DNA of 64,000 bases from Antennarius striatus (taxonomy: Eukaryota > Chordata > Actinopteri > Lophiiformes > Antennariidae). Made by a program: the position numbers and the translations under genes. This document shows positions 1-64,000 of the stretch, one piece after another. How positions within the stretch are numbered: position 1 is the first letter of the stretch; each line of letters begins with the position of its first letter. The notes beneath the pieces are model-generated. The model saw nothing but the letters and a program-made list of their open reading frames with translations, was not told where the DNA came from and made no database searches. The stretch covers positions 13,672,501 to 13,736,500 of the forward strand of contig NC_090797.1 in assembly GCF_040054535.1 (NCBI RefSeq), in the 5' to 3' direction.

Positions 1-26
1 CTGCGTCGCAGCAGCTTCCGCATTCA

Positions 27-227
27 GTGGTCACGTGGGCGTCATACGTCACTGGGGCCAAACATAGTTTGACAGCCATAAGAAACAATGCAATTCTAGA
101 CGCGATTAACACCAAAAGTATCATGGTTACCGGCGCGGTGAATGGTTTTGACAACAGAACAGCTAAAAGACTCGAAGACAAGGACCTGTCGTTCTTTAGA
201 ATACCTTCTGGGAAGGCATCGCGCTAA
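27..227 (+). pseudogene. Possible decayed THAP-domain start
   Basis: A 66-codon open frame ends with an internal Met (123-125) followed by AVNGFDNRT and then DKDLSFFRIPSGK. The layout Met-x-C-A-V-x-G-C and then S-F-F-R-I-P is how THAP zinc-finger domains begin. Here the first zinc cysteine is missing and the second is Phe, and the frame stops before the rest of the domain. It may be a broken gene start or a fragment of a THAP-type transposase. The match rests on this short motif alone. Confidence 0.28.
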
Positions 228-281
228 AAATACTAACGCACTATTCCGTCAATGGGATTGTCCATACTTAACATATTAGCA

Positions 282-436
282 TTGAGCTAACCGCCATTTA
301 TTACTGTAGTTGTTATTAATTCCACAGTGAATTTATTTGAAAGTCGCATCTTACTGCTGTTCTGTTGACACAACCGTTCACCGCGCAGGTTATTAATTTC
401 ACACAGTCCAATAGTAATAAATGGCGGTTAGCTCAA
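282..436. repeat. 155 bp segment with 24 bp perfect inverted ends
   Basis: The 24 bases at 282-305 (beginning TTGAGCTAACCGCC) are the exact reverse complement of 413-436. The 107 bp between the arms are not palindromic. The layout is that of a small MITE, but no clear target-site duplication is visible. Confidence 0.6.
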
Positions 437-530
437 CTTAAAATTAACTTTACTGTCCCTTTAAGTCTGAAATTGCTGTGAATTGACCAGAAGTTGCTTT
501 GTTTATTGTTTATTTTAAAACTATTTGCAG

Positions 531-756
531 AACAGCCTCAAAATTGAGGTTCAAGTCAGTGTTTTTGATCATAAAAATAAGAGTACTATTTACAGAACAA
601 GTTTTTTATGAACTCAGAACATGAATATTCTTAAGTGTATGAATGAATATTTACACAACAGCCTCAAAATTGACATTTAATGCTTTTGATCACAATAGTA
701 TAGGAACTATTTACAGAACAACTTTTTATGAACTCAGAATATGAAGTGCATTAATG
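531..756. repeat. Imperfect ~110 bp direct repeat, two units
   Basis: The segments 531-643 and 656-756 share ACAGCCTCAAAATTGA, then TTTTGATCA, then CTATTTACAGAACAA and TATGAACTCAGAA in the same order with small gaps. The region is AT-rich and carries no gene signal. Confidence 0.55.
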
Positions 757-946
757 AATACAATGCATGCAATAGGAAATTATGAACTACAAAGTATGCA
801 TGAACAAAAATTGTCACACTCAACACAACTTTCAAAAAAAATTTTTAAATAACTCACTAGGTTTGGAACTAACTAAGTTTTGGATTATTATTTGACATAA
901 ACATTGTATTTATACTTATATTTATGTTACTATTTATTATGTTTAT

Positions 947-984
947 TGTTTATGTTTACATTATAAATAGTGTAAACATAAACA
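947..984. repeat. Short AT-rich inverted repeat
   Basis: The 14 bases TGTTTATGTTTACA at 947-960 are mirrored as the reverse complement at 971-984 with a 10 bp loop. It lies in AT-rich sequence and no function is evident. Confidence 0.5.
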
Positions 985-1329
985 CTTTTACACCGATCTT
1001 GTTCTACTAATTAAGTTTTTTTGAATTGAATTGAATTATGGTTTACAGTTTACCAAAAATCTGGTATTTCAAAAAATATATATATTTCAAAAGGTCAGTA
1101 ATAAAAAAGGATTTTCATGACAGAAAAGTTCAAGTTAAGACAACTATCTTCATTTTTGTGCATGATACTTGGTCAGACCTCTCTTTGCTTGAATTTACTG
1201 GATCAATGTAGCTAAAGGCCATCAGGCAGAAGAAGAAGAAATATACATTAATCATCCATGCATGTTAGGAAGTTATTTATCCACTCTTTTTATATATTTC
1301 ACACATGTATGCAGGTATGCAGGCCCTAG

Positions 1330-1520
1330 CACACACACACAATGAGCAACTTGTTTTGGGGGGGTGCCTTGCACAAGGGCAACACAGCAGTGCTCAGGAG
1401 CTGAACTGGCACCTCTCCAAATACCAATTCACACACCAAATTTTTGGTCCACAGGCGAGTCTTGAACATGCCACCCTTTGGTCCCTAACTCAAAGCCTAG
1501 TGAACTGATTTACCGCCACC
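1330..1520. repeat. Dispersed fish repeat, copy in duplication A
   Basis: The run GGTGCCTTGCACAAGGGCAA, then CAGCAGTGCT, GAACTGGCACCTC, TTTTTGGTCCAC and finally TTTACCGCCACC is a repeat style common in fish genomes. A diverged copy is at 16150-16330 in the same place relative to the HMG-box gene, so it was present before the duplication. The 67-codon open frame over it is incidental. Confidence 0.5.
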
Positions 1521-1784
1521 TCTTAAAAACGTTTGAAGTCCCATCGAGGTGAACCTGCACAACAAACATAACTGGCCTACGACAATATATGTTCGAGTAC
1601 AAAGTGTGTCATTAGTCATCAGTGGCACATTCACAAGGTTGGTTTGAACTAAACATTGTGAGAAACCCATCTCAGTTCAGCCTGTCCTTATTTACGTTGA
1701 TCACATTCTGTTAATAATTGTAATTAATAAATCAGAATCAGAATAAATCACAAATGTGCTCCTCCACATATCCACCTTTTCTGC

Positions 1785-1936
1785 ATGATACCAATGGTAC
1801 AACCAGAATATCTACGTGTTCCTTCACATGTAACAGCATCCAGCACAGAAGAATTACAACCTTCTGTTCATCAGAGCTGTTCATTCAGAACAAAAGGCCT
1901 TTCTCACACTTTCTTTACTAGTGGCATCTTTTATAC
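1785..1936 (+). CDS. Candidate first coding exon of HMG-box gene copy A
   Basis: An ATG at 1785 opens 50 codons that run to a GTAAAG splice donor at 1937, leaving two bases. That is exactly the phase needed to join the exon starting at 2038. The matching segment of copy B (16537-16685) is also open, and the two differ by a 3-base indel that keeps the frame. Against this, the same join in copy B would make a TAA stop, and the encoded peptide matches nothing I recognise. Neither a beta-catenin-binding region nor a signal peptide is visible in it. It could be chance. Confidence 0.25.
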
Positions 1937-2037
1937 GTAAAGTCCAAACACGGTGTAACTATAGGTGTCACATAAATGTAGTGAAATGTACAAAATATCC
2001 CTGAATGAGCCAACTTTGGTATTTTTGTGTTTTCCAG

Positions 2038-4111
2038 GTATTTGGACAAAGTTACCGAAGAGCTTCTAGAGTTTATATCACAGATTGATTTAACTCCTCT
2101 GGACAACACACTGAACAACCTGGATGATACACCCTTGCCTCCACCTCCTACGCTCAGCGCTGCTACTGAAAAGGCTAAGAGTGAAGATGGAGAAGGTTCC
2201 AGGTGCAGTATATCAGAAGCAGCCAGCAAGATGTTGGAGCAGGGAACAGTGGATGTCACTGAAACACTGAACCTGTTGGATCGTTGGTTTGATGAGAACT
2301 TCCCAACAGCAAATTTCAGCGCTCCACCTCCCGTCACTCCACCTCAGAACATGTGTCAGGGTCCTACAGTGGATGACCCAACCGCAGTGACCATCAGTAG
2401 CCCTGCTGCCACAGAACCAGAGAACATGCTGGGCCAGTGGCTTGGAGAGGTCTTCTCAGCTGAAGCGGCCGGTAACTACAGTCCTGCTGCTCCTCCACAG
2501 CACCTGGAGGGTTACTGGTCTGTCTCCAACACCCCAACAGCACCAATGATTGGAAACATTTGTGCTGCTGCTCCACAAGCAGTGAGTCTGTCTGTCTCTG
2601 TGTCCATCCATCCATTTTCTTATTGTGAATGTTCTTTTTCCTAAGTTGAATTGGAATCCTATCCACTTGTGGACCTGTCACATCTTTCTGCTGCGCTTCC
2701 ACAGCACCTGGAGGACAATTGGTCTGTCCCCAACACCCCAACAGCACCAATGCATGGAAACTTTTCTGCTGCTCTACAAACAGTAAGTCCATCCAATCCT
2801 CCATTCATTTTCCCACAGTGAATTTTGTTTTTCTTACTCTAAATTGTAAGGAGAGGTAGTCCTGTCCTCTTGTGGACCTGTGACATCTTTCCAGCTCGTT
2901 TAATCACCTGTTCTGTTTGTACATCAGACTCCAGACATCCCAGTGGGGAGGATCCCTGAGAGCTCGCAGTACTCCATGGAATTTGTTGGAATGCTGTATG
3001 TGACACTCACCTAAATAATTGTGATAATTAAAAGTCTCACACTTTGTTTCTATGATCTAATGTGTTTATTTTCTCTGTGAAGGAATGGGCTACCAGTGTA
3101 CAGATACCCACAGGTTTTAACTAACTCTGTTGTTGCTGCTCCTCCAAAGAACTACTCCATATACCAGTCAAAAAAGTAAGTTTGTTCTGGACACTTTCAT
3201 GCTGAAGAAACTTTTCTCTAGTGTTAATGCAGACTCATGTTCGTTCCTTTGATTTCTATTCATGCATGCATCTCTGCATGAAACATGATTCTAATCACTT
3301 ATGAATATTAATGTCCAGTACAGCACAGACAAGGTTGACTTTGACGCATACTGTGTCGTTCAGTTTCTCCCTACGCTTCTGTGTAGCTCTGAGCTACACA
3401 GAAGCGTAACCCAAGCTCTGCCATGTGTTTAAGGTGTCATACTAGGAATCAGCATCGCAACCATCCCTATGTCAAGAAGCCACCAAATGCATTCATGTTG
3501 TTCTTGAAAGAGCAAAGGCCATATGTCCACCCTGACATCCAGCGCCAAGGGAGTGGTGTTGTGAATAAAATTCTGGGACAGAAGGTAACAAACTTTTAGT
3601 TCTGGACATTTGAGACACTCAAACTTGCTAAGCCATCTCATTTCTTCAGCATTTTATTGCATTATCTACAACATAAATGCTCCTACTGTAATCTACAGAC
3701 TTCAAACACATTTGCATATACTTTAAAATGTGTGAACAAATACCAACAGCATGTAGAGTGAGTGTAGATGGAAGGTTCTGTCTGTGTCCATCTGCATTTG
3801 AAGCATGAATGATACTTTATTGCATCCTTAGTGTTTGTTCATGTGTTCCTGCTCATGTCAGCATTAGACAGCTTGACAGTGTGTGGTTGTGGTATGACTA
3901 ACAGTGTTAGGGACAGAGAACACATTCCAGTGGACATCTATCTATATGTGTCTGTCCACAGTGGACATCTATCTATATCTATATGTCTCTGTCCACAGTG
4001 GACTTCTCTGCCAAAAGAGGAGCAGGACAAATATTACAGAGAAGCCTGGACAGCAAGAGAGGAACACATGAAACAGCATCCTGACTGGTCAGCAATGCAC
4101 AATTATGTAAG

Positions 4112-4203
<92 letters not shown>

Positions 4204-4313
4204 CTTTTTCTGTGCTGACATTTCATGTGTTTCTGTCTGTACAGGGTAGGAAGATGCCCAGAAATCGATGCTGTCGTCCGTCTTTCACCGTTCAGAACCA
4301 TCCATCAGTCTGA
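2038..4313 (+). CDS. TCF/LEF-type HMG-box protein, copy A
   Basis: Inferred exons are 2038-2581, 2705-2782 (optional), 2928-2995, 3083-3175, 3434-3584, 3999-4106 and 4245-4313. All have AG/GT borders and matching phases, giving about 370 residues without the first exon. The HMG box spans the last intron but one. It reads YVKKPPNAFMLFLKEQR, then NKILGQK, then WTSLPKEEQDKYYREAW and HPDWSAMHNYGRK. KKPxNAFM, LGxxWxxLxxEEQxKYY and PxWSAxxNYGxK are TCF/LEF-specific rather than SOX features, and the intron after the LGQK codons sits at the family's usual site. The family binds DNA in the nucleus at Wnt-response elements. The acidic Pro-rich first exon (TPLDNTLNNL, then LLDRWFDENFP) matches no TCF domain I know. 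The basic tail is reduced to RKMPRNRCCR and there is no C-clamp. Expression and start codon are unknown; 5' exons may lie upstream. Confidence 0.72.
2492..2905. repeat. ~205 bp internal tandem duplication making an extra exon in copy A
   Basis: The 3' end of the first HMG-gene exon plus part of its intron occurs twice, at about 2492-2690 and 2690-2905. Both units carry CCACAGCACCTGGAGG, CCCAACAGCACCAATG, a splice donor and CTTGTGGACCTGT. Copy B has the unit once. In the second unit the former coding bases before CACCTGG now form a pyrimidine-rich acceptor. This defines a 78 bp, phase-0 exon (2705-2782, 26 codons, HLEDNWSVPNTPTAPM...) that could be spliced in without breaking the frame. Confidence 0.65.
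3373..3407. repeat. Perfect 35 nt palindrome before the HMG-box exon
   Basis: The 17 bases at 3373-3389 (ACGCTTCTGTGTAGCTC) are exactly reverse-complemented at 3391-3407 with a single T between. It lies 27 bp before the exon at 3434. Copy B has only the left part of one arm and no palindrome, so it arose or was kept in copy A alone. Confidence 0.7.
4119..4204. repeat. (CA)n microsatellite in last intron of copy A
   Basis: About 40 CA units begin a few bases after the splice donor at 4107. Copy B has a CA tract at the same place (19107-19190). Confidence 0.9.
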
Positions 4314-4362
4314 ATTGGTGACTCTGTAGCCCGGACTTTTAAATTGAGGGACTCTGGTATAA

Positions 4363-4556
4363 TGATTTGGAAGAAACAGACAAGCTGGATTGCTGTATAC
4401 TTCTTTTACTTGTGCAGGGAGCGCGAGTGGAAGGCAGGTATAATTAATGAAACAATAACCAATCGCAGTGCAGATCACTAAACAATGTATCAAAATAACA
4501 ACTAATCAGTTCACTGCTCTAAAGAAATGTTCTAGCAACATTATATCCCTCCTTTA
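4363..4556 (-). mobile_element. Candidate Gypsy 3' LTR and polypurine tract
   Basis: Read on the minus strand, the purine run AAATTAAAGGAGGGA (about 4562-4548) is followed by a segment starting TGTTGC and ending ...CA at 4363. That is the TG...CA form of an LTR after its polypurine tract. With no second LTR to compare, the borders are estimates. Confidence 0.4.
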
Positions 4557-5116
4557 ATTTAAAATGAAAATAAACTTACAGTTTTAGGGGTTTTTTGTCC
4601 AAAGTCTACGCAGATTCTGAACTGCTGCACATGAACAGAATCAAACCCAAATAGAGTATCTTCACATAAAGGCACAGTCCATTCTTTTCTCATGTGGGCC
4701 TTTTTTGGTTTTTATTGAGTACCAGGGTTGGACTGGCATGTCAGTTAACATTAGTGTTTTCCTCTTGGTGATCAGGCTCCTCATCTGATGAATCTGAAAG
4801 GTGTAAATGCAGATTATCCCCTCCATCAGATATAGTGTGATCTGAGCCAATTGCAACTGAAGATGGAATTTGTTTGAAGTGAGAGGAGTTTCTTGTCACT
4901 TCATGTCCAGATCGGGCAGCTATTATCATTGACCCTTTGACCTTCACGACGGTGTAAGGCTTAGCATGATAAAGCGTTGGTAGCTTGCTTCTGACCAGCT
5001 AACAGCAGAGTACAGTGTCTACTGGTTTGAGAACAGTGTACCGTGCTCTATTCCGGCAGTCAGCGTGTTCTTTCATGCATTTCTTGGCACAATGATTTGT
5101 GTCATGCAGTTGAGTG

Positions 5117-5864
5117 TTAGACATGAAATAATGAAGATGGGTAGGTTGATATGTAGTTTCCTTCTGTACAGTAACTCAGAGTCTGTTGAGTGGTTCCGTG
5201 AGGGGTCGCACAGTAGTTTCTGACAAAAGTGTCAAGACTTTGTTTCCAAGGGTTGACCTCCGAATGATTGGCAGTAATGGTCTTCTTCAAACTTTTCATA
5301 AAGCGCTCTGCCTCGGCATTTGCCTATAAGGTGTTATTCTCCTGTATTTGAAACCGAGGTATTGGCTGAAGTCTTTGAAGGGTTGTCCATTGAACGGAGG
5401 TCCGTTATCTGTTTTGACAAGAATTGGAATCCCAAGGGATGAGAAGATCTTGTCGAGTTTGGGAATCAGAGTACAGTAGTGCCTGCTGTGGACTTGACTA
5501 TTTCTACTTCCGGGAAGGACCAGTGAAATCAACGCATACTTCTTGCCATTGACTTTTAGAGAGTTCAGACATCTTGAGTGGCTCCATGCAATTCTAAGTG
5601 ATGGCTGCTTAGCATGGAATACGGTGTTGTATTGCTTTTTCCACCATGTCATCTATGCCTGGAAACTTTTTCCTTCAGGAGCTGTTTGGTTTTGACAATG
5701 CCTAAATGACCAGCTTGGGCTAGGCTGACAGCTTTGTGGTGGAGAGATGAAGGCAACACAATTCTTGTACCTCTGAGAAGGATGTTCTCATCGGTGTTGA
5801 CTGTTAGTTTGTGACGCACACGGTACAGGGGTTTCATTTGAAGATGAGAGTCTGTTTTGTCCAT
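5117..5864 (-). pseudogene. Gypsy integrase remnant
   Basis: The first part (5864-5649) has the spacing of an integrase zinc-binding region, with LHHKAVSLAQAGHLGIVKTK and LLKEK. The second part (5652-5296) carries the core with ILVKTDNGPPFNG, then FSQYLGFKYRRITPYR, the D and later region of a DDE integrase as in fish Gypsy polyproteins. The third (5299-5117) continues as the C-terminal side. The parts are in different frames and interrupted, so no functional enzyme is encoded. Confidence 0.7.
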
Positions 5865-5983
5865 TGGTGCATATTGCTAGTTTTCTGTGCTTAAGAAGTG
5901 CATTGCCTCTCAAAGGACTGCATCTTTCTTTGTGTCTTTTTGCACTTCTTCGAGTATCATTGCTTTTAGAATAGCATTGTCAA

Positions 5984-6425
5984 TTATGAAGTTGACGTAT
6001 TCCTCAGCCATTTAAGAGGATCTGTGCGGAGTGTCCCACTCAGTAGGGTGTCTCGACATGTAGTCAACAGGGTTATCCGCTCCAGCTTTGTACTTGACTG
6101 TGAAACTGTAGGGTTGTAGTCTGAGTCGCCAGTGTTCAAGTCGAGCTGAGGGTTTGGCTTTTGGGCTGTTAAATATGAGTTCCAGCTCCTTTTGGTCTGT
6201 GATAACTTAGAGGTGATACCCATACAGATATAGGTGGAAGTGTTCACAGGCAATCTCTGGAGCTTCTCTATCTGTGAGTATGGCTGCTCCACAGCTCTCT
6301 CAGTGAGTAGTGCTGTTCCACAGCTTTGATTTCAGCTTTTTCATTGCTTTTCTAGCAATGGCAGGCATTTTTCCGGGTGAATTCTCTCAGGGGTTGGGAG
6401 ATCGAGGCATAGTCTGCATTTTCAC
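5984..6425 (-). pseudogene. Gypsy RNase H / end of reverse transcriptase, frameshifted
   Basis: Across frames the minus strand reads NADYASISQPLREFTRKN (thumb region before RNase H), VEQ(P/H)YSQ..EK and CEHFHLYLYG, then LEHWRLRLQPYSFTVKYK and NPVDYMSRHP. This is the typical RNase H order of Gypsy pol. Several frameshifts are needed to follow it. Confidence 0.65.
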
Positions 6426-6427
6426 AG

Positions 6428-7172
6428 CCTACAGCCCACCTACATTCCGCTGGTGAAACGGCTGCCAGCAACAACACGGCAGGTCAGGAGGTGATCCCTG
6501 GAAGCTGAGGAAACGCTTAGGGACTGCTTCCAGACCACCGACTGGGATGTTATTGTGGGCTCACATGGGGAGGACATTGAGGGGGCAGCTCAGTGTTTTA
6601 CAGATTACATGAACTTCATTGTGGACACCGTAGCTCCTGTCAGGAGAGTCAGGTGTTACCTCAACAAGAAACCATGGGTAACCACCGAAGTCAAGGCTGT
6701 CCTGAACAGGAAGAAGCGGGCGTTCAGGTGCAGGAATGAGGAGGAGATGAGGAAGGCCCAGCAGGAAGTGAGACCCTGCCTGAGGGAGGCCAAGGAGGCG
6801 TACGGGAGGAAGCTGGAGAAGCAGCTGGGGTGCAACCAGGTGCAGGAGGTCTGGAATGGGATGAGAACCATCACCGGACACGGGAAAGGGCGCGGCACTG
6901 TGGAGGGGAATAGTGAACAAGCGAATGAACTTTCAATCGGTTCAGCTCCCCAACCACTCCCAGCTCCTCGTCCCAGGCCTCTCCCAGCCCTCCAGACCAC
7001 TCCAGTGTATGTCTTGTGGTATGTCCTGTGGTGTCAGTATTTCTTTCTATCCTGGTGTTTATCCAGTATTTATTCATTATGTAATACCAGAGCAATGGAT
7101 ATGTGCAATTTCCTCCGGGAAATGCTAGATACTATATATACTATATATCTATCTATCTATCTATCTAGTCAT
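6428..7172 (+). mobile_element. 5'-truncated, internally deleted LINE nested in Gypsy
   Basis: The frame from 6490 reads CFQTTDWDVIVGSHGEDIEG, then FTDYMNFIVDTVAPVRRVR and LNKKPWVTTEVKAVLNRKK, then VWNGMRTITGH. This is the linker between endonuclease and reverse transcriptase in jockey/L2-type fish LINEs. The reverse transcriptase is deleted, and the sequence jumps to a 3' end with GTGCAATTTCCTCCGGGA and a short (ATCT)n tail at 7147-7168, typical of these LINEs. Confidence 0.65.
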
Positions 7173-7264
7173 GAACTGTATGTTGTCATACCCAGCAGAC
7201 TGCGAACCTCGGACATGTTTAGGGGTGGAGGAAGGTTCTTGATGGCTTCTGCTGATCCTTAGGC

Positions 7265-7729
7265 TCTTCTAAGGATCTTTGGGTCCAACTCCAGTGTTTC
7301 AGATCAAGCTTGGAGAACATCATAGCTCCATTCAGGTCATGGATGGGGTCGTCACCTGTGGCATAATATGTCTTTCACGCTGTATTGCTGTATTTAGGAG
7401 GCGCATTTTGACACATATGTGAACTTTGTCAGGATTTTTCGTTCTTGGAGCGACCACTATCGAGGATACCCATGGTGTTGGTCCGCTAACTCGCTCAATG
7501 ATGCCTTGTTCTCCCAGCTTGTATAGCTCTTGTTCCACTTTTCTCCATATATGGAACGGGATCCTTCAGTGTGGCTGTACTGTAAATACGGCTGCACTGA
7601 CTGATCAACATGCAGCTTCACTTGAAAGTCTTTGAGCTTCCCTATGCCCTGAAATATGCTCTGGATACTCACAGATGATCTGGCTGGCTGATTGAACATT
7701 GGTTTTCTGTTTTCTGTTACATTTGGCAT
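7265..7729 (-). pseudogene. Gypsy reverse transcriptase N-terminal remnant
   Basis: The minus strand reads FQGIGKLKDFQVKLHVDQSV, then EQELYKLGEQGIIERVSGPT with PWVSSIVVAPRTKN, then MRLLNTAIQRERHIMP and, after a shift, DLNGAMMFSKLDL. These are the opening motifs of Gypsy reverse transcriptase. The catalytic YxDD segment is absent because the nested LINE and deletions replace it. Confidence 0.68.
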
Positions 7730-7785
7730 GAAAGATGACCCAGGAGCCTGACTCTCCCATCATCACTATTATGTTTACAGTGAAT
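7727..7785. other. Resumed 3' flank of HMG-box gene copy A
   Basis: GATGACCCAGGAGCCTGACT and CTCCCATCATCACTATTATG match 19349-19395 (GACGACCCAGTAGCTTCACT and CTCCCACCATCAGTATTATG) downstream of copy B. Copy A's flank therefore continues on the far side of the Gypsy insertion. Confidence 0.65.
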
Positions 7786-7838
7786 CTTCTTCTCTTCCTT
7801 TCAGCTTTTCCCTTCTGGGGTTGTGAATCAGTTGCCTC
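7785..7838 (-). mobile_element. 3' tail of RTE-like LINE
   Basis: Reverse-complemented, this reads GAGGCAACTGATTC...CCCAGAAGGGAAAAGC..GAAAG, the same 3' terminal sequence seen after the LINE open frames at 15863 and 18700. It sits directly after the resumed HMG-gene flank. Confidence 0.6.
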
Positions 7839-8136
7839 GATAAACATGAAATTTACAGACACAAATAAATTCAATTAACTTACCTTGCTGCCACTCTCGA
7901 CTGGACCTAAACTCCTTTACTCTCCCGTTTGTTTCTAATGTATTTATCACTCGTTTCTCCCCCCGTACACCTTGCCGTTTCTGCACTAATTACCTCATTT
8001 TTACCTTGTGATGCTACGCGCACTCTGCGACCTTCCAAAATAAACGTCCTTTTCCACAGGAAATGGCAACATCAGAAAATAACAGGGCCTTTCAAAACAA
8101 AACTCTTAAATGCTTTAAACAGTAAATTGGGTTTAT
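7839..8136. other. No gene seen
   Basis: Ordinary AT-moderate sequence. No coding motif, RNA gene or repeat structure was recognised. Confidence 0.4.
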
Positions 8137-8391
8137 TTACAGAATCCTTTCGTCCCCAAACCAGACTCCCTCCAGGTCCTGGCTGCACCTAAAAGTTCTT
8201 TCCATAAAGATTATGAGTAGAACCGGTGATACAGGGCAGCCCTGCCAAAGTCCAACATGCACCTGGAATAGGTCTGATTTACTGCCAGCAATGCAAATCA
8301 AGCTCCGGCTTCGAACATACAGGGACCAGACAGACCTCAGCCAAGGGCTCCCATACTCCCGAAGCATCGCCACAAGATGCAACGATACCAA
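8137..8391 (-). pseudogene. LINE reverse transcriptase fragment
   Basis: The 84-codon minus frame reads MLREYGSPWLRSVWSLYVRS, then RSLICIAGSKSDLFQVHVGL and WQGCPVSPVLLIIFMERTFR. This is the GLRQGCPLSPxLF motif (RT motif 4) of a common fish non-LTR element, with the Arg of RQG changed to Trp. It stops before the catalytic FADD motif. A further fragment of the same kind of element is at 11405-11525. Confidence 0.7.
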
Positions 8392-8406
8392 TCGAATGCC
8401 TTTTCC

Positions 8407-8456
8407 ATATCATTCATTCATTTATCTTCAGAACCACTTCATCCGCTGTCGCGGGT
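8407..8456 (-). repeat. Fragment of ubiquitous fish dispersed repeat
   Basis: CATTCATTCATTTATCTTCA and CCGCTGTCGCGGGTCATG match the ends of the repeat family also seen at 33121, 35430, 36385, 55675 and 59158. Confidence 0.45.
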
Positions 8457-8476
8457 CATGAGGAGATGGCCAACCA

Positions 8477-8805
8477 TTGAATGAACTTTAAAAGTATGTA
8501 CATCAGGGTAGGAAGAAAGGAGGATGAAGCCATGCACCCATCATGAGAGGCCCAGGACACTACAGGCAGCCGGGGTAGGGCCTTCTACTCCCTTGCGTCA
8601 GGAGATTTCAATTGAATCTTTTTGTGATGTTGTGACTGTAGACAATGATGTCCCCAAGGTCTTTGCTGCGTTACCATGATAAACAATATGGTTGAACTAT
8701 TTGCCACTACAATCTTTCACTGACAGGGAAGCTTTACCCGTCTTGATTTCACAAACATTTTGTGTCTCTGGGATAACCAGTTTGATAACCAGTCTTGTGA
8801 TTAAA
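8477..8805. repeat. ~330 bp direct repeat, unit 1
   Basis: Matches 9134-9460 over nearly its whole length. Shared segments include CATGCACCCATCATGAGAGG, CAGATTTCAATTGA..CTTTTTGTGATGTT, ATGGTTGAACTATTTGC, CTTGATTTCACAAAC and GATAACCAGTCTTGTGAT. It has no open frame. Family unknown to me. Confidence 0.75.
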
Positions 8806-8987
8806 ATGGCTACATTTTGGCTCAATTTTGTTAAACTAAAAAACAAATAAACACATTTTAGTCTAAAGAAATGTGATTGATGTGACCCGTAGTAGTACTT
8901 CAAACTTTGCCAGAAAACTTGAGCTGTCTAAAGTTGTGGACACAGCCCCAAAACTAACTCTCCTTTCGCTCCTTTGGCGAAACTATA

Positions 8988-9024
8988 TGTAAGAGATGCC
9001 AATAGATGATTGGCATCTCTTACA
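8988..9024. repeat. Perfect 16 bp stem hairpin
   Basis: TGTAAGAGATGCCAAT (8988-9003) and its exact reverse complement (9009-9024) enclose the loop AGATG. It lies between the two ~330 bp repeat units. The stem is shorter than a typical microRNA precursor. Confidence 0.75.
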
Positions 9025-9089
9025 TCAGAAACCAATGCCATATCGTTGATGCATCTTGGTTCGACCAAGGTGAAATTACAGTACAAGTC

Positions 9090-9132
9090 ATCAGGATGGC
9101 CGGGCTGTCTAAGGCGCTGCGTTCAGGTTGCA
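9090..9132 (+). pseudogene. 5' half of tRNA-Leu(CAG)
   Basis: ATCAGGATGGCCGGGCTGTC and TAAGGCGCTGCGTTCAGGTT are nearly identical to the 5' half of vertebrate tRNA-Leu with anticodon CAG: acceptor strand, D arm with box A, and anticodon arm. The variable arm, T arm with box B and 3' acceptor strand are missing. At 9133 the sequence passes straight into unit 2 of the ~330 bp repeat. It is either a truncated tRNA gene or the head of a tRNA-derived SINE. Confidence 0.6.
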
Positions 9133-9133
9133 C

Positions 9134-9460
9134 AATTGAGTGAACCTTACAAGTATGTACAACAGGCTAGGAAGAGAGGAGAATGAACCCATGCACCCAT
9201 CATGAGAGGCCAAGGAGACCACGGGTAGCCGGAGTAGGTTCTCCACCTGATAACTTGCGTCGCCAGATTTCAATTGATTCCTTTTGTGATGTTATGATTG
9301 TAGACGATGATGTCCTCAAGGTATTTGCCGCGTTATCATGATACACAAAATGGTTGAACTATTTGCAGTATTTCACTGAGACGACCTCTAGCTGCCTTGA
9401 TTTCACAAACTTTCTTTGTCCTTAGAATTTTCTTTAGATAACCAGTCTTGTGATGAAAAC
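9134..9460. repeat. ~330 bp direct repeat, unit 2, fused to tRNA-Leu half
   Basis: Partner of 8477-8805. Only this unit is preceded by the tRNA-Leu 5' half. In unit 1 that place holds GAGATGGCCAA, possibly a decayed remainder of it. Confidence 0.72.
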
Positions 9461-9547
9461 ATTTTTAATTAATCTTTGACATGCCTCGCCAAATGTTTTT
9501 TCATTTGCATGTCATTCACAAGTTTCTCAATATTCTTTATTCCTGGC

Positions 9548-10685
9548 AGCTCAAAACTCAGCATCCTTCTACCAATATATTCACTATCTCTCCTCTGGAC
9601 ATGTCCAAACCATCTCAGTCTGGCCTCTTTGACTTTATCTCCAAAACCTCTAACATGTGCTGTCCCTCTGATGTACTCATTCCTGATCCTATCCATCCTG
9701 GTCACTCCCAGAGAGAACCTCAGCATCTTCATCTCTGCTACCTCCAGCTCTGTCTCCTGTCTTTTCCTCACTGACACTGTCTCTAGACCAAACAACATCG
9801 CTGGTCTCACCACAGTTTTGTACACCTTTCCTTTCATTTTAGCTGAAACTCTTCTATCACACATCACACCTGACACTTTCCTCCACCCGTTCCATCCTGC
9901 CTGGACACGCTTCTTCACCTCTTTTCCACACTCTCCATTGCTCTGGACTGTTGAGCCTAAGTACTTCAAATCCTCCACCTTCTTGATCTCTTCTCCCTGT
10001 AACCTCACTCTTCCACTTGGGTCCCTCTCATTCACACACATGTACTCTGTCTTACTGTGGCTAACCTTCATTCCTCTCCTTTCCAGGACAAACCTCCACC
10101 TCTCTAGCTTCTCCTCCACCTGTTCCCTGCTCTCACTCCAGATCACAATGTCATCTGCAAACACCATAGTCCATGGAGATTCCTGTCTAACCTCGTCTGT
10201 CAGCCGGTCCATCACCATAGCAACAAGAAGGGGCTCAGAGCTGATCCCTGATGCAGTCCCACCTCCACCTTGAACTCCTTGGTCATACCTACAGCACACC
10301 TTATCATTGTCTTACAGTCCTCATACATGTCCTGCACCGCTCTAACATACTTCTCTGCCACTCCAGACTTCCTCATACAATACCACAGTTCCTCTCTGGG
10401 CACCCTGTCATAAGCTTTCTCCAGTTCTATAAAAACACAATGCAGCTCCTTCTGGTCTTCTCTGTACTTCTCTATCAACATCTTCAAAGCAAATGCTGCA
10501 TCTGTAGTACTCTTTTTTGGCAAGAAACCATACTGCTGCTCACAAATGCTCACTTCTGCCCTTTGTCTAGCTTCAACTACTCTTTCCCAAAGCTTCATTG
10601 TATGGCTCATCAGCTTTATTCCTTTGTAGTTGCCACAGCTCTGCACATCTTCTTGAAAATGGGCACCAGCAATTTCGAGCCCTGC
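9548..10685 (-). pseudogene. RTE-like LINE reverse transcriptase, frameshifted
   Basis: The minus strand carries an RTE-type reverse transcriptase and C-terminal region: DVQSCGNYKGIKLMSHTMKL, FIELEKAYDRVPREELW, GLHQGSALSPF, the catalytic VFADDIVIWS (about 10150-10165), KTEYMCVNE, DLKYLGSTV, WFGHVQRRDSEYIGRRMLSF. A single-base deletion near 10222 shifts the frame between the LHQGSALSPF motif and the next block. The endonuclease half is absent and homology ends after FELPG near 9548, before the usual tail seen at 15700-15897. It is a dead 5'- and 3'-truncated copy. Confidence 0.8.
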
Positions 10686-10739
10686 TATGTAACAAACAGG
10701 CCTATTTAACAAACTGTAACAGTTATTAAATGGTAACAA

Positions 10740-11354
10740 ATATGCTACTCCACCACAAAGAATCAAAATAATATAGGCCTAAGTTCAACATCATGTTTTC
10801 TCTTTCGAGTACGAGTCTCATTGTGTTCTTTACCCCCTTCTCCTGATGAAGTGTCCGGGTGAGTTTTCTGTGTTCTGTGCTCCTCATTTCAAGTTTCCCC
10901 TGTCTCGTCATCATCACTCTCTTTTTCCTGCTCGATTTCTTCAGCCTGGTAGACTGCACAGCTCTCCGTTGTGGCCAATGTATCCTGTCCTCTTTCATTC
11001 CTCCCAGATTTAATACCGGACAGACTGCCCGTTTTCAACCAGTTATGCATTTCGGCATATTATTGTTGTTGCTATCACAACAAGCTAGCACGTAGCTAGG
11101 AGAAAGCCAAGTGCATTTTGGGTATTTTTTTTTTATTTAAAATTTTCCCAAAACGTTTTTTAATTGAAAATTACAAATGATTTCCGTGAATGAATTTAAA
11201 TATTTAAACTGTTAATCCTCCATTAAAAAGTGTTTAAATTATTTATTTAATTATTTATGTATGTCAAGGTGCTCAGCTGCCATTGTACTCACGCACCCCC
11301 TAGCGGCAGCTCGCGCACCACAGGGGGTGCGCGCACCACACTTTGGGAATCCTG
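10740..11354 (-). mobile_element. hAT-type DNA transposon end with transposase N-terminus
   Basis: Read on the minus strand it begins CAGGATTCCCAAAGTGTGG followed by a GC-rich stretch, as in hAT elements common in fish, with GATTAGGG outside as a possible 8 bp target copy. Further in (about 11049-10888) a short frame reads MHNWLKTGSLSG, then acidic EEIEQEKESDDDETGE and a stop, resembling the start of hAT transposases. The catalytic part is missing, so it is a truncated copy. Confidence 0.45.
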
Positions 11355-11404
11355 GATTAGGGCATTTGCATGGAAAACGCATCTCTAATTTCAAAATTTT
11401 CTCA

Positions 11405-11525
11405 AGAAATTTCTTCAGCGTGTCCTAGGTCTTCCTCGAGGTCTCCTCCCATTTGGACATGCCCGGGACACCTCCCCAGGGAGACCTAGGAGGCATCCAG
11501 AACAGATGCCTGAGTCACCTCAGCT
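11405..11525 (-). mobile_element. 3' fragment of a fish LINE
   Basis: GGTCTCCTCCCATTTGGACA, TGCCCGGGACACCTCCCCAG and GAGGCATCCAGAACAGATGC are the antisense of the well-known C-terminal coding region of a very common fish LINE, of the same kind as 8137-8391. It has no intact frame. Confidence 0.55.
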
Positions 11526-11769
11526 GATTTTCAAGAGAACCTCAGCATCTTCTTTGCACCTAAATTGCACCTAAATAAAATAAATTAATAGACTCATTTA
11601 CCTCTGTCATTTTATCATGACTGCAACAGACTACATTTAAACTTAAGCATTGACTTATATGCATGACTTGAAATCTGTACTTTGACTGCCATAAAGCACA
11701 GCAAAGCGTTTCTTGTCCGTCATCATAGTGAATTGTCAAATCGGGGCTCCATTTTTAGTGGTGTCGCAG

Positions 11770-12705
11770 CTGTTAAACTGCGGGTCACCTTGCCCTAGGT
11801 TAACAAAACTAACCCTGGACAGCCTTTGTGAAATCGGAATCCCTGGTTTTCCAACTTCAGGGTAAGTCAACCCAGAACCACAGGGATTACCGTATTTATT
11901 CGAGTATAACGCGCAAAATTTTCTACCTAAAAAAGAACTCAAAGTTTGAGTGCGCGTTATAAACGAGGACTGGGGTGACACGCTTAGATGTGTTAGCATA
12001 CAGTATTATTTGCGCAATGACTTATTGGTCGCAGATATCGCTGACCACAATCGCAAAACATTGAATGCAGCCACATCTCTCGACCCACAAAACGTCCATG
12101 GTCGATTTTTAGTAACAGTATCCAAATCATTTGCGTGGGCGATCTAAAATAAATACCGGTAATTCATGATGGCTCATGCGCATCACTCCTGCAGAGGCGA
12201 GGCGCATCTAAGGAAATGGTATTCAATAATCAAATGCCTCATCAGCAGACCTTGTCGGATGGTGTCATTTCCGAGAATTCTTATTATCCGCTGTGACGTA
12301 TGATATTTGATTATTGATTAGCATTTTATTAGCTACGCCTTGTCTCTTCATTTCCTTTCCTCGCCTCGGCCACACTGAAACGTGAGTTACCGGTAAGCAT
12401 TGCTGGTGTATCTGATGATGAATCGGACTTTGAAGGATTTTAAATACCGGTAAATATTGTTAATTTTATTTCGGTATTGTGTTCATAGTTTACGTTGTCA
12501 ATAAATGATTTTTATCATGGACGCACGTGTTTAACAATGCTTGGCACTTACAATGCTTTGTCTGAGCCGAAAAAAAGTGAAACAAAATTTTATACCGATT
12601 TTTAATCGAAAATTAGAGATGCGCGTTATACACGTGTGCACATTATACTCGAATAAATACGGTATCTCAGGGTTTGTTAACCCTGCCTTTTTGAAACAGG
12701 CCTAA
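11770..12705. mobile_element. Harbinger-type non-autonomous element, split by a TIR element
   Basis: Outside 11890-12662 the sequence joins into a ~160 bp repeat rich in AGGGTTAACAAACCCTG-like words and ending GCCTTTTTGAAACAGGCC at 12702. The same style of end is found at 13697 and 14845, around a HARBI1-like exon. The borders are estimated. Confidence 0.45.
11890..12662. mobile_element. Complete 773 bp TIR element with TA target duplication
   Basis: The 20 bases CCGTATTTATTCGAGTATAA at 11890-11909 are exactly reverse-complemented at 12643-12662, and TA flanks both sides (11888-11889, 12663-12664). A second GCGCGTTATA motif lies inside each end. TA targets and this kind of terminus suggest a Tc1/mariner or pogo-related non-autonomous element. 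The 65-codon open frame inside (11950-12147) resembles nothing I know. It is inserted in a Harbinger-type repeat. Confidence 0.8.
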
Positions 12706-12794
12706 CGTCGATATTTGTTGGCAGGAAGAGGAAGAAAATATCTCGTCATACCTGTGGTGTCCGACGGACCAGTGACGGCATGACTGACTGAAGA

Positions 12795-12920
12795 CCTGGC
12801 AGTGGAGGGACTCAGGCTACGTCCACACGCATTTGGATCTTTTTGAAAACGCAACTTTTTTTCCTCGCATAGAAAATTTTTTTCATCCACAGGACAGCGT
12901 TTTTGAAAAAATCCGTCCAC
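12795..12920. repeat. Terminus of a dispersed fish DNA-transposon-like repeat
   Basis: GGCTACGTCCACACGCATTT, then TTTTGAAAACGCAACTTTTT and CCACAGGACAGCGTTTTTGA follow a pattern repeated widely in fish genomes. The rest of the element is not evident. Confidence 0.35.
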
Positions 12921-13696
12921 TAGTAACTGCGTAAGTGCTGTGATCAACACGTTTGTAAGCAGAAGAACTCTGTAACAACTCCGGGAATGACAGGAGAGAG
13001 GACTGGGATGTGGGGAAATTCACACCATTCCTCCATGAGGACGACCTCCAGCAGACCTGACGCAGACCTGGTGTCGGGGTCTTAGGCGAGGAATGAATGG
13101 ATGAATAAATACATAAACTTTATGACTCAAAGAAAGAAAGAGACAAACAAATATTCACTGTCAAGGATGTTTATCAACGCTTCTTCGACGTGGAGCTGTT
13201 ACACTTCAGAAAATAGACGGTTTTAACTCCGTCCATTCTGTTTGTATGTGGAGAGACGGGTTACACACACTAACGTCACAGCGGTTTTTGTCGCAGGGAG
13301 AGTCACCCACGGGGCCTCAGACTCATCCTCCATCTTTCAGGACTCCCACCAGTCGTCCTCTTGAAGGTCATCGGTAGAAGAGCCCAAACAAAGATTTTTG
13401 TTTAGCTACATGTCATGTATGTAATTTCCATTATGTCCGAGTCACTTCTACACACCTAGTGTAACATCAGCATCACAATCTTGTTCCGGTCAACTAAATC
13501 TGATTAACAAGAACACCATACTGTAATGATACTGGTAACTCATAGACATGTTAACAGTGATTCTGTATGCATATATTTCTTTTATGTGTGTGTTCATTTT
13601 AAGTGTCTACTTTAAGTATTAAATTGAATTTAGATGTACCTATCAGAATGAATGAAGTATGCAGCCCTGACGCAACTCCAACTTTATCCTTGTTGA
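12921..13696. other. No gene seen
   Basis: No coding motif, RNA gene or repeat structure was recognised between the ends of neighbouring transposons. Confidence 0.35.
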
Positions 13697-13969
13697 ACAT
13701 TGGGCCCATTTTACAAAGCCCGTTTAGTGGAAAACCTGGGTGAGTTTACCCTGAAATCAGAGAAAACCAGGGTTTTCAGTTTCACAAAGGGAGGTAACTT
13801 AACCCAGAGTTACAGCAGTAACCCTGACCAGTTTCATGAAGCGAGGTAAACTGAACCTCTGGGTTTGTTACCGCAGTAACAGACTGAAGCTGAATTTGAA
13901 ATGATATTCTCTTTATGACATTGTGCTGCAACCTCAGAATTGGATTATTAACTTTAATATTTATTTTAG

Positions 13970-14019
13970 GATTTCCCAATGTCATTGGCTGCATAGAAGG
14001 TACTCACATTCCCATCAAG
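13970..14019 (+). pseudogene. HARBI1-like transposase exon
   Basis: After an acceptor (TTTATTTTAG) the frame reads (G)FPNVIGCIEGTHIPIK and ends at a GTACAT donor. FPxVIGCIDxTHxxI is the signature around the first catalytic acidic residue of Harbinger nucleases. Here the usual Asp of the GCIDxTH motif is Glu. Only this exon is clear. Confidence 0.6.
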
Positions 14020-14640
14020 GTACATGTCGATTGAATACTACAGTATTTCAACATTTTAAAGACTGCATCATAGATAAACTAACATCTGTCTAGATCATGT
14101 GTGAGGCTGCAGACTACATTTTCTGATGTGGAGGTCTGGGTCTGTTCCCGACTCTCAGATGTATGGTCTTATCTGAGCAACAGACTGTAATGTGGTCAGT
14201 AACCTAAAGATTTTCACAATAATTCACTTGTCTTCATTGTGTAATCCAGTCCAATGAATCTACTATACATTACAGGAGAGAGCCTACGTCACCTCAGGAT
14301 GATTCCTGCTACCCAGGACGGCAGAGCAGTGACAGACACCATCTGCCAGAATCAGAGACTAAGTCACCATCACCACCATCACAGCGGGCAATAAAAACAT
14401 ACAATACACATATGCTTTGGTCGTCTTTACTTCTTACCAATACAAAGTTAGTTTTCGTATCCTTTCGATAGTTAGCGTTTTAATAGTCAACATGATTCAC
14501 ATGTGACCATCACCCTAACTTGTGCTGTGCTCCAGTATTTCCATGTCCAGATCTGCCCTCCTCATCTGGAGATTATGATAAACCATTTATGTTTTCTGTA
14601 TTTTTTTAATAAGTAAATTCTATGAATTTCTTTAGCAGAT

Positions 14641-14735
14641 AGATGGGGATACACGAGGAGACAGGGTTAGATGGAGGCAACTGATTCGCTGTGGCGACCC
14701 CTGAAGGGAAAAGCCGAAAGAAAAAGAATAGACTA
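14641..14735 (+). mobile_element. 3' end of RTE-like LINE
   Basis: AGATGGAGGCAACTGATTCG and CTGTGGCGACCCCTGAAGGG are followed by AAAAGCCGAAAGAAAAAG, identical in layout to the tails at 15841 and 18680. It covers only the last codons (RWRQLIRCGDP) and the tail. Confidence 0.7.
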
Positions 14736-14845
14736 GACTTTCTTTCTTCTCAAAATGTCCTCAAAGCTCAGTGTAATGTCGACCCAGAACCGCAGGTTTA
14801 CCTCAGGGTTTGGTAAGCCCGCTTTCGTGAAACTGGCCCGTTCAC

Positions 14846-15392
14846 TTCCATTCATAGCGCCACCTGCTGGCTTCATGAAAAATACGTGTCAGATTGACAG
14901 AAGAATCTTCCATCTCCTGTCAGTTGCAATGAGTCACACACAATTGATGGTGATTGGCTGATTCAGTTTCACCTGGTTTATGATTGGTGGACTCCACTTG
15001 ACTCCACCCACTTTGACTGTATTAACATAACACCTGAAGTGATTTCAGTCAGTCAGTCATTCCACATCAGTGAGGCCAAGACATCTGTCTGCGAACGAAC
15101 TGCAGGATATCAGAGCATCAAACTGGGAAAACTGATTAACTGAAACCTGATATTCATTTTGTTTTGAACAACACATTTGAATCACATCAACAAATAAACA
15201 GCAAAATAAAAGACAGTTAAAATTGTCAACTGACATGCAGCCAGTAAAGTAAGTCACAAGTCTTGTACTACTAATGTAAAATTAGTATATCAAATTAATA
15301 TTCCTTCAAATTTACAGTTAAATGTTCATATATTTTATATTTATCGCACAAATTGAAAGATTTTCATGATTTTTGTCTTAATTTTGAGTATT
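14846..15392. other. No gene seen
   Basis: AT-rich flank with a TCAGTCAGTCAGTCA run near 15045. No coding or RNA gene signal was recognised. Confidence 0.35.
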
Positions 15393-15409
15393 ATGGTTCA
15401 CAGTTCATG

Positions 15410-15897
15410 TGATAGAAGAGTTTCAGCTAAAATGAAAGGAAAGGTGTACAAAACTGTGGTGAGACCAGCGATGTTGTTTGGTCTAGAGACAGTGTCACTG
15501 AAGAAAAGACAGGAGAAAGAGCTGGAGGTAGCAGAGATGAAGATGCTGAGGTTCTCTCTGGTAGTGACCAGGATGGATAGGATCAGGAATGAGTACATCA
15601 GAGGGACAGCACATGTTAGAGGTTCTGGAGATAAAGTCAGAGAGGCCAGACTGAGATGGTTTGGACATGTCCAGAGGAGAGACAGTGAATATATTGGTAG
15701 AAGGATGCTGAGTTTTGAACTGCCAGGCAGGAGGCCTAGAGGAAGACCAAAGAGGAGGTTTATGGATGTAATGAGGGAAGACATGAAGGTAGTTGGTGTG
15801 AGAGAAGTGGATTCAAAGGACAGGGCTAGATGGAGGACACTGATTCGCTGTGGCGACCCCTGAAGGGAAAAGCCGAAAGGAAAAGAAGAAGAAGAAG
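15410..15897 (+). mobile_element. 5'-truncated RTE-like LINE with 17 bp target duplication
   Basis: It encodes the last ~150 residues of an RTE-like ORF (CDRRVSAKMKGKVYKTVVRP to WRTLIRCGDP, stop at 15861-15863), then the standard tail and a GAA run. ATGGTTCACAGTTCATG (15393-15409) and ATGGTTTACATTTCATG (15898-15914) flank it and match at 15 of 17 bases, which marks the target-site copy. The corresponding site in copy A (about 1038) is empty. Confidence 0.85.
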
Positions 15898-16149
15898 ATG
15901 GTTTACATTTCATGAACATCAAAATCTGGCATTTCAAAAAATTTTAATACAATAATCCTTCGCGTATTTGTGCTTCAAGATGCCGGGCTTCATTACATTG
16001 CAGATTTTTAGTAGTTGGTCACGTGATGCCGTATGCGCAATGCTACTGGCTGACATCATGACTCACGGAACGCAGTGCACTCCTTTGTATGCTTGTAGGC
16101 ATTCAGAGGAGAGGATGATGGTGGGCAGCTCCTACCTGGTTTGCCCCCA

Positions 16150-16330
16150 ATGAATTGGGGGATGATGCATTGCCCAAAGGCAACTCAGCAGTGCTAAGGG
16201 GTGAACTGGCACCTCCAGTTCTATCAGTGAACTACCAGTTCACATAGCAAATTTTTGGTCCACAATCAGGTCTTGAACAGGCCCCCCTCCGGTCCTCAGC
16301 CTAAGACCTACTGGAATGAGCTATTACATA
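16150..16330. repeat. Dispersed fish repeat, copy in duplication B
   Basis: Diverged partner of 1330-1520, sharing GGCAACTCAGCAGTGCT, GAACTGGCACCTC and AAATTTTTGGTCCACA. Confidence 0.5.
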
Positions 16331-16786
16331 TATTGTCTACGATAATATATGTTCAAATACATAGTGCTTCATTAGTCGTTAGTAGCACATTCACAAAGTT
16401 GGTTTGAACGAAACATTGTGAGAGACCCATATTAGTTCAGCCTGTCCTAATTTAGTTTAAACACATTCTGTTAATGATTGTAATTAATAAATAAAATCAT
16501 AAATGTGCCCCTCCTCCCCAAATTCACCTTTTCTGCATGAGATCAATGCTACAACAACATCTGAGTGTTCCTTCATATTTAACAGCATCCAATGCAGAAG
16601 GATTACAACCTTCTGTTCACCTAAGCTGTTCATTCAGAACAAAAGACCTTTCTCACTCCTTCTTATCCAGTGACATCTTTTATTAGTAAAGTCCCAACAT
16701 GATTTAACTACAGGTGTCACATAAATGTAGTGAAATGTAAAAAATATCCCTGAATGAATCAACTTTGGTATCTTTGTGTTTTGCAG

Positions 16787-19102
16787 ATATTTGGACAAAG
16801 TGACTGAAAAGCTTCTGGAGTTTATCTCACAGGTCGACTGCAGAGAGTTAACTCCTCTGGACAACACACTGAACAACCTGGATGGTACACCCTTGCCTCC
16901 ACCTCCTATGCTCAACGCTGCTCCTGGAACAGCTAAGAGTGAGGATGGAGAAGGTTCCAGGTGCAGAATATCAGAAGCAGCCAGCAAGATGTTGGAGCAG
17001 GGAACACTGGATGTCACTGAAATACTGAACCTGTTGGATCGGTGGTTTGATGAGAACTTCCCAACAGCAGATTTCAGTGCTCCACCTCCTGCCACTCCAC
17101 CTCAGAACATGTGTCAGGGTTCTAGAGTGGATGACTCAACAGCAGTGACCATCAGTATCCCTGCTGTCAAGGAACCAGAGAACATACTCCTGGTAGCTGG
17201 TAGATACACTCCTGTTGCTCCTCCACAGCACCTAGAGGGTTACTGGTCCGTCTCAAACACCCCCACAGCACCAAAGTTTGGAGACTTTTGTGCTGCTCCT
17301 CCAGAAAAAGTAAGTCTGTCCATCGGTCCGTCTGTTTGTTCATTCATTCCTCCATCCATTTTCTTGTAGTGAATTTTGCTTTTCCTAAGTGTAAATTGTC
17401 ATCCTGTCCTCTTGTGGACCTGTGACATTTTTGCAGCTCATCTAATCACCTGTTCTGTTTGTACATCAGACTCCAGACATCCCAGTGGGGAGGATCCCTG
17501 AGAGCTCGCAGTACTCCATGGAATTTGTTGGAATGCTGTACGTGACACTCACGTGAATGATTGTGGTAATTGAAAGTCTTGCACTTAGTTTCTATGATCT
17601 AATGTGTGTCTTTTCCCTGTGAAGGAACGGACTACCAGTGTACAGATACCCACAGGTCTTGACTAACCCTGTTGTTGCTGCTCCTCCAATGAACCACTCC
17701 ATATACCAGTCGAAAAAGTAAGTTTGTTCTGGACCTTATCATCCTGAAGAAACTTTTCTCCAGGTTCAATTCGGACTCATGTTCGTTCCTTCATTTCATG
17801 TGTGTTCTGTTCATGCAAACATCTCTGCATGAATCATGATTATAATCAGTAATGGATATTAATGTCCAGTAAAGCATTGGCAAGGTTAACTCTTACACAT
17901 GCTTTGTGTCGTTGGGCTTCTCTCCACGCTTCTGTGTTAACCCAAGCTCTACCATGTGTTTAAGGTGTCATACAAGGAATCAGCATCGCAACCATCCCTA
18001 TGTCAAGAAGCCACCAAATGCCTTCATGTTGTTCTTGAAGGAGCAAAGGCCATATGTCCACCCTGACATCCAGCGCCAAGGGAGTGGTGTTGTCAATAAA
18101 GTTCTGGGACAGAAGGTAACAGACCTATAGTACTGGAAATGTAAGACACTCAAACCTGCGATGCCATCTCATTTCTTCAGCATTTGTTGCATGAGCTACA
18201 TCACAAATGCTGCTACTGTTATCTAGAGACTCCAAACACATTTGCATATACTTTAAAATGTATTAACAAATACCAACAACATTCAGAGTGAATGCAGGTG
18301 TATAAAACTGTGGTGAGACCAGCGATGTTGTTTGGTCTAGAGACAGTGTCACTGAAGAAAAGACAGGAGACAGAGCTGGAGGTAGCAGAGATGAAGATGC
18401 TGAGGTTGTCTCTGGGAGTGACCAGGAAGGATAGGATCAGGAATGAGTACATCAGAGGGACAGCACATGTTAGAGGTTCTGGAGATAAAGTCAGAGAGGC
18501 CAGACTGAGATGGTTTGGACATGTCCAGAGGAGAGATAGTGAATATATTGGTAGAAGGATGCTGAGTTTTGAACCGCCAGGCAGGAGGCCTAGAGGAAGA
18601 CCAAAGAGGAGGTTTATGGATGTAGTGAAAGAGGACATGAAGGTAGTTGGTGTGAGAGAAGAGGATGAGAAGACAGGGTTAGATGGAGGAAACTGATTCG
18701 CTGTGGCGACCCCTGAAGGGAAAAGCCGAAAGGAAAAGAAGGAAAGAAGACGCAGAGTGAATGTAGGCTGAAGACTGTCTGTGTCCATCTGTATTTTTAA
18801 GCATGAATGATCCTTTATTGTGAGGGTAGCATCATTAGTGTTTGTTCATGTGTTCCTGCTCATGTCAGCTTGACAGTGTGTTGTGTGATAACTAACAGTT
18901 TTAGGGACAGAGACCACATTCCGGTGGACATCTATCTATATGTGTCTGTCCACAGTGGACGTCTATCTATATCTTTATGTCTCTGTCCACAGTGGACGTC
19001 TCTGCCAAAGGAGGAGCAGGACAAATATTACAGAGAAGCCTGGACAGCAAGAGAGGAACACATTAAACAGCATCCTGACTGGTCAGCAACGCACAACTAT
19101 GT

Positions 19103-19193
<91 letters not shown>

Positions 19194-19304
19194 GTCTGTA
19201 ATGATCTGATGAAATTCCATGTGTGTGTTTCTGTGCAGGGCAGGAAGATTCCCAGAAATCGATGCTGTCGTCCTTCAGAACCATCCATCAGTCTGAACTG
19301 GTGA
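16787..19304 (+). CDS. TCF/LEF-type HMG-box protein, copy B
   Basis: Inferred exons are 16787-17309, 17470-17537, 17625-17717, 17965-18115, 18993-19100 and 19239-19304, about 336 residues without a first exon. Phases agree at every junction. The HMG box differs from copy A at only four positions (NKVLGQK, EEHIKQH, WSATHNY, GRKIPRN). The first exon has 9 extra bases (VDCRE) and a 30-base deletion relative to copy A, all in frame. The last exon ends differently (PSEPSISLNW) after a 12-base difference and a frame change. A LINE (18299-18752) lies in the intron between the two HMG-box exons without touching splice sites. By family the protein would be a nuclear DNA-binding factor, but the basic tail is shortened as in copy A. 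The start codon was not found with confidence. Confidence 0.72.
18284..18767 (+). mobile_element. RTE-like LINE 3' end in HMG-gene intron, with 15 bp target copy
   Basis: The insert at 18299-18752 encodes YKTVVRPAMLFGLETVSLKK to MKVVGVREEDEKTGLDGGN, shifted near its end, and then the GGCGACCCCTGAAGGG tail. The flanks CAGAGTGAATGCAGG (18284-18298) and CAGAGTGAATGTAGG (18753-18767) match at 14 of 15 bases. Copy A's intron has the empty site. The coding piece lies in intron sequence and is not part of the HMG-box gene. Confidence 0.87.
19107..19190. repeat. (CA)n microsatellite in last intron of copy B
   Basis: About 41 CA units directly after the donor at 19101, in the same place as the tract in copy A. 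Confidence 0.9.
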
Positions 19305-19654
19305 CTCCGTGGACTCAGACGTTTAAATTGAGGAACTTTGGGATGAGAGACGACCCAGTAGCTTCACTCTCCCACCATCAGTATTATGTTCACAGTATTA
19401 TGAATTGAACAGCTGTCCAGCACAATATCACTTTGTAATTTTTGTTTTTTATACTGTATGTCTATGTAAATATATGCAAATGTATTTTTTTCAGATTTAT
19501 TAAGCGAGTCTTTTACTTCCAATAAATCTATTTTTTCATGTGTTAAATATAACCAAACTTTGCACTTTGCATGTGTCCAGTCAAATTCAAACATGCGTCA
19601 AATGTCCTCAGCTGGTATTCAGTGCCAACACAAACTAGTAGTTCTACAATTCGT

Positions 19655-19990
19655 CTGCCTTGAGATCTTCTAGTTGCCTTCCACACGGCAGACCATAACA
19701 TTCTCATCTCTGGCCTGGAGACCAGTGTGGGGATGAAAGGTCCAGCCCTAGAGGGGTTCAGGTCTGACCTGTCAGGGACAAGTTTCACTGGAAGCCTTCA
19801 TCCATTGCCTCGCCCCCTACTGGAGTCCCTCATTGTTCTATCCTGGGACATCCTTTTTACACTTCGTCATCTCCCATTTGGATTGGTTTTTTAAAAAAAA
19901 GCATGGCATGAATTTCCACTTTTATTCAGATGACTCAGAATCTTATACATAAAGAAATATCCCAGATCTCAAACGATTTGCTTCAGTGTC
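19655..19990 (+). pseudogene. L2-like LINE reverse transcriptase fragment
   Basis: With frameshifts the + strand reads AFHTADHNILISGLETSVGM, KGPALEGFRSDLSGTSF, then a PLLESLIVLSWDIL region and FHFYSDDSESYT-like sequence. This is the AFDTVDHxxLL, QGSxLGPxLF and FYADD order of L2-type reverse transcriptases, with the GVPQGS loop degraded. Confidence 0.6.
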
Positions 19991-20039
19991 TGGTGGGTTA
20001 GGGGTTAGGATTAACACAAGGGTAAGGGTTAGATATCTT

Positions 20040-20655
<616 letters not shown>

Positions 20656-21420
20656 TAGCCTGTTACAGATTAATATTTAGAACCAATGCAATCACAAACT
20701 GCAACATCCCGCGACACCCCTGAATTCAGAATTTTACCCTGACCTACTTGCATAGGTCAAAGATCAAAGCTAGTGCTCTGACCTACTATCATTAATCAAA
20801 GCACTAGCTTTGATCTATGGTCTTACTTGTTTGTCTTTCTATCTTATCAGGCTCCTGGGTGTAAAAAAGTTGAAAGTTGACCTTGACCTAGTTTTCTCAA
20901 GGTCAAGGTCTTCATCTCATTTTCATCTCCTTTGACGGCCAAGTAATTAACTTTTTGTTTCATCTTTCTATCTGCAATGGTTGCGAAGATATTTGGTGGA
21001 CACACTAACGGACGGACAGACAGAAGAACACTAGAACACCGACAATTACAAAACTGTTGCTTCACGTCCTCCACCTGACAGAGCAGTCGTCTTTACTCCT
21101 GCTAGGAACGGGCTTTGTCTAGCTGTTAAGAGCAAAGGAAGGTTACTAAGCAGTTACTGTTTTCACGGTGCACTACAGTAGTAACATGTAAAAGGTACAG
21201 CGTTGACAAAAATCAACAGTGTGGCAGACTTCACTGAACTCCAGTAGGAGCTGCTCAAGGCTTCGGGGAAAAATCCATGCAGTTACCTGAGCTTATAACG
21301 GTAGAAATGTCTTGAAATAGGAGGTGAACTTTATTGCACGCAGTTGACAGGTTAATAGTAGTTTATTGGTGCTTTGTCCAAACAGTAAAAGGATTTCAAT
21401 GTTAGTGAGAGGGTGACAAG
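20656..21420. repeat. Dispersed repeat region with two inverted repeats
   Basis: AGATCAAAGCTAGTGCT (20761-20777) is exactly reverse-complemented at 20800-20816. GACCTTGACCT (20879-20889) is mirrored at 20900-20910. The nearby text GGTGGACACACTAACGGACG followed by GACAGACAG recalls a dispersed repeat of animals. No gene was recognised. Confidence 0.45.
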
Positions 21421-21474
21421 TGGAGATGAGGTCATATTTATACTTATTTACATATTTTCTTCTTCTTCTTCTTC

Positions 21475-23335
21475 GACTGATGGTCTCAAATATCTCGGTG
21501 TGTACCTGGGAGATGAGACAACAACCAGGAAGAACTGGGAGGGCGTCATTGACAAAATAGAAGGGAAACTTAAAAAATGGAAATGGTTGCTCCCCAGAGT
21601 GTCGTACAGAGGTCGGGTTTTACTGATAAACAACCTGGTGGCCTCACACCTGTGGCACCGCTTGGCCTGTATAGACCCCCCATCAGGGTTTCTATCCCAA
21701 ATCCAGACCAAACTTGTTAACTTTTTCTGGGATGGGCTGCATTGGGTGCCTCAAGGAGTGTTGTTTTTATCAAGAGAGGAGGGGGGACAGGGCCTCATCC
21801 ACCTGGCTAGCAGAACAGCCACGTTCAGATTACAGTTCATCCAGCGGTTTCTGACCGGACCAGCGGATCTGACGTGGAGAGAGGTGGCCAGCTGCATATT
21901 CAGACGTGTGAGTAACGTGGACCTGGATGCTGCACTGTTTTTAATGGACTCTAAGCTTCTAAAGTTAAATGGTTTGCCTCCGTTTTATCATGGTGTTTTT
22001 AAGTCGTGGGCCCTTTTTAAAAGCAGCCCAGGAAAAAGCTCTGACTCTTTGTTCTGGTTACTGAAGGAACCACTAGTGCATGGAGCCAGGCTGGACGTCT
22101 GCAGTGGAGCCACACCTGGTCTGTCTACAGCGCTTTGCAGAACCAGGACCGTGACCCTCCAGCAACTGGTAGACAACGTCAGGCCTGCGCTGGCGGATGC
22201 CCAGGCTGTGAGCTCCCTGCTGAACATCCAGTCCACCAGGGTGGCTCAGAGGGGGCTACAACTGTGGAGGCAAAGACTTTCCTGGAAGGAGAAAAGCCTC
22301 CTCCTGGACTATAGTACAGGGACTGTACCAGACAGCAAAGATCCTTTCCCAGAGGTCCACATCAGTCCCCTGTTTGGAGAACTGGAGGGTCCTCTCCTCG
22401 GAGATGAACGACAGATCAGCCTGCACACGGCCAACAAAAAAATACTGTACAAACAATGTGTAAAAGTGATCAACAAGAAAAACCCATGTAACAGAGCACC
22501 TACTACCTGGGCCAACAAGATGACGGGAAATGGACCTGACCCACAGTGGAGACTTCTGTACAAACCTCCCCTCAAGAAAAAAACAGCCGACCTCCAGTGG
22601 AGGATTTTGCATGGTGCCGTCGGTTCCAATGCTTTTATCTCTGTTTTTGCCCCTGCGGTGTCCAGCCAGTGTCCCTTCTGTCCCCTTCAGGAGACAGTCT
22701 TTCATACTTTCAGTGAGTGTGGGAGACTTGCAGTGCTCTTCACTCTTCTAACGAATGTTTTTAACTTGTTCAATGAAAACTTTAGTATCAGGAAATTAAT
22801 CTACGGTGCTGGGTACAATAGATCGAATCAGAGAAAGAGGCAGCTTTTAAATTTTATTTCTGGGGAGGCAAAACTTGCAATTCATGTGACCAGGAAGAGG
22901 AAAATTGAAAACAATACCGTTCAAGAAGCAGCTACTGTTTTTTGCTGTAACATCAGATGTCGCTTAAAACTAGAATTTGGTTTCTATAAATTGACAAAAG
23001 ACCTGAATAACTTTAGGAACATCTGGTGTTACAAAAATGTCCTATGCACTTTAGTTGATGACCACCTCACTTTTGCAAACTTCCTGTTATAATGCACTAA
23101 TTCTTATATTGTATTTCCCTTTGTTTCTTGGTGTTTAATGTTTTTGAGTGTTTAGTGTTTTTGAAATTTCATCTAATGAAAATTTGTAAAATGTTCTAAA
23201 TGTTCTAAATGTTCTAAATGTTAAATGTGATTGAAGTTTGTTTGGAAAAGATGTTCTGAGGCACTTAAATGCTTTCATCTAATGTAAAACTGCAAAATGT
23301 TTGAATGAGATTAAAGTGTTTTTGCAAAAATCAAA
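21475..23335 (+). mobile_element. Tx1-like LINE, long open C-terminal half (copy 1)
   Basis: From 21475 a frame of about 540 codons stays open to the stop at 23090-23092. It starts inside the reverse transcriptase (DGLKYLGVYLGDETTT), continues KLKKWKWLLPRVSYRGRVLL and FFWDGLHWVPQGVLFL, then AEGG-like EEGGQGLIHLASRTATFRLQ, and near the end has a zinc-knuckle CPFCPLQETVFHTFSEC. This is the 3' half of Tx1-type ORF2. The endonuclease and catalytic YxDD parts are missing. A 3' UTR with TGTAAAATGTTCTAAATG repeats follows. A (TTC)n run lies directly 5' (21457-21474). The open frame suggests a fairly young copy. Confidence 0.8.
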
Positions 23336-23348
23336 AAAAAAATTCTTA

Positions 23349-23379
23349 TTCTTCTTCTTCTTCTTCTTCTTCTTCTTTT
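23349..23379. repeat. (TTC)n tract between two LINE copies
   Basis: About ten TTC units directly after the A-rich end of Tx1-like copy 1 and before copy 2. Confidence 0.9.
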
Positions 23380-23382
23380 GTG

Positions 23383-24335
23383 GTTTTAACAAATGTATTC
23401 AATCTTTTAACTGCTGCAAAAGTAAACTGGAACAAAAGGTAAGCCCTTGCTGTTGGTGAATGGCATGGCAACCTCCCGGTTCTTCCTCAAAATATGTGTT
23501 GGAAGACTGATGGTCTCAAATATCTCGGTGTGCACCTGGGAAATGAGACAACAACCAGGAAGAACTGGGAGGGCGTCATTGAAAAAATAGACGGGAAACT
23601 TAAAAAATGGAAATGGTTGCTCCCCAGAGTGTCGTACAGAGGTCGGGTTTTACTGATAAACAACCTGGTGGCCTCACACCTGTGGCACCGCTTGGCCTGT
23701 ATAGACCCCCCATCAGGGTTTCTATCCCAAATCCAGACCAAACTTGTTAACTTTTTCTGGGATGGGCTGCATTGGGTGCCTCAAGGAGTGTTGTTTTTAT
23801 CAAGAGAGGAGGGGGGACAGGGCCTCATCCACCTGGCTAGCAGAACAGCCACGTTCAGATTACAGTTCATCCAGCGGTTTCTGACCGGACCAGCGGATCT
23901 GACGTGGAGAGAGGTGGCCGGCTGCATATTCAGACGTGTGAGCCACTTGGACCTGGAGGCTGCACTGTTTTTAATGGACTCCAAGTTTCTAAAGTTAAAT
24001 GGTCATGGGTCCTTTTTTAAAAGCAGTTCAGGAAAAAGCTCTGACTCTCTGTTCTGGTTACTGAAGGAACCACTAGTGCAATGGAGCCAGGCTGGATGTC
24101 TGCAGTGGAGCCACACCTGGGCTGTCTGCAGCACTTTGCAGAACCAGGACCATGACCCTCCAGCAGCTGGTGGACAACGCCGGGCCATCTAATGTAAAAT
24201 TGTAAAATGTTCTAAATGTTCTGAATGTGATTGAAGTTTTTTGTAAAAAATCTTCTTCTGAAGCACTTTAGTGCTTTCATCTAATGTAAAATTGTAAAAT
24301 GTTTGAATGTGATTAAAGTGTTTTTGCAAAAAATC
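23383..24335 (+). mobile_element. Tx1-like LINE with internal deletion (copy 2)
   Basis: Nearly identical to copy 1 from 23506 to about 24000 and starts ~120 bp further upstream (AAKVNWNK, then ALAVGEWHGNLPVLP after a stop). At about 24184 it jumps from mid-ORF (PPAAGGQRRA) straight to the 3' UTR (CATCTAATGTAAAATTGT). A gap near 24002 removes codons present in copy 1. It ends in TTTTTGCAAAAAATC as copy 1 does. Confidence 0.78.
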
Positions 24336-25540
24336 GTCTTCTTCTTAGCCCCGCTTCTTCTTCTTCTTCCTGCACTTCCTGCTTCCACAGCACTAGTGCA
24401 TTGACTTTGTGAAGGCCATATTGGAGATGGATCCTAATAAGACGATCACACCTCAGAAAGTCCTCCTTTATCCTTTTTTTTTTAACTGTCATGAAACGAC
24501 ATTATTTGTGGAGACCAAAGAAATAGCATAAAAGAAAATTTTCTTCTCGCACTTCTTTTTCAGGATGGGGGAATAAATCAAGCCCCTGCTGCAGTTAAGA
24601 CTCTACCTTCATCATCCCAGGAGTTCACAAGGAATCTGAAGTCAACAGAGCTGCAAAAACAAACTGTGTGTCTCTCTGTTTTGTCTCTCGGCCTACCAGG
24701 GTGCTGTGGACGTAGCAAAGATGGAGTTTAAGTCTAATCCTGTCTCAAAAAACATCAGCAAACCTTGACTTCTGTCCAACTTCTTGGAATCTCTTGTGAA
24801 TCCTCCAGAAAGCTCTCCCACAGTAACACCACCCTCATTTTGTGCTGACTAAAATTATACAAAAGACGTGTTATTCTTATAAGCAGGCTCTAAAATTAAT
24901 ACCCGCCAAGGGGCCAGTTTCTGGTCAAACTTCTGTTTGGCCGAGGTTATCTCCAACGGAAACAGGTAAACATTTCTACCAGTGGTACATAAAACTACGT
25001 CTCTTAGACAGACACACACACACAGCAGACTGGCGTCAAATGATAGCCACCCTCTCTTTCCTTCTACGCCTCTGATTGGCTCTAACTCCAACACGTTTGA
25101 TTTGGCTCATGTCACATTTGACGTATTTCCAAACAAAGTGCTATTTTTTTCCCATGTTCCTGTTGGAGTGTTAGAAGTAATCAGTCAGTAAAAACATTTG
25201 AACTTTAGCTGATTTTCACCAGTTGAAAAGATGATGTTTTTGTTACACCAATGCTGTTTAAAAGAGTCAACATGTCCCATGTGTTTAAAATAAGCGGGTC
25301 TCAGTCTGGCTCTGATGGTACCGAGCCAAGATGACCTGGCCTCCTGTCCCTGTCTGTTCTCCACTCCCTTCTTTCTGCTGAGGTAAATGGACATTATTCC
25401 TTCTGCAGAGACAAATTTAGCAGCAGCCACTTGTTTCTGTTGACTTGGTTGTAGGCAGCTGCCAGGATTAAAAACACTCTCAGAAAATATCACACCAAAC
25501 CGACTAAAAACCAGTTAGAAGACTGAAGAAGTCAGTGTCT
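24336..25540. other. No gene seen
   Basis: Contains short TTC-rich and CA-rich runs (24345-24370, 25011-25024). No reliable coding, RNA or transposon signal; the open frames of 60-100 codons are short and lack motifs. Confidence 0.4.
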
Positions 25541-25543
25541 TCA

Positions 25544-26500
25544 TTACTGTAAAAACACGGAACACAGTCTCTCTGAGGTCAAGGAAAGGACACTTGTTAA
25601 AAACAGCAGGACTGAGGACAGTGGAGGCAATAGCACCATGTAAAATCCTCCAGTGGAGGTCCGCGATCCGTTTTTTAAGGAGCAGTTCGTGAAGGACCCT
25701 CCTCTGTGGGTTGGGTTCCCCCAGCCAGCCTCTTTATCCACACAGTATTGGTTTTGTTTCCCAGTCAGTTGCTGTTTTTGCACTTTACACAGATGTGGTA
25801 ACTTGTCTTCTTGTCAGCTCTGTGTAAAATCAGGGTTTCTGGGTTGATGATGGTGAGTAGAGGGCCAGGTCTCTCAGGTTGATCTCTGGAAAGTGGTCTC
25901 CTGGGTCTGGTTTGATCTTTTCCTTGCTGTCATCCATTAGTCGTCGTCTCTCCTCGTCACACAGCTTCCTCCTCCAGAGTTCCAGGATCTTCTTGGTCGC
26001 CACCCGGACCAAGTGCCGACCCAGCAGAGAGCCCAGGGACTCAGCATCACATGGTCCCACTCCCACTGCATCCACCAACTGCTGCAGGCACAGAACCCTG
26101 GAATTACACAGCGGCGCCATCAGGCCAGGTGTGACACTGCAGTTGAAGTCCAGCCTGACTCCATGGACTAGTGGCTCTTTTAACAACCGATGCACAATTC
26201 GACTTTTGGCTCTTTTTCATCAAAATGTTCTAAGACTTAAAAACATCTTGATAAAACGGAGGCAGCCCACTTCATTTAAAAAACTAAATAAAATCAAGTA
26301 AAAACAGAGCAGCATCCAGCCCCGGTTTGTTGGCACGTCTAAGAACAGAGTGGTCACATCTCTCCACATTAAGTCTATTGGCCATGTCAGATGCTTTTGA
26401 ATGAACTGGAGTCTAAAGGTAACCAGGTGGATGAGGCCCTGTTCCTCTTCCTCTCTAGTCAAAAACAGAACCTCCTGTAGCACCCAGTGTAGCCCACCCT
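25544..26500 (-). pseudogene. Tx1-like LINE fragment, older (copy 3)
   Basis: The minus strand reads EVLFLTREEEEQGLIHLVTF and RLQFIQKHLTWPIDLMWRDV (26483-26220), then LLKEPLVHGVRLDFNCSVTP and LWRRKLCDEERRRLMDD (26195-25830), then a piece like the (K)RTADLQWRILHG region (25783-25544, containing SRTSTGGFYM). The order matches copies 1 and 2, but the sequence is far more diverged and interrupted, so it is a separate older insertion in the opposite direction. Confidence 0.68.
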
Positions 26501-27535
26501 AAAAGAAATCTACATTTTCATGCTAGAATTTCTTATTTATTATTTCTAATGTCATCTAACTTCATTAGATGTTGACATGTCCTTCACCTGTGGCTACAGG
26601 AGGAGCGAGCCTCCATCTCAGCCACCAGAGGGCGTGGTCGTCTTTAAATCACCTCTAAAGGCTCTCATGAGCTGCTTGTCACTGAAACATTATGAGCAGC
26701 AAGAAGCAGTCGGAGCAGCTTCTCCATTCTGAGATCATGACCAACAAGAGATTCCTGTCAGAATCACACCGAAGAAATGAGATTTGAACTTGTCAAGTGA
26801 TTGAAGATTCAAATCTGCATTATTAATATGCCATGACTGCATGAAAAAACATTCATATAACATTCATATCACTCTTTTCATATCTGTCTGTGTGTTAGAT
26901 GTATTTGACAGTGTGGACATTCTATATGGTGAATTATGCTGAAAATTCAAGTAACCAATTTGGGGTTTGTCCACTCAGTTCACTATTTCCCTCAGTTGGA
27001 GAAATTCTTTCTGTTTGACATCACAGAGTTTGGTCATAAATCTCCGCCAACATTATTTAAATCACTTGGTTTTGTTCTTGAGAAGTCATTCAAACTGGCT
27101 GAATGTAATCCTTTATTAAAGATACTGAATTCTCTGAGGATGCAGCACAACTGATGATCACACTCAGAAACAAATCCTACTTACACTGCAGAGAAATACT
27201 ATCGGACTCCTGCGTGCATCATTTGATATATCTCTACTTCAGGAATCATGTCAACGTCCTTATCAATAATCAATAAAACTGTTTTAAACATCCTTCCAGT
27301 AATCTGGGTTTAAGGTTGCAGGTACTTTGTTCCCTTGCTGCAGATTAGACAGAAAGAAAGAAAGAATTTATTTTCATTGAGAACAGGATAAGAGAGTTTC
27401 ACTATTTATCTCCGTGTTTATATTGACTGATACAGTCGTAGAGTCACAGCAGACAATCCAGTCAGAAAGATTAAGTTTCATGACTTGTGTGAGAAAAAGT
27501 CTGAGTAGAAGACGTGTCAGACGGCACGTATGCGC
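26501..27535. other. No gene seen
   Basis: AT-rich sequence without recognisable coding or repeat structure. CACCAGAGGGCG near 26620 resembles a CTCF core but is unsupported otherwise. Confidence 0.35.
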
Positions 27536-27588
27536 TCTCCCTCTCTTTCCCTCTCTTTCCCTCTCTCTCTCTCTCTCCCTCTCTTTCC

Positions 27589-27619
<31 letters not shown>

Positions 27620-27650
27620 TCTTTCCCTCTCTCTCTCTCTCTCTCTCTCT
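27536..27650. repeat. (CT)n microsatellite with TTTCC variants
   Basis: CT units interrupted regularly by CTTTCC blocks. A second short (CT)n is at 27821-27848. Confidence 0.92.
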
Positions 27651-27820
27651 GAGCCTCTGCTTTTAGTTTGATACATGTAAAAAATTATAGGTTTTATTTG
27701 CTCAGGAAAAACACAACACTGTTGAAAAAATTCTACCATTGTTTGTTTTTGAGAGGTGAATTCCTTTTTGCGTGAATCTCTTTTGGATTTTTGCGTCAAC
27801 GTGATTACCTTGTAATTTGG

Positions 27821-27848
27821 CTCTCTCTCTCTCTCTCTCTCTTTCTTT
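27821..27848. repeat. Short (CT)n microsatellite
   Basis: Ten CT units followed by CTTTCTTT. Confidence 0.85.
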
Positions 27849-27849
27849 C

Positions 27850-30490
27850 ACACCGTCTCCTGGAATTGGAGTTTTTGTTTGACGTTGGGAGCTGACAGGG
27901 GAAGCAGAGGTGGTGGGATGTGGCGTTTTTGCATCATCAACGTGTCAAAGTTCAAGTTCAACTTGTTTTGGAGTCGTTTGACATTTACACACCACTTTGG
28001 AATGATTCCAGAGGGTGAAGAGACTTGAACTTTGCTGCAGTCAACAAATCACTGAACAATTTGAGGAAATATTTCCACTTTCAACGAAACAGCTGTTAAT
28101 GTCAAGAAAATCTGTCAGTATGTGTAGACTCAGAAAGTACAGAACCTTGAGACAGAACATAATGAATCAACTTATATCTCTCCAATAAACAGTAGGTGTG
28201 TGTTTGTATTTTAGCAAGGCAAATCTAATGAAGCAATAATCAAGTTATGGGATCTGGGTTACCTGCCCTGACTCTGAATTAGCATATTAGCAGTGTTGAG
28301 TAAATATTTAGACCCAGAGTGTGATCCCAGCTTTTCTAGAACAGACGGTGTCTGAACATGAAAGGAACCACTTGTTCTTGTAGAGACGAACTGGAATGAA
28401 ATCAGTTTCTTGGCTTTAGATTCTAAAAATCTCCCAAAACCTTCACTGGTGTTTGTTCTGATGTTGATCTGATGTCATAACTGGGTTCTGTTCCACAGAG
28501 GTCATGAATGCAGGCATGGGACAATGTCAACATTCAGTGAATGTCCTTCATTTCTGGAAAACACTGATCCGGATTGTGTGACCTTTGAAGATTTTGTTGA
28601 ACGCCTTAGTGTAGCATCGATGGTTCTTGTTCACCATTAAACTGATGGCTCTAACTTTTGTTCGATTATCTGATCCAAATCAAATTCAATGTTTACATTC
28701 AATGAAAGTGTTATAAACACACAACCAAAGGAAGTTAGACCTGTCTGACATCATTTTTTCTCCATTCCTTCTGGTACCAGGGCCGCCACACGACCTCGCC
28801 TGTGTGAGGTCACCAAGACTCACCCAACGCTTGAAGCTTATTTGTTTATCTTGTTAAGATTTTAGTTACTTTTTAATTTATTTTACTTAAAGTACCATTT
28901 TGGGTTTTTGATTTGCGATCCTGACACAGTAACACGGCCTCTCCTTTCCCGTTCCTTCTCCCTCATGCTTCCCTCTGTTCTCCCCTTTTCCTTGTTTTCC
29001 AGCCTGTGTTTCTCTCTAATATACATCTAATATACGTCCTCCTCTCCTGTTCACCTGCAGTCGAGCAGTTCTTCAGCTACTCCTGCTCCTCACCACTGAT
29101 CAATCCTGAAGGTCCACCTGAACTTCCCTGCCTTCTTGCTGGACATATTTTAACCCCGATTTCTGGTTGTTAACTTCTTTCTTTGTGCTTCTCACTGATG
29201 TTTTCAGTCTCGACGTGGAGGTCTGTTGGGTTTCGTGAGTTATCTACTTCTGGAACGAGATTCCTGGCTGCTGTCAGCCCAGTAGAACATTTAATCCTTA
29301 CTGTTTCTGATAGACCAAAACTTCTTTCCCTCTAAGTGAACTGTCTGAACTTTCTCTGTTGTATAACTTGGGTTAAGTTATTCTGATACAAAATGAACAG
29401 TTTCTATATAATTACTTATTGCAATGGAGGTAATCCGAGGTCATCACCTATTATGTTTGAATGAATGTGGAATAGTGGCGAGGTTAGCGCCTGTTTCTGC
29501 ATTGTCAGGCTATTAATGCTACATGTTAAAAAAAAAAAAAGGAAATATAAACCGAGGAAGCTGAAAAATCACTTTTGATTTATTTCTTTAAACATTTTCC
29601 CTGTCTACACATTTATTCATTTCTTTGGACTGTTGGTGCAGTATTTCTATTTTAGGCGTCACCATAGCGCCATAACAGAGGATCCAGTCATCCACATCTC
29701 GGTGAGGCTGGTCCTGTTAGGAGACGACATGTCAGACGGCACGTATGCTGCTAGACCAGGCAGGAGGAGGAGAGGCGCAGTGTGTTTGTGATATTCCACA
29801 CCTTCCTTATTAATTTCCATGATCTTCTTTCTCCATCATAGAGACCTACAATCCTCTAAAACATTTGTGACTTGTGCAGACCTGGGATCTCCAGTGATTT
29901 CTTTAAAAACACTCATTCTCAGCTGTAGTTTTATTAGATGAAGCCATGATGGCTAAAAAAATCATTGTCCTTGGGGGGAAAACCCCACATTTACGTTTGA
30001 TGAGTTACAGTTTACATCAACAAGTTAGGGCAAATATTTCCTTATAATCCACTTCGCTTACCAAATGAAGTTGCATCTATGTCATTCTTCTTCTATTATT
30101 TACCTGATCCTTTTCTTCCCTCTCCTTAGAGCTGATTGGCCATTGGGCCTTTTACCATTTCAGTTTGCTGTTTGATGCATTCTTTAAATAGAGAACATGT
30201 AGCAATGCAGCATGGGAAACAAGGAGGTATAAACTGAGTATCACTAGATTTCCTGAATAGAAACATAAACCTAGATAGCCAACACTGACATGACAATAAT
30301 TATTGTCTCTAAAGCTGCATTGATGAGAGTGGTTTGTAGTCTGCTACCAGGGCACAGAGCTGGAAATCTGCATTCATCCCTTATTTTCTTTTGGCGTGTA
30401 AAATAATGACTCGGAAAGTCTGGAGTCATCAGGAAAAAACCAGCGTTGAGAGAAGTGTTTTCATTCAATAATGAAGCTAACCCTTTTTCT
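27850..30490. other. No gene seen
   Basis: No exon, RNA gene or recognisable transposon. One 18-19 base word (TGTCAGACGGCACGTATGC) at 29730-29748 also occurs at 27515-27533 beside the CT tract. The stretch 28780-29290 is CT-rich and somewhat LTR-like, but no motif decides it. Confidence 0.35.
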
Positions 30491-30498
30491 GCAGAGGA

Positions 30499-30526
30499 TT
30501 AGGGTTAGGGTTAGGGTTAGGGTTAG
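30499..30526. repeat. Interstitial telomeric repeat (TTAGGG)4
   Basis: Four perfect TTAGGG units plus TTAG on the + strand. Confidence 0.9.
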
Positions 30527-31898
30527 TAAGTGATTTCCATTTTTATTAAATGATTTATAAAATTCAGCTCACTTTGCATGAGCTCACATAACGGACTATT
30601 ATTGATGGAAAAGGTTTGAAGCCTGTCATGTAAATCATGACGTGCTGTGTTTTATGGCCCAGTGCATTGCAAAGTGTTTCAGAAACATGTTCAAACTCAT
30701 GGTGATGAGTTGGTTGGTGACCGTCCACAGTGGCTCCACTAGATCCTGTTGTCCTGAGTTTTAAATCATTCATGATTGGAAGCTGCTGCTCCTTTTACGT
30801 GTTTGGTCGAGACACACTTCTGGAGCTGTAGCACTTCTTCAGGTGGTGCAATTAATCTTTTCCTTATTAATAATGAATTCCTGAGCCTCCACATCCACTC
30901 GCTTTCAGGGTCGAACAACCAACCGAGGACCACAGATTTACTGTAGTTGAACACAACCTGAAACACACCTACAGATTACCACATTTACAGCATTTAAATA
31001 CATACAGTTTTTAAAGGTTGGAAGTTGCATTCTAAAACATGATGTTCCACACATCCCTTTGTCTTTCTCTTGCTATGTATATTCTCTTATGACTTCTCTA
31101 TTATGTTACATAAAAAAGCTATTCTGACAGTCTGGAATTCCTGACTTTCGAATGTTGTGAACTGTGTGACCCTGAAACCTGTGATTCTTGCAGACGTCTA
31201 TGTTTGCACCATGCTATTACAGCTGCAGAGACGTGGGGCAGGCGGTTACCTCCCTCTCAGGACAGACAGATTAAGTCTGACAGAAGCGACGGTTAGGTCT
31301 AGATTTGAGCCGACTCCAGGGGTACCTCATTGGGGATGTGTGGATCTTTCTTTGCATCTACATACACAACTTTGACACGATGATCACAGGAGGTCACTGG
31401 TATATCACTACATCTCCTGGGGTGGTAGCATTGAAACCATTCAAATGAAATGAAAAATGACTCCAGGAATCCATGTCTGTGAGTACAGTGAGTCTGAATG
31501 AAGCCACCACCTATCAGTAGTTTGAACTTGTATGTTTGGATCGACATTCTCTGGGAAAGTGCATGACTTTGAGTGGATCAGTATAATTGCACCGTAGTTT
31601 ACCAAGCATTGTAACTTTTGTTTCTTTCCAAATCCATGAGCTGGCTGCTCTCCTTAAGTATAGTAACACATTCTTAATTCTCAGAATTTAACCACACTGA
31701 CGGCAAAAAGGTTAAATTAAATTGAGGAGTACTGATTTGAATACTGCTGTTAAAACATTATTTTTAAGAGTTCGATGACAGGCTTCCAAGACACCTTAAT
31801 TTAGCAAGGTGAATGGAATAAAATAGCTTGGTTTAATTTGAGAAGTTTAAAAAAACCTGCTGAGCAGCTCTTGTAATTCAGTCTATTTGTATCTGTTG
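30527..31898. other. No gene seen
   Basis: No supported exon, RNA gene or transposon. The open frames here are 62-82 codons and lack motifs. Confidence 0.35.
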
Positions 31899-31955
31899 CA
31901 GTGACGTGCAGTCAGGGGAGGCAAATGAGGCCTGGCCTCACCTGCTATCAAGAAG
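31899..31955. repeat. End of a dispersed fish DNA-transposon-like repeat
   Basis: GTGACGTGCAGTCAGGGGAG and GCCTGGCCTCACCTGCTATC have the form of a terminal segment that recurs in fish genomes. The other end was not located; sequence up to about 32420 could belong to it. Confidence 0.33.
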
Positions 31956-33120
31956 AAAAAAAAAGGAAAATGGAAGAAATACATTAAATAGTTATATTTA
32001 TCCATTTATTTCTATTTAACATAACCAATTTTAGATTATTTTTACTCAAAATCACCGAATTATCACATTCAACACTGCGGCAGCAGCCAGCCCAGCCTCA
32101 CCATGGGTTGCACAATGGCTCGGCTAGCTGTGCTGGTAGCTAAACAGTGAGACCGTAATGCTATCTCTCTATATTTCGCTATTAAAATGTTCACACACGT
32201 TTGCTCTATGAACTAAATTTCCATAATTTAGCTAATGTATATAATGTACAGGTAGTTTTTTTGTCTACAGCTGCATGTGTGTAACGTCTTTCTTGAGTTG
32301 AGTGATCCTAAAACAAAGTGAGACATGCAGTTCTTCTGCCTCATGGTAGGGGGCGCTAGAGATCCCAGTGATTCTTCGTGGGACTCCTTGGCCATAGAAT
32401 AAGTGACAGCAAGATCCAAGCTATAGTCAGCGAGTCAGGTGCAACCATTAATTTGTGTTTTCCGCTCTCCTTGCCTTACAATAAAAAAAAAAGATGACAT
32501 ATCTCTACTCTAATTTTTTTTCGCTGCTTGTGTTCAGAAGGAGCTGCACATAGACTTTATTTATAAGTAAACACAACAATAAACAAACATGTAGGAGCCA
32601 AATGATGCTTTGGGTCTCCTGTGGATAATTGGTCATGAGGTATAAATAGAAACCAATTGTTGGGCCATGCGAGGTCTTTCCACCCGGAAGCATTAATAGT
32701 TTTTTGACTGTTGATTGCGAATTGATTGCGACCATGAAACGCCAAACATTGAGATGTTTTGATGTAAACTATTGGACAAGTTAAATGGAAATTAAACAGA
32801 ACATTCATGCAAAAGGTTGGCGTGTCGAATCTTTATTGAGGAAGCACATCAATAAAGATTTGAATGAGCTGAAGAATCAGGACTCAATTAAGTTATTGAT
32901 TGGCGGAGTGAATCTATGTGATATGACATTAACCTCTAATGATACTGGAAGAACCCAGGAGGGATCTCTAAACTGTAGCATGTTTTGTTATGGGTTCTTC
33001 TTATACGCCACACGTTGTGAAATATCAAGCTGACATTTTACTAACATGTCGCCCCTTTAGATAATTATTTTACAAACAATTTACAGAATTACCGGACTAC
33101 AAATTCTGAAATTTTAATTT
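31956..33120. other. No gene seen
   Basis: AT-rich sequence. A GAATTGATTGCGA run near 32714 and short open frames only. No function inferred. Confidence 0.35.
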
Positions 33121-33225
33121 CATTCATTCATTTATTTTTTCAACCCGCTTCATACGCTTGCGCAGGTTGCTGGGAGCCGGAGCCTATCCCAGCTTGTCTT
33201 AGAGCGTGAAGAGGGGAAATATGTT
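33121..33225 (-). repeat. Ubiquitous fish dispersed repeat
   Basis: CATTCATTCATTTATTTTTT, CAACCCGCTTCATACGCTTG and GGAGCCTATCCCAGCTTGTC are the reverse-oriented end of the repeat family seen at 55675 and 59158. Confidence 0.6.
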
Positions 33226-35429
33226 GTGTGTGCTGATGTGTTGCTATGGTAACATCATAAGGGCCTACATCATGCTGGGTAGTGTTGTAGCATACAGTGT
33301 AAACTAATCCCGCGAGATGACATTTTATAGAATATTCATTTGTTTGAAATGAGATATGCAACTATTTTAACATTTATGAACAGGTAAGGCATCAGTTCTC
33401 ACACATTTCTAGGTTTCTATTAGTAATTCTGAATGTGCTCGCTGTAGATTGCAGTATTTACAAGAATACTCCATTAACTGAATATCAAACGTGATATCAG
33501 AACAACCAAGATGACAACCTTTTCTGCTAGTGGAGAAATTTGCCTGTAAGTCGTTAATTAATCTGTCACATTTTCGTAATGTTTGCAAAACATGATGACC
33601 AGAAAATAAATAAATGCCACATAAATTTACAGTATCAAGGAATCCTTGCTTCATCCCAGTGTCACATGCAGTTATCTAGTCCTGCTTTGGTTGACTTTAT
33701 CGAATCGGCTGCCCTGAACCCTGCCTGAAATGCACCACCGGGCCACTTCCTATTATAGATGCGTTGTCCAGCAACTATTTATTACAAGACCTTTGCCAGG
33801 AAAGGGGTTTCCAGTTTTATGGAAAGTATTTAATGAAATGTCAAATGTTCAAGAAATGTCTTCAGCTGGAGCAATATTTAATTGAGAGAACAGCTTTACG
33901 TAATTGACATAAATCAGGTCTATAAATGTTTTCTGCCAACTGATTCCATGACAGGAAATATAACATCTATTGGATTGGATAACAATCTTTGGATTTCTGG
34001 ACTATTTATCATGTTTATTTGCTAGATAAATGGATTCAGTGGAGATAGAGTGACGTCACATTTAAATATTTGCTTCACTCCTACAATGAAAGCAGATAGC
34101 AGACATTTTTTAGAACAAATCGCCAGAGATTTTTCTGCAACTCAGATGTGATGTCACATTTCCTCACCACCAATAGCAGGAACAAGACCACGCCACATTT
34201 TCTTCACCTTGGATTTGTAAACCAGCTCTTTTATTTTCTAAAAAAACGGCAGGATTTGTTATGAGTATGAAGCAAATAAAAGAGGTTTTGATAGTCATGA
34301 CGACAATTTTTTGAAGATGGTAAGCACAAGGACAAGCGGATCAATCCTGAACTTATTGGGTAGTCAGAGCTTTATTCTAATAATATACTGGCTGTTTAGA
34401 TCATGAGTTACACACTAGCAGCTCAGCTGGAGCTGAGACACCAAAAGCCTTGAGACCAATCTTATCCAGTCTTCCTTATACCTGAATGTTGGTTTGGGAA
34501 GTATATCTTATCTTTTCCTTGGGTTACAACCCAAACTGTAGTCAGCTGATGGATACCCATGCATACTGTACCATATGGCTGCAACACTAAAGTCCTTGAT
34601 ATTTCTGTACAGACACTGTTTCCAGCTGAGCGATGAGCCAGCTACAGTCACTTCCCTTTGGATAATCCGATCAGAGTCAAAACAGCTCAGGGTTAGCTGT
34701 ACTATCAAGGTCGTATTCAGGTTGTCCTGCTGATAGCTAATCTCACATGTTGGACCACTTGCACTGCTGAATCTATCCTAAAGGCTCACAGTGTCGTAAC
34801 TGGAGGTGTGGGTTTGACAGGTGCAGGTTGACAGGTGCAGTTGGAGGTCACACTGGATTTTGTGTAAAAACCACTTTCAAATGAGGAGGGAGATGTGTGT
34901 TGGGCGTCCTTGTGGGTAGTTGTGGGTAACAAGCACAGAAGAGGAAATTCTACAAAAAACATTCAAACCACTTCAGTCAACGATTCTCTTTACATTTTCA
35001 TAGAAACAACCGTAAACTTTGTAAAAACATGAAGGCCCACTCTTGCCTTTAAACATTTTCAGTGTACTACCTGCTACGTAACAGTACATAGAACTTAACA
35101 GTGTTATGGATTACTTTCATTTTTTACTCCATGAACTTTAAGAGTAAAATATTCTAATTTTTAATCCACTACATTTTTCAAGATTTAGCTAGTTTTCAGA
35201 TTGATATTTTTCATAAAACTGATCACTTTATGAATGATTAGCTTTGGAGAAGCTGCCTGACAAAAACTACTCTCACTGGATGAAGACAAACTTTAGCTGT
35301 TTTCAAAAAGGTATTTTAAACTACTTTGTGATCAAAAATGTCAAGCAGACAATGATAATATTGAGTTTGTTTCAAAATGTTCACAGGTCACACAGGTCAT
35401 CAGTATGGAGTGTGAACTGGAGAGGTGTC
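33226..35429. other. No gene seen
   Basis: AT-rich; no supported exon, RNA gene or transposon motif. Confidence 0.35.
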
Positions 35430-35555
35430 AGTTCACCTCCTGAACTGTACGGGTGCCCTTGAGCAAGGAACCCCAAAAACTGCTCCCAGTCCACTCAAAT
35501 AGGCTCCAGCAACCCCGCAAATGACAGAAGCAGGTACCAAAGATGAATGAACGAA
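35430..35555 (+). repeat. Ubiquitous fish dispersed repeat
   Basis: GGGTGCCCTTGAGCAAGGAA, then AGGCTCCAGCAACCCCGCAA and ATGAATGAACGAATAAAAGA show the same end sequence in + orientation. Confidence 0.5.
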
Positions 35556-35609
35556 TAAAAGATGACTCAGATAAAATACAATGCCATGCAAGAATCTATA
35601 AACATAAAT

Positions 35610-36173
35610 AGTACGGCCTTCACTTTGACGCGTTTATTAGATTAATTAATTACGCTGCATATTAACGCGTTAAAAAAATTAACGCAATTAATCTTGAGTG
35701 GCAAGTCAATGCGCAAGCATTATAAATTTGTCCCATTGAGGGACCCGTAGGCTGCAGTGACGTCGCTCGTACCTGCGCCACGAGTGAAAAGCAGGGTGAC
35801 TGACGACAGAGATGGACGCGACACAGGAGAACCAGGCAGGCCCACTCGGACCTTTGGGCAGAAGGTTTATTTATCAAAAGAACAAAGGTGGCATTACTGG
35901 GTGGCAGGGGCTCAGCGGTAGAGCAATCGTCTTGAAGACTGATCGCCCAGCCATCGGTAGTCCCACCATGACATCCATGGGAGCATGAAAAAGCTTCTCT
36001 CCTTGGTGTGTTCTATTGATTAGTCAAGCACTACAATTTTGTCATTTCCTAGAATTAAAATTCTTTATTTGAGGGCCTTTAGCAGGTAAGAGATTAAAAT
36101 GCGATTAATTAGATTAATGAATTACAAATCCTGTAATTAATTAGATTAATTTTTTTAATCGCCAGACAGCACT
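35610..36173 (+). mobile_element. hAT-type DNA transposon remnant
   Basis: The right end reads inward TAGTGCTGTCTGGCGATTAA and is rich in TTAATCTAATTAATT. The left end has matching ATTAACGCGTTAAAAAAATT. An ATG at 35812 opens a frame MDATQENQAGPLGPLGRRF, then IYQKNKGG, like the N-terminus of hAT transposases that carry these ends. The rest of the transposase is absent and a tRNA-like insert follows. Confidence 0.5.
35895..35970 (+). pseudogene. tRNA-like sequence / SINE head
   Basis: GGTGGCAGGGGCTCAGCGGT and AGAGCAATCG form a D arm with a good box A (GCTC/GAGC stem). The outer GGTGG and CCACC can pair as an acceptor stem. The T arm is degenerate (GGTAGTCCC) and the anticodon arm is weak. It is either a decayed tRNA or the head of a tRNA-derived SINE. 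Confidence 0.35.
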
Positions 36174-36384
36174 AATAAATAGTGATAATCAAAAATAGTT
36201 AATAATCAATAATTGTCATGATTGAAGAATGTCTAATGTACTCAACAAACAAAGGTGTTGTCAGACACGTCTTCAAAATTACATTATGAGTGTTTGTGAA
36301 AGCACACAAGTAATTTATCAATTCAGTCACTTTGCCATTTGAATATGTCTAAACCAACTCGTGCAAAATCTGTGAATATAACTC

Positions 36385-36605
36385 CATGTGACGGTACCGC
36401 TTCCTCCACTTTTGTGGGTCAAGGGGGTTGCTGGAGCCTGTCCTAATAGACTTGCAGGCACGAGGCAGGGGGCTGCTCCGGACACGTTATCTGTGCATCG
36501 TGGAACCACACAAAAGACGAACAACAACTCACGCACACCTCCGGACAAATTGGAACCAGGCAATCCACCTCAAGGTCATGTTTTTGAAGGTGGGAGGAAA
36601 CTAGA
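36385..36605 (-). repeat. Ubiquitous fish dispersed repeat
   Basis: ACCGCTTCCTCCACTTTTGT, GGTTGCTGGAGCCTGTCCTA and ATGTTTTTGAAGGTGGGAGG are the reverse-complement layout of the family at 59158. The 85-codon frame over it is incidental. Confidence 0.6.
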
Positions 36606-38779
36606 AAACATGTTGAATGATGGGAAATGTGTTTGGCCCAGCTGAGTGCAGACTGGAGGGAACAGAACCTTCCAGCCTGATCGGTTCAAAAAAGATATTT
36701 ACACTTTACATTTTTTTTGCTGCCGATGACGTCGGTTGGGATTGTTGCGTGATTGGTGCGGCTCACAATGGAATCTGCTCTTTCACTTCTCGTGAGTAAC
36801 AGTCTGAATAGTTGCTGCATTCCAACGCTGTCAAAAGTACACACATGTGCGTTTAAACTTCATGGATGTTTCAGTGCACAATTATTTACCAGAGATACAG
36901 TGTTGGACTCAGATAGTTACATAAAGCCTGACCCCGAGCCTCGCTTGCTGGAATGTAAATGTTATGACAGTGGTAGGGTTCCATGTAGATCCAGACCAGT
37001 CTGTGGACAGGTACATGAGGTGGGGCCAGTATCTGCTTCCTGTCTAACATGGTCACATGACCATATCCTTCCAATCATTAACTGGTTATCCTTTTTAGGA
37101 AGCAGAATGAATTTGTCTTCCATCTGATCAATAAAGAAGAAAACCGACGGGCACCATGTTGAGATCTATTACCCCACTTATTGCATTTTGGGTGGCTTTA
37201 ATCGTCCTACTTATCCTATTAATTTGCTTTTATGACAATCAGCTCTAATTCTTATTAAGTCCCATTTCAAGCAGCTGTTTTCAGCAGACACAACATCTAA
37301 ATGTCTGACTCCAGACGACTACGATCAAATACGTTTCGAACTTGTCTGAAAAAAGGCTTCTTCCATATTCCATCACTATTTAAGCTTCAGTTACATCCAC
37401 AGGAACGGAAACAGCACAAATCCATACCAGCTCGAGGTTGTTCCAGATAAATCACCAACATATGAAGTATCTGTAGGTTGGCATTTAATTGCATGTTGTG
37501 GAACATTTTACTGTTTGTGTTGAGAGTGTCTGTATTTTTTTTTTCCTAAGGTACGTGATCCAGATCTACTCTCCTGTGAATTTAAACAAGGTTAGATGCT
37601 GTTAAAATGAATTACGACCTGACCAGCTCTTCAGGTTTTCAGTGTGGACGCGATGTGCTTTTGATCGTCCCTCCGGTTTACGTTTTTCCACATGGAGAAT
37701 GTTAGTTATTTATCTGGTCTACAGATGCACATTAAGCCGTCAGCCTGCAGATTTAAGGCCAGTTCTCCCTCTGGTATGTGACACAGTTTCTACTGGCTGA
37801 CATCCATCAGCAGCTGACAAACTGATATTACGTAGTTCACGCTGCTGGAATTTGGGCTATTTCATATTTACATAGCGATAAAATATAAGAGAAAAGTGAT
37901 ATCCGGGAAGCACTGGATAAGATATAAACAAGAGAAAAGAGTGATCGTTCTTTATTTTTGCAGATAATTTTTTAAAACGGATCCTTTATGAGGGGCCTTA
38001 AGACAAAACTGATCCTCTCAGTTTGGGGTAGAGTCAGTCATTTAGAATTGCATTTCTATGGGGACTCACAAGACCATAATAATAATAAAAATGGTCACAA
38101 TTGATGCTAAAGAAGTAGCTTGAGTTTGGTTTCCATGTGTCAAACTTTAAAAATATGGTAAATTACAGGTTTTTACTTCACCAGGATACAAACAGCTCAC
38201 CCAGAAATTACTTTTTAGTTCCACCCAGTTTCCATCAGCATGATCGCGTGTGGGCGTTGTTGTTTTCAGGTGAGCTGTTCCTGATGTTAACCGACCCCCC
38301 ACCCCCACCCACCCCCCTGTCACTCATTAACTCTGTCCATTCGTGTAACCTCTACCGTCAGCGTGACTGTCGTCAGATTGTGTCTCGATGACGTGTTTGT
38401 CTGCGTCTCCTTCACCGTTGACCTCTGACCCCCTCACATGTGTTTTGTCACGCAGTGACTGGTAATGATTGACTCATTCGGTCACAGTCATTTGATCAAG
38501 GGCGCAGAAACAGCGATGAGGGTGGAGTAGATTGGGAAGTCTGTAACTATTTACACGGTTCTGAGTTATACTATATATTTAGGTTTCTGTAAATATTGTA
38601 ATGATTTAGGGGTAAGCTGAAATGCCTTTAATATGATTCTGGAATCTACAGTTAGGGTTCAAACGCAGAAAAGGTAGCAACATTTTTTCCTCATTAGGCG
38701 TTTATTAGCAAATTCTACCATTTACCACTTGTTTGTGGTTAGCAGCTCACAGAAGATCCAGTTTGAATCACTCACAGAC
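36606..38779. other. No gene seen
   Basis: A 124-codon open frame at 36753-37127 has no recognisable domain and no splice or repeat context. A C-rich run lies at 38296-38318. Nothing else was recognised. Confidence 0.35.
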
Positions 38780-39290
38780 ATTATGTTCCACCCAAATATG
38801 TCTTTTCTTTTACAGACTGCAGTCTTTAAATGATTCCGCCCTTAATGACAGCTTCTCTTGTATTCGTGGTGAATCTTAGCCCATTCCTCTGCAAAAAAAG
38901 GTGTCCAGGTCTGGAATATTCATGGTTTACCTACTGCATCCACCTTCTTCATATCCCATCATTTTGTATGAAGTGATGTCAGGTTACTGCAAAAGCATCT
39001 AGAATGATCCAGAACATCTTCTGGAACCAAGACGTGGTAGACTTTGAGGTCCGTTTGGACTCGTGATCTTTCAGAAACGTTCAGACAGCTTCAGCATCCT
39101 CATGGATGGACACCTTTTCTTATAAGATTTCCTCATCCTTGATCAAATCCATCCAACCCTCTGCATGCTGCAGGTTTCCAGTGTCGAAAGAACCAAAGCA
39201 GCTGCAGAGCATCAGTGACCCCACCACCACCACCCCCAATCCACCACCGCCATGCTTTACTGGACGTAGGGGGTTCTTTCAGCATCACTC
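38780..39290 (-). pseudogene. Tc1/mariner-like transposon remnant
   Basis: Read on the minus strand, AAGAACCCCCTACGTCCAGT and AAAGCATGGCGGTGGTGGAT lead into GATGCTCTGCAGCTGCTTTG, then CTGGAAACCTGCAGCATG and GGAAATCTTATAAGAAAA. This is the order of a mariner-like transposase (KHGGG, then the region after the second catalytic acid) well known in fish. Stops and gaps break it. Confidence 0.45.
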
Positions 39291-39724
39291 ATTCCTCCTC
39301 CTCTCTACCTACCACTGATGTTTGGAGTCTTTACGAAAATGTAAACCTTAACAGAATTTTAGCTGCATCGATTTATAAATATGTCCTTATGAGGAATGAT
39401 ATTCAAGAGTTTGAACAATTTAAAAACGGCAAGGGTCGATATGATGACTGTGGACAAAAATATCATTATAAAATGTGTCTCTGGTTACTGCAAGCATCTA
39501 ACAAAATGTGTGTGTGATGTTTGTAACCTAACATTTAATTATGGTTGAATTATCCTGCTGTTGTAAACTTTATACCAAAATGTTTCATAGTGTTTGATGA
39601 ATATTTATATATATTTGGGACATTTTGGAGCATTTTTCTTTAAATCGTAATGTTTCTGTTATGCATGTCATATTGGGATGCTTACACACACACACACACA
39701 CTTTTAAAATCATACTCCATACTC
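39291..39724. other. No gene seen
   Basis: AT-rich with a short CA run at 39686-39701. No coding motif. Confidence 0.35.
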
Positions 39725-42619
39725 CATTACACTACAGTACAGCTCTTTATTTTACAGAGTGAGGGACATTATCAGTAACATTCAGACTACAGTCAGAACA
39801 TTTTATTGCTATCATATATTTAATGGAACAGTGGAAACAATAAGATAAATAGTCTTTGGTGACATTCAAATATTAAAACATAAAGATAACTTAAATACAT
39901 AACTTTGTTTAAATAGTTTGTGTGTGTGCGCGTGTACGTACACATCGTCAAATACAATCACAAATAATCTCAAATGCAACATTTACAACAGAAATATTAT
40001 CCATATTTTCACAAATTCATAATCTTGAGTGAAATTCAAGACACTGTTGACACGCGTGTCTGCGTTAAAGTGCGTTCTTGTGACCTAAGGGAGATCATGT
40101 GACAAATCTACTGAGCTCTACCTGCAACTAATGGACCTAAAACTAACAGAAACATTCCAACTCTGCACTCATTCCTCATTGCAATAGAGATCCGTGAAGG
40201 TTCTGGATGTTTCTGCGGGGAGGTATTAGCGGTCGTGCACAGTTTGCTCACACAACTCTACGTGATGCAACATCCGACGTCAAAAAAAAACTACACTACG
40301 TAAAAACCGGTTGGCACTACAACGGCCCGAAACACAGATCAAACACAGGAGATAAGTGTCCTGATAGGCCCACGTATAGAAAGTGGGCCACGCGCACAAC
40401 GTCGTGCTTGTGGAAAAGTAGATGTTGAAAAGCAGAGAGATCCACCAACGTTCCAGAGCATTTGGAAAGCCTTTTAATGATCTGTCATGAGACATCGATG
40501 AGCTCAGATACATCAGGGAGAATTTTGTGTTTCACCTCAGCAAGCCTTTGAACAGATTAGAGTTAAGAAACCACCGATTATCAGCTTGACTCCCCAGACG
40601 TCCCATGATTCAAGACAGGACAGAGAAGAGAGCCAGGATGGGGCTGACGGATTGAACCAAAAAACAAAAAAAACAAAAGAAACAAAGATTCACAAAAAAG
40701 CAACAAAGAAGGTATAAAACAATACGATTTTATAGTTGTGTGATTTGTCAAGTATTGCCAGGTATTTGGTGAGTATCAACTGCCGTTTTGTTTTGTTTTG
40801 TGACGACCAAATTTGAATGTTTGTGAAATTATACCCAAAATAACGTAAGTTAATACATTTAAGATCTACCGTACAGTCATAAAATGGATAAATATAACAC
40901 TCAAACAACCTCCCTGCACGTTAATATCTGGATACGATATGGAAATAGAAATTCAGAATCATGTAGATATAATGGATCAGAACTGTGTTCATGGGTTTTA
41001 TCGATACAGTTGCATATTTTAGTTTAAATTTTAAGGCCTAAAGGTCAGATTTGAGCTGATTTTCTGCTCAACAATTTTGTGAAATGCAATGGGCATTCCA
41101 GCACCTAACATTTTGGTCACTACGGTCTCATTAGAATCCCACAATGCAGCAGTACAGCTTTCACCTCAACAAGAGAGTTCCAAGTGTCGCCTACAGAAAA
41201 GCTAAGAAACAGTTGGCATTTCTACAGTTAATCCTCTACAAAATGATGATGATGATGATTATTATTATTATTATTATTATTAATAATAACAATAATAATA
41301 ATAAATGTATTTAAAATATAATTTGCTGACTGACCTCCAGTTAGATGTACTGTACTATACATAAAAAAAAATCTCAATGTTTCTAAATGATGTGACAAAA
41401 ACGTCTGTTTTGAGTCACAATATTAAGACGGGTGTGTGAGTGTGTGAACACCTCAATACTCCAATGAAAATAGTTTTTCTACATCTCCCTGCATCAACGC
41501 TGCAGTAAGGAATTGGCCCGCTGGCATTATATTGTTCAAACAAAGGAGATTAATGTTAATTGTTAATGGTAAATAAAAATAAAAAGATAAAAGGGAAAAA
41601 GAAAAAGAATCATTTTTGTACAGACTGTGGGTGGAGTCTGGATCCCCCCCCCCCACCTTCTGCTGCTGTGGCAATAGACATGACTGAAGCAATTACGTCA
41701 AGTTTATTAAACTGCTGTCAAACCTAAGTCCTGACTTGTGGGGAACTCATGAATCATGTGACAGGATAAATATTTCAGCCTTTGGCCACCTGCAGAGAAA
41801 ACACCAGCGGTGATGTGAAGAAATCCTGATCCACTGATTCCAGGTTCATGTGTCCACCTACTGTGTTGGCCAACTGGTGAAATAAGACATGTCACTGGAT
41901 GTTAACAGTCTTCTTTCTCATTTTCAAGACGCAATTTTAAGTCCTGACTCAGTGCCATGGCTGGTTTGAAATGTAAACTGTGCTCCTGGAACACACACAT
42001 CAGGAATGTAAGCAATCGTAAAAAAAAAATGTGTAGGTAGTTGTGAAATTACCTTGGTGTTCCAATGTCGATTAAAAAAACAATTCCACAAAAAAAAGGG
42101 TTCACTGGGTCATTTACAAGGTCTTTGGGAACATGTTGGGCTTGTCGACAGTCCTGGTCTGAGTGAAGGTTATGATCCACATCAGGGGCTTAAGGGGTTG
42201 ATCAATGAGCCGCAGGATGACCAGTGGGTAGGTCGGCAGACAGGACCAGGCCCTCGAATGATGTTGAGGACGAGGATTCGTTCTTATATTAACAGGTTTA
42301 AGACATGAGAGTGAGCTTGGCTTCGTTTGAACCATAAGACTTTTGATGAGACCTGAATGCCCTCCAAAAGGCAAAAGGTTCCCAGGATGATGTTGGAACA
42401 CAAGTTGAGGGTCAAAGATGAATCTGGGTCTACAAATCCATCAAATCCATCTTAGAGACACATCGCAGTCAGTTATCAACCGAGAAGAATAAATGTCACT
42501 GTAAGCAGACAAGCAGGTGGACTACAACTCTAAAGCAAAGGCTACCACGAACACATCAAGAGATAAATAAATGGATATATAGACAGACTGGCTTTGGGTG
42601 TTTGAAGATGTCATATATC
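39725..42619 (-). other. Candidate adm2 3' untranslated region
   Basis: This lies downstream of the adm2 stop on the minus strand and has few repeats and no coding motif. Reverse-strand AATAAA signals occur at 41708-41703 (UTR ~0.9 kb) and 39751-39746 (UTR ~2.9 kb). Which one is used cannot be told from sequence. Confidence 0.35.
41243..41304. repeat. ATG/ATT/AAT trinucleotide microsatellite
   Basis: GATGATGATGATGATT is followed by ATT units and then AATAATAAC units. Confidence 0.85.
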
Positions 42620-43031
42620 TCATCCGTAACTATGGGGACTTCTGGGATTGATGGGGGACGAATCTTCTCGGCCACTTTGACCGATGAGCTGATAGAGTCG
42701 ATGACTGAGGTTCTGCACTTGGCATGTTCCCAGTACGCAGCCCACTCTCATCAGCTGGGCATGCTGGGGGTAGTGGTGGCCACGCGACCCCACGTGAGCA
42801 TGGCGACGAGCTCTCAGTGCCCTCCTCGTCATCTCCGACGCAGCGGTGGGGCGTGCCCAAGTCAGACTCGGTAAGTGTCTTCTCACTCTTGAAGCCGGTC
42901 GGGGTCTCAGGAAACCAGGAAGCCACTTTGGAGACTGGCTGGACGCTAAGAACCGGACAATGTCAGTCTTGATTGCCGATGAAGACGTTTCATCTTCCTT
43001 CTGGTTGGGACGCCTGTTGAAAAAGTCCAAC
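42620..43031 (-). CDS. adm2: adm2 exon 3: propeptide and mature hormone
   Basis: The acceptor TTTTTCTCTCTTCAG ends at 43032. The exon supplies the third base of a split Arg codon, then LDFFNRRPNQKEDE and on to the stop TGA at 42622-42620. It contains both basic cleavage sites and the whole mature peptide. Confidence 0.93.
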
Positions 43032-46000
43032 CTGAAGAGAGAAAAAAGACCAGAGTTTAAAAAAAGGTCCTGGAATTATTATTTATTATTATTTTTATTA
43101 TTCATTCATCAAGTTTCAAACCACATCCAAAAGGTGTTTCAAAAGGTGTTCAGGTTCAGGATTGGATGTAGATTATTTTACAGGAAGAGCAGAGAAGGAC
43201 TGTACTTTCTAGCGCTTAGACTTATAATGATTCACCGGTGCTGAGGTGCGATGGGAAGATTGGTTTCCAACTGGGAATCTGTGATATGGTATCATGTAGC
43301 TGTGCTAATATCACATGTCTAGCATCATGTTGTTGAACCGCTCCATGCGCTCTGTGTGCATAATGACAGCTGTGAACTTGGGCATTGCTATGAGCTAAAC
43401 GCTAGACTTAGCGTGCTATCAGGTTCACCATAACTATGTTATTCCGATTTTAGCAAGCAAATGACGTTTTCCCACATCCATCATCTTTGCAAAGAATTTT
43501 AGCGTGCTAACAGCAAAATATGGTGATTGATATCTGCCACAGAGTTTATTAAGTTTCTGATTGGTCAACTTGATTCATGCATGAACTAGCCAGCAATGCA
43601 AACACTGTGCAGCAACTAATGTACAGGTCATTCTGCAGAAATCCGATTAGCTGTACACAGCAGTTGTGGGAAACCACGTCATTTTGTTTGCTATCTGACC
43701 GCCTGGCTCTTTGAACAGTCATTCATTCGTGTGGACACCATGCTCATCTGGTAATGCACCACATAGCAGTAATGGATACGTTGCTTAAAACAACATGTGC
43801 TTCCAGTGAGCCGTGTTCATTACATTACACAATCAAAACCTGCACTTCTCTACATTTTAATGCCCACCTGGGTTTCAGTGGTAGCCACGGGAGATTTATC
43901 CTAGCCAGCCATGAAGAGGAGAACTCTAAAACCATAAAACATTACAATCTCTGCTGTATTAGTTTTTGATTAGTTAACATCTGAGGTGAATTAATCTGCA
44001 AAAACCAGACTCTACGTTGTCTTTTTTGTTTTCAGATACTTTGATTTAAGTAAAGCTATTTGGACATTACAAACGTCTAGAATTACATGAACGCTTCCAA
44101 AATATCCAACCCGAGCTTCAAAGAAATGAGGAATAACATTGGAACTTGCACAAAAAGACGACCATATGTTATTTCTCATACCAGACTGTCTTAATATCCT
44201 GCTATCGTGGGTCAAGTCAATCCAGTGACACAGCTTGATTAATATTTTGCAGCTGTCGCTTCAAATATTGCCAATTTAAAGCAAAAGAACTAGTGTTTGT
44301 ATCACTAGGTCTTTCACACTGCTGTCATGTGCATCAGTGTCAGCAGAATCATCAGCCACCTCCACCACAAGTATTTGTACACAGGAAGTTTTCCTTACTA
44401 TCACAAGAAACTGATTCTAACATCATCCAGTGCCAGTACCAGATATCTTTCCTTTTCTTTCTGAGATTACAGTTTTCATAGCGAGTATTAGAACTGTTGA
44501 CAGTGATTTCTGTGAATTGTTTGGAGCAACTCCGGATGTTGTTTCTATGAAGACAAGACCTTTATGTACAGTATTGTTCAAATATCACAAAAAAGTCCAT
44601 CAGATTACACATGAGATTAAATGACCTGTTAAGATGAACAAACTGTGCAGAGCGGTGAACCAGTTTGTACAGGCTGGTCAACAAACACGGCGCCGACCAA
44701 CCGGCCATCTGTTCATTATTTGAAAAAGACAGTCACTCTTCTCCACACATCCCTACAGCACCTTATAGAAGCATCTCCACGCAGTCAGTCATTCATCACA
44801 TCCAAGTCATACAGAAAGTAATGAGAAGACTTTGTTATACATAAAAATATAATGAGATCCCAACACGTCAGGTTAAATATATGTGACCTTTGCTTTATAC
44901 AGTCAAAGGGACAATATTTCATGAGCTTTGGGACAAGTTCTGTAAGACAGGAGCCACATTTGTTCTACTATAAATATTGTCTTTGATGATTGAAATACTA
45001 ACTCATGTTATTTCACCATGCACACTCACACATTGTGGTGGGATTGAGACGTCTCATACGGCCCATGCTGCGGTGGGTTCGGTGCTAAAGTGTGAAGTCG
45101 GCTCTGTTTCTGGCTCACTGCTGCGAATCAGTGACAGTCTGTGGTACCCAGACCACAGACGGCGGCAAAGCTCTATTTCCAAAGACAGGACTTGGTGTGT
45201 CATAATGCCACATCACCAAGTTACACCCACCGAGTCTGCAGACTGAAAGCGGAATTTTAACTGGTGAGCTATTTAAATGGGTCACAAGGCAGCAGTGGTG
45301 GCCGTGGACTACATTTCCCCTTCCATTTGTGTAACCCGTCACGGCCCAGTGATTAAAGGGACACCCATCCTTCATCAATGAAAAAAAAACAGTATTTTCA
45401 GCATCAAGTCACGCCTAAAAGCCTTTAATTTTCTCAAAAACCAACAGTGCACCTTATAATCCAATGCACCTTATATGTGAAAACCATTTTTAAAATTGAA
45501 GGTGCGCCTTATAGTGCAGAAAATACTGTAATTGATATCCTTGGCTATAGCCACCTTTTCAGTTTTGATGTGTTGTAATGGTGCATCAAGCATTAACAAT
45601 CACAATCTTAGTGACAAAAATGAGTTTAAATGAACTTACTGTCCATGGCTCTTTCTAGGGTGCCGTTAATACATTTGCATTTGTTCTTGCAGCCGGACAT
45701 ATATACCCATTAACTTAAATTTCACACCAATGACCTTCATGCAGGATTAGGTTTTGCAGGTCTGCAGTTTAATCTCCAATTCGCCCCACGCCCACGGGTT
45801 CGTAAGCACATCTGAAAACGTACATTCTACTGGCTGATAATAAAGATGTAAACTATGCATGATGACCTATAACTGCTTCACTCGACTGCCCTCAAGAAGT
45901 GTTTCCACTGCTGTGCTTTTTCCTCCATCGGTTAAAATTTCTTTCACTCCGCTGCATCCGATCTCACCTGACAGCTGAGTCTGGCTTTCAAGAGTCTAAG

Positions 46001-49000
46001 AGTAACAGAAATCTCCGCGACTGGCAGACGTTCAAAGACATTCAAGTCACTTTCGTCTGATCGTTCGTGGTGTTGAGGTCTTTGATGTCCTGCACGGCTT
46101 CAGCTTCAAACTGAAGAAAAATTCTTTTGGACTAAAGATGATTTCTAAGAATTCTACAGTTTGCTAAAAGGACAAGCTAATCCTTTTCTGTGGCCTTGTT
46201 GGGTAGCTGTCTCTGGTGTGTAGAATCAAACTGCTCCCCCATGTTGATAGCAGGCTCCAGCTGCCATGCCCTCTGGAGCCCTTAATCCTAATCCTAACCC
46301 TGATGAATATGTTCTACTTTACCCTCAAGTACTAAGGGCTGTCAACTAATAGATCAAATTTACTATGCATTGTCTGCCTACATCACAGGATTTAAGGTGC
46401 AGTTGTCGAGTTTTTAGAAGTTCCTTCCACTTAGTTGTGATTTTCTTTATGCAAGTGACACTAAAGCAATTTCTCCAACTGAACTAGTCCTCTTATGCCG
46501 TACATATGGGGTACTACTGTACATGAGAATTCAGGCCCTTGCAGCAGTAAGGGGGGGGGGGGACCTGCTCTTTAAGGATGTGAAAGTGGGATTTAGATCT
46601 TAGCCATTAATCCACAGTGGAATTCTTAGCCTGTGTGGTCTCAGCTCCTCCTCAGCTTCAGCCTGGTTCTGGTCAGATTGACCCCATGAAACCATTTTTA
46701 TACCGTCTGTGTCTGAACAGTCCAGGATTAAATTCTTGTTTTCAACATGCAGCAAATTACAGGAGTCATGAGAAGAGGCTTCTACTGCGATGATTTACAG
46801 CAGAGGCAGCGTTAGTTTGACTCATCCAGGAAGGATTTAAGTGGCTTTCTGAGTTGTGTTCTTCTGATTTGTGTTCTTGTTGTTCCTTGACAAGGTGTAA
46901 GCATGACAGAAAAACATGTTTAGTCAAGACAACAGACAGAGCGGCCCAGCAGACATCAGCGAGGCATGAGGTCACTCCACGTGAGTGGGATTCAGATAAA
47001 TATCATGGTCTGAACACATGAAGGCTCCACTGGTCAAATCCATGCTTACAAAACTGGGTTAACAATTTAATTTGGGGTAAAGCATGACTTTGCATTTGCA
47101 CCACATACCCAGCTTTGCATGACTACAGAGGGTTGTGCGGTGCATGTGATCCCATGAATATGCAATGTGTCCTTGTTTGGAAAAAGCCGGTATTGTTTAA
47201 GTATCTCTTTGGGATTTTGTCATCTCCTTATCAGGAGACGTGGGGACAACATGGACACAAACATGGAACAGTGAAGGAATGACAGATATCTGAGCCTGAC
47301 AGACTCAAACAGGAGAGAAGAGTGCGGTCATGTCTTTTATTATCACGATGTTGTTATCTGATGGTAACAGAACGGGGTGTGCTCTGTGCAGTTAAGAAAA
47401 GAATGAGGATTTATTGTCCTAATAAAGGTCAGACTGGACATTTATGCGAGATGAGGGAATGTTAAATGTGGGGACTGAAGCTGAAGAAGCGACTTCTCAT
47501 CATGTTCGTATAAACTGGGAGCAGCTACAACACAAAAGGGGAACTTCATGACACACAAAGCTGCCAAAAGAATTTTGGATTAGGATCCGTCTCCAAACCT
47601 AATGTCTTTCCAAAGCATCTGGTTTTGATTAATAAAGGAAATGAATGAAAAAAAAAAATGAATCAACAGCCAAAAGGAGAAACAAAGTCAGCAAAACGTG
47701 ATGTCCAATGGAAAAGAATAAAAGCATATGAACTAGCATTGAAGAGATATAGCACATCTTAATTACACTAATATATTTTCACTTATAAATCCAACCTATT
47801 GTTGCATCGGTTTCCTGGAGCCACGTAACGACCTTGACGCTTTGAGACGGAGAAAGTAATCATGGGGGATTACGGTGCAGCGATGGAAAGGCCAAAACAC
47901 GGAGGAGCGTCCTCATCATCTTACTTCGGACTCAGCAGCAGGTGTTCACCATTTGGTCACACTCGCACCATCACCGCTGATCTTTTTTCCTGATGTTTTC
48001 TTTAACAGCCCTCCTCTGCTCCTCTGTAGGTCCAGAACTACGTGTGGTCTATGCATCTGATGAATATGTTTAAATTCTTTGGTTGACTCACTAAGATTTC
48101 CACGTGAATAGCTTTTTTTTTTTTTAGGTGTTTATCAACTCCTCAGTATCTCTGTTATGTCTCAACTAAAGGTAAAATGTTAAAAATGTGTTTTAGAGGT
48201 CTAAGAATTGCCCCATTGGAATGTATTTGAGCTCCATTTGTCAGAGGGAACTTCAAAACAACTTCAACCTGCTGCTTCTGTCCCACAAGCTGTGCATCCA
48301 AACCCCCCCCAGAAGAGGGCGGTCACACACCGACTCATCCACAAACCTCACTGCCCTCCATCGGTTCAGCTGCAGGCCTCTCTGACACAATGGCAGGCTC
48401 TCCTGTCTGCGTTGGACTGTTAGTAATCAAACTGGTTGTTTGCTTTCACTTCATGTTTTATGGAATTAAAGCTCTCTCACTGAAGGAATGGAAAATTACA
48501 GCTGCCAATTATTGCATAACAATAGTCCATGTTGGTATTTCTGGCCAGTATGCATGGAGACAAACTGGTTTTCCTGCCTCACTAATAACAGCCTTTCACA
48601 CAGAATGACGGATCAAACCAAACCAAACCTCTATGAACAGTTACTCGTATGACAAATAGCAGGGAGAAGAAAAGAGAACCGTCATCCTGACAAACATTTG
48701 GATTGGTTCCATTAATACGGGTCAGATTTGTTGTGTTAGAGTCTAGCATAAGCACGTTTAACTTTAACGCACTTTAGTAGAAGAGGAGGAGCAGCTGAAC
48801 AAGATGATGCCCTATTATAAAGTAGAATAGAAATTAAAGGAATTTTCATTTGGTTTCTGATGTTTTAATGAGTCATATAAAAACTGTGCTTGCCTTTTTA
48901 TGCTCTCCAGCACGGCTTCTCTCAAGGAGAGATAGGCTCAAGTCTTTTATTGTGTCAAGCCTTTGACCTTGCAGTCTTCTTTATCTGCCCGACACAACAA

Positions 49001-50073
49001 ATATCCTTTCACTTTTATACACAGTAATTCTGATTTATTAACTCAGGCTAAAGGATGCAGCCTTTCAGAAGCTGTGTTGGCCGACTGAATTTAAAGTCAG
49101 CAAATAGTAGTGATCTCAAATAATAAGTTTTAAGAATGTCACATTTGTGTTCTCTTGAATGTCTGCTCATTGAAAGACAATTATTCTACTTGAAAACTGC
49201 AAACATTGACAACAATTACTGGCTTAAAATAGCAAAAACCGACACTGTCTTGAAGAAAAACTTAAAAACATGCCCTTTAAGGTTATTTATACCATCTTTG
49301 TGTTCAGTCTTACATTTAAACAATGGAAAAAGACACATAATTCAAAGCTCAACCTGACAGATCAGTGCTGAGTTCAGGTTTGTCAGAAAATTGTAACGTT
49401 TTACATCGAGTGAAAATGACCTGATCTTATAGGTGAACATTGATCCTCTTTCACCCGATTTGACGTGATAATCACGAGGTTCTCCGTGGGGATCTGTGAC
49501 GGAAACACGACCAACACGTCTTCACTCGTCATTGCCACGCTGCGTCTTTATCGATGATAATTGGGCATTGATAAGACCATTTTCACCGGAGTTTACCACG
49601 ATCAGGGAACGCAGCATTAAAACTGCCTTAAGTTTGATCAAGTCAGCTTTGTGTTCCATATTAGAATGGGAAAAAATCCTAATACAGTACATAAAAGCGT
49701 TTTGAACTAAATAAAAAAAAAAACTAAAATATTCAACACGATCTCCAGCAGCCTACCTGTGTCATTACAGGATATTGACAGTTTATCATAGCAACAAGAT
49801 TTAGTGTTCGGTTAAAATGACCATTAATTATTAATATCCAGATGCGTAAAGACGCGCGTCAGACGCGCGTGTGTTTTGGGTTTAAAAGTCATTTTTATCC
49901 AATCAGAGAGGAGGAGCGGTCCCTCATAACGCCGGGGCCGAGGCTGGGGAGGGGGGGGGACGGGACATGTCCTACCTGTTCCTGTCGGGACGCTCCTCTG
50001 CCGGCAGAGCCAGGAGCTGCTGGAGGGAAACCAGGCTGATGCAATACACCGTAAGCGGGAGAAGGGACCGCAT
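42620..50073 (-). CDS. adm2: Adrenomedullin 2 (intermedin) precursor
   Basis: Two coding exons on the minus strand, 50073-49976 and 43031-42620, join in phase (AG|G = Arg) to give 169 residues, close to the family's usual length. Residues 1-24 are a signal peptide (MRSLLPLTVYCISLVSLQQL, then LALP). A propeptide with RVRR follows, then the furin-type site RARR (106-109). The hormone (110-168) has the CVLGTC disulfide ring (Cys 131 and 136), CQVQNLSHRLYQL and SPHSY, and ends in Gly-169, the amide donor. CVLGTCQVQNLSHRL is diagnostic of ADM2 rather than ADM. The secreted peptide signals through calcitonin-receptor-like receptor with RAMPs. A non-coding exon and TATA promoter lie upstream. The divergent sbf1 neighbour matches known vertebrate synteny. 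Whether this is fish adm2a or adm2b cannot be told here. Confidence 0.93.
43032..49975 (-). other. adm2 intron 2 (6.9 kb)
   Basis: No exon of another gene was recognised. It contains the 142 bp MITE at 45389-45530, a G-run at 46549-46561 and scattered A-rich runs. The length is large for this gene and is inferred from the phase-compatible flanking exons. Confidence 0.7.
45389..45530. mobile_element. 142 bp MITE with pogo/mariner-like ends
   Basis: ACAGTATTTTCAGCATCAAG at the left and, read inward from the right, TACAGTATTTTCTGCACTAT plus AAGGCGCACCTTCAA form inverted ends with a few mismatches. AAGGTGCAC/GGTGCATT words repeat inside. The CTGCACTATAAGGCGCACC terminus belongs to a well-known animal DNA-transposon type. 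Confidence 0.6.
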
Positions 50074-50102
50074 CTCCGGGCTGGCTTCACTTTACACCCT
50101 TT
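49976..50102 (-). CDS. adm2: adm2 exon 2: start codon and signal peptide
   Basis: The acceptor CCTCCTTTGCAG ends at 50103. After 29 bases of leader the ATG (50073-50071) opens 32 codons. The donor GTAGGA follows 49976, leaving two bases of an Arg codon completed by exon 3. The surrounding 49840-50110 is GC- and CpG-rich. Confidence 0.92.
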
Positions 50103-50617
50103 CTGCAAAGGAGGGGTGACCACTGACTGGGCCAAGTTGAAATCCCAAGGGTGGGGGGGGACAAAGTAATAAAAAAAATAGTAGAAAAACTATTTTATTT
50201 TTTTTAAATGATGATGATGATAGGAATAAAAGGAGTCAGTGGCCCCAAAAAGTTGGTGCTTGGTTCAGATATCCAAACTTGGCAGTGGTGATTTCTGAGG
50301 AAAGTTTTGGAGACATGAAAAATAATAAATGATCAATTAACCCAAGAAACAAAAATCAATAAAAACTTCCTGAATTCACACCCACTGCATTCATTCATGT
50401 CCTTCAGTGAACTGGAACATGTTCAAAATCAATCTGCACTTGATCAGATCCTCTGCTTATGACACTTCATTAAATATTACACCAGATTAAGATATTTTAC
50501 TGTAAATGTAAAAAAAAAAAATGCACCCGAAATGTATTAATTTATTAATCTAAACACTTCTGTAAACTTTGATATTTTATCAGATCTGCGCATAGCAAAG
50601 GTAAAAACGAGCCTTAC

Positions 50618-50712
50618 CTTCTTGAATTACAGCTCAGAATCTTTCTATAGTTGTAGGAGTTTATTTTCTATGGATCCAAACGACTTGGTCAAGATCAGAT
50701 TCTCCTGTGTGA
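50618..50712 (-). other. adm2: adm2 candidate non-coding exon 1
   Basis: On the minus strand, sequence about 28 bases after a TATTTAAA box runs to a strong donor (TTCAAGAAG then GTAAGG at 50617). It has no ATG suited to the CDS, and the next acceptor is exon 2 at 50102. The transcription start near 50712 is an estimate from the TATA position. Confidence 0.55.
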
Positions 50713-50737
50713 AGCTGAGCGCCGCTGACATTGTGGG

Positions 50738-50745
50738 TTTAAATA
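50738..50745 (-). promoter_or_regulatory. TATA-like box of adm2
   Basis: CACTATTTAAACCC on the minus strand lies just after CTCCTCCCACTCA and about 28 bp before the estimated start. The core is TATTTAAA. Confidence 0.5.
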
Positions 50746-50749
50746 GTGA

Positions 50750-53700
50750 GTGGGAGGAGTCCACTTACTCACTTGCCGGTGGGCAATTTAGGAGGAAAAG
50801 GTGCTGTGACATCTTTATCCTCCATGTTCAGGAAATAACCTGCACTGATGAGGCTGTAAACCACCCACACCTCTGTCATGTGATCCATTTGGTAATATAT
50901 GTTATTGAAATATGTCTTGATATCAATATTAATTTAATAATATTAATAAAGCCAGTATCAGCTGTATAGTATATATTATTATTTTATTATTAGTAATATT
51001 ATTGTTCGCAATAATGATAATCATAAAAATATATAGTACTTAAACTACAAAAACACATAATCGATACATACAATCAAGATAACTCAAAGCTTTATTTTTT
51101 ATCAAAAATATCAAGATTACACAAGAGGAAGGTGACTCAGATAAGGATAAACTTTTTTTAATAGAAAATTCTATTTTAAGATGATATTCTGTGGAACATT
51201 TAACCACCTTTTACTTACATAGAACTTCTCCTGTCTGACTCAAATAGCTGCATTCACCCATTCACACTAAGGTTGGTTTAAGACGTTTCACCGCTCATCC
51301 AAGAGGCTTCTTCAGTTCTACCAGACCCAGGTGTGAATGGTTCTTGTGGTTTTTGGGGTTGGAGGCCATCGCTGCATTGGAGGTCTTAATCCTGCTCCTC
51401 TGCTGAAAGACATTTCCTCCAGTGTGACAGAAATGGCTTCTTTGACTCCTTTCCTTTTTGACTCCTGTCTTCTCGCATTAAAAACTGGGTACGGCCTGAG
51501 TCTTTCAGGTGAAGGTGGACTGAGTCGAGTCCCGAGGAGCTGGAACTCCTGTGTTGAACCAGACACATGTGTGGAAGCCTGTGGGTGTGAGTGGGTGAAT
51601 GCTGGTATTTGTGAAGAAGTTTGAGTGGCTGGATCATAAATATATCAGGTTAGTAAAACTAGTCTTTACTTATCAGTAAATATGGGAAACATACCGAAGA
51701 TTCAAAGACGATAAAAAGTCAAACTGCTGCAAGTTAAATACTGAAAATATGCAGTAAAGGGTAACGAATAAATACAAATACTAATATACCATAAAGTTTA
51801 CTGGAAAATCACAACTGCAACTTTATGTATGCGCTGGAGTCCCACTGATAGCTCAGGATGCTAACAGTATAATAAATGCAGTACTCGGCTACATAAAGTA
51901 CTTCATTCTATCACAATCAGCTCCACACATACTGAGGGGAAATGTTCAGTTTTCATGAATTTCTTGAGTAGTTTGTCTTTGAGGCCAAACCGCCCTCCTA
52001 GCTCTTATCACCGGCGTCAGCCCAGCCTGCGACACAGATAGAGAGAAACACAGGAATCTTCTCAGAATCTTTCGTCAGGCCCATCATGAAGCATCGGTGA
52101 TAATTTCTCTGAGATGTAAGTTTTCTCCATGCTGTCAGTGAGAAACTGACCCTTTCCATTTGACCTTGTTCCAGCAGATGCAAGGAAAATATGTCGAGTC
52201 TAAAGATTAATACTGTATAACAATACTGTTAAATGAAACAGACGAATTACAAAAATAACAATAGTAATCTATAATAATAATAATTAGCATATATACTGGT
52301 CTTGTCTCACATGCTGTTACACAGTATTAATAAATATCAGTAGCCCTGCCAAAGAGGAGGAGATGTAAATGATTAACTGAGGTATCCCAACACATAGTTT
52401 TGTTTTGTTCCTCATGTGTGTATATTATTGTTATTAATACATCCTAATTTTCATTTTACATCATGTGTTGCTGTTCTGGAGTATTTCATGGGATGATCAA
52501 AAACAAGTTTTCATAGCAGTAATATGAAAAGGTATTCAGTCTGCTGTATGATCAAAAGAGTTTTGACATTTCAAGGTAGATGTATGGAAATCTATGTGTA
52601 CCAGTGTTGTCAGTGATATTGTTTTAACACCCTGTAAATTCTTGAAATATACATTTAATATCTTAAAATTATGCTTCACATATTTTAAAATCTTAATTTA
52701 CAGTAGGATCACCCAAAACCTCCTCGACACATTTCTACAAAACTTTAGAAGCACTTCAGATTTAATGTGGATTCAGTTGGACCTTGTGTAAATTATGTAC
52801 TCCTAAATGTCAGCTTTTGAACATTCACAGCCATCAGAGCGGCAGCTTAGGGGCCCCCGTACAGGAGTCAAGGATAAGACAGGAAACACAAATTCTATGC
52901 AGAAAGTGGATTTTTGAAGTAGTTTCTATGATAAAGAACAATATAAATATCTACATTACATAGTTATTTTTGTATAGTTTTTTTTTCTTGAAACTTTAAT
53001 ACTGTATATTTTTGTATTTGTTTTAATAGTAAATTTCCAGCCTTGTATTATATTGTTCAACCATTATATCACCGTATTTACAGGAGATGAATTTAAGTAT
53101 TTTTTTTCCATTACACCACATTCTATATCATACAAAATGCTGTGTAAGAATTAAAGTTTGTTAAACCAGTGCACCCTCAACATAAAACCATATAGGGGAA
53201 ATTATTGGATTGTGCTGTTTACATTATTGGTACAACTTAAACAGCACAATCAATACAAATGATGAAGGGCATATTAGTATACCATTAATAGAGATTTCTG
53301 GTTATGTGACTGATTTTTGAAACCAGCTCTGGTGACAGTCCTGCTGCCCTGAGTCTTTGAGCTCGGTGCCCCGAGCCCAGAGTCTAGGGGGGGTCGTGAT
53401 AGAACCAGAGGTCAGCATTACAATGTGTTATGAATTCCCCGTTCTAGTGGTTACTGTGCTAGTGGTTCGCTGTCCGTTGGTTTTGACCTTAAAGTGCTGT
53501 AATCCCTGCCCTGCATGTAATGTGAAGCATTGCTTGAGTTATATTCGCTCAGACTCATTGGTCGGTGATGGTCGCCAAAGTCTCACCCCCACCCCTATCG
53601 TCTTACGGGTCAGGTTCACTCAAGGCGTCCTTTGATCGTCTCTTGAAGTCTCTCTGTCGCTCCTTCCACCAAATTCAGTGAACGACCTACCAGTGGCTCA

Positions 53701-55674
53701 CTAATCCGGATTTGTAATCAAAGAATGATAATTATTTTCCACCGCTCTTGAATATCACCTCACTGGGTTCTTTTTTTAACTCCTGAATCACAGCAGGGTG
53801 GGGCTCCAGTTGGGGCTTGATTCATTCATATTAAATATCGACCTTCACCTACAGCCCACAGTGGTACCTGTTGATTTAGCTGTGACACAATGATCCACCA
53901 AAAATTTCCCAATGCTGATAGCAACTCTTTTATCTCTCAGCCTTGGCTTTGGAGAGAAAGAGGTCACCAATTCTGACCTGTTTATGTAAGAGTTCTGCGC
54001 TCATGTGACAACAGCTGAATCGGGTCCTTCTGGGCTCTGAACTCAGGCTTCCAACCGGGTTTGATCTCTCAGTCGTGCATTAGTTTTACTTTTGTTTTGG
54101 TGGCAATTAGCAAAAAATGACTTCATACTTTACGAGGCCGGACAGCGCGGCGCAGGATGGTTTTAAAAGAGCCGCCATCTGCCGCTTTGAAGCTCGTCCA
54201 GAAAGGAAAGGTTTGTCAGCCGATCAAAGAGCGGAGGGACGGTGAGACCTGATTGTGTGTCTCTTGTCTTTGTGAATTGTTGAATGGGTGACTTGACCTC
54301 CTTTAAAGGTTGCATAAACAGTACAAATAAGCAGTGTTTTCTCACAGCTAGCAGACGGGTAAACTCTCACATGAATTCAAGTTCACTTTAAGACTAAATG
54401 TATGATGCTTGTTGTTGTCCATACAGTTTGTCTTGCACAATAATCTACAGCAAACACTAAAGGTCACTGTTGGATGTGTCGCACTAAAACCTCATATTGG
54501 CCCATGCTTGGGAAAAAAATGCCCTTTTGGATGCTGCTGCGGTCAATGAAATGTGACAAAGTGGCCTCTCAGGTGGCCTGGTCAACTTAACTGCGTGTTT
54601 AGTTCTCATTAGGCTGCCCTGCCCGTGGACGAAACATAAGGAAGTACTCTAAAAATAGAGTAAACGTGATGAAGCATCTTCTAGGGTACGCCTGGAAAAT
54701 CTATCGGTCCCCATATGAAGTTATTATTATTATTGTTATATTTTTCCTGTATTATGGTTGAATGTTAAAAAAAATAAAGCTTAATAAAACCACATAATAT
54801 ATCAAGTTTACTTAATTATATAACATGTATTTTTGTTGGATATATCCTGTATGGCTGAAGTGAAATAAAGAATACATATAGACTGACACACGTAATGATT
54901 TAACCCTCAGGAACCTATTAAAATGTCTACAAACATTACCTAATCGGGTCACAAAAGGGCCTCATAAAATTGTTAAAAAAAAATTTAATACAGAAATCTT
55001 TTTTTCTTTGAGTGCATCAGATCTTCTTCATTACTTCAGACCTATCCATAGATATAAAGTTTATTATATATTTTTTATTATTACATATGTTTATATGGAC
55101 TTTGCCATTAGAACCCTGTTCTTCTTCCAGTGGGAAAAAACACAAAATATGGAATATTTCCATATGCAGACAATGAAGATCATGTTTCATTATAACATGT
55201 CGGCATTGTTGTATATAGTAATATATATCATATATGTAATATATAAATATTATATATATATATATATATGTTTATAGTGTATTAAAAATATGTGATTATA
55301 ATGAGAGTCAGTTGAACCATTTTTGACCATTTTAGGAATTGTGTGTACAAAGTGAACATTTTGCTATTCTTTACACTTCCAATGACAGGCATTAAGGAAT
55401 TTAGAAAATAAAGATGAAAGAAAATTACTGGCAAAATTTTACATATTTAGCCTTTTAACTGACAGATTTATTGGGAGAGAAAGACATAAAAGCAACAAAA
55501 ATGTCACCCTTTGGGCCCAAACAGTTCCCAAGGGTTAATTAAATTGCATTAAAGTTTTTAAGGACTGATTTTGTTGAACTTACGTAAAAATTAAAGATTT
55601 TTCTTTCATTCAAGGAATAGCAGTTTCTGTGGGTTCTTCCTTCCTCTTCAATTTGACAAACTTGTCGCTCCAAA
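50750..55674. other. adm2-sbf1 intergenic, no gene seen
   Basis: AT-rich. A TA-rich stretch lies at 55215-55275. Short open frames (82-95 codons at 51318-51624) lack motifs. No RNA gene was recognised. Confidence 0.4.
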
Positions 55675-55880
55675 ATTGTTCGTAGGTGTGAGTGTGTGCG
55701 TAAGTTTTCTGTCTGTATGTGGCCCTGAGATGCACTGGTGACACATCCAGGGTGTACCCCACGTCTCACTCCCGTAGCGAGCTGAGATAGGCTCCGGAAA
55801 CCCCCGTGACCCACAAAACGGGGAAGTAATGAGACTATTATGGTTGTCTCATTTTCAAGAAAACATTGGATGAATGAATG
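55675..55880 (+). repeat. Ubiquitous fish dispersed repeat
   Basis: GTGACACATCCAGGGTGTAC, GAGCTGAGATAGGCTCCGGA and AAACATTGGATGAATGAATGG have the family's end layout. The start is less clear. Confidence 0.6.
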
Positions 55881-56530
55881 GAATTGCAATTTGAGAAGAA
55901 CAAAAACCCTCAAAGCCCACATAATAACTTTTTGCAGAACTTTTCACGTGCCTTTCATGGTTCCCGTAGAGGATTAAGGATTAATTATGCTAATATGGAA
56001 ACTTGGAGGGTAGGAATTTGGGTGGCATGCTGAGATGTTATTCTGCTCCATTCATGAAGGTATGATGTAGATGAAAGTCTGGAAAAATCCAGTAAGTGGA
56101 GCTTTAAAAAATATGAATATTTGTTTTCTGTGGATGATCAAGAACAGATGGACATTGTTGTTGAATTTCAAAGTAATATTTCTGTTATATATGAAATCCT
56201 ATTCACCTCAACTGTACATAAGTAGATGAAGACTTGTCAACACCAGTGCAGACACAAACATCTCATGATGCCACAGCTGTTTTTATGTTTTAAAGGTTCA
56301 CTCCATTTCAGTTTTCTAAAAACAGCTTCAGCACCTGTTCATGTTTGTACTGCAGTGATTTGGGAGTTTATTGTGAAATAGCGCATAAACAGCAGCCTGA
56401 CTCCCATCTCGCCATGACTCCTGTCAACAGTTTATTTTTAATTCTAGTCATTCTTAGTGTTTTCCTGCACTAATATCTCCTGTCATTCCAGAGCCTTCTC
56501 CACCTCCCTGCACTCACTCAGTTCATCCCC

Positions 56531-57557
56531 CTCACCTGTGTCTCAGTCACCTGTGTCTCAGTCACCCATGTCTCAGTCGCCTGTGTCTCAGTCACCTGTG
56601 TCTCAGTCACCTGTGTCTCAGCCACCTGTGTCTCATTCACATGTTTCTCAGTCACCTGTGTCTCAGTAACCCGTGTCTCAGTCACCCGTGTCTCAGTCAC
56701 CTGTGTCTCAGTAACCCGTGTCTCAGTCACCTGTGTCTCAGTCACCCGTGTCTCAGCCACCTGTGTCTCAGCCACCTGTGTCGAAGTCACCAGTGTCTCA
56801 GTCACCCGTGTCTCAGTCACCCGTGTCTCAGCCACCTGTGTCTCAGTCACCTGTGTCTCAGCCACCTGTGTCTCGGTCACCTGTGTCTCAGTCACCCGTG
56901 TCTCAGCCACCTGTGTCTCAGCCACCTGTGTCGAAGTCACCCATGTCTCAGTCACCCGTGTCTCAGTTACCCGTGTCTCAGCCACCTGTGTCTCAGTCAC
57001 CTTTGTCTCAGTCACCTGTGTCTCATCCATCTGTTTCTCAGTTACCCTGTCTCAGTCACCTGTGTCTCAGTCACCTATGTCTCAGTCACCTGTGTCTCAG
57101 CCACCTGTGTCTCAGTCACATTTGTCTCAGTCACCTGTGTCTCAGTAACCCGTGTCTCAGTCACCTGTGTCTCAGTAACCCGTGTCTCAGTCACCTGTGT
57201 CTCAGCCACCTGTGTCTCAGTCACCTTTGTCTCAGTCACCTGTGTCTCATCCATCTGTTTCTCAGTTACCCTGTCTCAGTCACCTGTGTCTCAGTCACCT
57301 ATGTCTCAGTCACCTGTGTCTCAGCCACCTGTGTCTCAGTCACATTTGTCTCAGTCACCTGTGTCTCAGTAACCCGTGTCTCAGTCACCCGTGTCTCAGT
57401 AACCCGTGTGTCAGTCACCTGTGTCTCAACCACCTGTGTCTCAGTCACCTGTGTCTCAGTCACCCGTGTCTCAGTCACCCGTGTCTCAGTCACCTGTGTC
57501 TCAGCCACCTGTGTCTCAGTCACCTGTGTCTAAGTCACCCGTGTCTCAGCCACCTGT
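56531..57557. repeat. ~1 kb minisatellite, 15 bp unit with 224 bp higher-order period
   Basis: About 68 units of CTGTGTCTCAGTCAC with few variants (CCGTG, AGCCAC, AGTAAC, CTTTG). A marked block with CATCCATCTGTTTCTCAG and a 14 bp unit recurs at 57021 and 57245, 224 bp apart, i.e. 15 units minus one base. Because 15 is a multiple of 3, long frames stay open on both strands (VSQSP, CLSHL and VTETQ repeats). They carry no start context or splice context and are not treated as genes. Confidence 0.93.
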
Positions 57558-57775
57558 AACCCATCGCTCCATCAGTCTCCAGGTTGCTAGTGACGGTTCT
57601 ACTTTCCAGCATTCATGTTCTCTGCCTGAAAATCTACCGACTCTGCCTGTTGCCTGCTCCTCATCTGATTTGTTTGCCTTTCTTGGATTGATGACGTACT
57701 GTTTTGAATTAAATGTGGATTTCAGTTCTACACTCCTGTTGTGCTTTTGGCTTCCGTCTGAAGCGTGACACAAGC
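57558..57775 (+). mobile_element. Possible LTR remnant beside the minisatellite
   Basis: GCCTTTCTTGGATTGATGAC, TACTGTTTTGAATTAAATG and CTTTTGGCTTCCGTCTGAAG followed by CGTGACAC have the layout of the R-U5 end of fish Gypsy LTRs (polyadenylation-like AATTAAA, then TGACA). The 5' part of such an LTR may be what the minisatellite grew from. No matching second LTR was found. Confidence 0.25.
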
Positions 57776-58739
57776 GTCCCTGCTTGGTTTACTAAACCAG
57801 TGAATCCTCCCAGCAAAGGTGAAGCAATCTGTGGCGGCTGAGCTGAAGGACTTTCACACACAAACACCTTCACCTGAAGGTCTGAGGAGGATCTACAGCT
57901 CCTGTCACTGAACATCTGCTTCCTCTTCTTATTAAAGGAAATACTTTTCTTTCCTTGCCATTTCTGGTCTGGATGCATGGCCACAAATATTGGAACACAT
58001 TATCTCCTGCTCCCTATTAAAGACACATTTAACACCAACGTGTCAGACTTTTACTCCTGGTTTTACCAGTTTATTTAAGTGGGACCACACCTTCAGCACA
58101 CCCTCCACCTCCCATGAACGGGAGCTTTTCTGAACTGACTGCAGTACATTTGCTGATACTTGCACTGTGCTTTCTGTTTTAAGGGGTTTGGGCTGAAGCT
58201 AAGTCAACATGTGATTCCTCTCCATCATGAGGCACCAACTGGTCATCTACTGATTGCTGCCCTCTAGTGAACCTCGTGTTTCATCAACAGACCTCTGCAG
58301 CAGAAAAGATGAAAAGGGTGATGATACCACCTCCAAGACACAAAGCAAAAATTAATTTATCCACATATTACGACTAAAAAACACATTTATGCCATTGTTG
58401 TATTTTAATACAAACACACAAGCCAACGTCACATCCTTACAAAGAGTCAGTGTGAAGTAATTCTTTCATTCTTATTTTTTTACTCTGGTGTTGTGCTCAT
58501 CATCCTTGTCACCTCAAAAAACTTCATTTATTTAGCTTTTTTTCTGTAATCGTGTACAGCCGCATTCATTTTAGGGTTTTACCCTCTCAGCTTGACTGCT
58601 CACTAGTGTAGTTGTGTGTGTGGGAGGAGGGAAGTAACGTGACAGTGTTATGCCAGTTTGGGAAGGGAAATTGGGATTTTAGTGTGGGAAAGATGGTGCT
58701 GAAGGACAATAGCGGCTGATAACAGAGCCACATTTGCAG
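57776..58739. other. No gene seen
   Basis: No coding motif, RNA gene or recognisable repeat. Confidence 0.35.
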
Positions 58740-58882
58740 GGATGATTTGTAAAAAGGCATTTCTGGAAGGTGTCCTTCTGCACAAATCCAGGCCCATTAG
58801 GAAACGCTTTACCCAGTTTGTTGTGGAGGACCGGGACCTGCCTGTTCCAACCATTGACCTCAACCCCATCCCTCAAGTGGTG
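58740..58882 (+). CDS. Unrecognised exon-like open segment
   Basis: Flanked by an acceptor (CCACATTTGCAG) and a donor (GTGGTG then GTGAGC), 143 bp stay open from two leading bases through 47 codons: MICKKAFLEGVLLHKSRPIR, then FTQFVVEDRDLPVP and TIDLNPIPQVV. The composition looks protein-like, with mixed charged and hydrophobic residues and no repeats. I do not recognise the family and see no partner exon nearby. It could be a gene fragment or chance. Confidence 0.25.
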
Positions 58883-59157
58883 GTGAGCGTACCCTGACAG
58901 GGCCTTGTCTCCATGGCTTCATTAATAGATTAAACGGCCATATATGGGTGTAATTCAAGTGTAGACCATGATGGATTAACACTTTGCATAAACCAATAGT
59001 TCATGTGGATTTGTTTGCCTCCATTCTGAGATATTTCTAAATATCCTGACTATTTGATTGATTGAAAAACATGTTTTTTTATATGTAGACATTTTGTGAA
59101 CATGGATGCCGCAATAAGGTTATGCCATATTTGTGTTTAAACAACAGAATGACAGCA

Positions 59158-59400
59158 ACTAGCTGCATCAAGTGCGGTTCGCCACACAGCAAGAAGGTTC
59201 TGGGTTTGATTCCTTTGTGTTCCGTGTCTGTGTGGGTTATCTCCAGGTTCTCCAGCTTCCTCCAAAAACATGCAATTTATGTGAACTGATCACTCCAAAT
59301 TGATCATAGGTGTTTGTCTTCTTGGTGGTGTTGTGATGCGTTGGCGATGCATCCAGGTTGTACCCACCTCTCGTCCCCGGAGGAAGCTGGATGGATGGAT
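59158..59400 (+). repeat. Ubiquitous fish dispersed repeat, most complete copy
   Basis: The order CACACAGCAAGAAGGTTCTG, GGTTTGATTCC, GTGTGGGTTATCTCCAGGTT, CTCCAAAAACATGCAATT, GATGCATCCAGGTTGTACCC and GGAAGCTGGATGGATGG is that of a family spread through fish genomes. It ends directly in an (ATGG)n microsatellite. Confidence 0.7.
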
Positions 59401-59462
59401 GGATGGATGGATGGATGGATGGATGGATGGATGGATGGATGGATAGATGGATGGATGGATGG
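59389..59462. repeat. (ATGG)n microsatellite
   Basis: About 18 units with one ATAG variant, grown from the ATGGATGG end of the dispersed repeat. Confidence 0.92.
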
Positions 59463-59816
59463 AGTGTGGTGATTGCAAGATGAGGTCATTCAATTGAAAG
59501 ATTCATCTAGTTGAAGCGAAGTGTAGCATCTAAATCTCATACAGCAGCGCAACATCGGGCAACGAGCCTATCCCAGTCTGTGCTGTTTTTGTTTTTAAAA
59601 AAAGCTTTTTTAACTTCTTTAAAGCATTATAAAATCGTAGATTTAACGTTACAGCTTTTTGCAATTAAAGTTACAACACAACACTTCTTGTTTAATGGCA
59701 GAAGAGTCGTAACTAACAGATGCTGTGGTCAGAGTCTTGGCTGTTATGAATAAAAACACATTGGCTACCGAGCAGTTTACTGTACACTACATGTAGAAAC
59801 AACTGAGCTCCAGTTA

Positions 59817-59920
<104 letters not shown>

Positions 59921-62449
59921 TGTTGTATGTGGCCATGCTGTCAGTAATCACAATAAAACACTGATGTTTCCCAGTTTGGGATAAATAAAGTATATGTATC
60001 CATCTAGTAGTTTGAGCATCCACCTCTCTCAGCTTGTGATGAACTGATGATCATAACACGTACTTAGTGAAGTGTTTTCATGTGCTATGCTTCACCTGAG
60101 CTGAAAAGTTAATTAGTACTGGAAGAGCTGTGATGTGCAAGAGGGCTTCCAACCACTTCCTGGCTGATGCTCAGTCTACAGGAAATCATGTGACTGTTAC
60201 ATCCTGCGTAGAGTGGCTCTGATTGGGTTGCATATTTGAATCAGATGCAAGTCACTCGCCTTGTTTCTTCATCATCTTCTCGGTTTGTAACATTAAAACT
60301 TCAGAAAATGTGACAAGAGAATTGTCAAACTGCAAAGATGCAACACATTCGTATTCATTAAATTGGTTTACTAAGTTTGGGTCATTTTCAACTTGTGCTT
60401 CAAATATTTTTGTAGGTCAAACCAGCTAAAATCTGTCTTAGGGTTGGAATCCCTCTGATTCCTTTGGTATTGGGATTTTTTTGGCTGGAGTTAGGATTAC
60501 TGCACAAAGAAGCTCTATGGCAAATGAACATTATTGATTTGTCCACACTTTTTTGAACAAGATATTTCTCACACATGTGATCTAAAAATATTTTTTTTAA
60601 AAGATGCACATTCTAAAACACGGTTGCATAATTCCAGTGTTGTAACCTCTGAATTTCCTGGAGCAATAACCAAAAGTATGCTTTGTGAACAAGAGCGAAG
60701 ATCTGTTTCTGTCATAGATGCGATGCCTTTAATGACCCCATAAAACTTCTGTGGTCTCACAGGTAGTTAGCTACATGATAGCAACCTCCAGTTTTGATTG
60801 TAGACTTTTGATTGTAGACTTACTTTACTTTACAAGCTGCCCTTGTCTTTGTCTCTTTCTCCCCCCCAGCTGCCTGCCTTCCTTGGCAAATTATCAAGTG
60901 TGTTTCAAGGTTAAGATACAGTTAACGTCTACTGTACAAAAACAGACCACAGCAGTGACCTCAGTGCGACTCCCCTGAAAATAATGTGAAGCTTGAGATC
61001 TGTGTTATCTGAATTGAACATAGATTTGTGTTGTCAGGAGGAGCCATGTTTATCAAAGAGTTGTCCTTCACTCGCTCGGGCAAGTCTCAGATAGCTCTGT
61101 GAGAAAAGAGAGAGACAAATTACAACAGAGAGTTAAGAAAACAAAGCTCTTCAAGAAAAAATGTGACATCCTAAGCTCAGGATTGTTTTCAACAAGTGAG
61201 CGATAAGCACTTTAGGTCAGAGGTCACAGTGCAGGAAGTGTCCAAATTCTCTAGAGACTGTTACAGTGCTGACAGCCAAGGACGGACCTCATGGATGTGG
61301 ACCATCACGCCTTCCTCACATCCCACTAACGTCTTATCTGAGTGACACTACACCATCATGCCAAGGTTTCCCCCAGTTCAATGTTTTTCTGGTAATGGTT
61401 TCAATTTTCCTTACTGAACGTGTTCTGACTTTAGAAGAAGGAGCAGAAGGAAACAGTGGGGAAAATAGCCGAGGCAGTAGAAAGATCAATATTGAAGTCT
61501 GGGATTTATTTCATGTGGATAACTTTGACTAATGCCATCATCAATTTAATCAGATATACCTAATTAGCAATTTTTAATGCTTCAATCTGTGAAAGGAAGA
61601 TCCATTAATTTAAGCGACAAGTGAATGTGTGTTTAGTCAGTCTATGAAATTATTTTTATAGTCATTTTATTTCCAACTGGTACTGCAATGCAATTCTCAA
61701 GCAAAATTGTGCTTCGCACACTGTGATACAAAAGTGAAAACTAGACAGATACTCAAATTAAATTTTACAAAGAAATACAAAAAAAGAAGAATTTTAAAAA
61801 CAAAGACTATAGTATTACTCTTAAATCGAAAAAATGTTTTTTAAATTATAGATAGAGCTTGCTATTTTAATAGCAAATTCCATAGTTTTGAAGCATGAGA
61901 ACAAAGCAGTCTCATCACTATTGTTATGAAACACATGAGGAGGATTTGAAAGAAAATTACCGTAGTGATATAATTTACACATTAAATAAAAGAACAGATT
62001 TAATGCAGTGAGAAACATTTAAAAAATTTAGTAATCAATTTAAAATTAAGTGGATCTTCTTCTTCTTTATCAAACAGTTTCACACACAGATTGACATTAT
62101 GATCCTTTTTTGTCTGTTTCAATCAAATCTTCCCAGCATTTTGAACTATCTGCAACTTTCTCTTTGATGTTTTTAGACAAATCAGAGAAAAGGAAGCAGT
62201 AATGATCTGGACTACCGTTAATAAAGACTTGCATCACGGTTTCAGCACATCTGAATTAAAAAAGTGTGCCTTCAGCAGTATTTCTCAGATGAAAAGGAAT
62301 ATTTTTGATAACCTTTATAAAAAGGAACTCTATAGAAAGACAGAATTTACATACATTATCAACATTTTCTTCTCTAATGAAAACCTCACCTTAATCCCCA
62401 ATAATAATGTTGTTCTTCTGGGCTTCACTTTTGTTTAGGGTCCCCTATA
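59921..62449. other. No gene seen
   Basis: AT-rich. GGGATAAATAAAGTATATGT at 59979-59998 looks like a LINE 3' end. The 78-codon frame at 62202-62438 is AT-rich without motifs. Confidence 0.4.
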
Positions 62450-62790
62450 GTTTGGGGCTCCAGGAGTCATCACCCCTTCTACGCCCCCACGGCACCCACG
62501 GCCCCGTTGGGTTAATTATACGTTCGGGTCAGACTTTTGGCCCCCGGGCTGGTTTGGCTCCTCACATGGGACATTCCTGTCGAGCGGCCCCTCCCTTGAA
62601 GTCCCTCAGCGCGCAGACGCGCCGCCCTCCGCTGTCAGGGCAGATTTGACAGTATGGCGGCGGGGTGCAGCTGGAAGGATGCTACTGTCGCCAGTGATGT
62701 ATCTGTCGCCGGCAGGACCTAAATGGATTATTGTCGGCGTTGAAACAAGAGGATTTTGCAAGAAAGGCCTGACGCCGTGAGCTGGAAAAA
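62450..62790 (+). promoter_or_regulatory. CpG-rich promoter and 5' leader of sbf1
   Basis: Base composition changes sharply to GC- and CpG-rich at about 62450 and stays so beyond the start codon. There is no TATA box. GACAGTATGGCGGCGG at 62648 resembles a YY1-type start-site motif (ATGGCGGC). Transcription probably begins near 62600-62650. The rich zone continues into intron 1 to about 63110. Confidence 0.6.
62654..62722 (+). other. Upstream ORF in sbf1 leader
   Basis: ATG at 62654 opens 22 codons (MAAGCSWKDATVASDVSVAG, then RT) and stops at 62720-62722. A second upstream ATG at 62723 opens six codons. Both end before the main ATG at 62791 and, if transcribed, could lower its translation. 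Confidence 0.4.
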
Positions 62791-62845
62791 ATGGCCAGGC
62801 TCGCCGATTACTTTTTAGTGGTCGGTTACGACCTCGACAACCGAG
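62791..62845 (+). CDS. sbf1: SBF1 (MTMR5) coding exon 1
   Basis: After GAAAAA an ATG opens MARLADYFLVVGYDLDNR and one base of a Gly codon, ending at a GTGGGT donor. MARLADYFxxVGYD is the conserved start of the SBF/MTMR5-13 proteins, whose next residues (GSGEG...) begin with Gly, as the phase requires. These are large proteins with an N-terminal DENN domain that activates Rab GTPases and an inactive myotubularin phosphatase domain. The rest of the gene lies beyond the window. The residues alone do not separate SBF1 from SBF2; the adm2 neighbour favours sbf1, since SBF2 pairs with ADM. Confidence 0.85.
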
Positions 62846-63911
62846 GTGGGTGCCGGAGTTAGCCTGTCCTGCTAGCTTAAGCTAGCCGTGAATAAACGGG
62901 GAGGCAGCCGGGGAGGCGGGGACGGGCCGGGCCGCCGCTCAGCGCTGGGCGTATCCAAGCGGTAGCTGCCAGCGGTTAGCTGGATACGCTAGGCCGAGGA
63001 CGTGTAGGCCTTACGGGATTAGTGTACTTAAAAGCTCGTCTGTCAGGTGGTAAACTGCAACTCTGGCGGGGGTAAACACTGAATGCACAACTCCGTTTCA
63101 CTCCTTATCCTAAAAAAATCTTTAACTTTACACAAACTAAACGAATGGCTGTCTTGACAGCAAACTTTGGCTAACTTTATCTGCTAAAGGCTAACGCTAG
63201 CCCCGCTAGCTGTGTGTGTGTGTGTGGGGGGGGGGGGCTGGCTCTGTCATAAGGCGGATTTATTTTAACGTTTCAGTTTCGGCTGCATGTTGTCCTGTTG
63301 TACCCCCCCACCCCCATCCCCACCCCCCCACACAAACGTCCCACCTGTCGTAGCTAGAATCTGAATCGGGGCTGGGGGGGGGTTGACAGGACTGTGGTTG
63401 CTGAAGCCTGAGCGGTTGGTTGGGACAGCAAAGCCACGACCCCCCCCCCCCCCCCCCCCCCCCCCAGCGGGTCTTCAGTCGGACTGAAGTTGGGGAAATG
63501 TTTCCAGAGGAGAACCCGATGCCCCCCCCCCCCCCGGTGGAGGTCTGGATTCTTGTGTTTGTGTGAGTTTTGTGTGGATTAACCCAGATAGCTGCGCCCC
63601 TCCCTGAGCCCCCATCGGACGGAGCTGGGTCGCCTTGTGTTGTTGGGGTGTTTTGGACCGTTATCTGAGCCCCCCCCCCCAGCTTTGGCCCAGATCGGTG
63701 TGGTGTGATCATGAAATATTCACCCCCCCATCGGATGGACGCCGTGGAAGACTCTTTTACTCAGAGTGGATTTCTGCCCATGATTTATTCAGAGGACGCA
63801 AACTGTAGCTGCACAAGTCCTCCTGTGGTTAAAAGCCTTTATTGCTTGAACAACCTGCATCGCTTCTCCAATTGCATGAACACACTTCTTGCATCTTGCC
63901 GTACTTTTTTC

Positions 63912-63944
<33 letters not shown>

Positions 63945-64000
63945 AGGGGGAGTGAATACAGGATGTCATAAAGTAGACGCTGCCAACGCTGCAGAAACCC
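62846..64000 (+). other. sbf1 intron 1 (partial)
   Basis: No further exon was recognised. It holds several homopolymer runs: C at 63440-63465, 63522-63536 and 63670-63680, G at 63227-63237, and T at 63920-63940. The 150-codon minus frame across the C runs is an artefact. Confidence 0.6.

Follow-up and report, generated by a model that had tools for sequence, protein, structure and literature searches.

Tandem HMG-box genes of probable TCF/LEF ancestry, without a detected beta-catenin-binding domain, in the striated frogfish

The striated frogfish (Antennarius striatus) carries two collinear copies of an HMG-box gene on one strand of the window, that is, of the whole stretch of 64,000 nucleotides analysed. 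With a probability of about two in three, these are tandem copies of a gene derived from TCF/LEF, placed among fast-changing percomorph genes and working without beta-catenin input. The earlier note on this DNA had claimed such a pair, and both copies are indeed there, on the same strand: copy 1 spans 2038-4313 and copy 2 spans 15235-19304. In the mechanism proposed here, the protein would enter the nucleus, where the HMG box would bind and bend TCF-type sites (which are CTTTGA-like) through its kept DNA-facing residues and without beta-catenin, while the N-terminal half, mostly disordered and acidic, would supply another input.

Organization of the two copies and selection between them

The exons of both copies are collected in Table 1, and GT donors and AG acceptors are found at all their internal splice sites. 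The exon boundaries listed in the earlier note were right, but the extra exon 2b of copy 1 had been overlooked. This exon repeats the last part of exon 2 in tandem, the unit being about 74% identical, and is missing from copy 2. Using it, the translation of copy 1 equals letter for letter the database protein P0001, 'lymphoid enhancer-binding factor 1-like', the identity running from MLEQGTV and the start of P0001 being an internal ATG at 2231. Since P0001 starts at an internal methionine and a first coding exon of copy 1, sought within the window, was not found, this copy may be 5'-truncated. The reading frame of copy 2 is intact, and the protein-database search turned up no database protein for it.

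Exon 3 is the same in both copies at 68/68 bases. As to the indels claimed to keep the frame, those of 9 and 30 bases in exon 2 do so, but the last exon has a third one, 11 bases long, that shifts the frame and alters the final 8 to 9 residues between the copies. A tblastn search across the window gave just copies 1 and 2, besides repeat matches at 56.6-57.7 kb, and none of the RNA families and tRNAs sought in the window was found. Positions 15442-15741 and 18296-18595, the latter within a repeat fragment which is presumably LINE-like, are 98% identical.

Table 1. Exons of the two gene copies and the repeat fragment of copy 2 (positions in the window)
Feature	Position	Strand	Basis or remark
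Copy 1 exon 2, acidic Pro-rich N-terminal part	2038..2581	+	Splice sites; translation compared with P0001
Copy 1 extra exon 2b (HLEDNWSV...ALQT), 78 bases	2705..2782	+	Included in P0001
Copy 1 exon 3 (TPDIPVGRIPESSQYSMEFVGM), predicted beta hairpin strand 1	2928..2995	+	Splice sites; structure prediction
Copy 1 exon 4 (NGLPVYRYP...), predicted hairpin strand 2	3083..3175	+	Splice sites; structure prediction
Copy 1 exon 5, HMG box part one, end LGQK/W	3434..3584	+	Splice sites; Pfam
Copy 1 exon 6, HMG box part two, end HNY/G	3999..4106	+	Splice sites; Pfam
Copy 1 exon 7, reduced basic tail and stop	4245..4313	+	Splice sites; frame shifted at end by an insertion of 11 bases compared with copy 2
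Copy 2 proposed first coding exon, ATGCAGCCAGTAAA followed by gtaagt (MQPVK), 14 bases	15235..15248	+	Inferred from phase and donor fit
Copy 2 exon 2, acidic Pro-rich N-terminal part	16787..17309	+	Splice sites
Copy 2 exon 3	17470..17537	+	Splice sites
Copy 2 exon 4	17625..17717	+	Splice sites
Copy 2 exon 5, HMG box part one	17965..18115	+	Splice sites; Pfam
Copy 2 exon 6, HMG box part two	18993..19100	+	Splice sites; Pfam
Copy 2 exon 7, reduced basic tail and stop	19239..19304	+	Splice sites
Repeat fragment	18296..18740	+	Intron between exons 5 and 6, copy 2 only; outside gene product

Both copies had been taken to be coding, which agrees with the dN/dS between them: 0.35 (0.22-0.57) overall, a value of the pair from which the constrained copy is not identifiable, with the HMG exons at 0.12 (0.02-0.39). 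Thus, selection has kept the reading frames, and purifying selection is strongest on the HMG exons. The Jukes-Cantor (JC) distances of exons 5 and 6 are 0.034 and 0.048, those of introns 3, 4, 5a and 5b being 0.152, 0.171, 0.162 and 0.094. Moreover, no premature stops were found in either copy, and in a neutral simulation (d 0.155, 2000 runs) both copies were stop-free in 0.35% of the runs, with a mean of 5.6 stops. Outside the HMG box the evidence for constraint is weak: the JC distance of exon 2 (0.12) exceeds that of intron 5b, and dN/dS is 0.63 (0.33-1.33) in exon 2 from MLEQ on and 0.19 (0-0.96) in exons 3-4.

Domains of the predicted proteins

The HMG box was claimed to be of TCF/LEF type, and the searches bear this out: the Pfam HMG box is found in both copies (E 2.5e-15 in copy 1 and 7.7e-14 in copy 2), and the top match by sequence in the PDB is LEF1 (2lef, E 1.7e-18 for copy 2), both being far above chance level. 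The HMG fold was predicted with confidence, and positions N7, F9, M10, S29, N33 and Y75 of the box, which we take to be DNA contacts of LEF1, are the same as in LEF1 in the alignment.

The frogfish copies differ from vertebrate TCF/LEF proteins in their reduced tail, in their other N-terminal half and in having no detected beta-catenin-binding domain. The absence of a beta-catenin-binding motif, as stated in the earlier note, was confirmed, the CTNNB1_binding domain (PF08347) being absent from both copies (Pfam, E up to 1) and from P0001 (E up to 10) and present in 3/3 canonical controls (1.2e-83, 6.7e-46 and 2.9e-24). It was also absent from the precomputed domain lists of 35 fish proteins (0/35), the direct domain search having covered the frogfish copies and P0001. 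The C-clamp is likewise absent as claimed (PF27556 is missing from the precomputed domain list of P0001), but it fails as a distinguishing trait: according to the accessible part of a chordate survey, ordinary LEF1 and TCF7L1 also do without it (PMC9303524), so its absence is no mark of the frogfish genes. The basic tail, described before as nearly gone, is only reduced, with 4/8 basic residues (GRKMPRNR) versus 7/8 in LEF1 (GKKKKRKR). Tail charge is equally low in the fish relatives P0006, P0010 and P0014, whereas many percomorph relatives retain a GKKRKR-like tail which the frogfish copies do not have.

The novelty claimed for the N-terminal half holds in that no Pfam or PDB relative was found, but not with regard to other percomorph fishes, which carry relatives. 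Judged by eye, other percomorph proteins have an acidic start and Pro runs, and they share with the frogfish copies a PYVKKPPNAFMLFLKEQR-type HMG box and, ahead of it, a VGxLNGxxVY-type motif, found in 15/35 family proteins by a pattern search that leaves out the frogfish spelling VGMLNGLPVY. The middle parts of the proteins align poorly. An activation domain was also sought in the N-terminal half, where the acidic-hydrophobic peak lies within the shuffle range (p 0.39 and 0.11).

The predicted hairpin motif stands where TCF exon VII (exons VII and VIII being the helper and co-repressor region) would be, and profile alignments made to look for its descent from exon VII (QGQPVYPI) land on it (MEFVGMLNGLPVYRY), weakly, with E of 0.48 and 0.4; 11/150 column shuffles score as high. 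Thirty members were supplied to the register test and 29 were of sufficient length: 5/29 align the motif in register with exon VII, only P0004 among them at p<0.05 (0.008), and P0031 reaches p<0.05 but out of register. In the pairwise test 3/25 pairs were at p<0.05, namely P0004 versus LEF1 and versus acorn worm, both in the motif, and P0013 versus sea urchin. The predicted structure of the sea urchin TCF P0114 has no hairpin at the exon VII site.

Possible competition or decay, and probable origin of the genes

A possible, though by no means probable, alternative is that the proteins would act as competitors, occupying TCF sites without recruiting beta-catenin and thus damping Wnt targets, as do deltaN LEF1/TCF7. 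A TCF-type HMG box lacking the beta-catenin-binding domain points in this direction, and the accessible part of the chordate survey reports deltaN isoforms for TCF7 and LEF1 (PMC9303524). These isoforms are alike in keeping a TCF HMG box minus that domain, but they belong to full genes, whereas each frogfish copy is a gene of its own whose HMG box has diverged. This box matches that of LEF1 at only 39/83 (copy 1) or 37/83 (copy 2) positions, so the site preference may differ, and many fishes hold relatives with their own N-terminal halves, which suggests a function beyond blocking. Our guess leans somewhat towards a regulator that acts independently, probably in a restricted set of tissues, over one that does nothing but compete.

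It is unlikely that the pair is decaying under relaxed selection and turning into pseudogenes, copy 1 having lost its 5' part already. The lack of any first exon for copy 1 within the window, the frame-shifting indel at the end, the absence of a database protein matched to copy 2 and an exon 2 divergence about equal to that of one intron would fit such a course, but the low HMG-exon dN/dS, whose upper bound is 0.39, the stop-free frames, the intact splice sites and the two other exon indels, which are in frame, argue against it.

Descent of the frogfish genes from TCF/LEF is moderately supported by sequence comparison. Vertebrate LEF1, TCF7, TCF7L1 and TCF7L2 have the same type of HMG box and a two-exon box followed by a basic-tail exon; in the frogfish copies, exons 5, 6 and 7 hold box, box and basic tail, cut at LGQK/W and HNY/G, presumably the exact cut points of the canonical TCF/LEF exons. 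The accessible part of the chordate survey gives this layout for chordate TCF/LEF, the tail exon holding the NLS, and regards the intron preceding the basic tail as a chordate innovation (PMC9303524). An HMG tree with 27 fish rows, in which 10/35 fish proteins were left out by choice, joins the fish proteins with TCF/LEF, to the exclusion of CIC, SOX5, SRY and HMGB1, at 94/78, and the same grouping appears at 76/79 with 33 fish rows; in neither tree is descent from TCF/LEF backed by starred support. A SOX-type HMG box was rejected, SOX5 and SRY forming their own starred branch in both trees with the frogfish copies outside, and so was a CIC-type box: Capicua (CIC) shares the HMG fold but, itself on long branches, groups with SOX5 and SRY (96/72 with 27 rows; 98/79 with 33 rows, flagged as long branches meeting) and not with the frogfish copies. 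A converged SOX- or CIC-type gene not derived from TCF/LEF is therefore very improbable, as LEF1 also leads by sequence (70 bits versus 53.6 for CIC) and the exon layout is that of TCF/LEF. In favour of such a gene, CIC ranks second by sequence (6jrp) and has the best E-value in the fold search (7m5w, with 40-41% identity across 70-74 alignment columns), support for the TCF grouping stays under the strong mark, and certain relatives bear the label SOX-14 or Sox-10.

The related percomorph proteins are found among P0002-P0037, with the labels 'transcription factor 7-like 1', 'SOX-14', 'pop-1-like', Sox-10, LEF1-like, TCF7-like and others. If outgroups are disregarded, the 27 fish rows and 13 canonical rows are separated at 100/100; with outgroups counted, in the 33-row tree, the fish proteins lie on one side of a branch in 0/200 bootstrap trees, and a fish clade on these rows is not rejected (p-AU 0.267). 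The seeming fish clade of the 27-row tree results from the outgroups being uncounted there, and a single clade of fish proteins is not demonstrated by the HMG trees.

Significance for fish TCF/LEF genes

Tentatively, and with less than even odds, a percomorph-wide family may be envisaged that arose from a TCF/LEF gene by losing the Wnt input and gaining a new N-terminal half of repeatable acidic helix and poly-Pro units, spread as it duplicated in tandem and changed rapidly, in the style of germ-line or early-embryo genes, and took up a beta-catenin-independent job. The literature search found no paper that could be tied to these genes and no published name for the percomorph set. Croaker tcf7l1a is described as a candidate gene, with no hint of the frogfish kind in the accessible part of that paper (PMC11855550), and the chordate survey, in its accessible part, credits medaka, green spotted pufferfish and Japanese pufferfish with five TCF/LEF genes each, none of them outside the four known subfamilies (PMC9303524). 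For public Antennarius RNA reads, PMC11192929 names 13 tissues, which include neither gonad nor embryo.

TCF/LEF genes are usually taken as a small conserved set, with which a wide fish set having a TCF-type box but no beta-catenin-binding domain would contrast. Labels such as LEF1-like, TCF7-like, SOX-14 and pop-1-like would blur orthology and expression work on fish Wnt targets. Furthermore, the fish set would offer a natural test of HMG box action without beta-catenin.

Gene structure and coding state of the two copies

The two tandem copies carry AG and GT at their internal splice sites. When copy 1 is spliced with its extra exon 2b, all 305 residues of P0001, the database protein 'lymphoid enhancer-binding factor 1-like [Antennarius striatus]', are recovered exactly, its start being an internal ATG at 2231; exon 2b belongs to a tandem unit that matches the end of exon 2, together with the adjoining flank, at about 74% identity. 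Copy 2 can be read from ATG to stop over 340 residues. A counterpart of its first exon was not found for copy 1 in window bases 1-2037, and the upstream regions of the copies show significant similarity only from about base 1038 onward. A repeat fragment (18296-18740) sits in the exon 5/exon 6 intron of copy 2 and is also present in the first intron of that copy. The chromosome-level genome of the species is the subject of PMC11192929.

Exons of the two copies and other features of the window
Feature	Positions	Strand	Basis or remark
Inverted repeat GAGCTAACCGCCATTTATTACT at both ends, upstream of copy 1	~284-437		resembles small DNA transposon
Copy 1 exon 2	2038-2581	+	splice sites
Copy 1 exon 2b	2705-2782	+	used in P0001
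Copy 1 exon 3	2928-2995	+	splice sites
Copy 1 exon 4	3083-3175	+	splice sites
Copy 1 exon 5	3434-3584	+	splice sites
Copy 1 exon 6	3999-4106	+	splice sites
Copy 1 exon 7	4245-4313	+	splice sites
Reverse transcriptase remnant	9475-10778	-	RVT_1, two overlapping frames
Possible promoter, 5' of copy 2 first exon	14950-15030		by eye: ATTGG box x2, CACCTG box x1, TATTAA stretch
Copy 2 proposed first coding exon	15235-15248	+	phase and donor fit
Copy 2 exon 2	16787-17309	+	splice sites
Copy 2 exon 3	17470-17537	+	splice sites
Copy 2 exon 4	17625-17717	+	splice sites
Copy 2 exon 5	17965-18115	+	splice sites
Copy 2 exon 6	18993-19100	+	splice sites
Copy 2 exon 7	19239-19304	+	splice sites
566-residue ORF, probably LINE	21389-23086	+	zf-RVT 27.1 bits, just under curated cut-off 27.5
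Adrenomedullin-2 (intermedin) coding exon	42626-43075	-	46 residues match PDB 6uva Protein ADM2, E 3.5e-20
Repetitive reading frames, several phases	56458-57664	+	matched by repeat-rich tails of relatives P0004 and P0014

Over 322 codons compared between the copies (leaving aside the first exon, 2b and the last part of exon 7), dN/dS, the check proposed in the earlier note, was 0.352 (bootstrap 0.223-0.571): 0.122 (0.023-0.39) for exons 5 to 7, 0.189 (0-0.961) for exons 3-4, 0.502 (0.291-0.858) for exon 2 and 0.625 (0.329-1.331) for exon 2 from MLEQ on. Nucleotide distances were 0 for exon 3, 0.034 and 0.048 for the two HMG exons (5 and 6), 0.091 for exon 4 and 0.12 for exon 2, against 0.152, 0.171, 0.162 and 0.094 for introns 3, 4, 5a and 5b; judged by distance, exon 2 is hardly slower than the introns, and constraint is thus clear mainly in the HMG exons. 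In 2000 simulations at distance 0.155, a mean of 5.6 stops arose across the two copies and 0.35% of the runs had none. Together with the exact match of copy 1 to P0001, these values support the view that both copies seem to code. Both reading frames were maintained over most of the interval after the duplication, the pairwise value covering that span rather than the present state of both. Exon indels were said to keep the frame, which holds for those of 9 and 30 bases, but not for a third, of 11 bases in the final exon.

Parts present and missing relative to TCF/LEF

CTNNB1_binding (PF08347, the beta-catenin-binding domain) was absent from both copies, and for P0001 relaxing the threshold to E 10 brought up no match either; all three canonical controls were positive (gecko LEF1, 1.2e-83; acorn worm TCF, 6.7e-46; starfish TCF, 2.9e-24), confirming the reported lack of this motif. 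The C-clamp, likewise reported as missing, does not figure in the domain list of P0001, as would also be expected for LEF1 and TCF7L1. The basic tail is reduced (4/8 basic residues in GRKMPRNR vs 7/8 in LEF1), but 'nearly gone' overstates it. The positions that we take to be LEF1 DNA contacts are unchanged in the frogfish box.

Chordate TCF/LEF genes have the HMG box over two exons and the basic tail in the next (survey PMC9303524), a layout shared by the frogfish genes, cut between LGQK and W and between HNY and G. Judging from truncated protein models of relatives, with donor-like read-through after LGER and VGEK (then VS) in P0022 and P0035 and after DNY (then V) in P0032, the genes of these relatives would have donors at the same places.

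A first HMG-box tree (44 rows, 84 columns: 27 fish, 13 canonical TCF/LEF, CIC, SOX5, SRY and HMGB1) omitted 10 of 35 fish-type proteins: P0001 (= copy 1), P0019, P0021, P0022, P0027, P0028, P0032, P0033, P0035 and P0037. Fish and canonical rows were split at 100/100 (two branch-support values; four outgroups not counted), and the outgroups parted from both at 94/78. After addition of six of the ten (50 rows), the canonical rows formed one group (100/100) and the outgroups parted at 76/79; the fish rows alone were one side of a branch in 0/200 bootstrap trees, a single fish clade was not rejected (p-AU 0.267), and these proteins may or may not form one. With few columns and long branches (a tool warning; 0.63 and 0.67 for the frogfish), supports of 94/78 and 76/79 favour the TCF/LEF grouping without proving it. 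The trees picked out no single parent among the four vertebrate TCF/LEF genes.

AlphaFold2 was run on P0001 and 23 other rows, three canonical TCF/LEF among them. The P0001 model (mean pLDDT 64, much outside the named elements below 60) contains the HMG helices (ten-residue blocks at 88-98) and, at 9-23, a helix with 75 for block 11-20 and 61 for block 21-30. Residues 161-173, spanning MEFVGMLNGLPVYRY, form a beta hairpin (90 for block 161-170, 74 for the one after it) that coincides with the motif VGxLNGxxVY. The top fold matches of the model, 7m5w (CIC), 2lef (LEF1) and 6jrp (CIC), are all HMG boxes. By its place the hairpin could plausibly derive from TCF exon VII, but the statistics give no support; the predicted model of sea urchin TCF (P0114) has no hairpin there.

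Relatives in other fishes

Copy 2 as query retrieved 22 proteins at E <= 0.001, and an 18-sequence alignment 35 at E <= 1e-6 among 7990 candidates scored; combined, these are 37 proteins, comprising 34 from fish, P0008 and two canonical TCFs (P0034, sponge; P0036, salmon louse). All seven fish species looked up, from seven orders, are Percomorphaceae, and the remaining fish genera presumably are too; a limit to percomorphs is suggested rather than proven, as scoring covered top candidates alone. P0021 is a third frogfish protein, more distant than the pair. By eye, goodeid P0024 and P0035 repeat an N-terminal unit (acidic helix and Pro run) several times. P0023 (Thalassophryne amazonica), labelled nucleolar transcription factor 1-like, has five consecutive HMG-box stretches.

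Our literature search found no paper describing TCF/LEF-like fish proteins of this kind. Five TCF/LEF genes each, all within known subfamilies, are given for medaka and two pufferfishes in PMC9303524, so that genes like the frogfish pair are there either absent or not counted.

Expression and possible function

Spliced transcripts are hinted at by the database model of copy 1 and by P0008, whose contig of 1975 bases reads through the HMG joins. The acidic-hydrophobic peak of the N-terminal half did not exceed shuffles when checked as an activation domain. As far as sequences can tell, the pair combines conserved coding and a TCF-like HMG box with absence of the beta-catenin-binding domain. The earlier observation is real and was mostly well read: these are TCF/LEF-like proteins that keep the box and lack the Wnt input. 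They would bind DNA sequence-specifically without that input, and may act by competitive repression, by activation through the acidic half, or in some other way.
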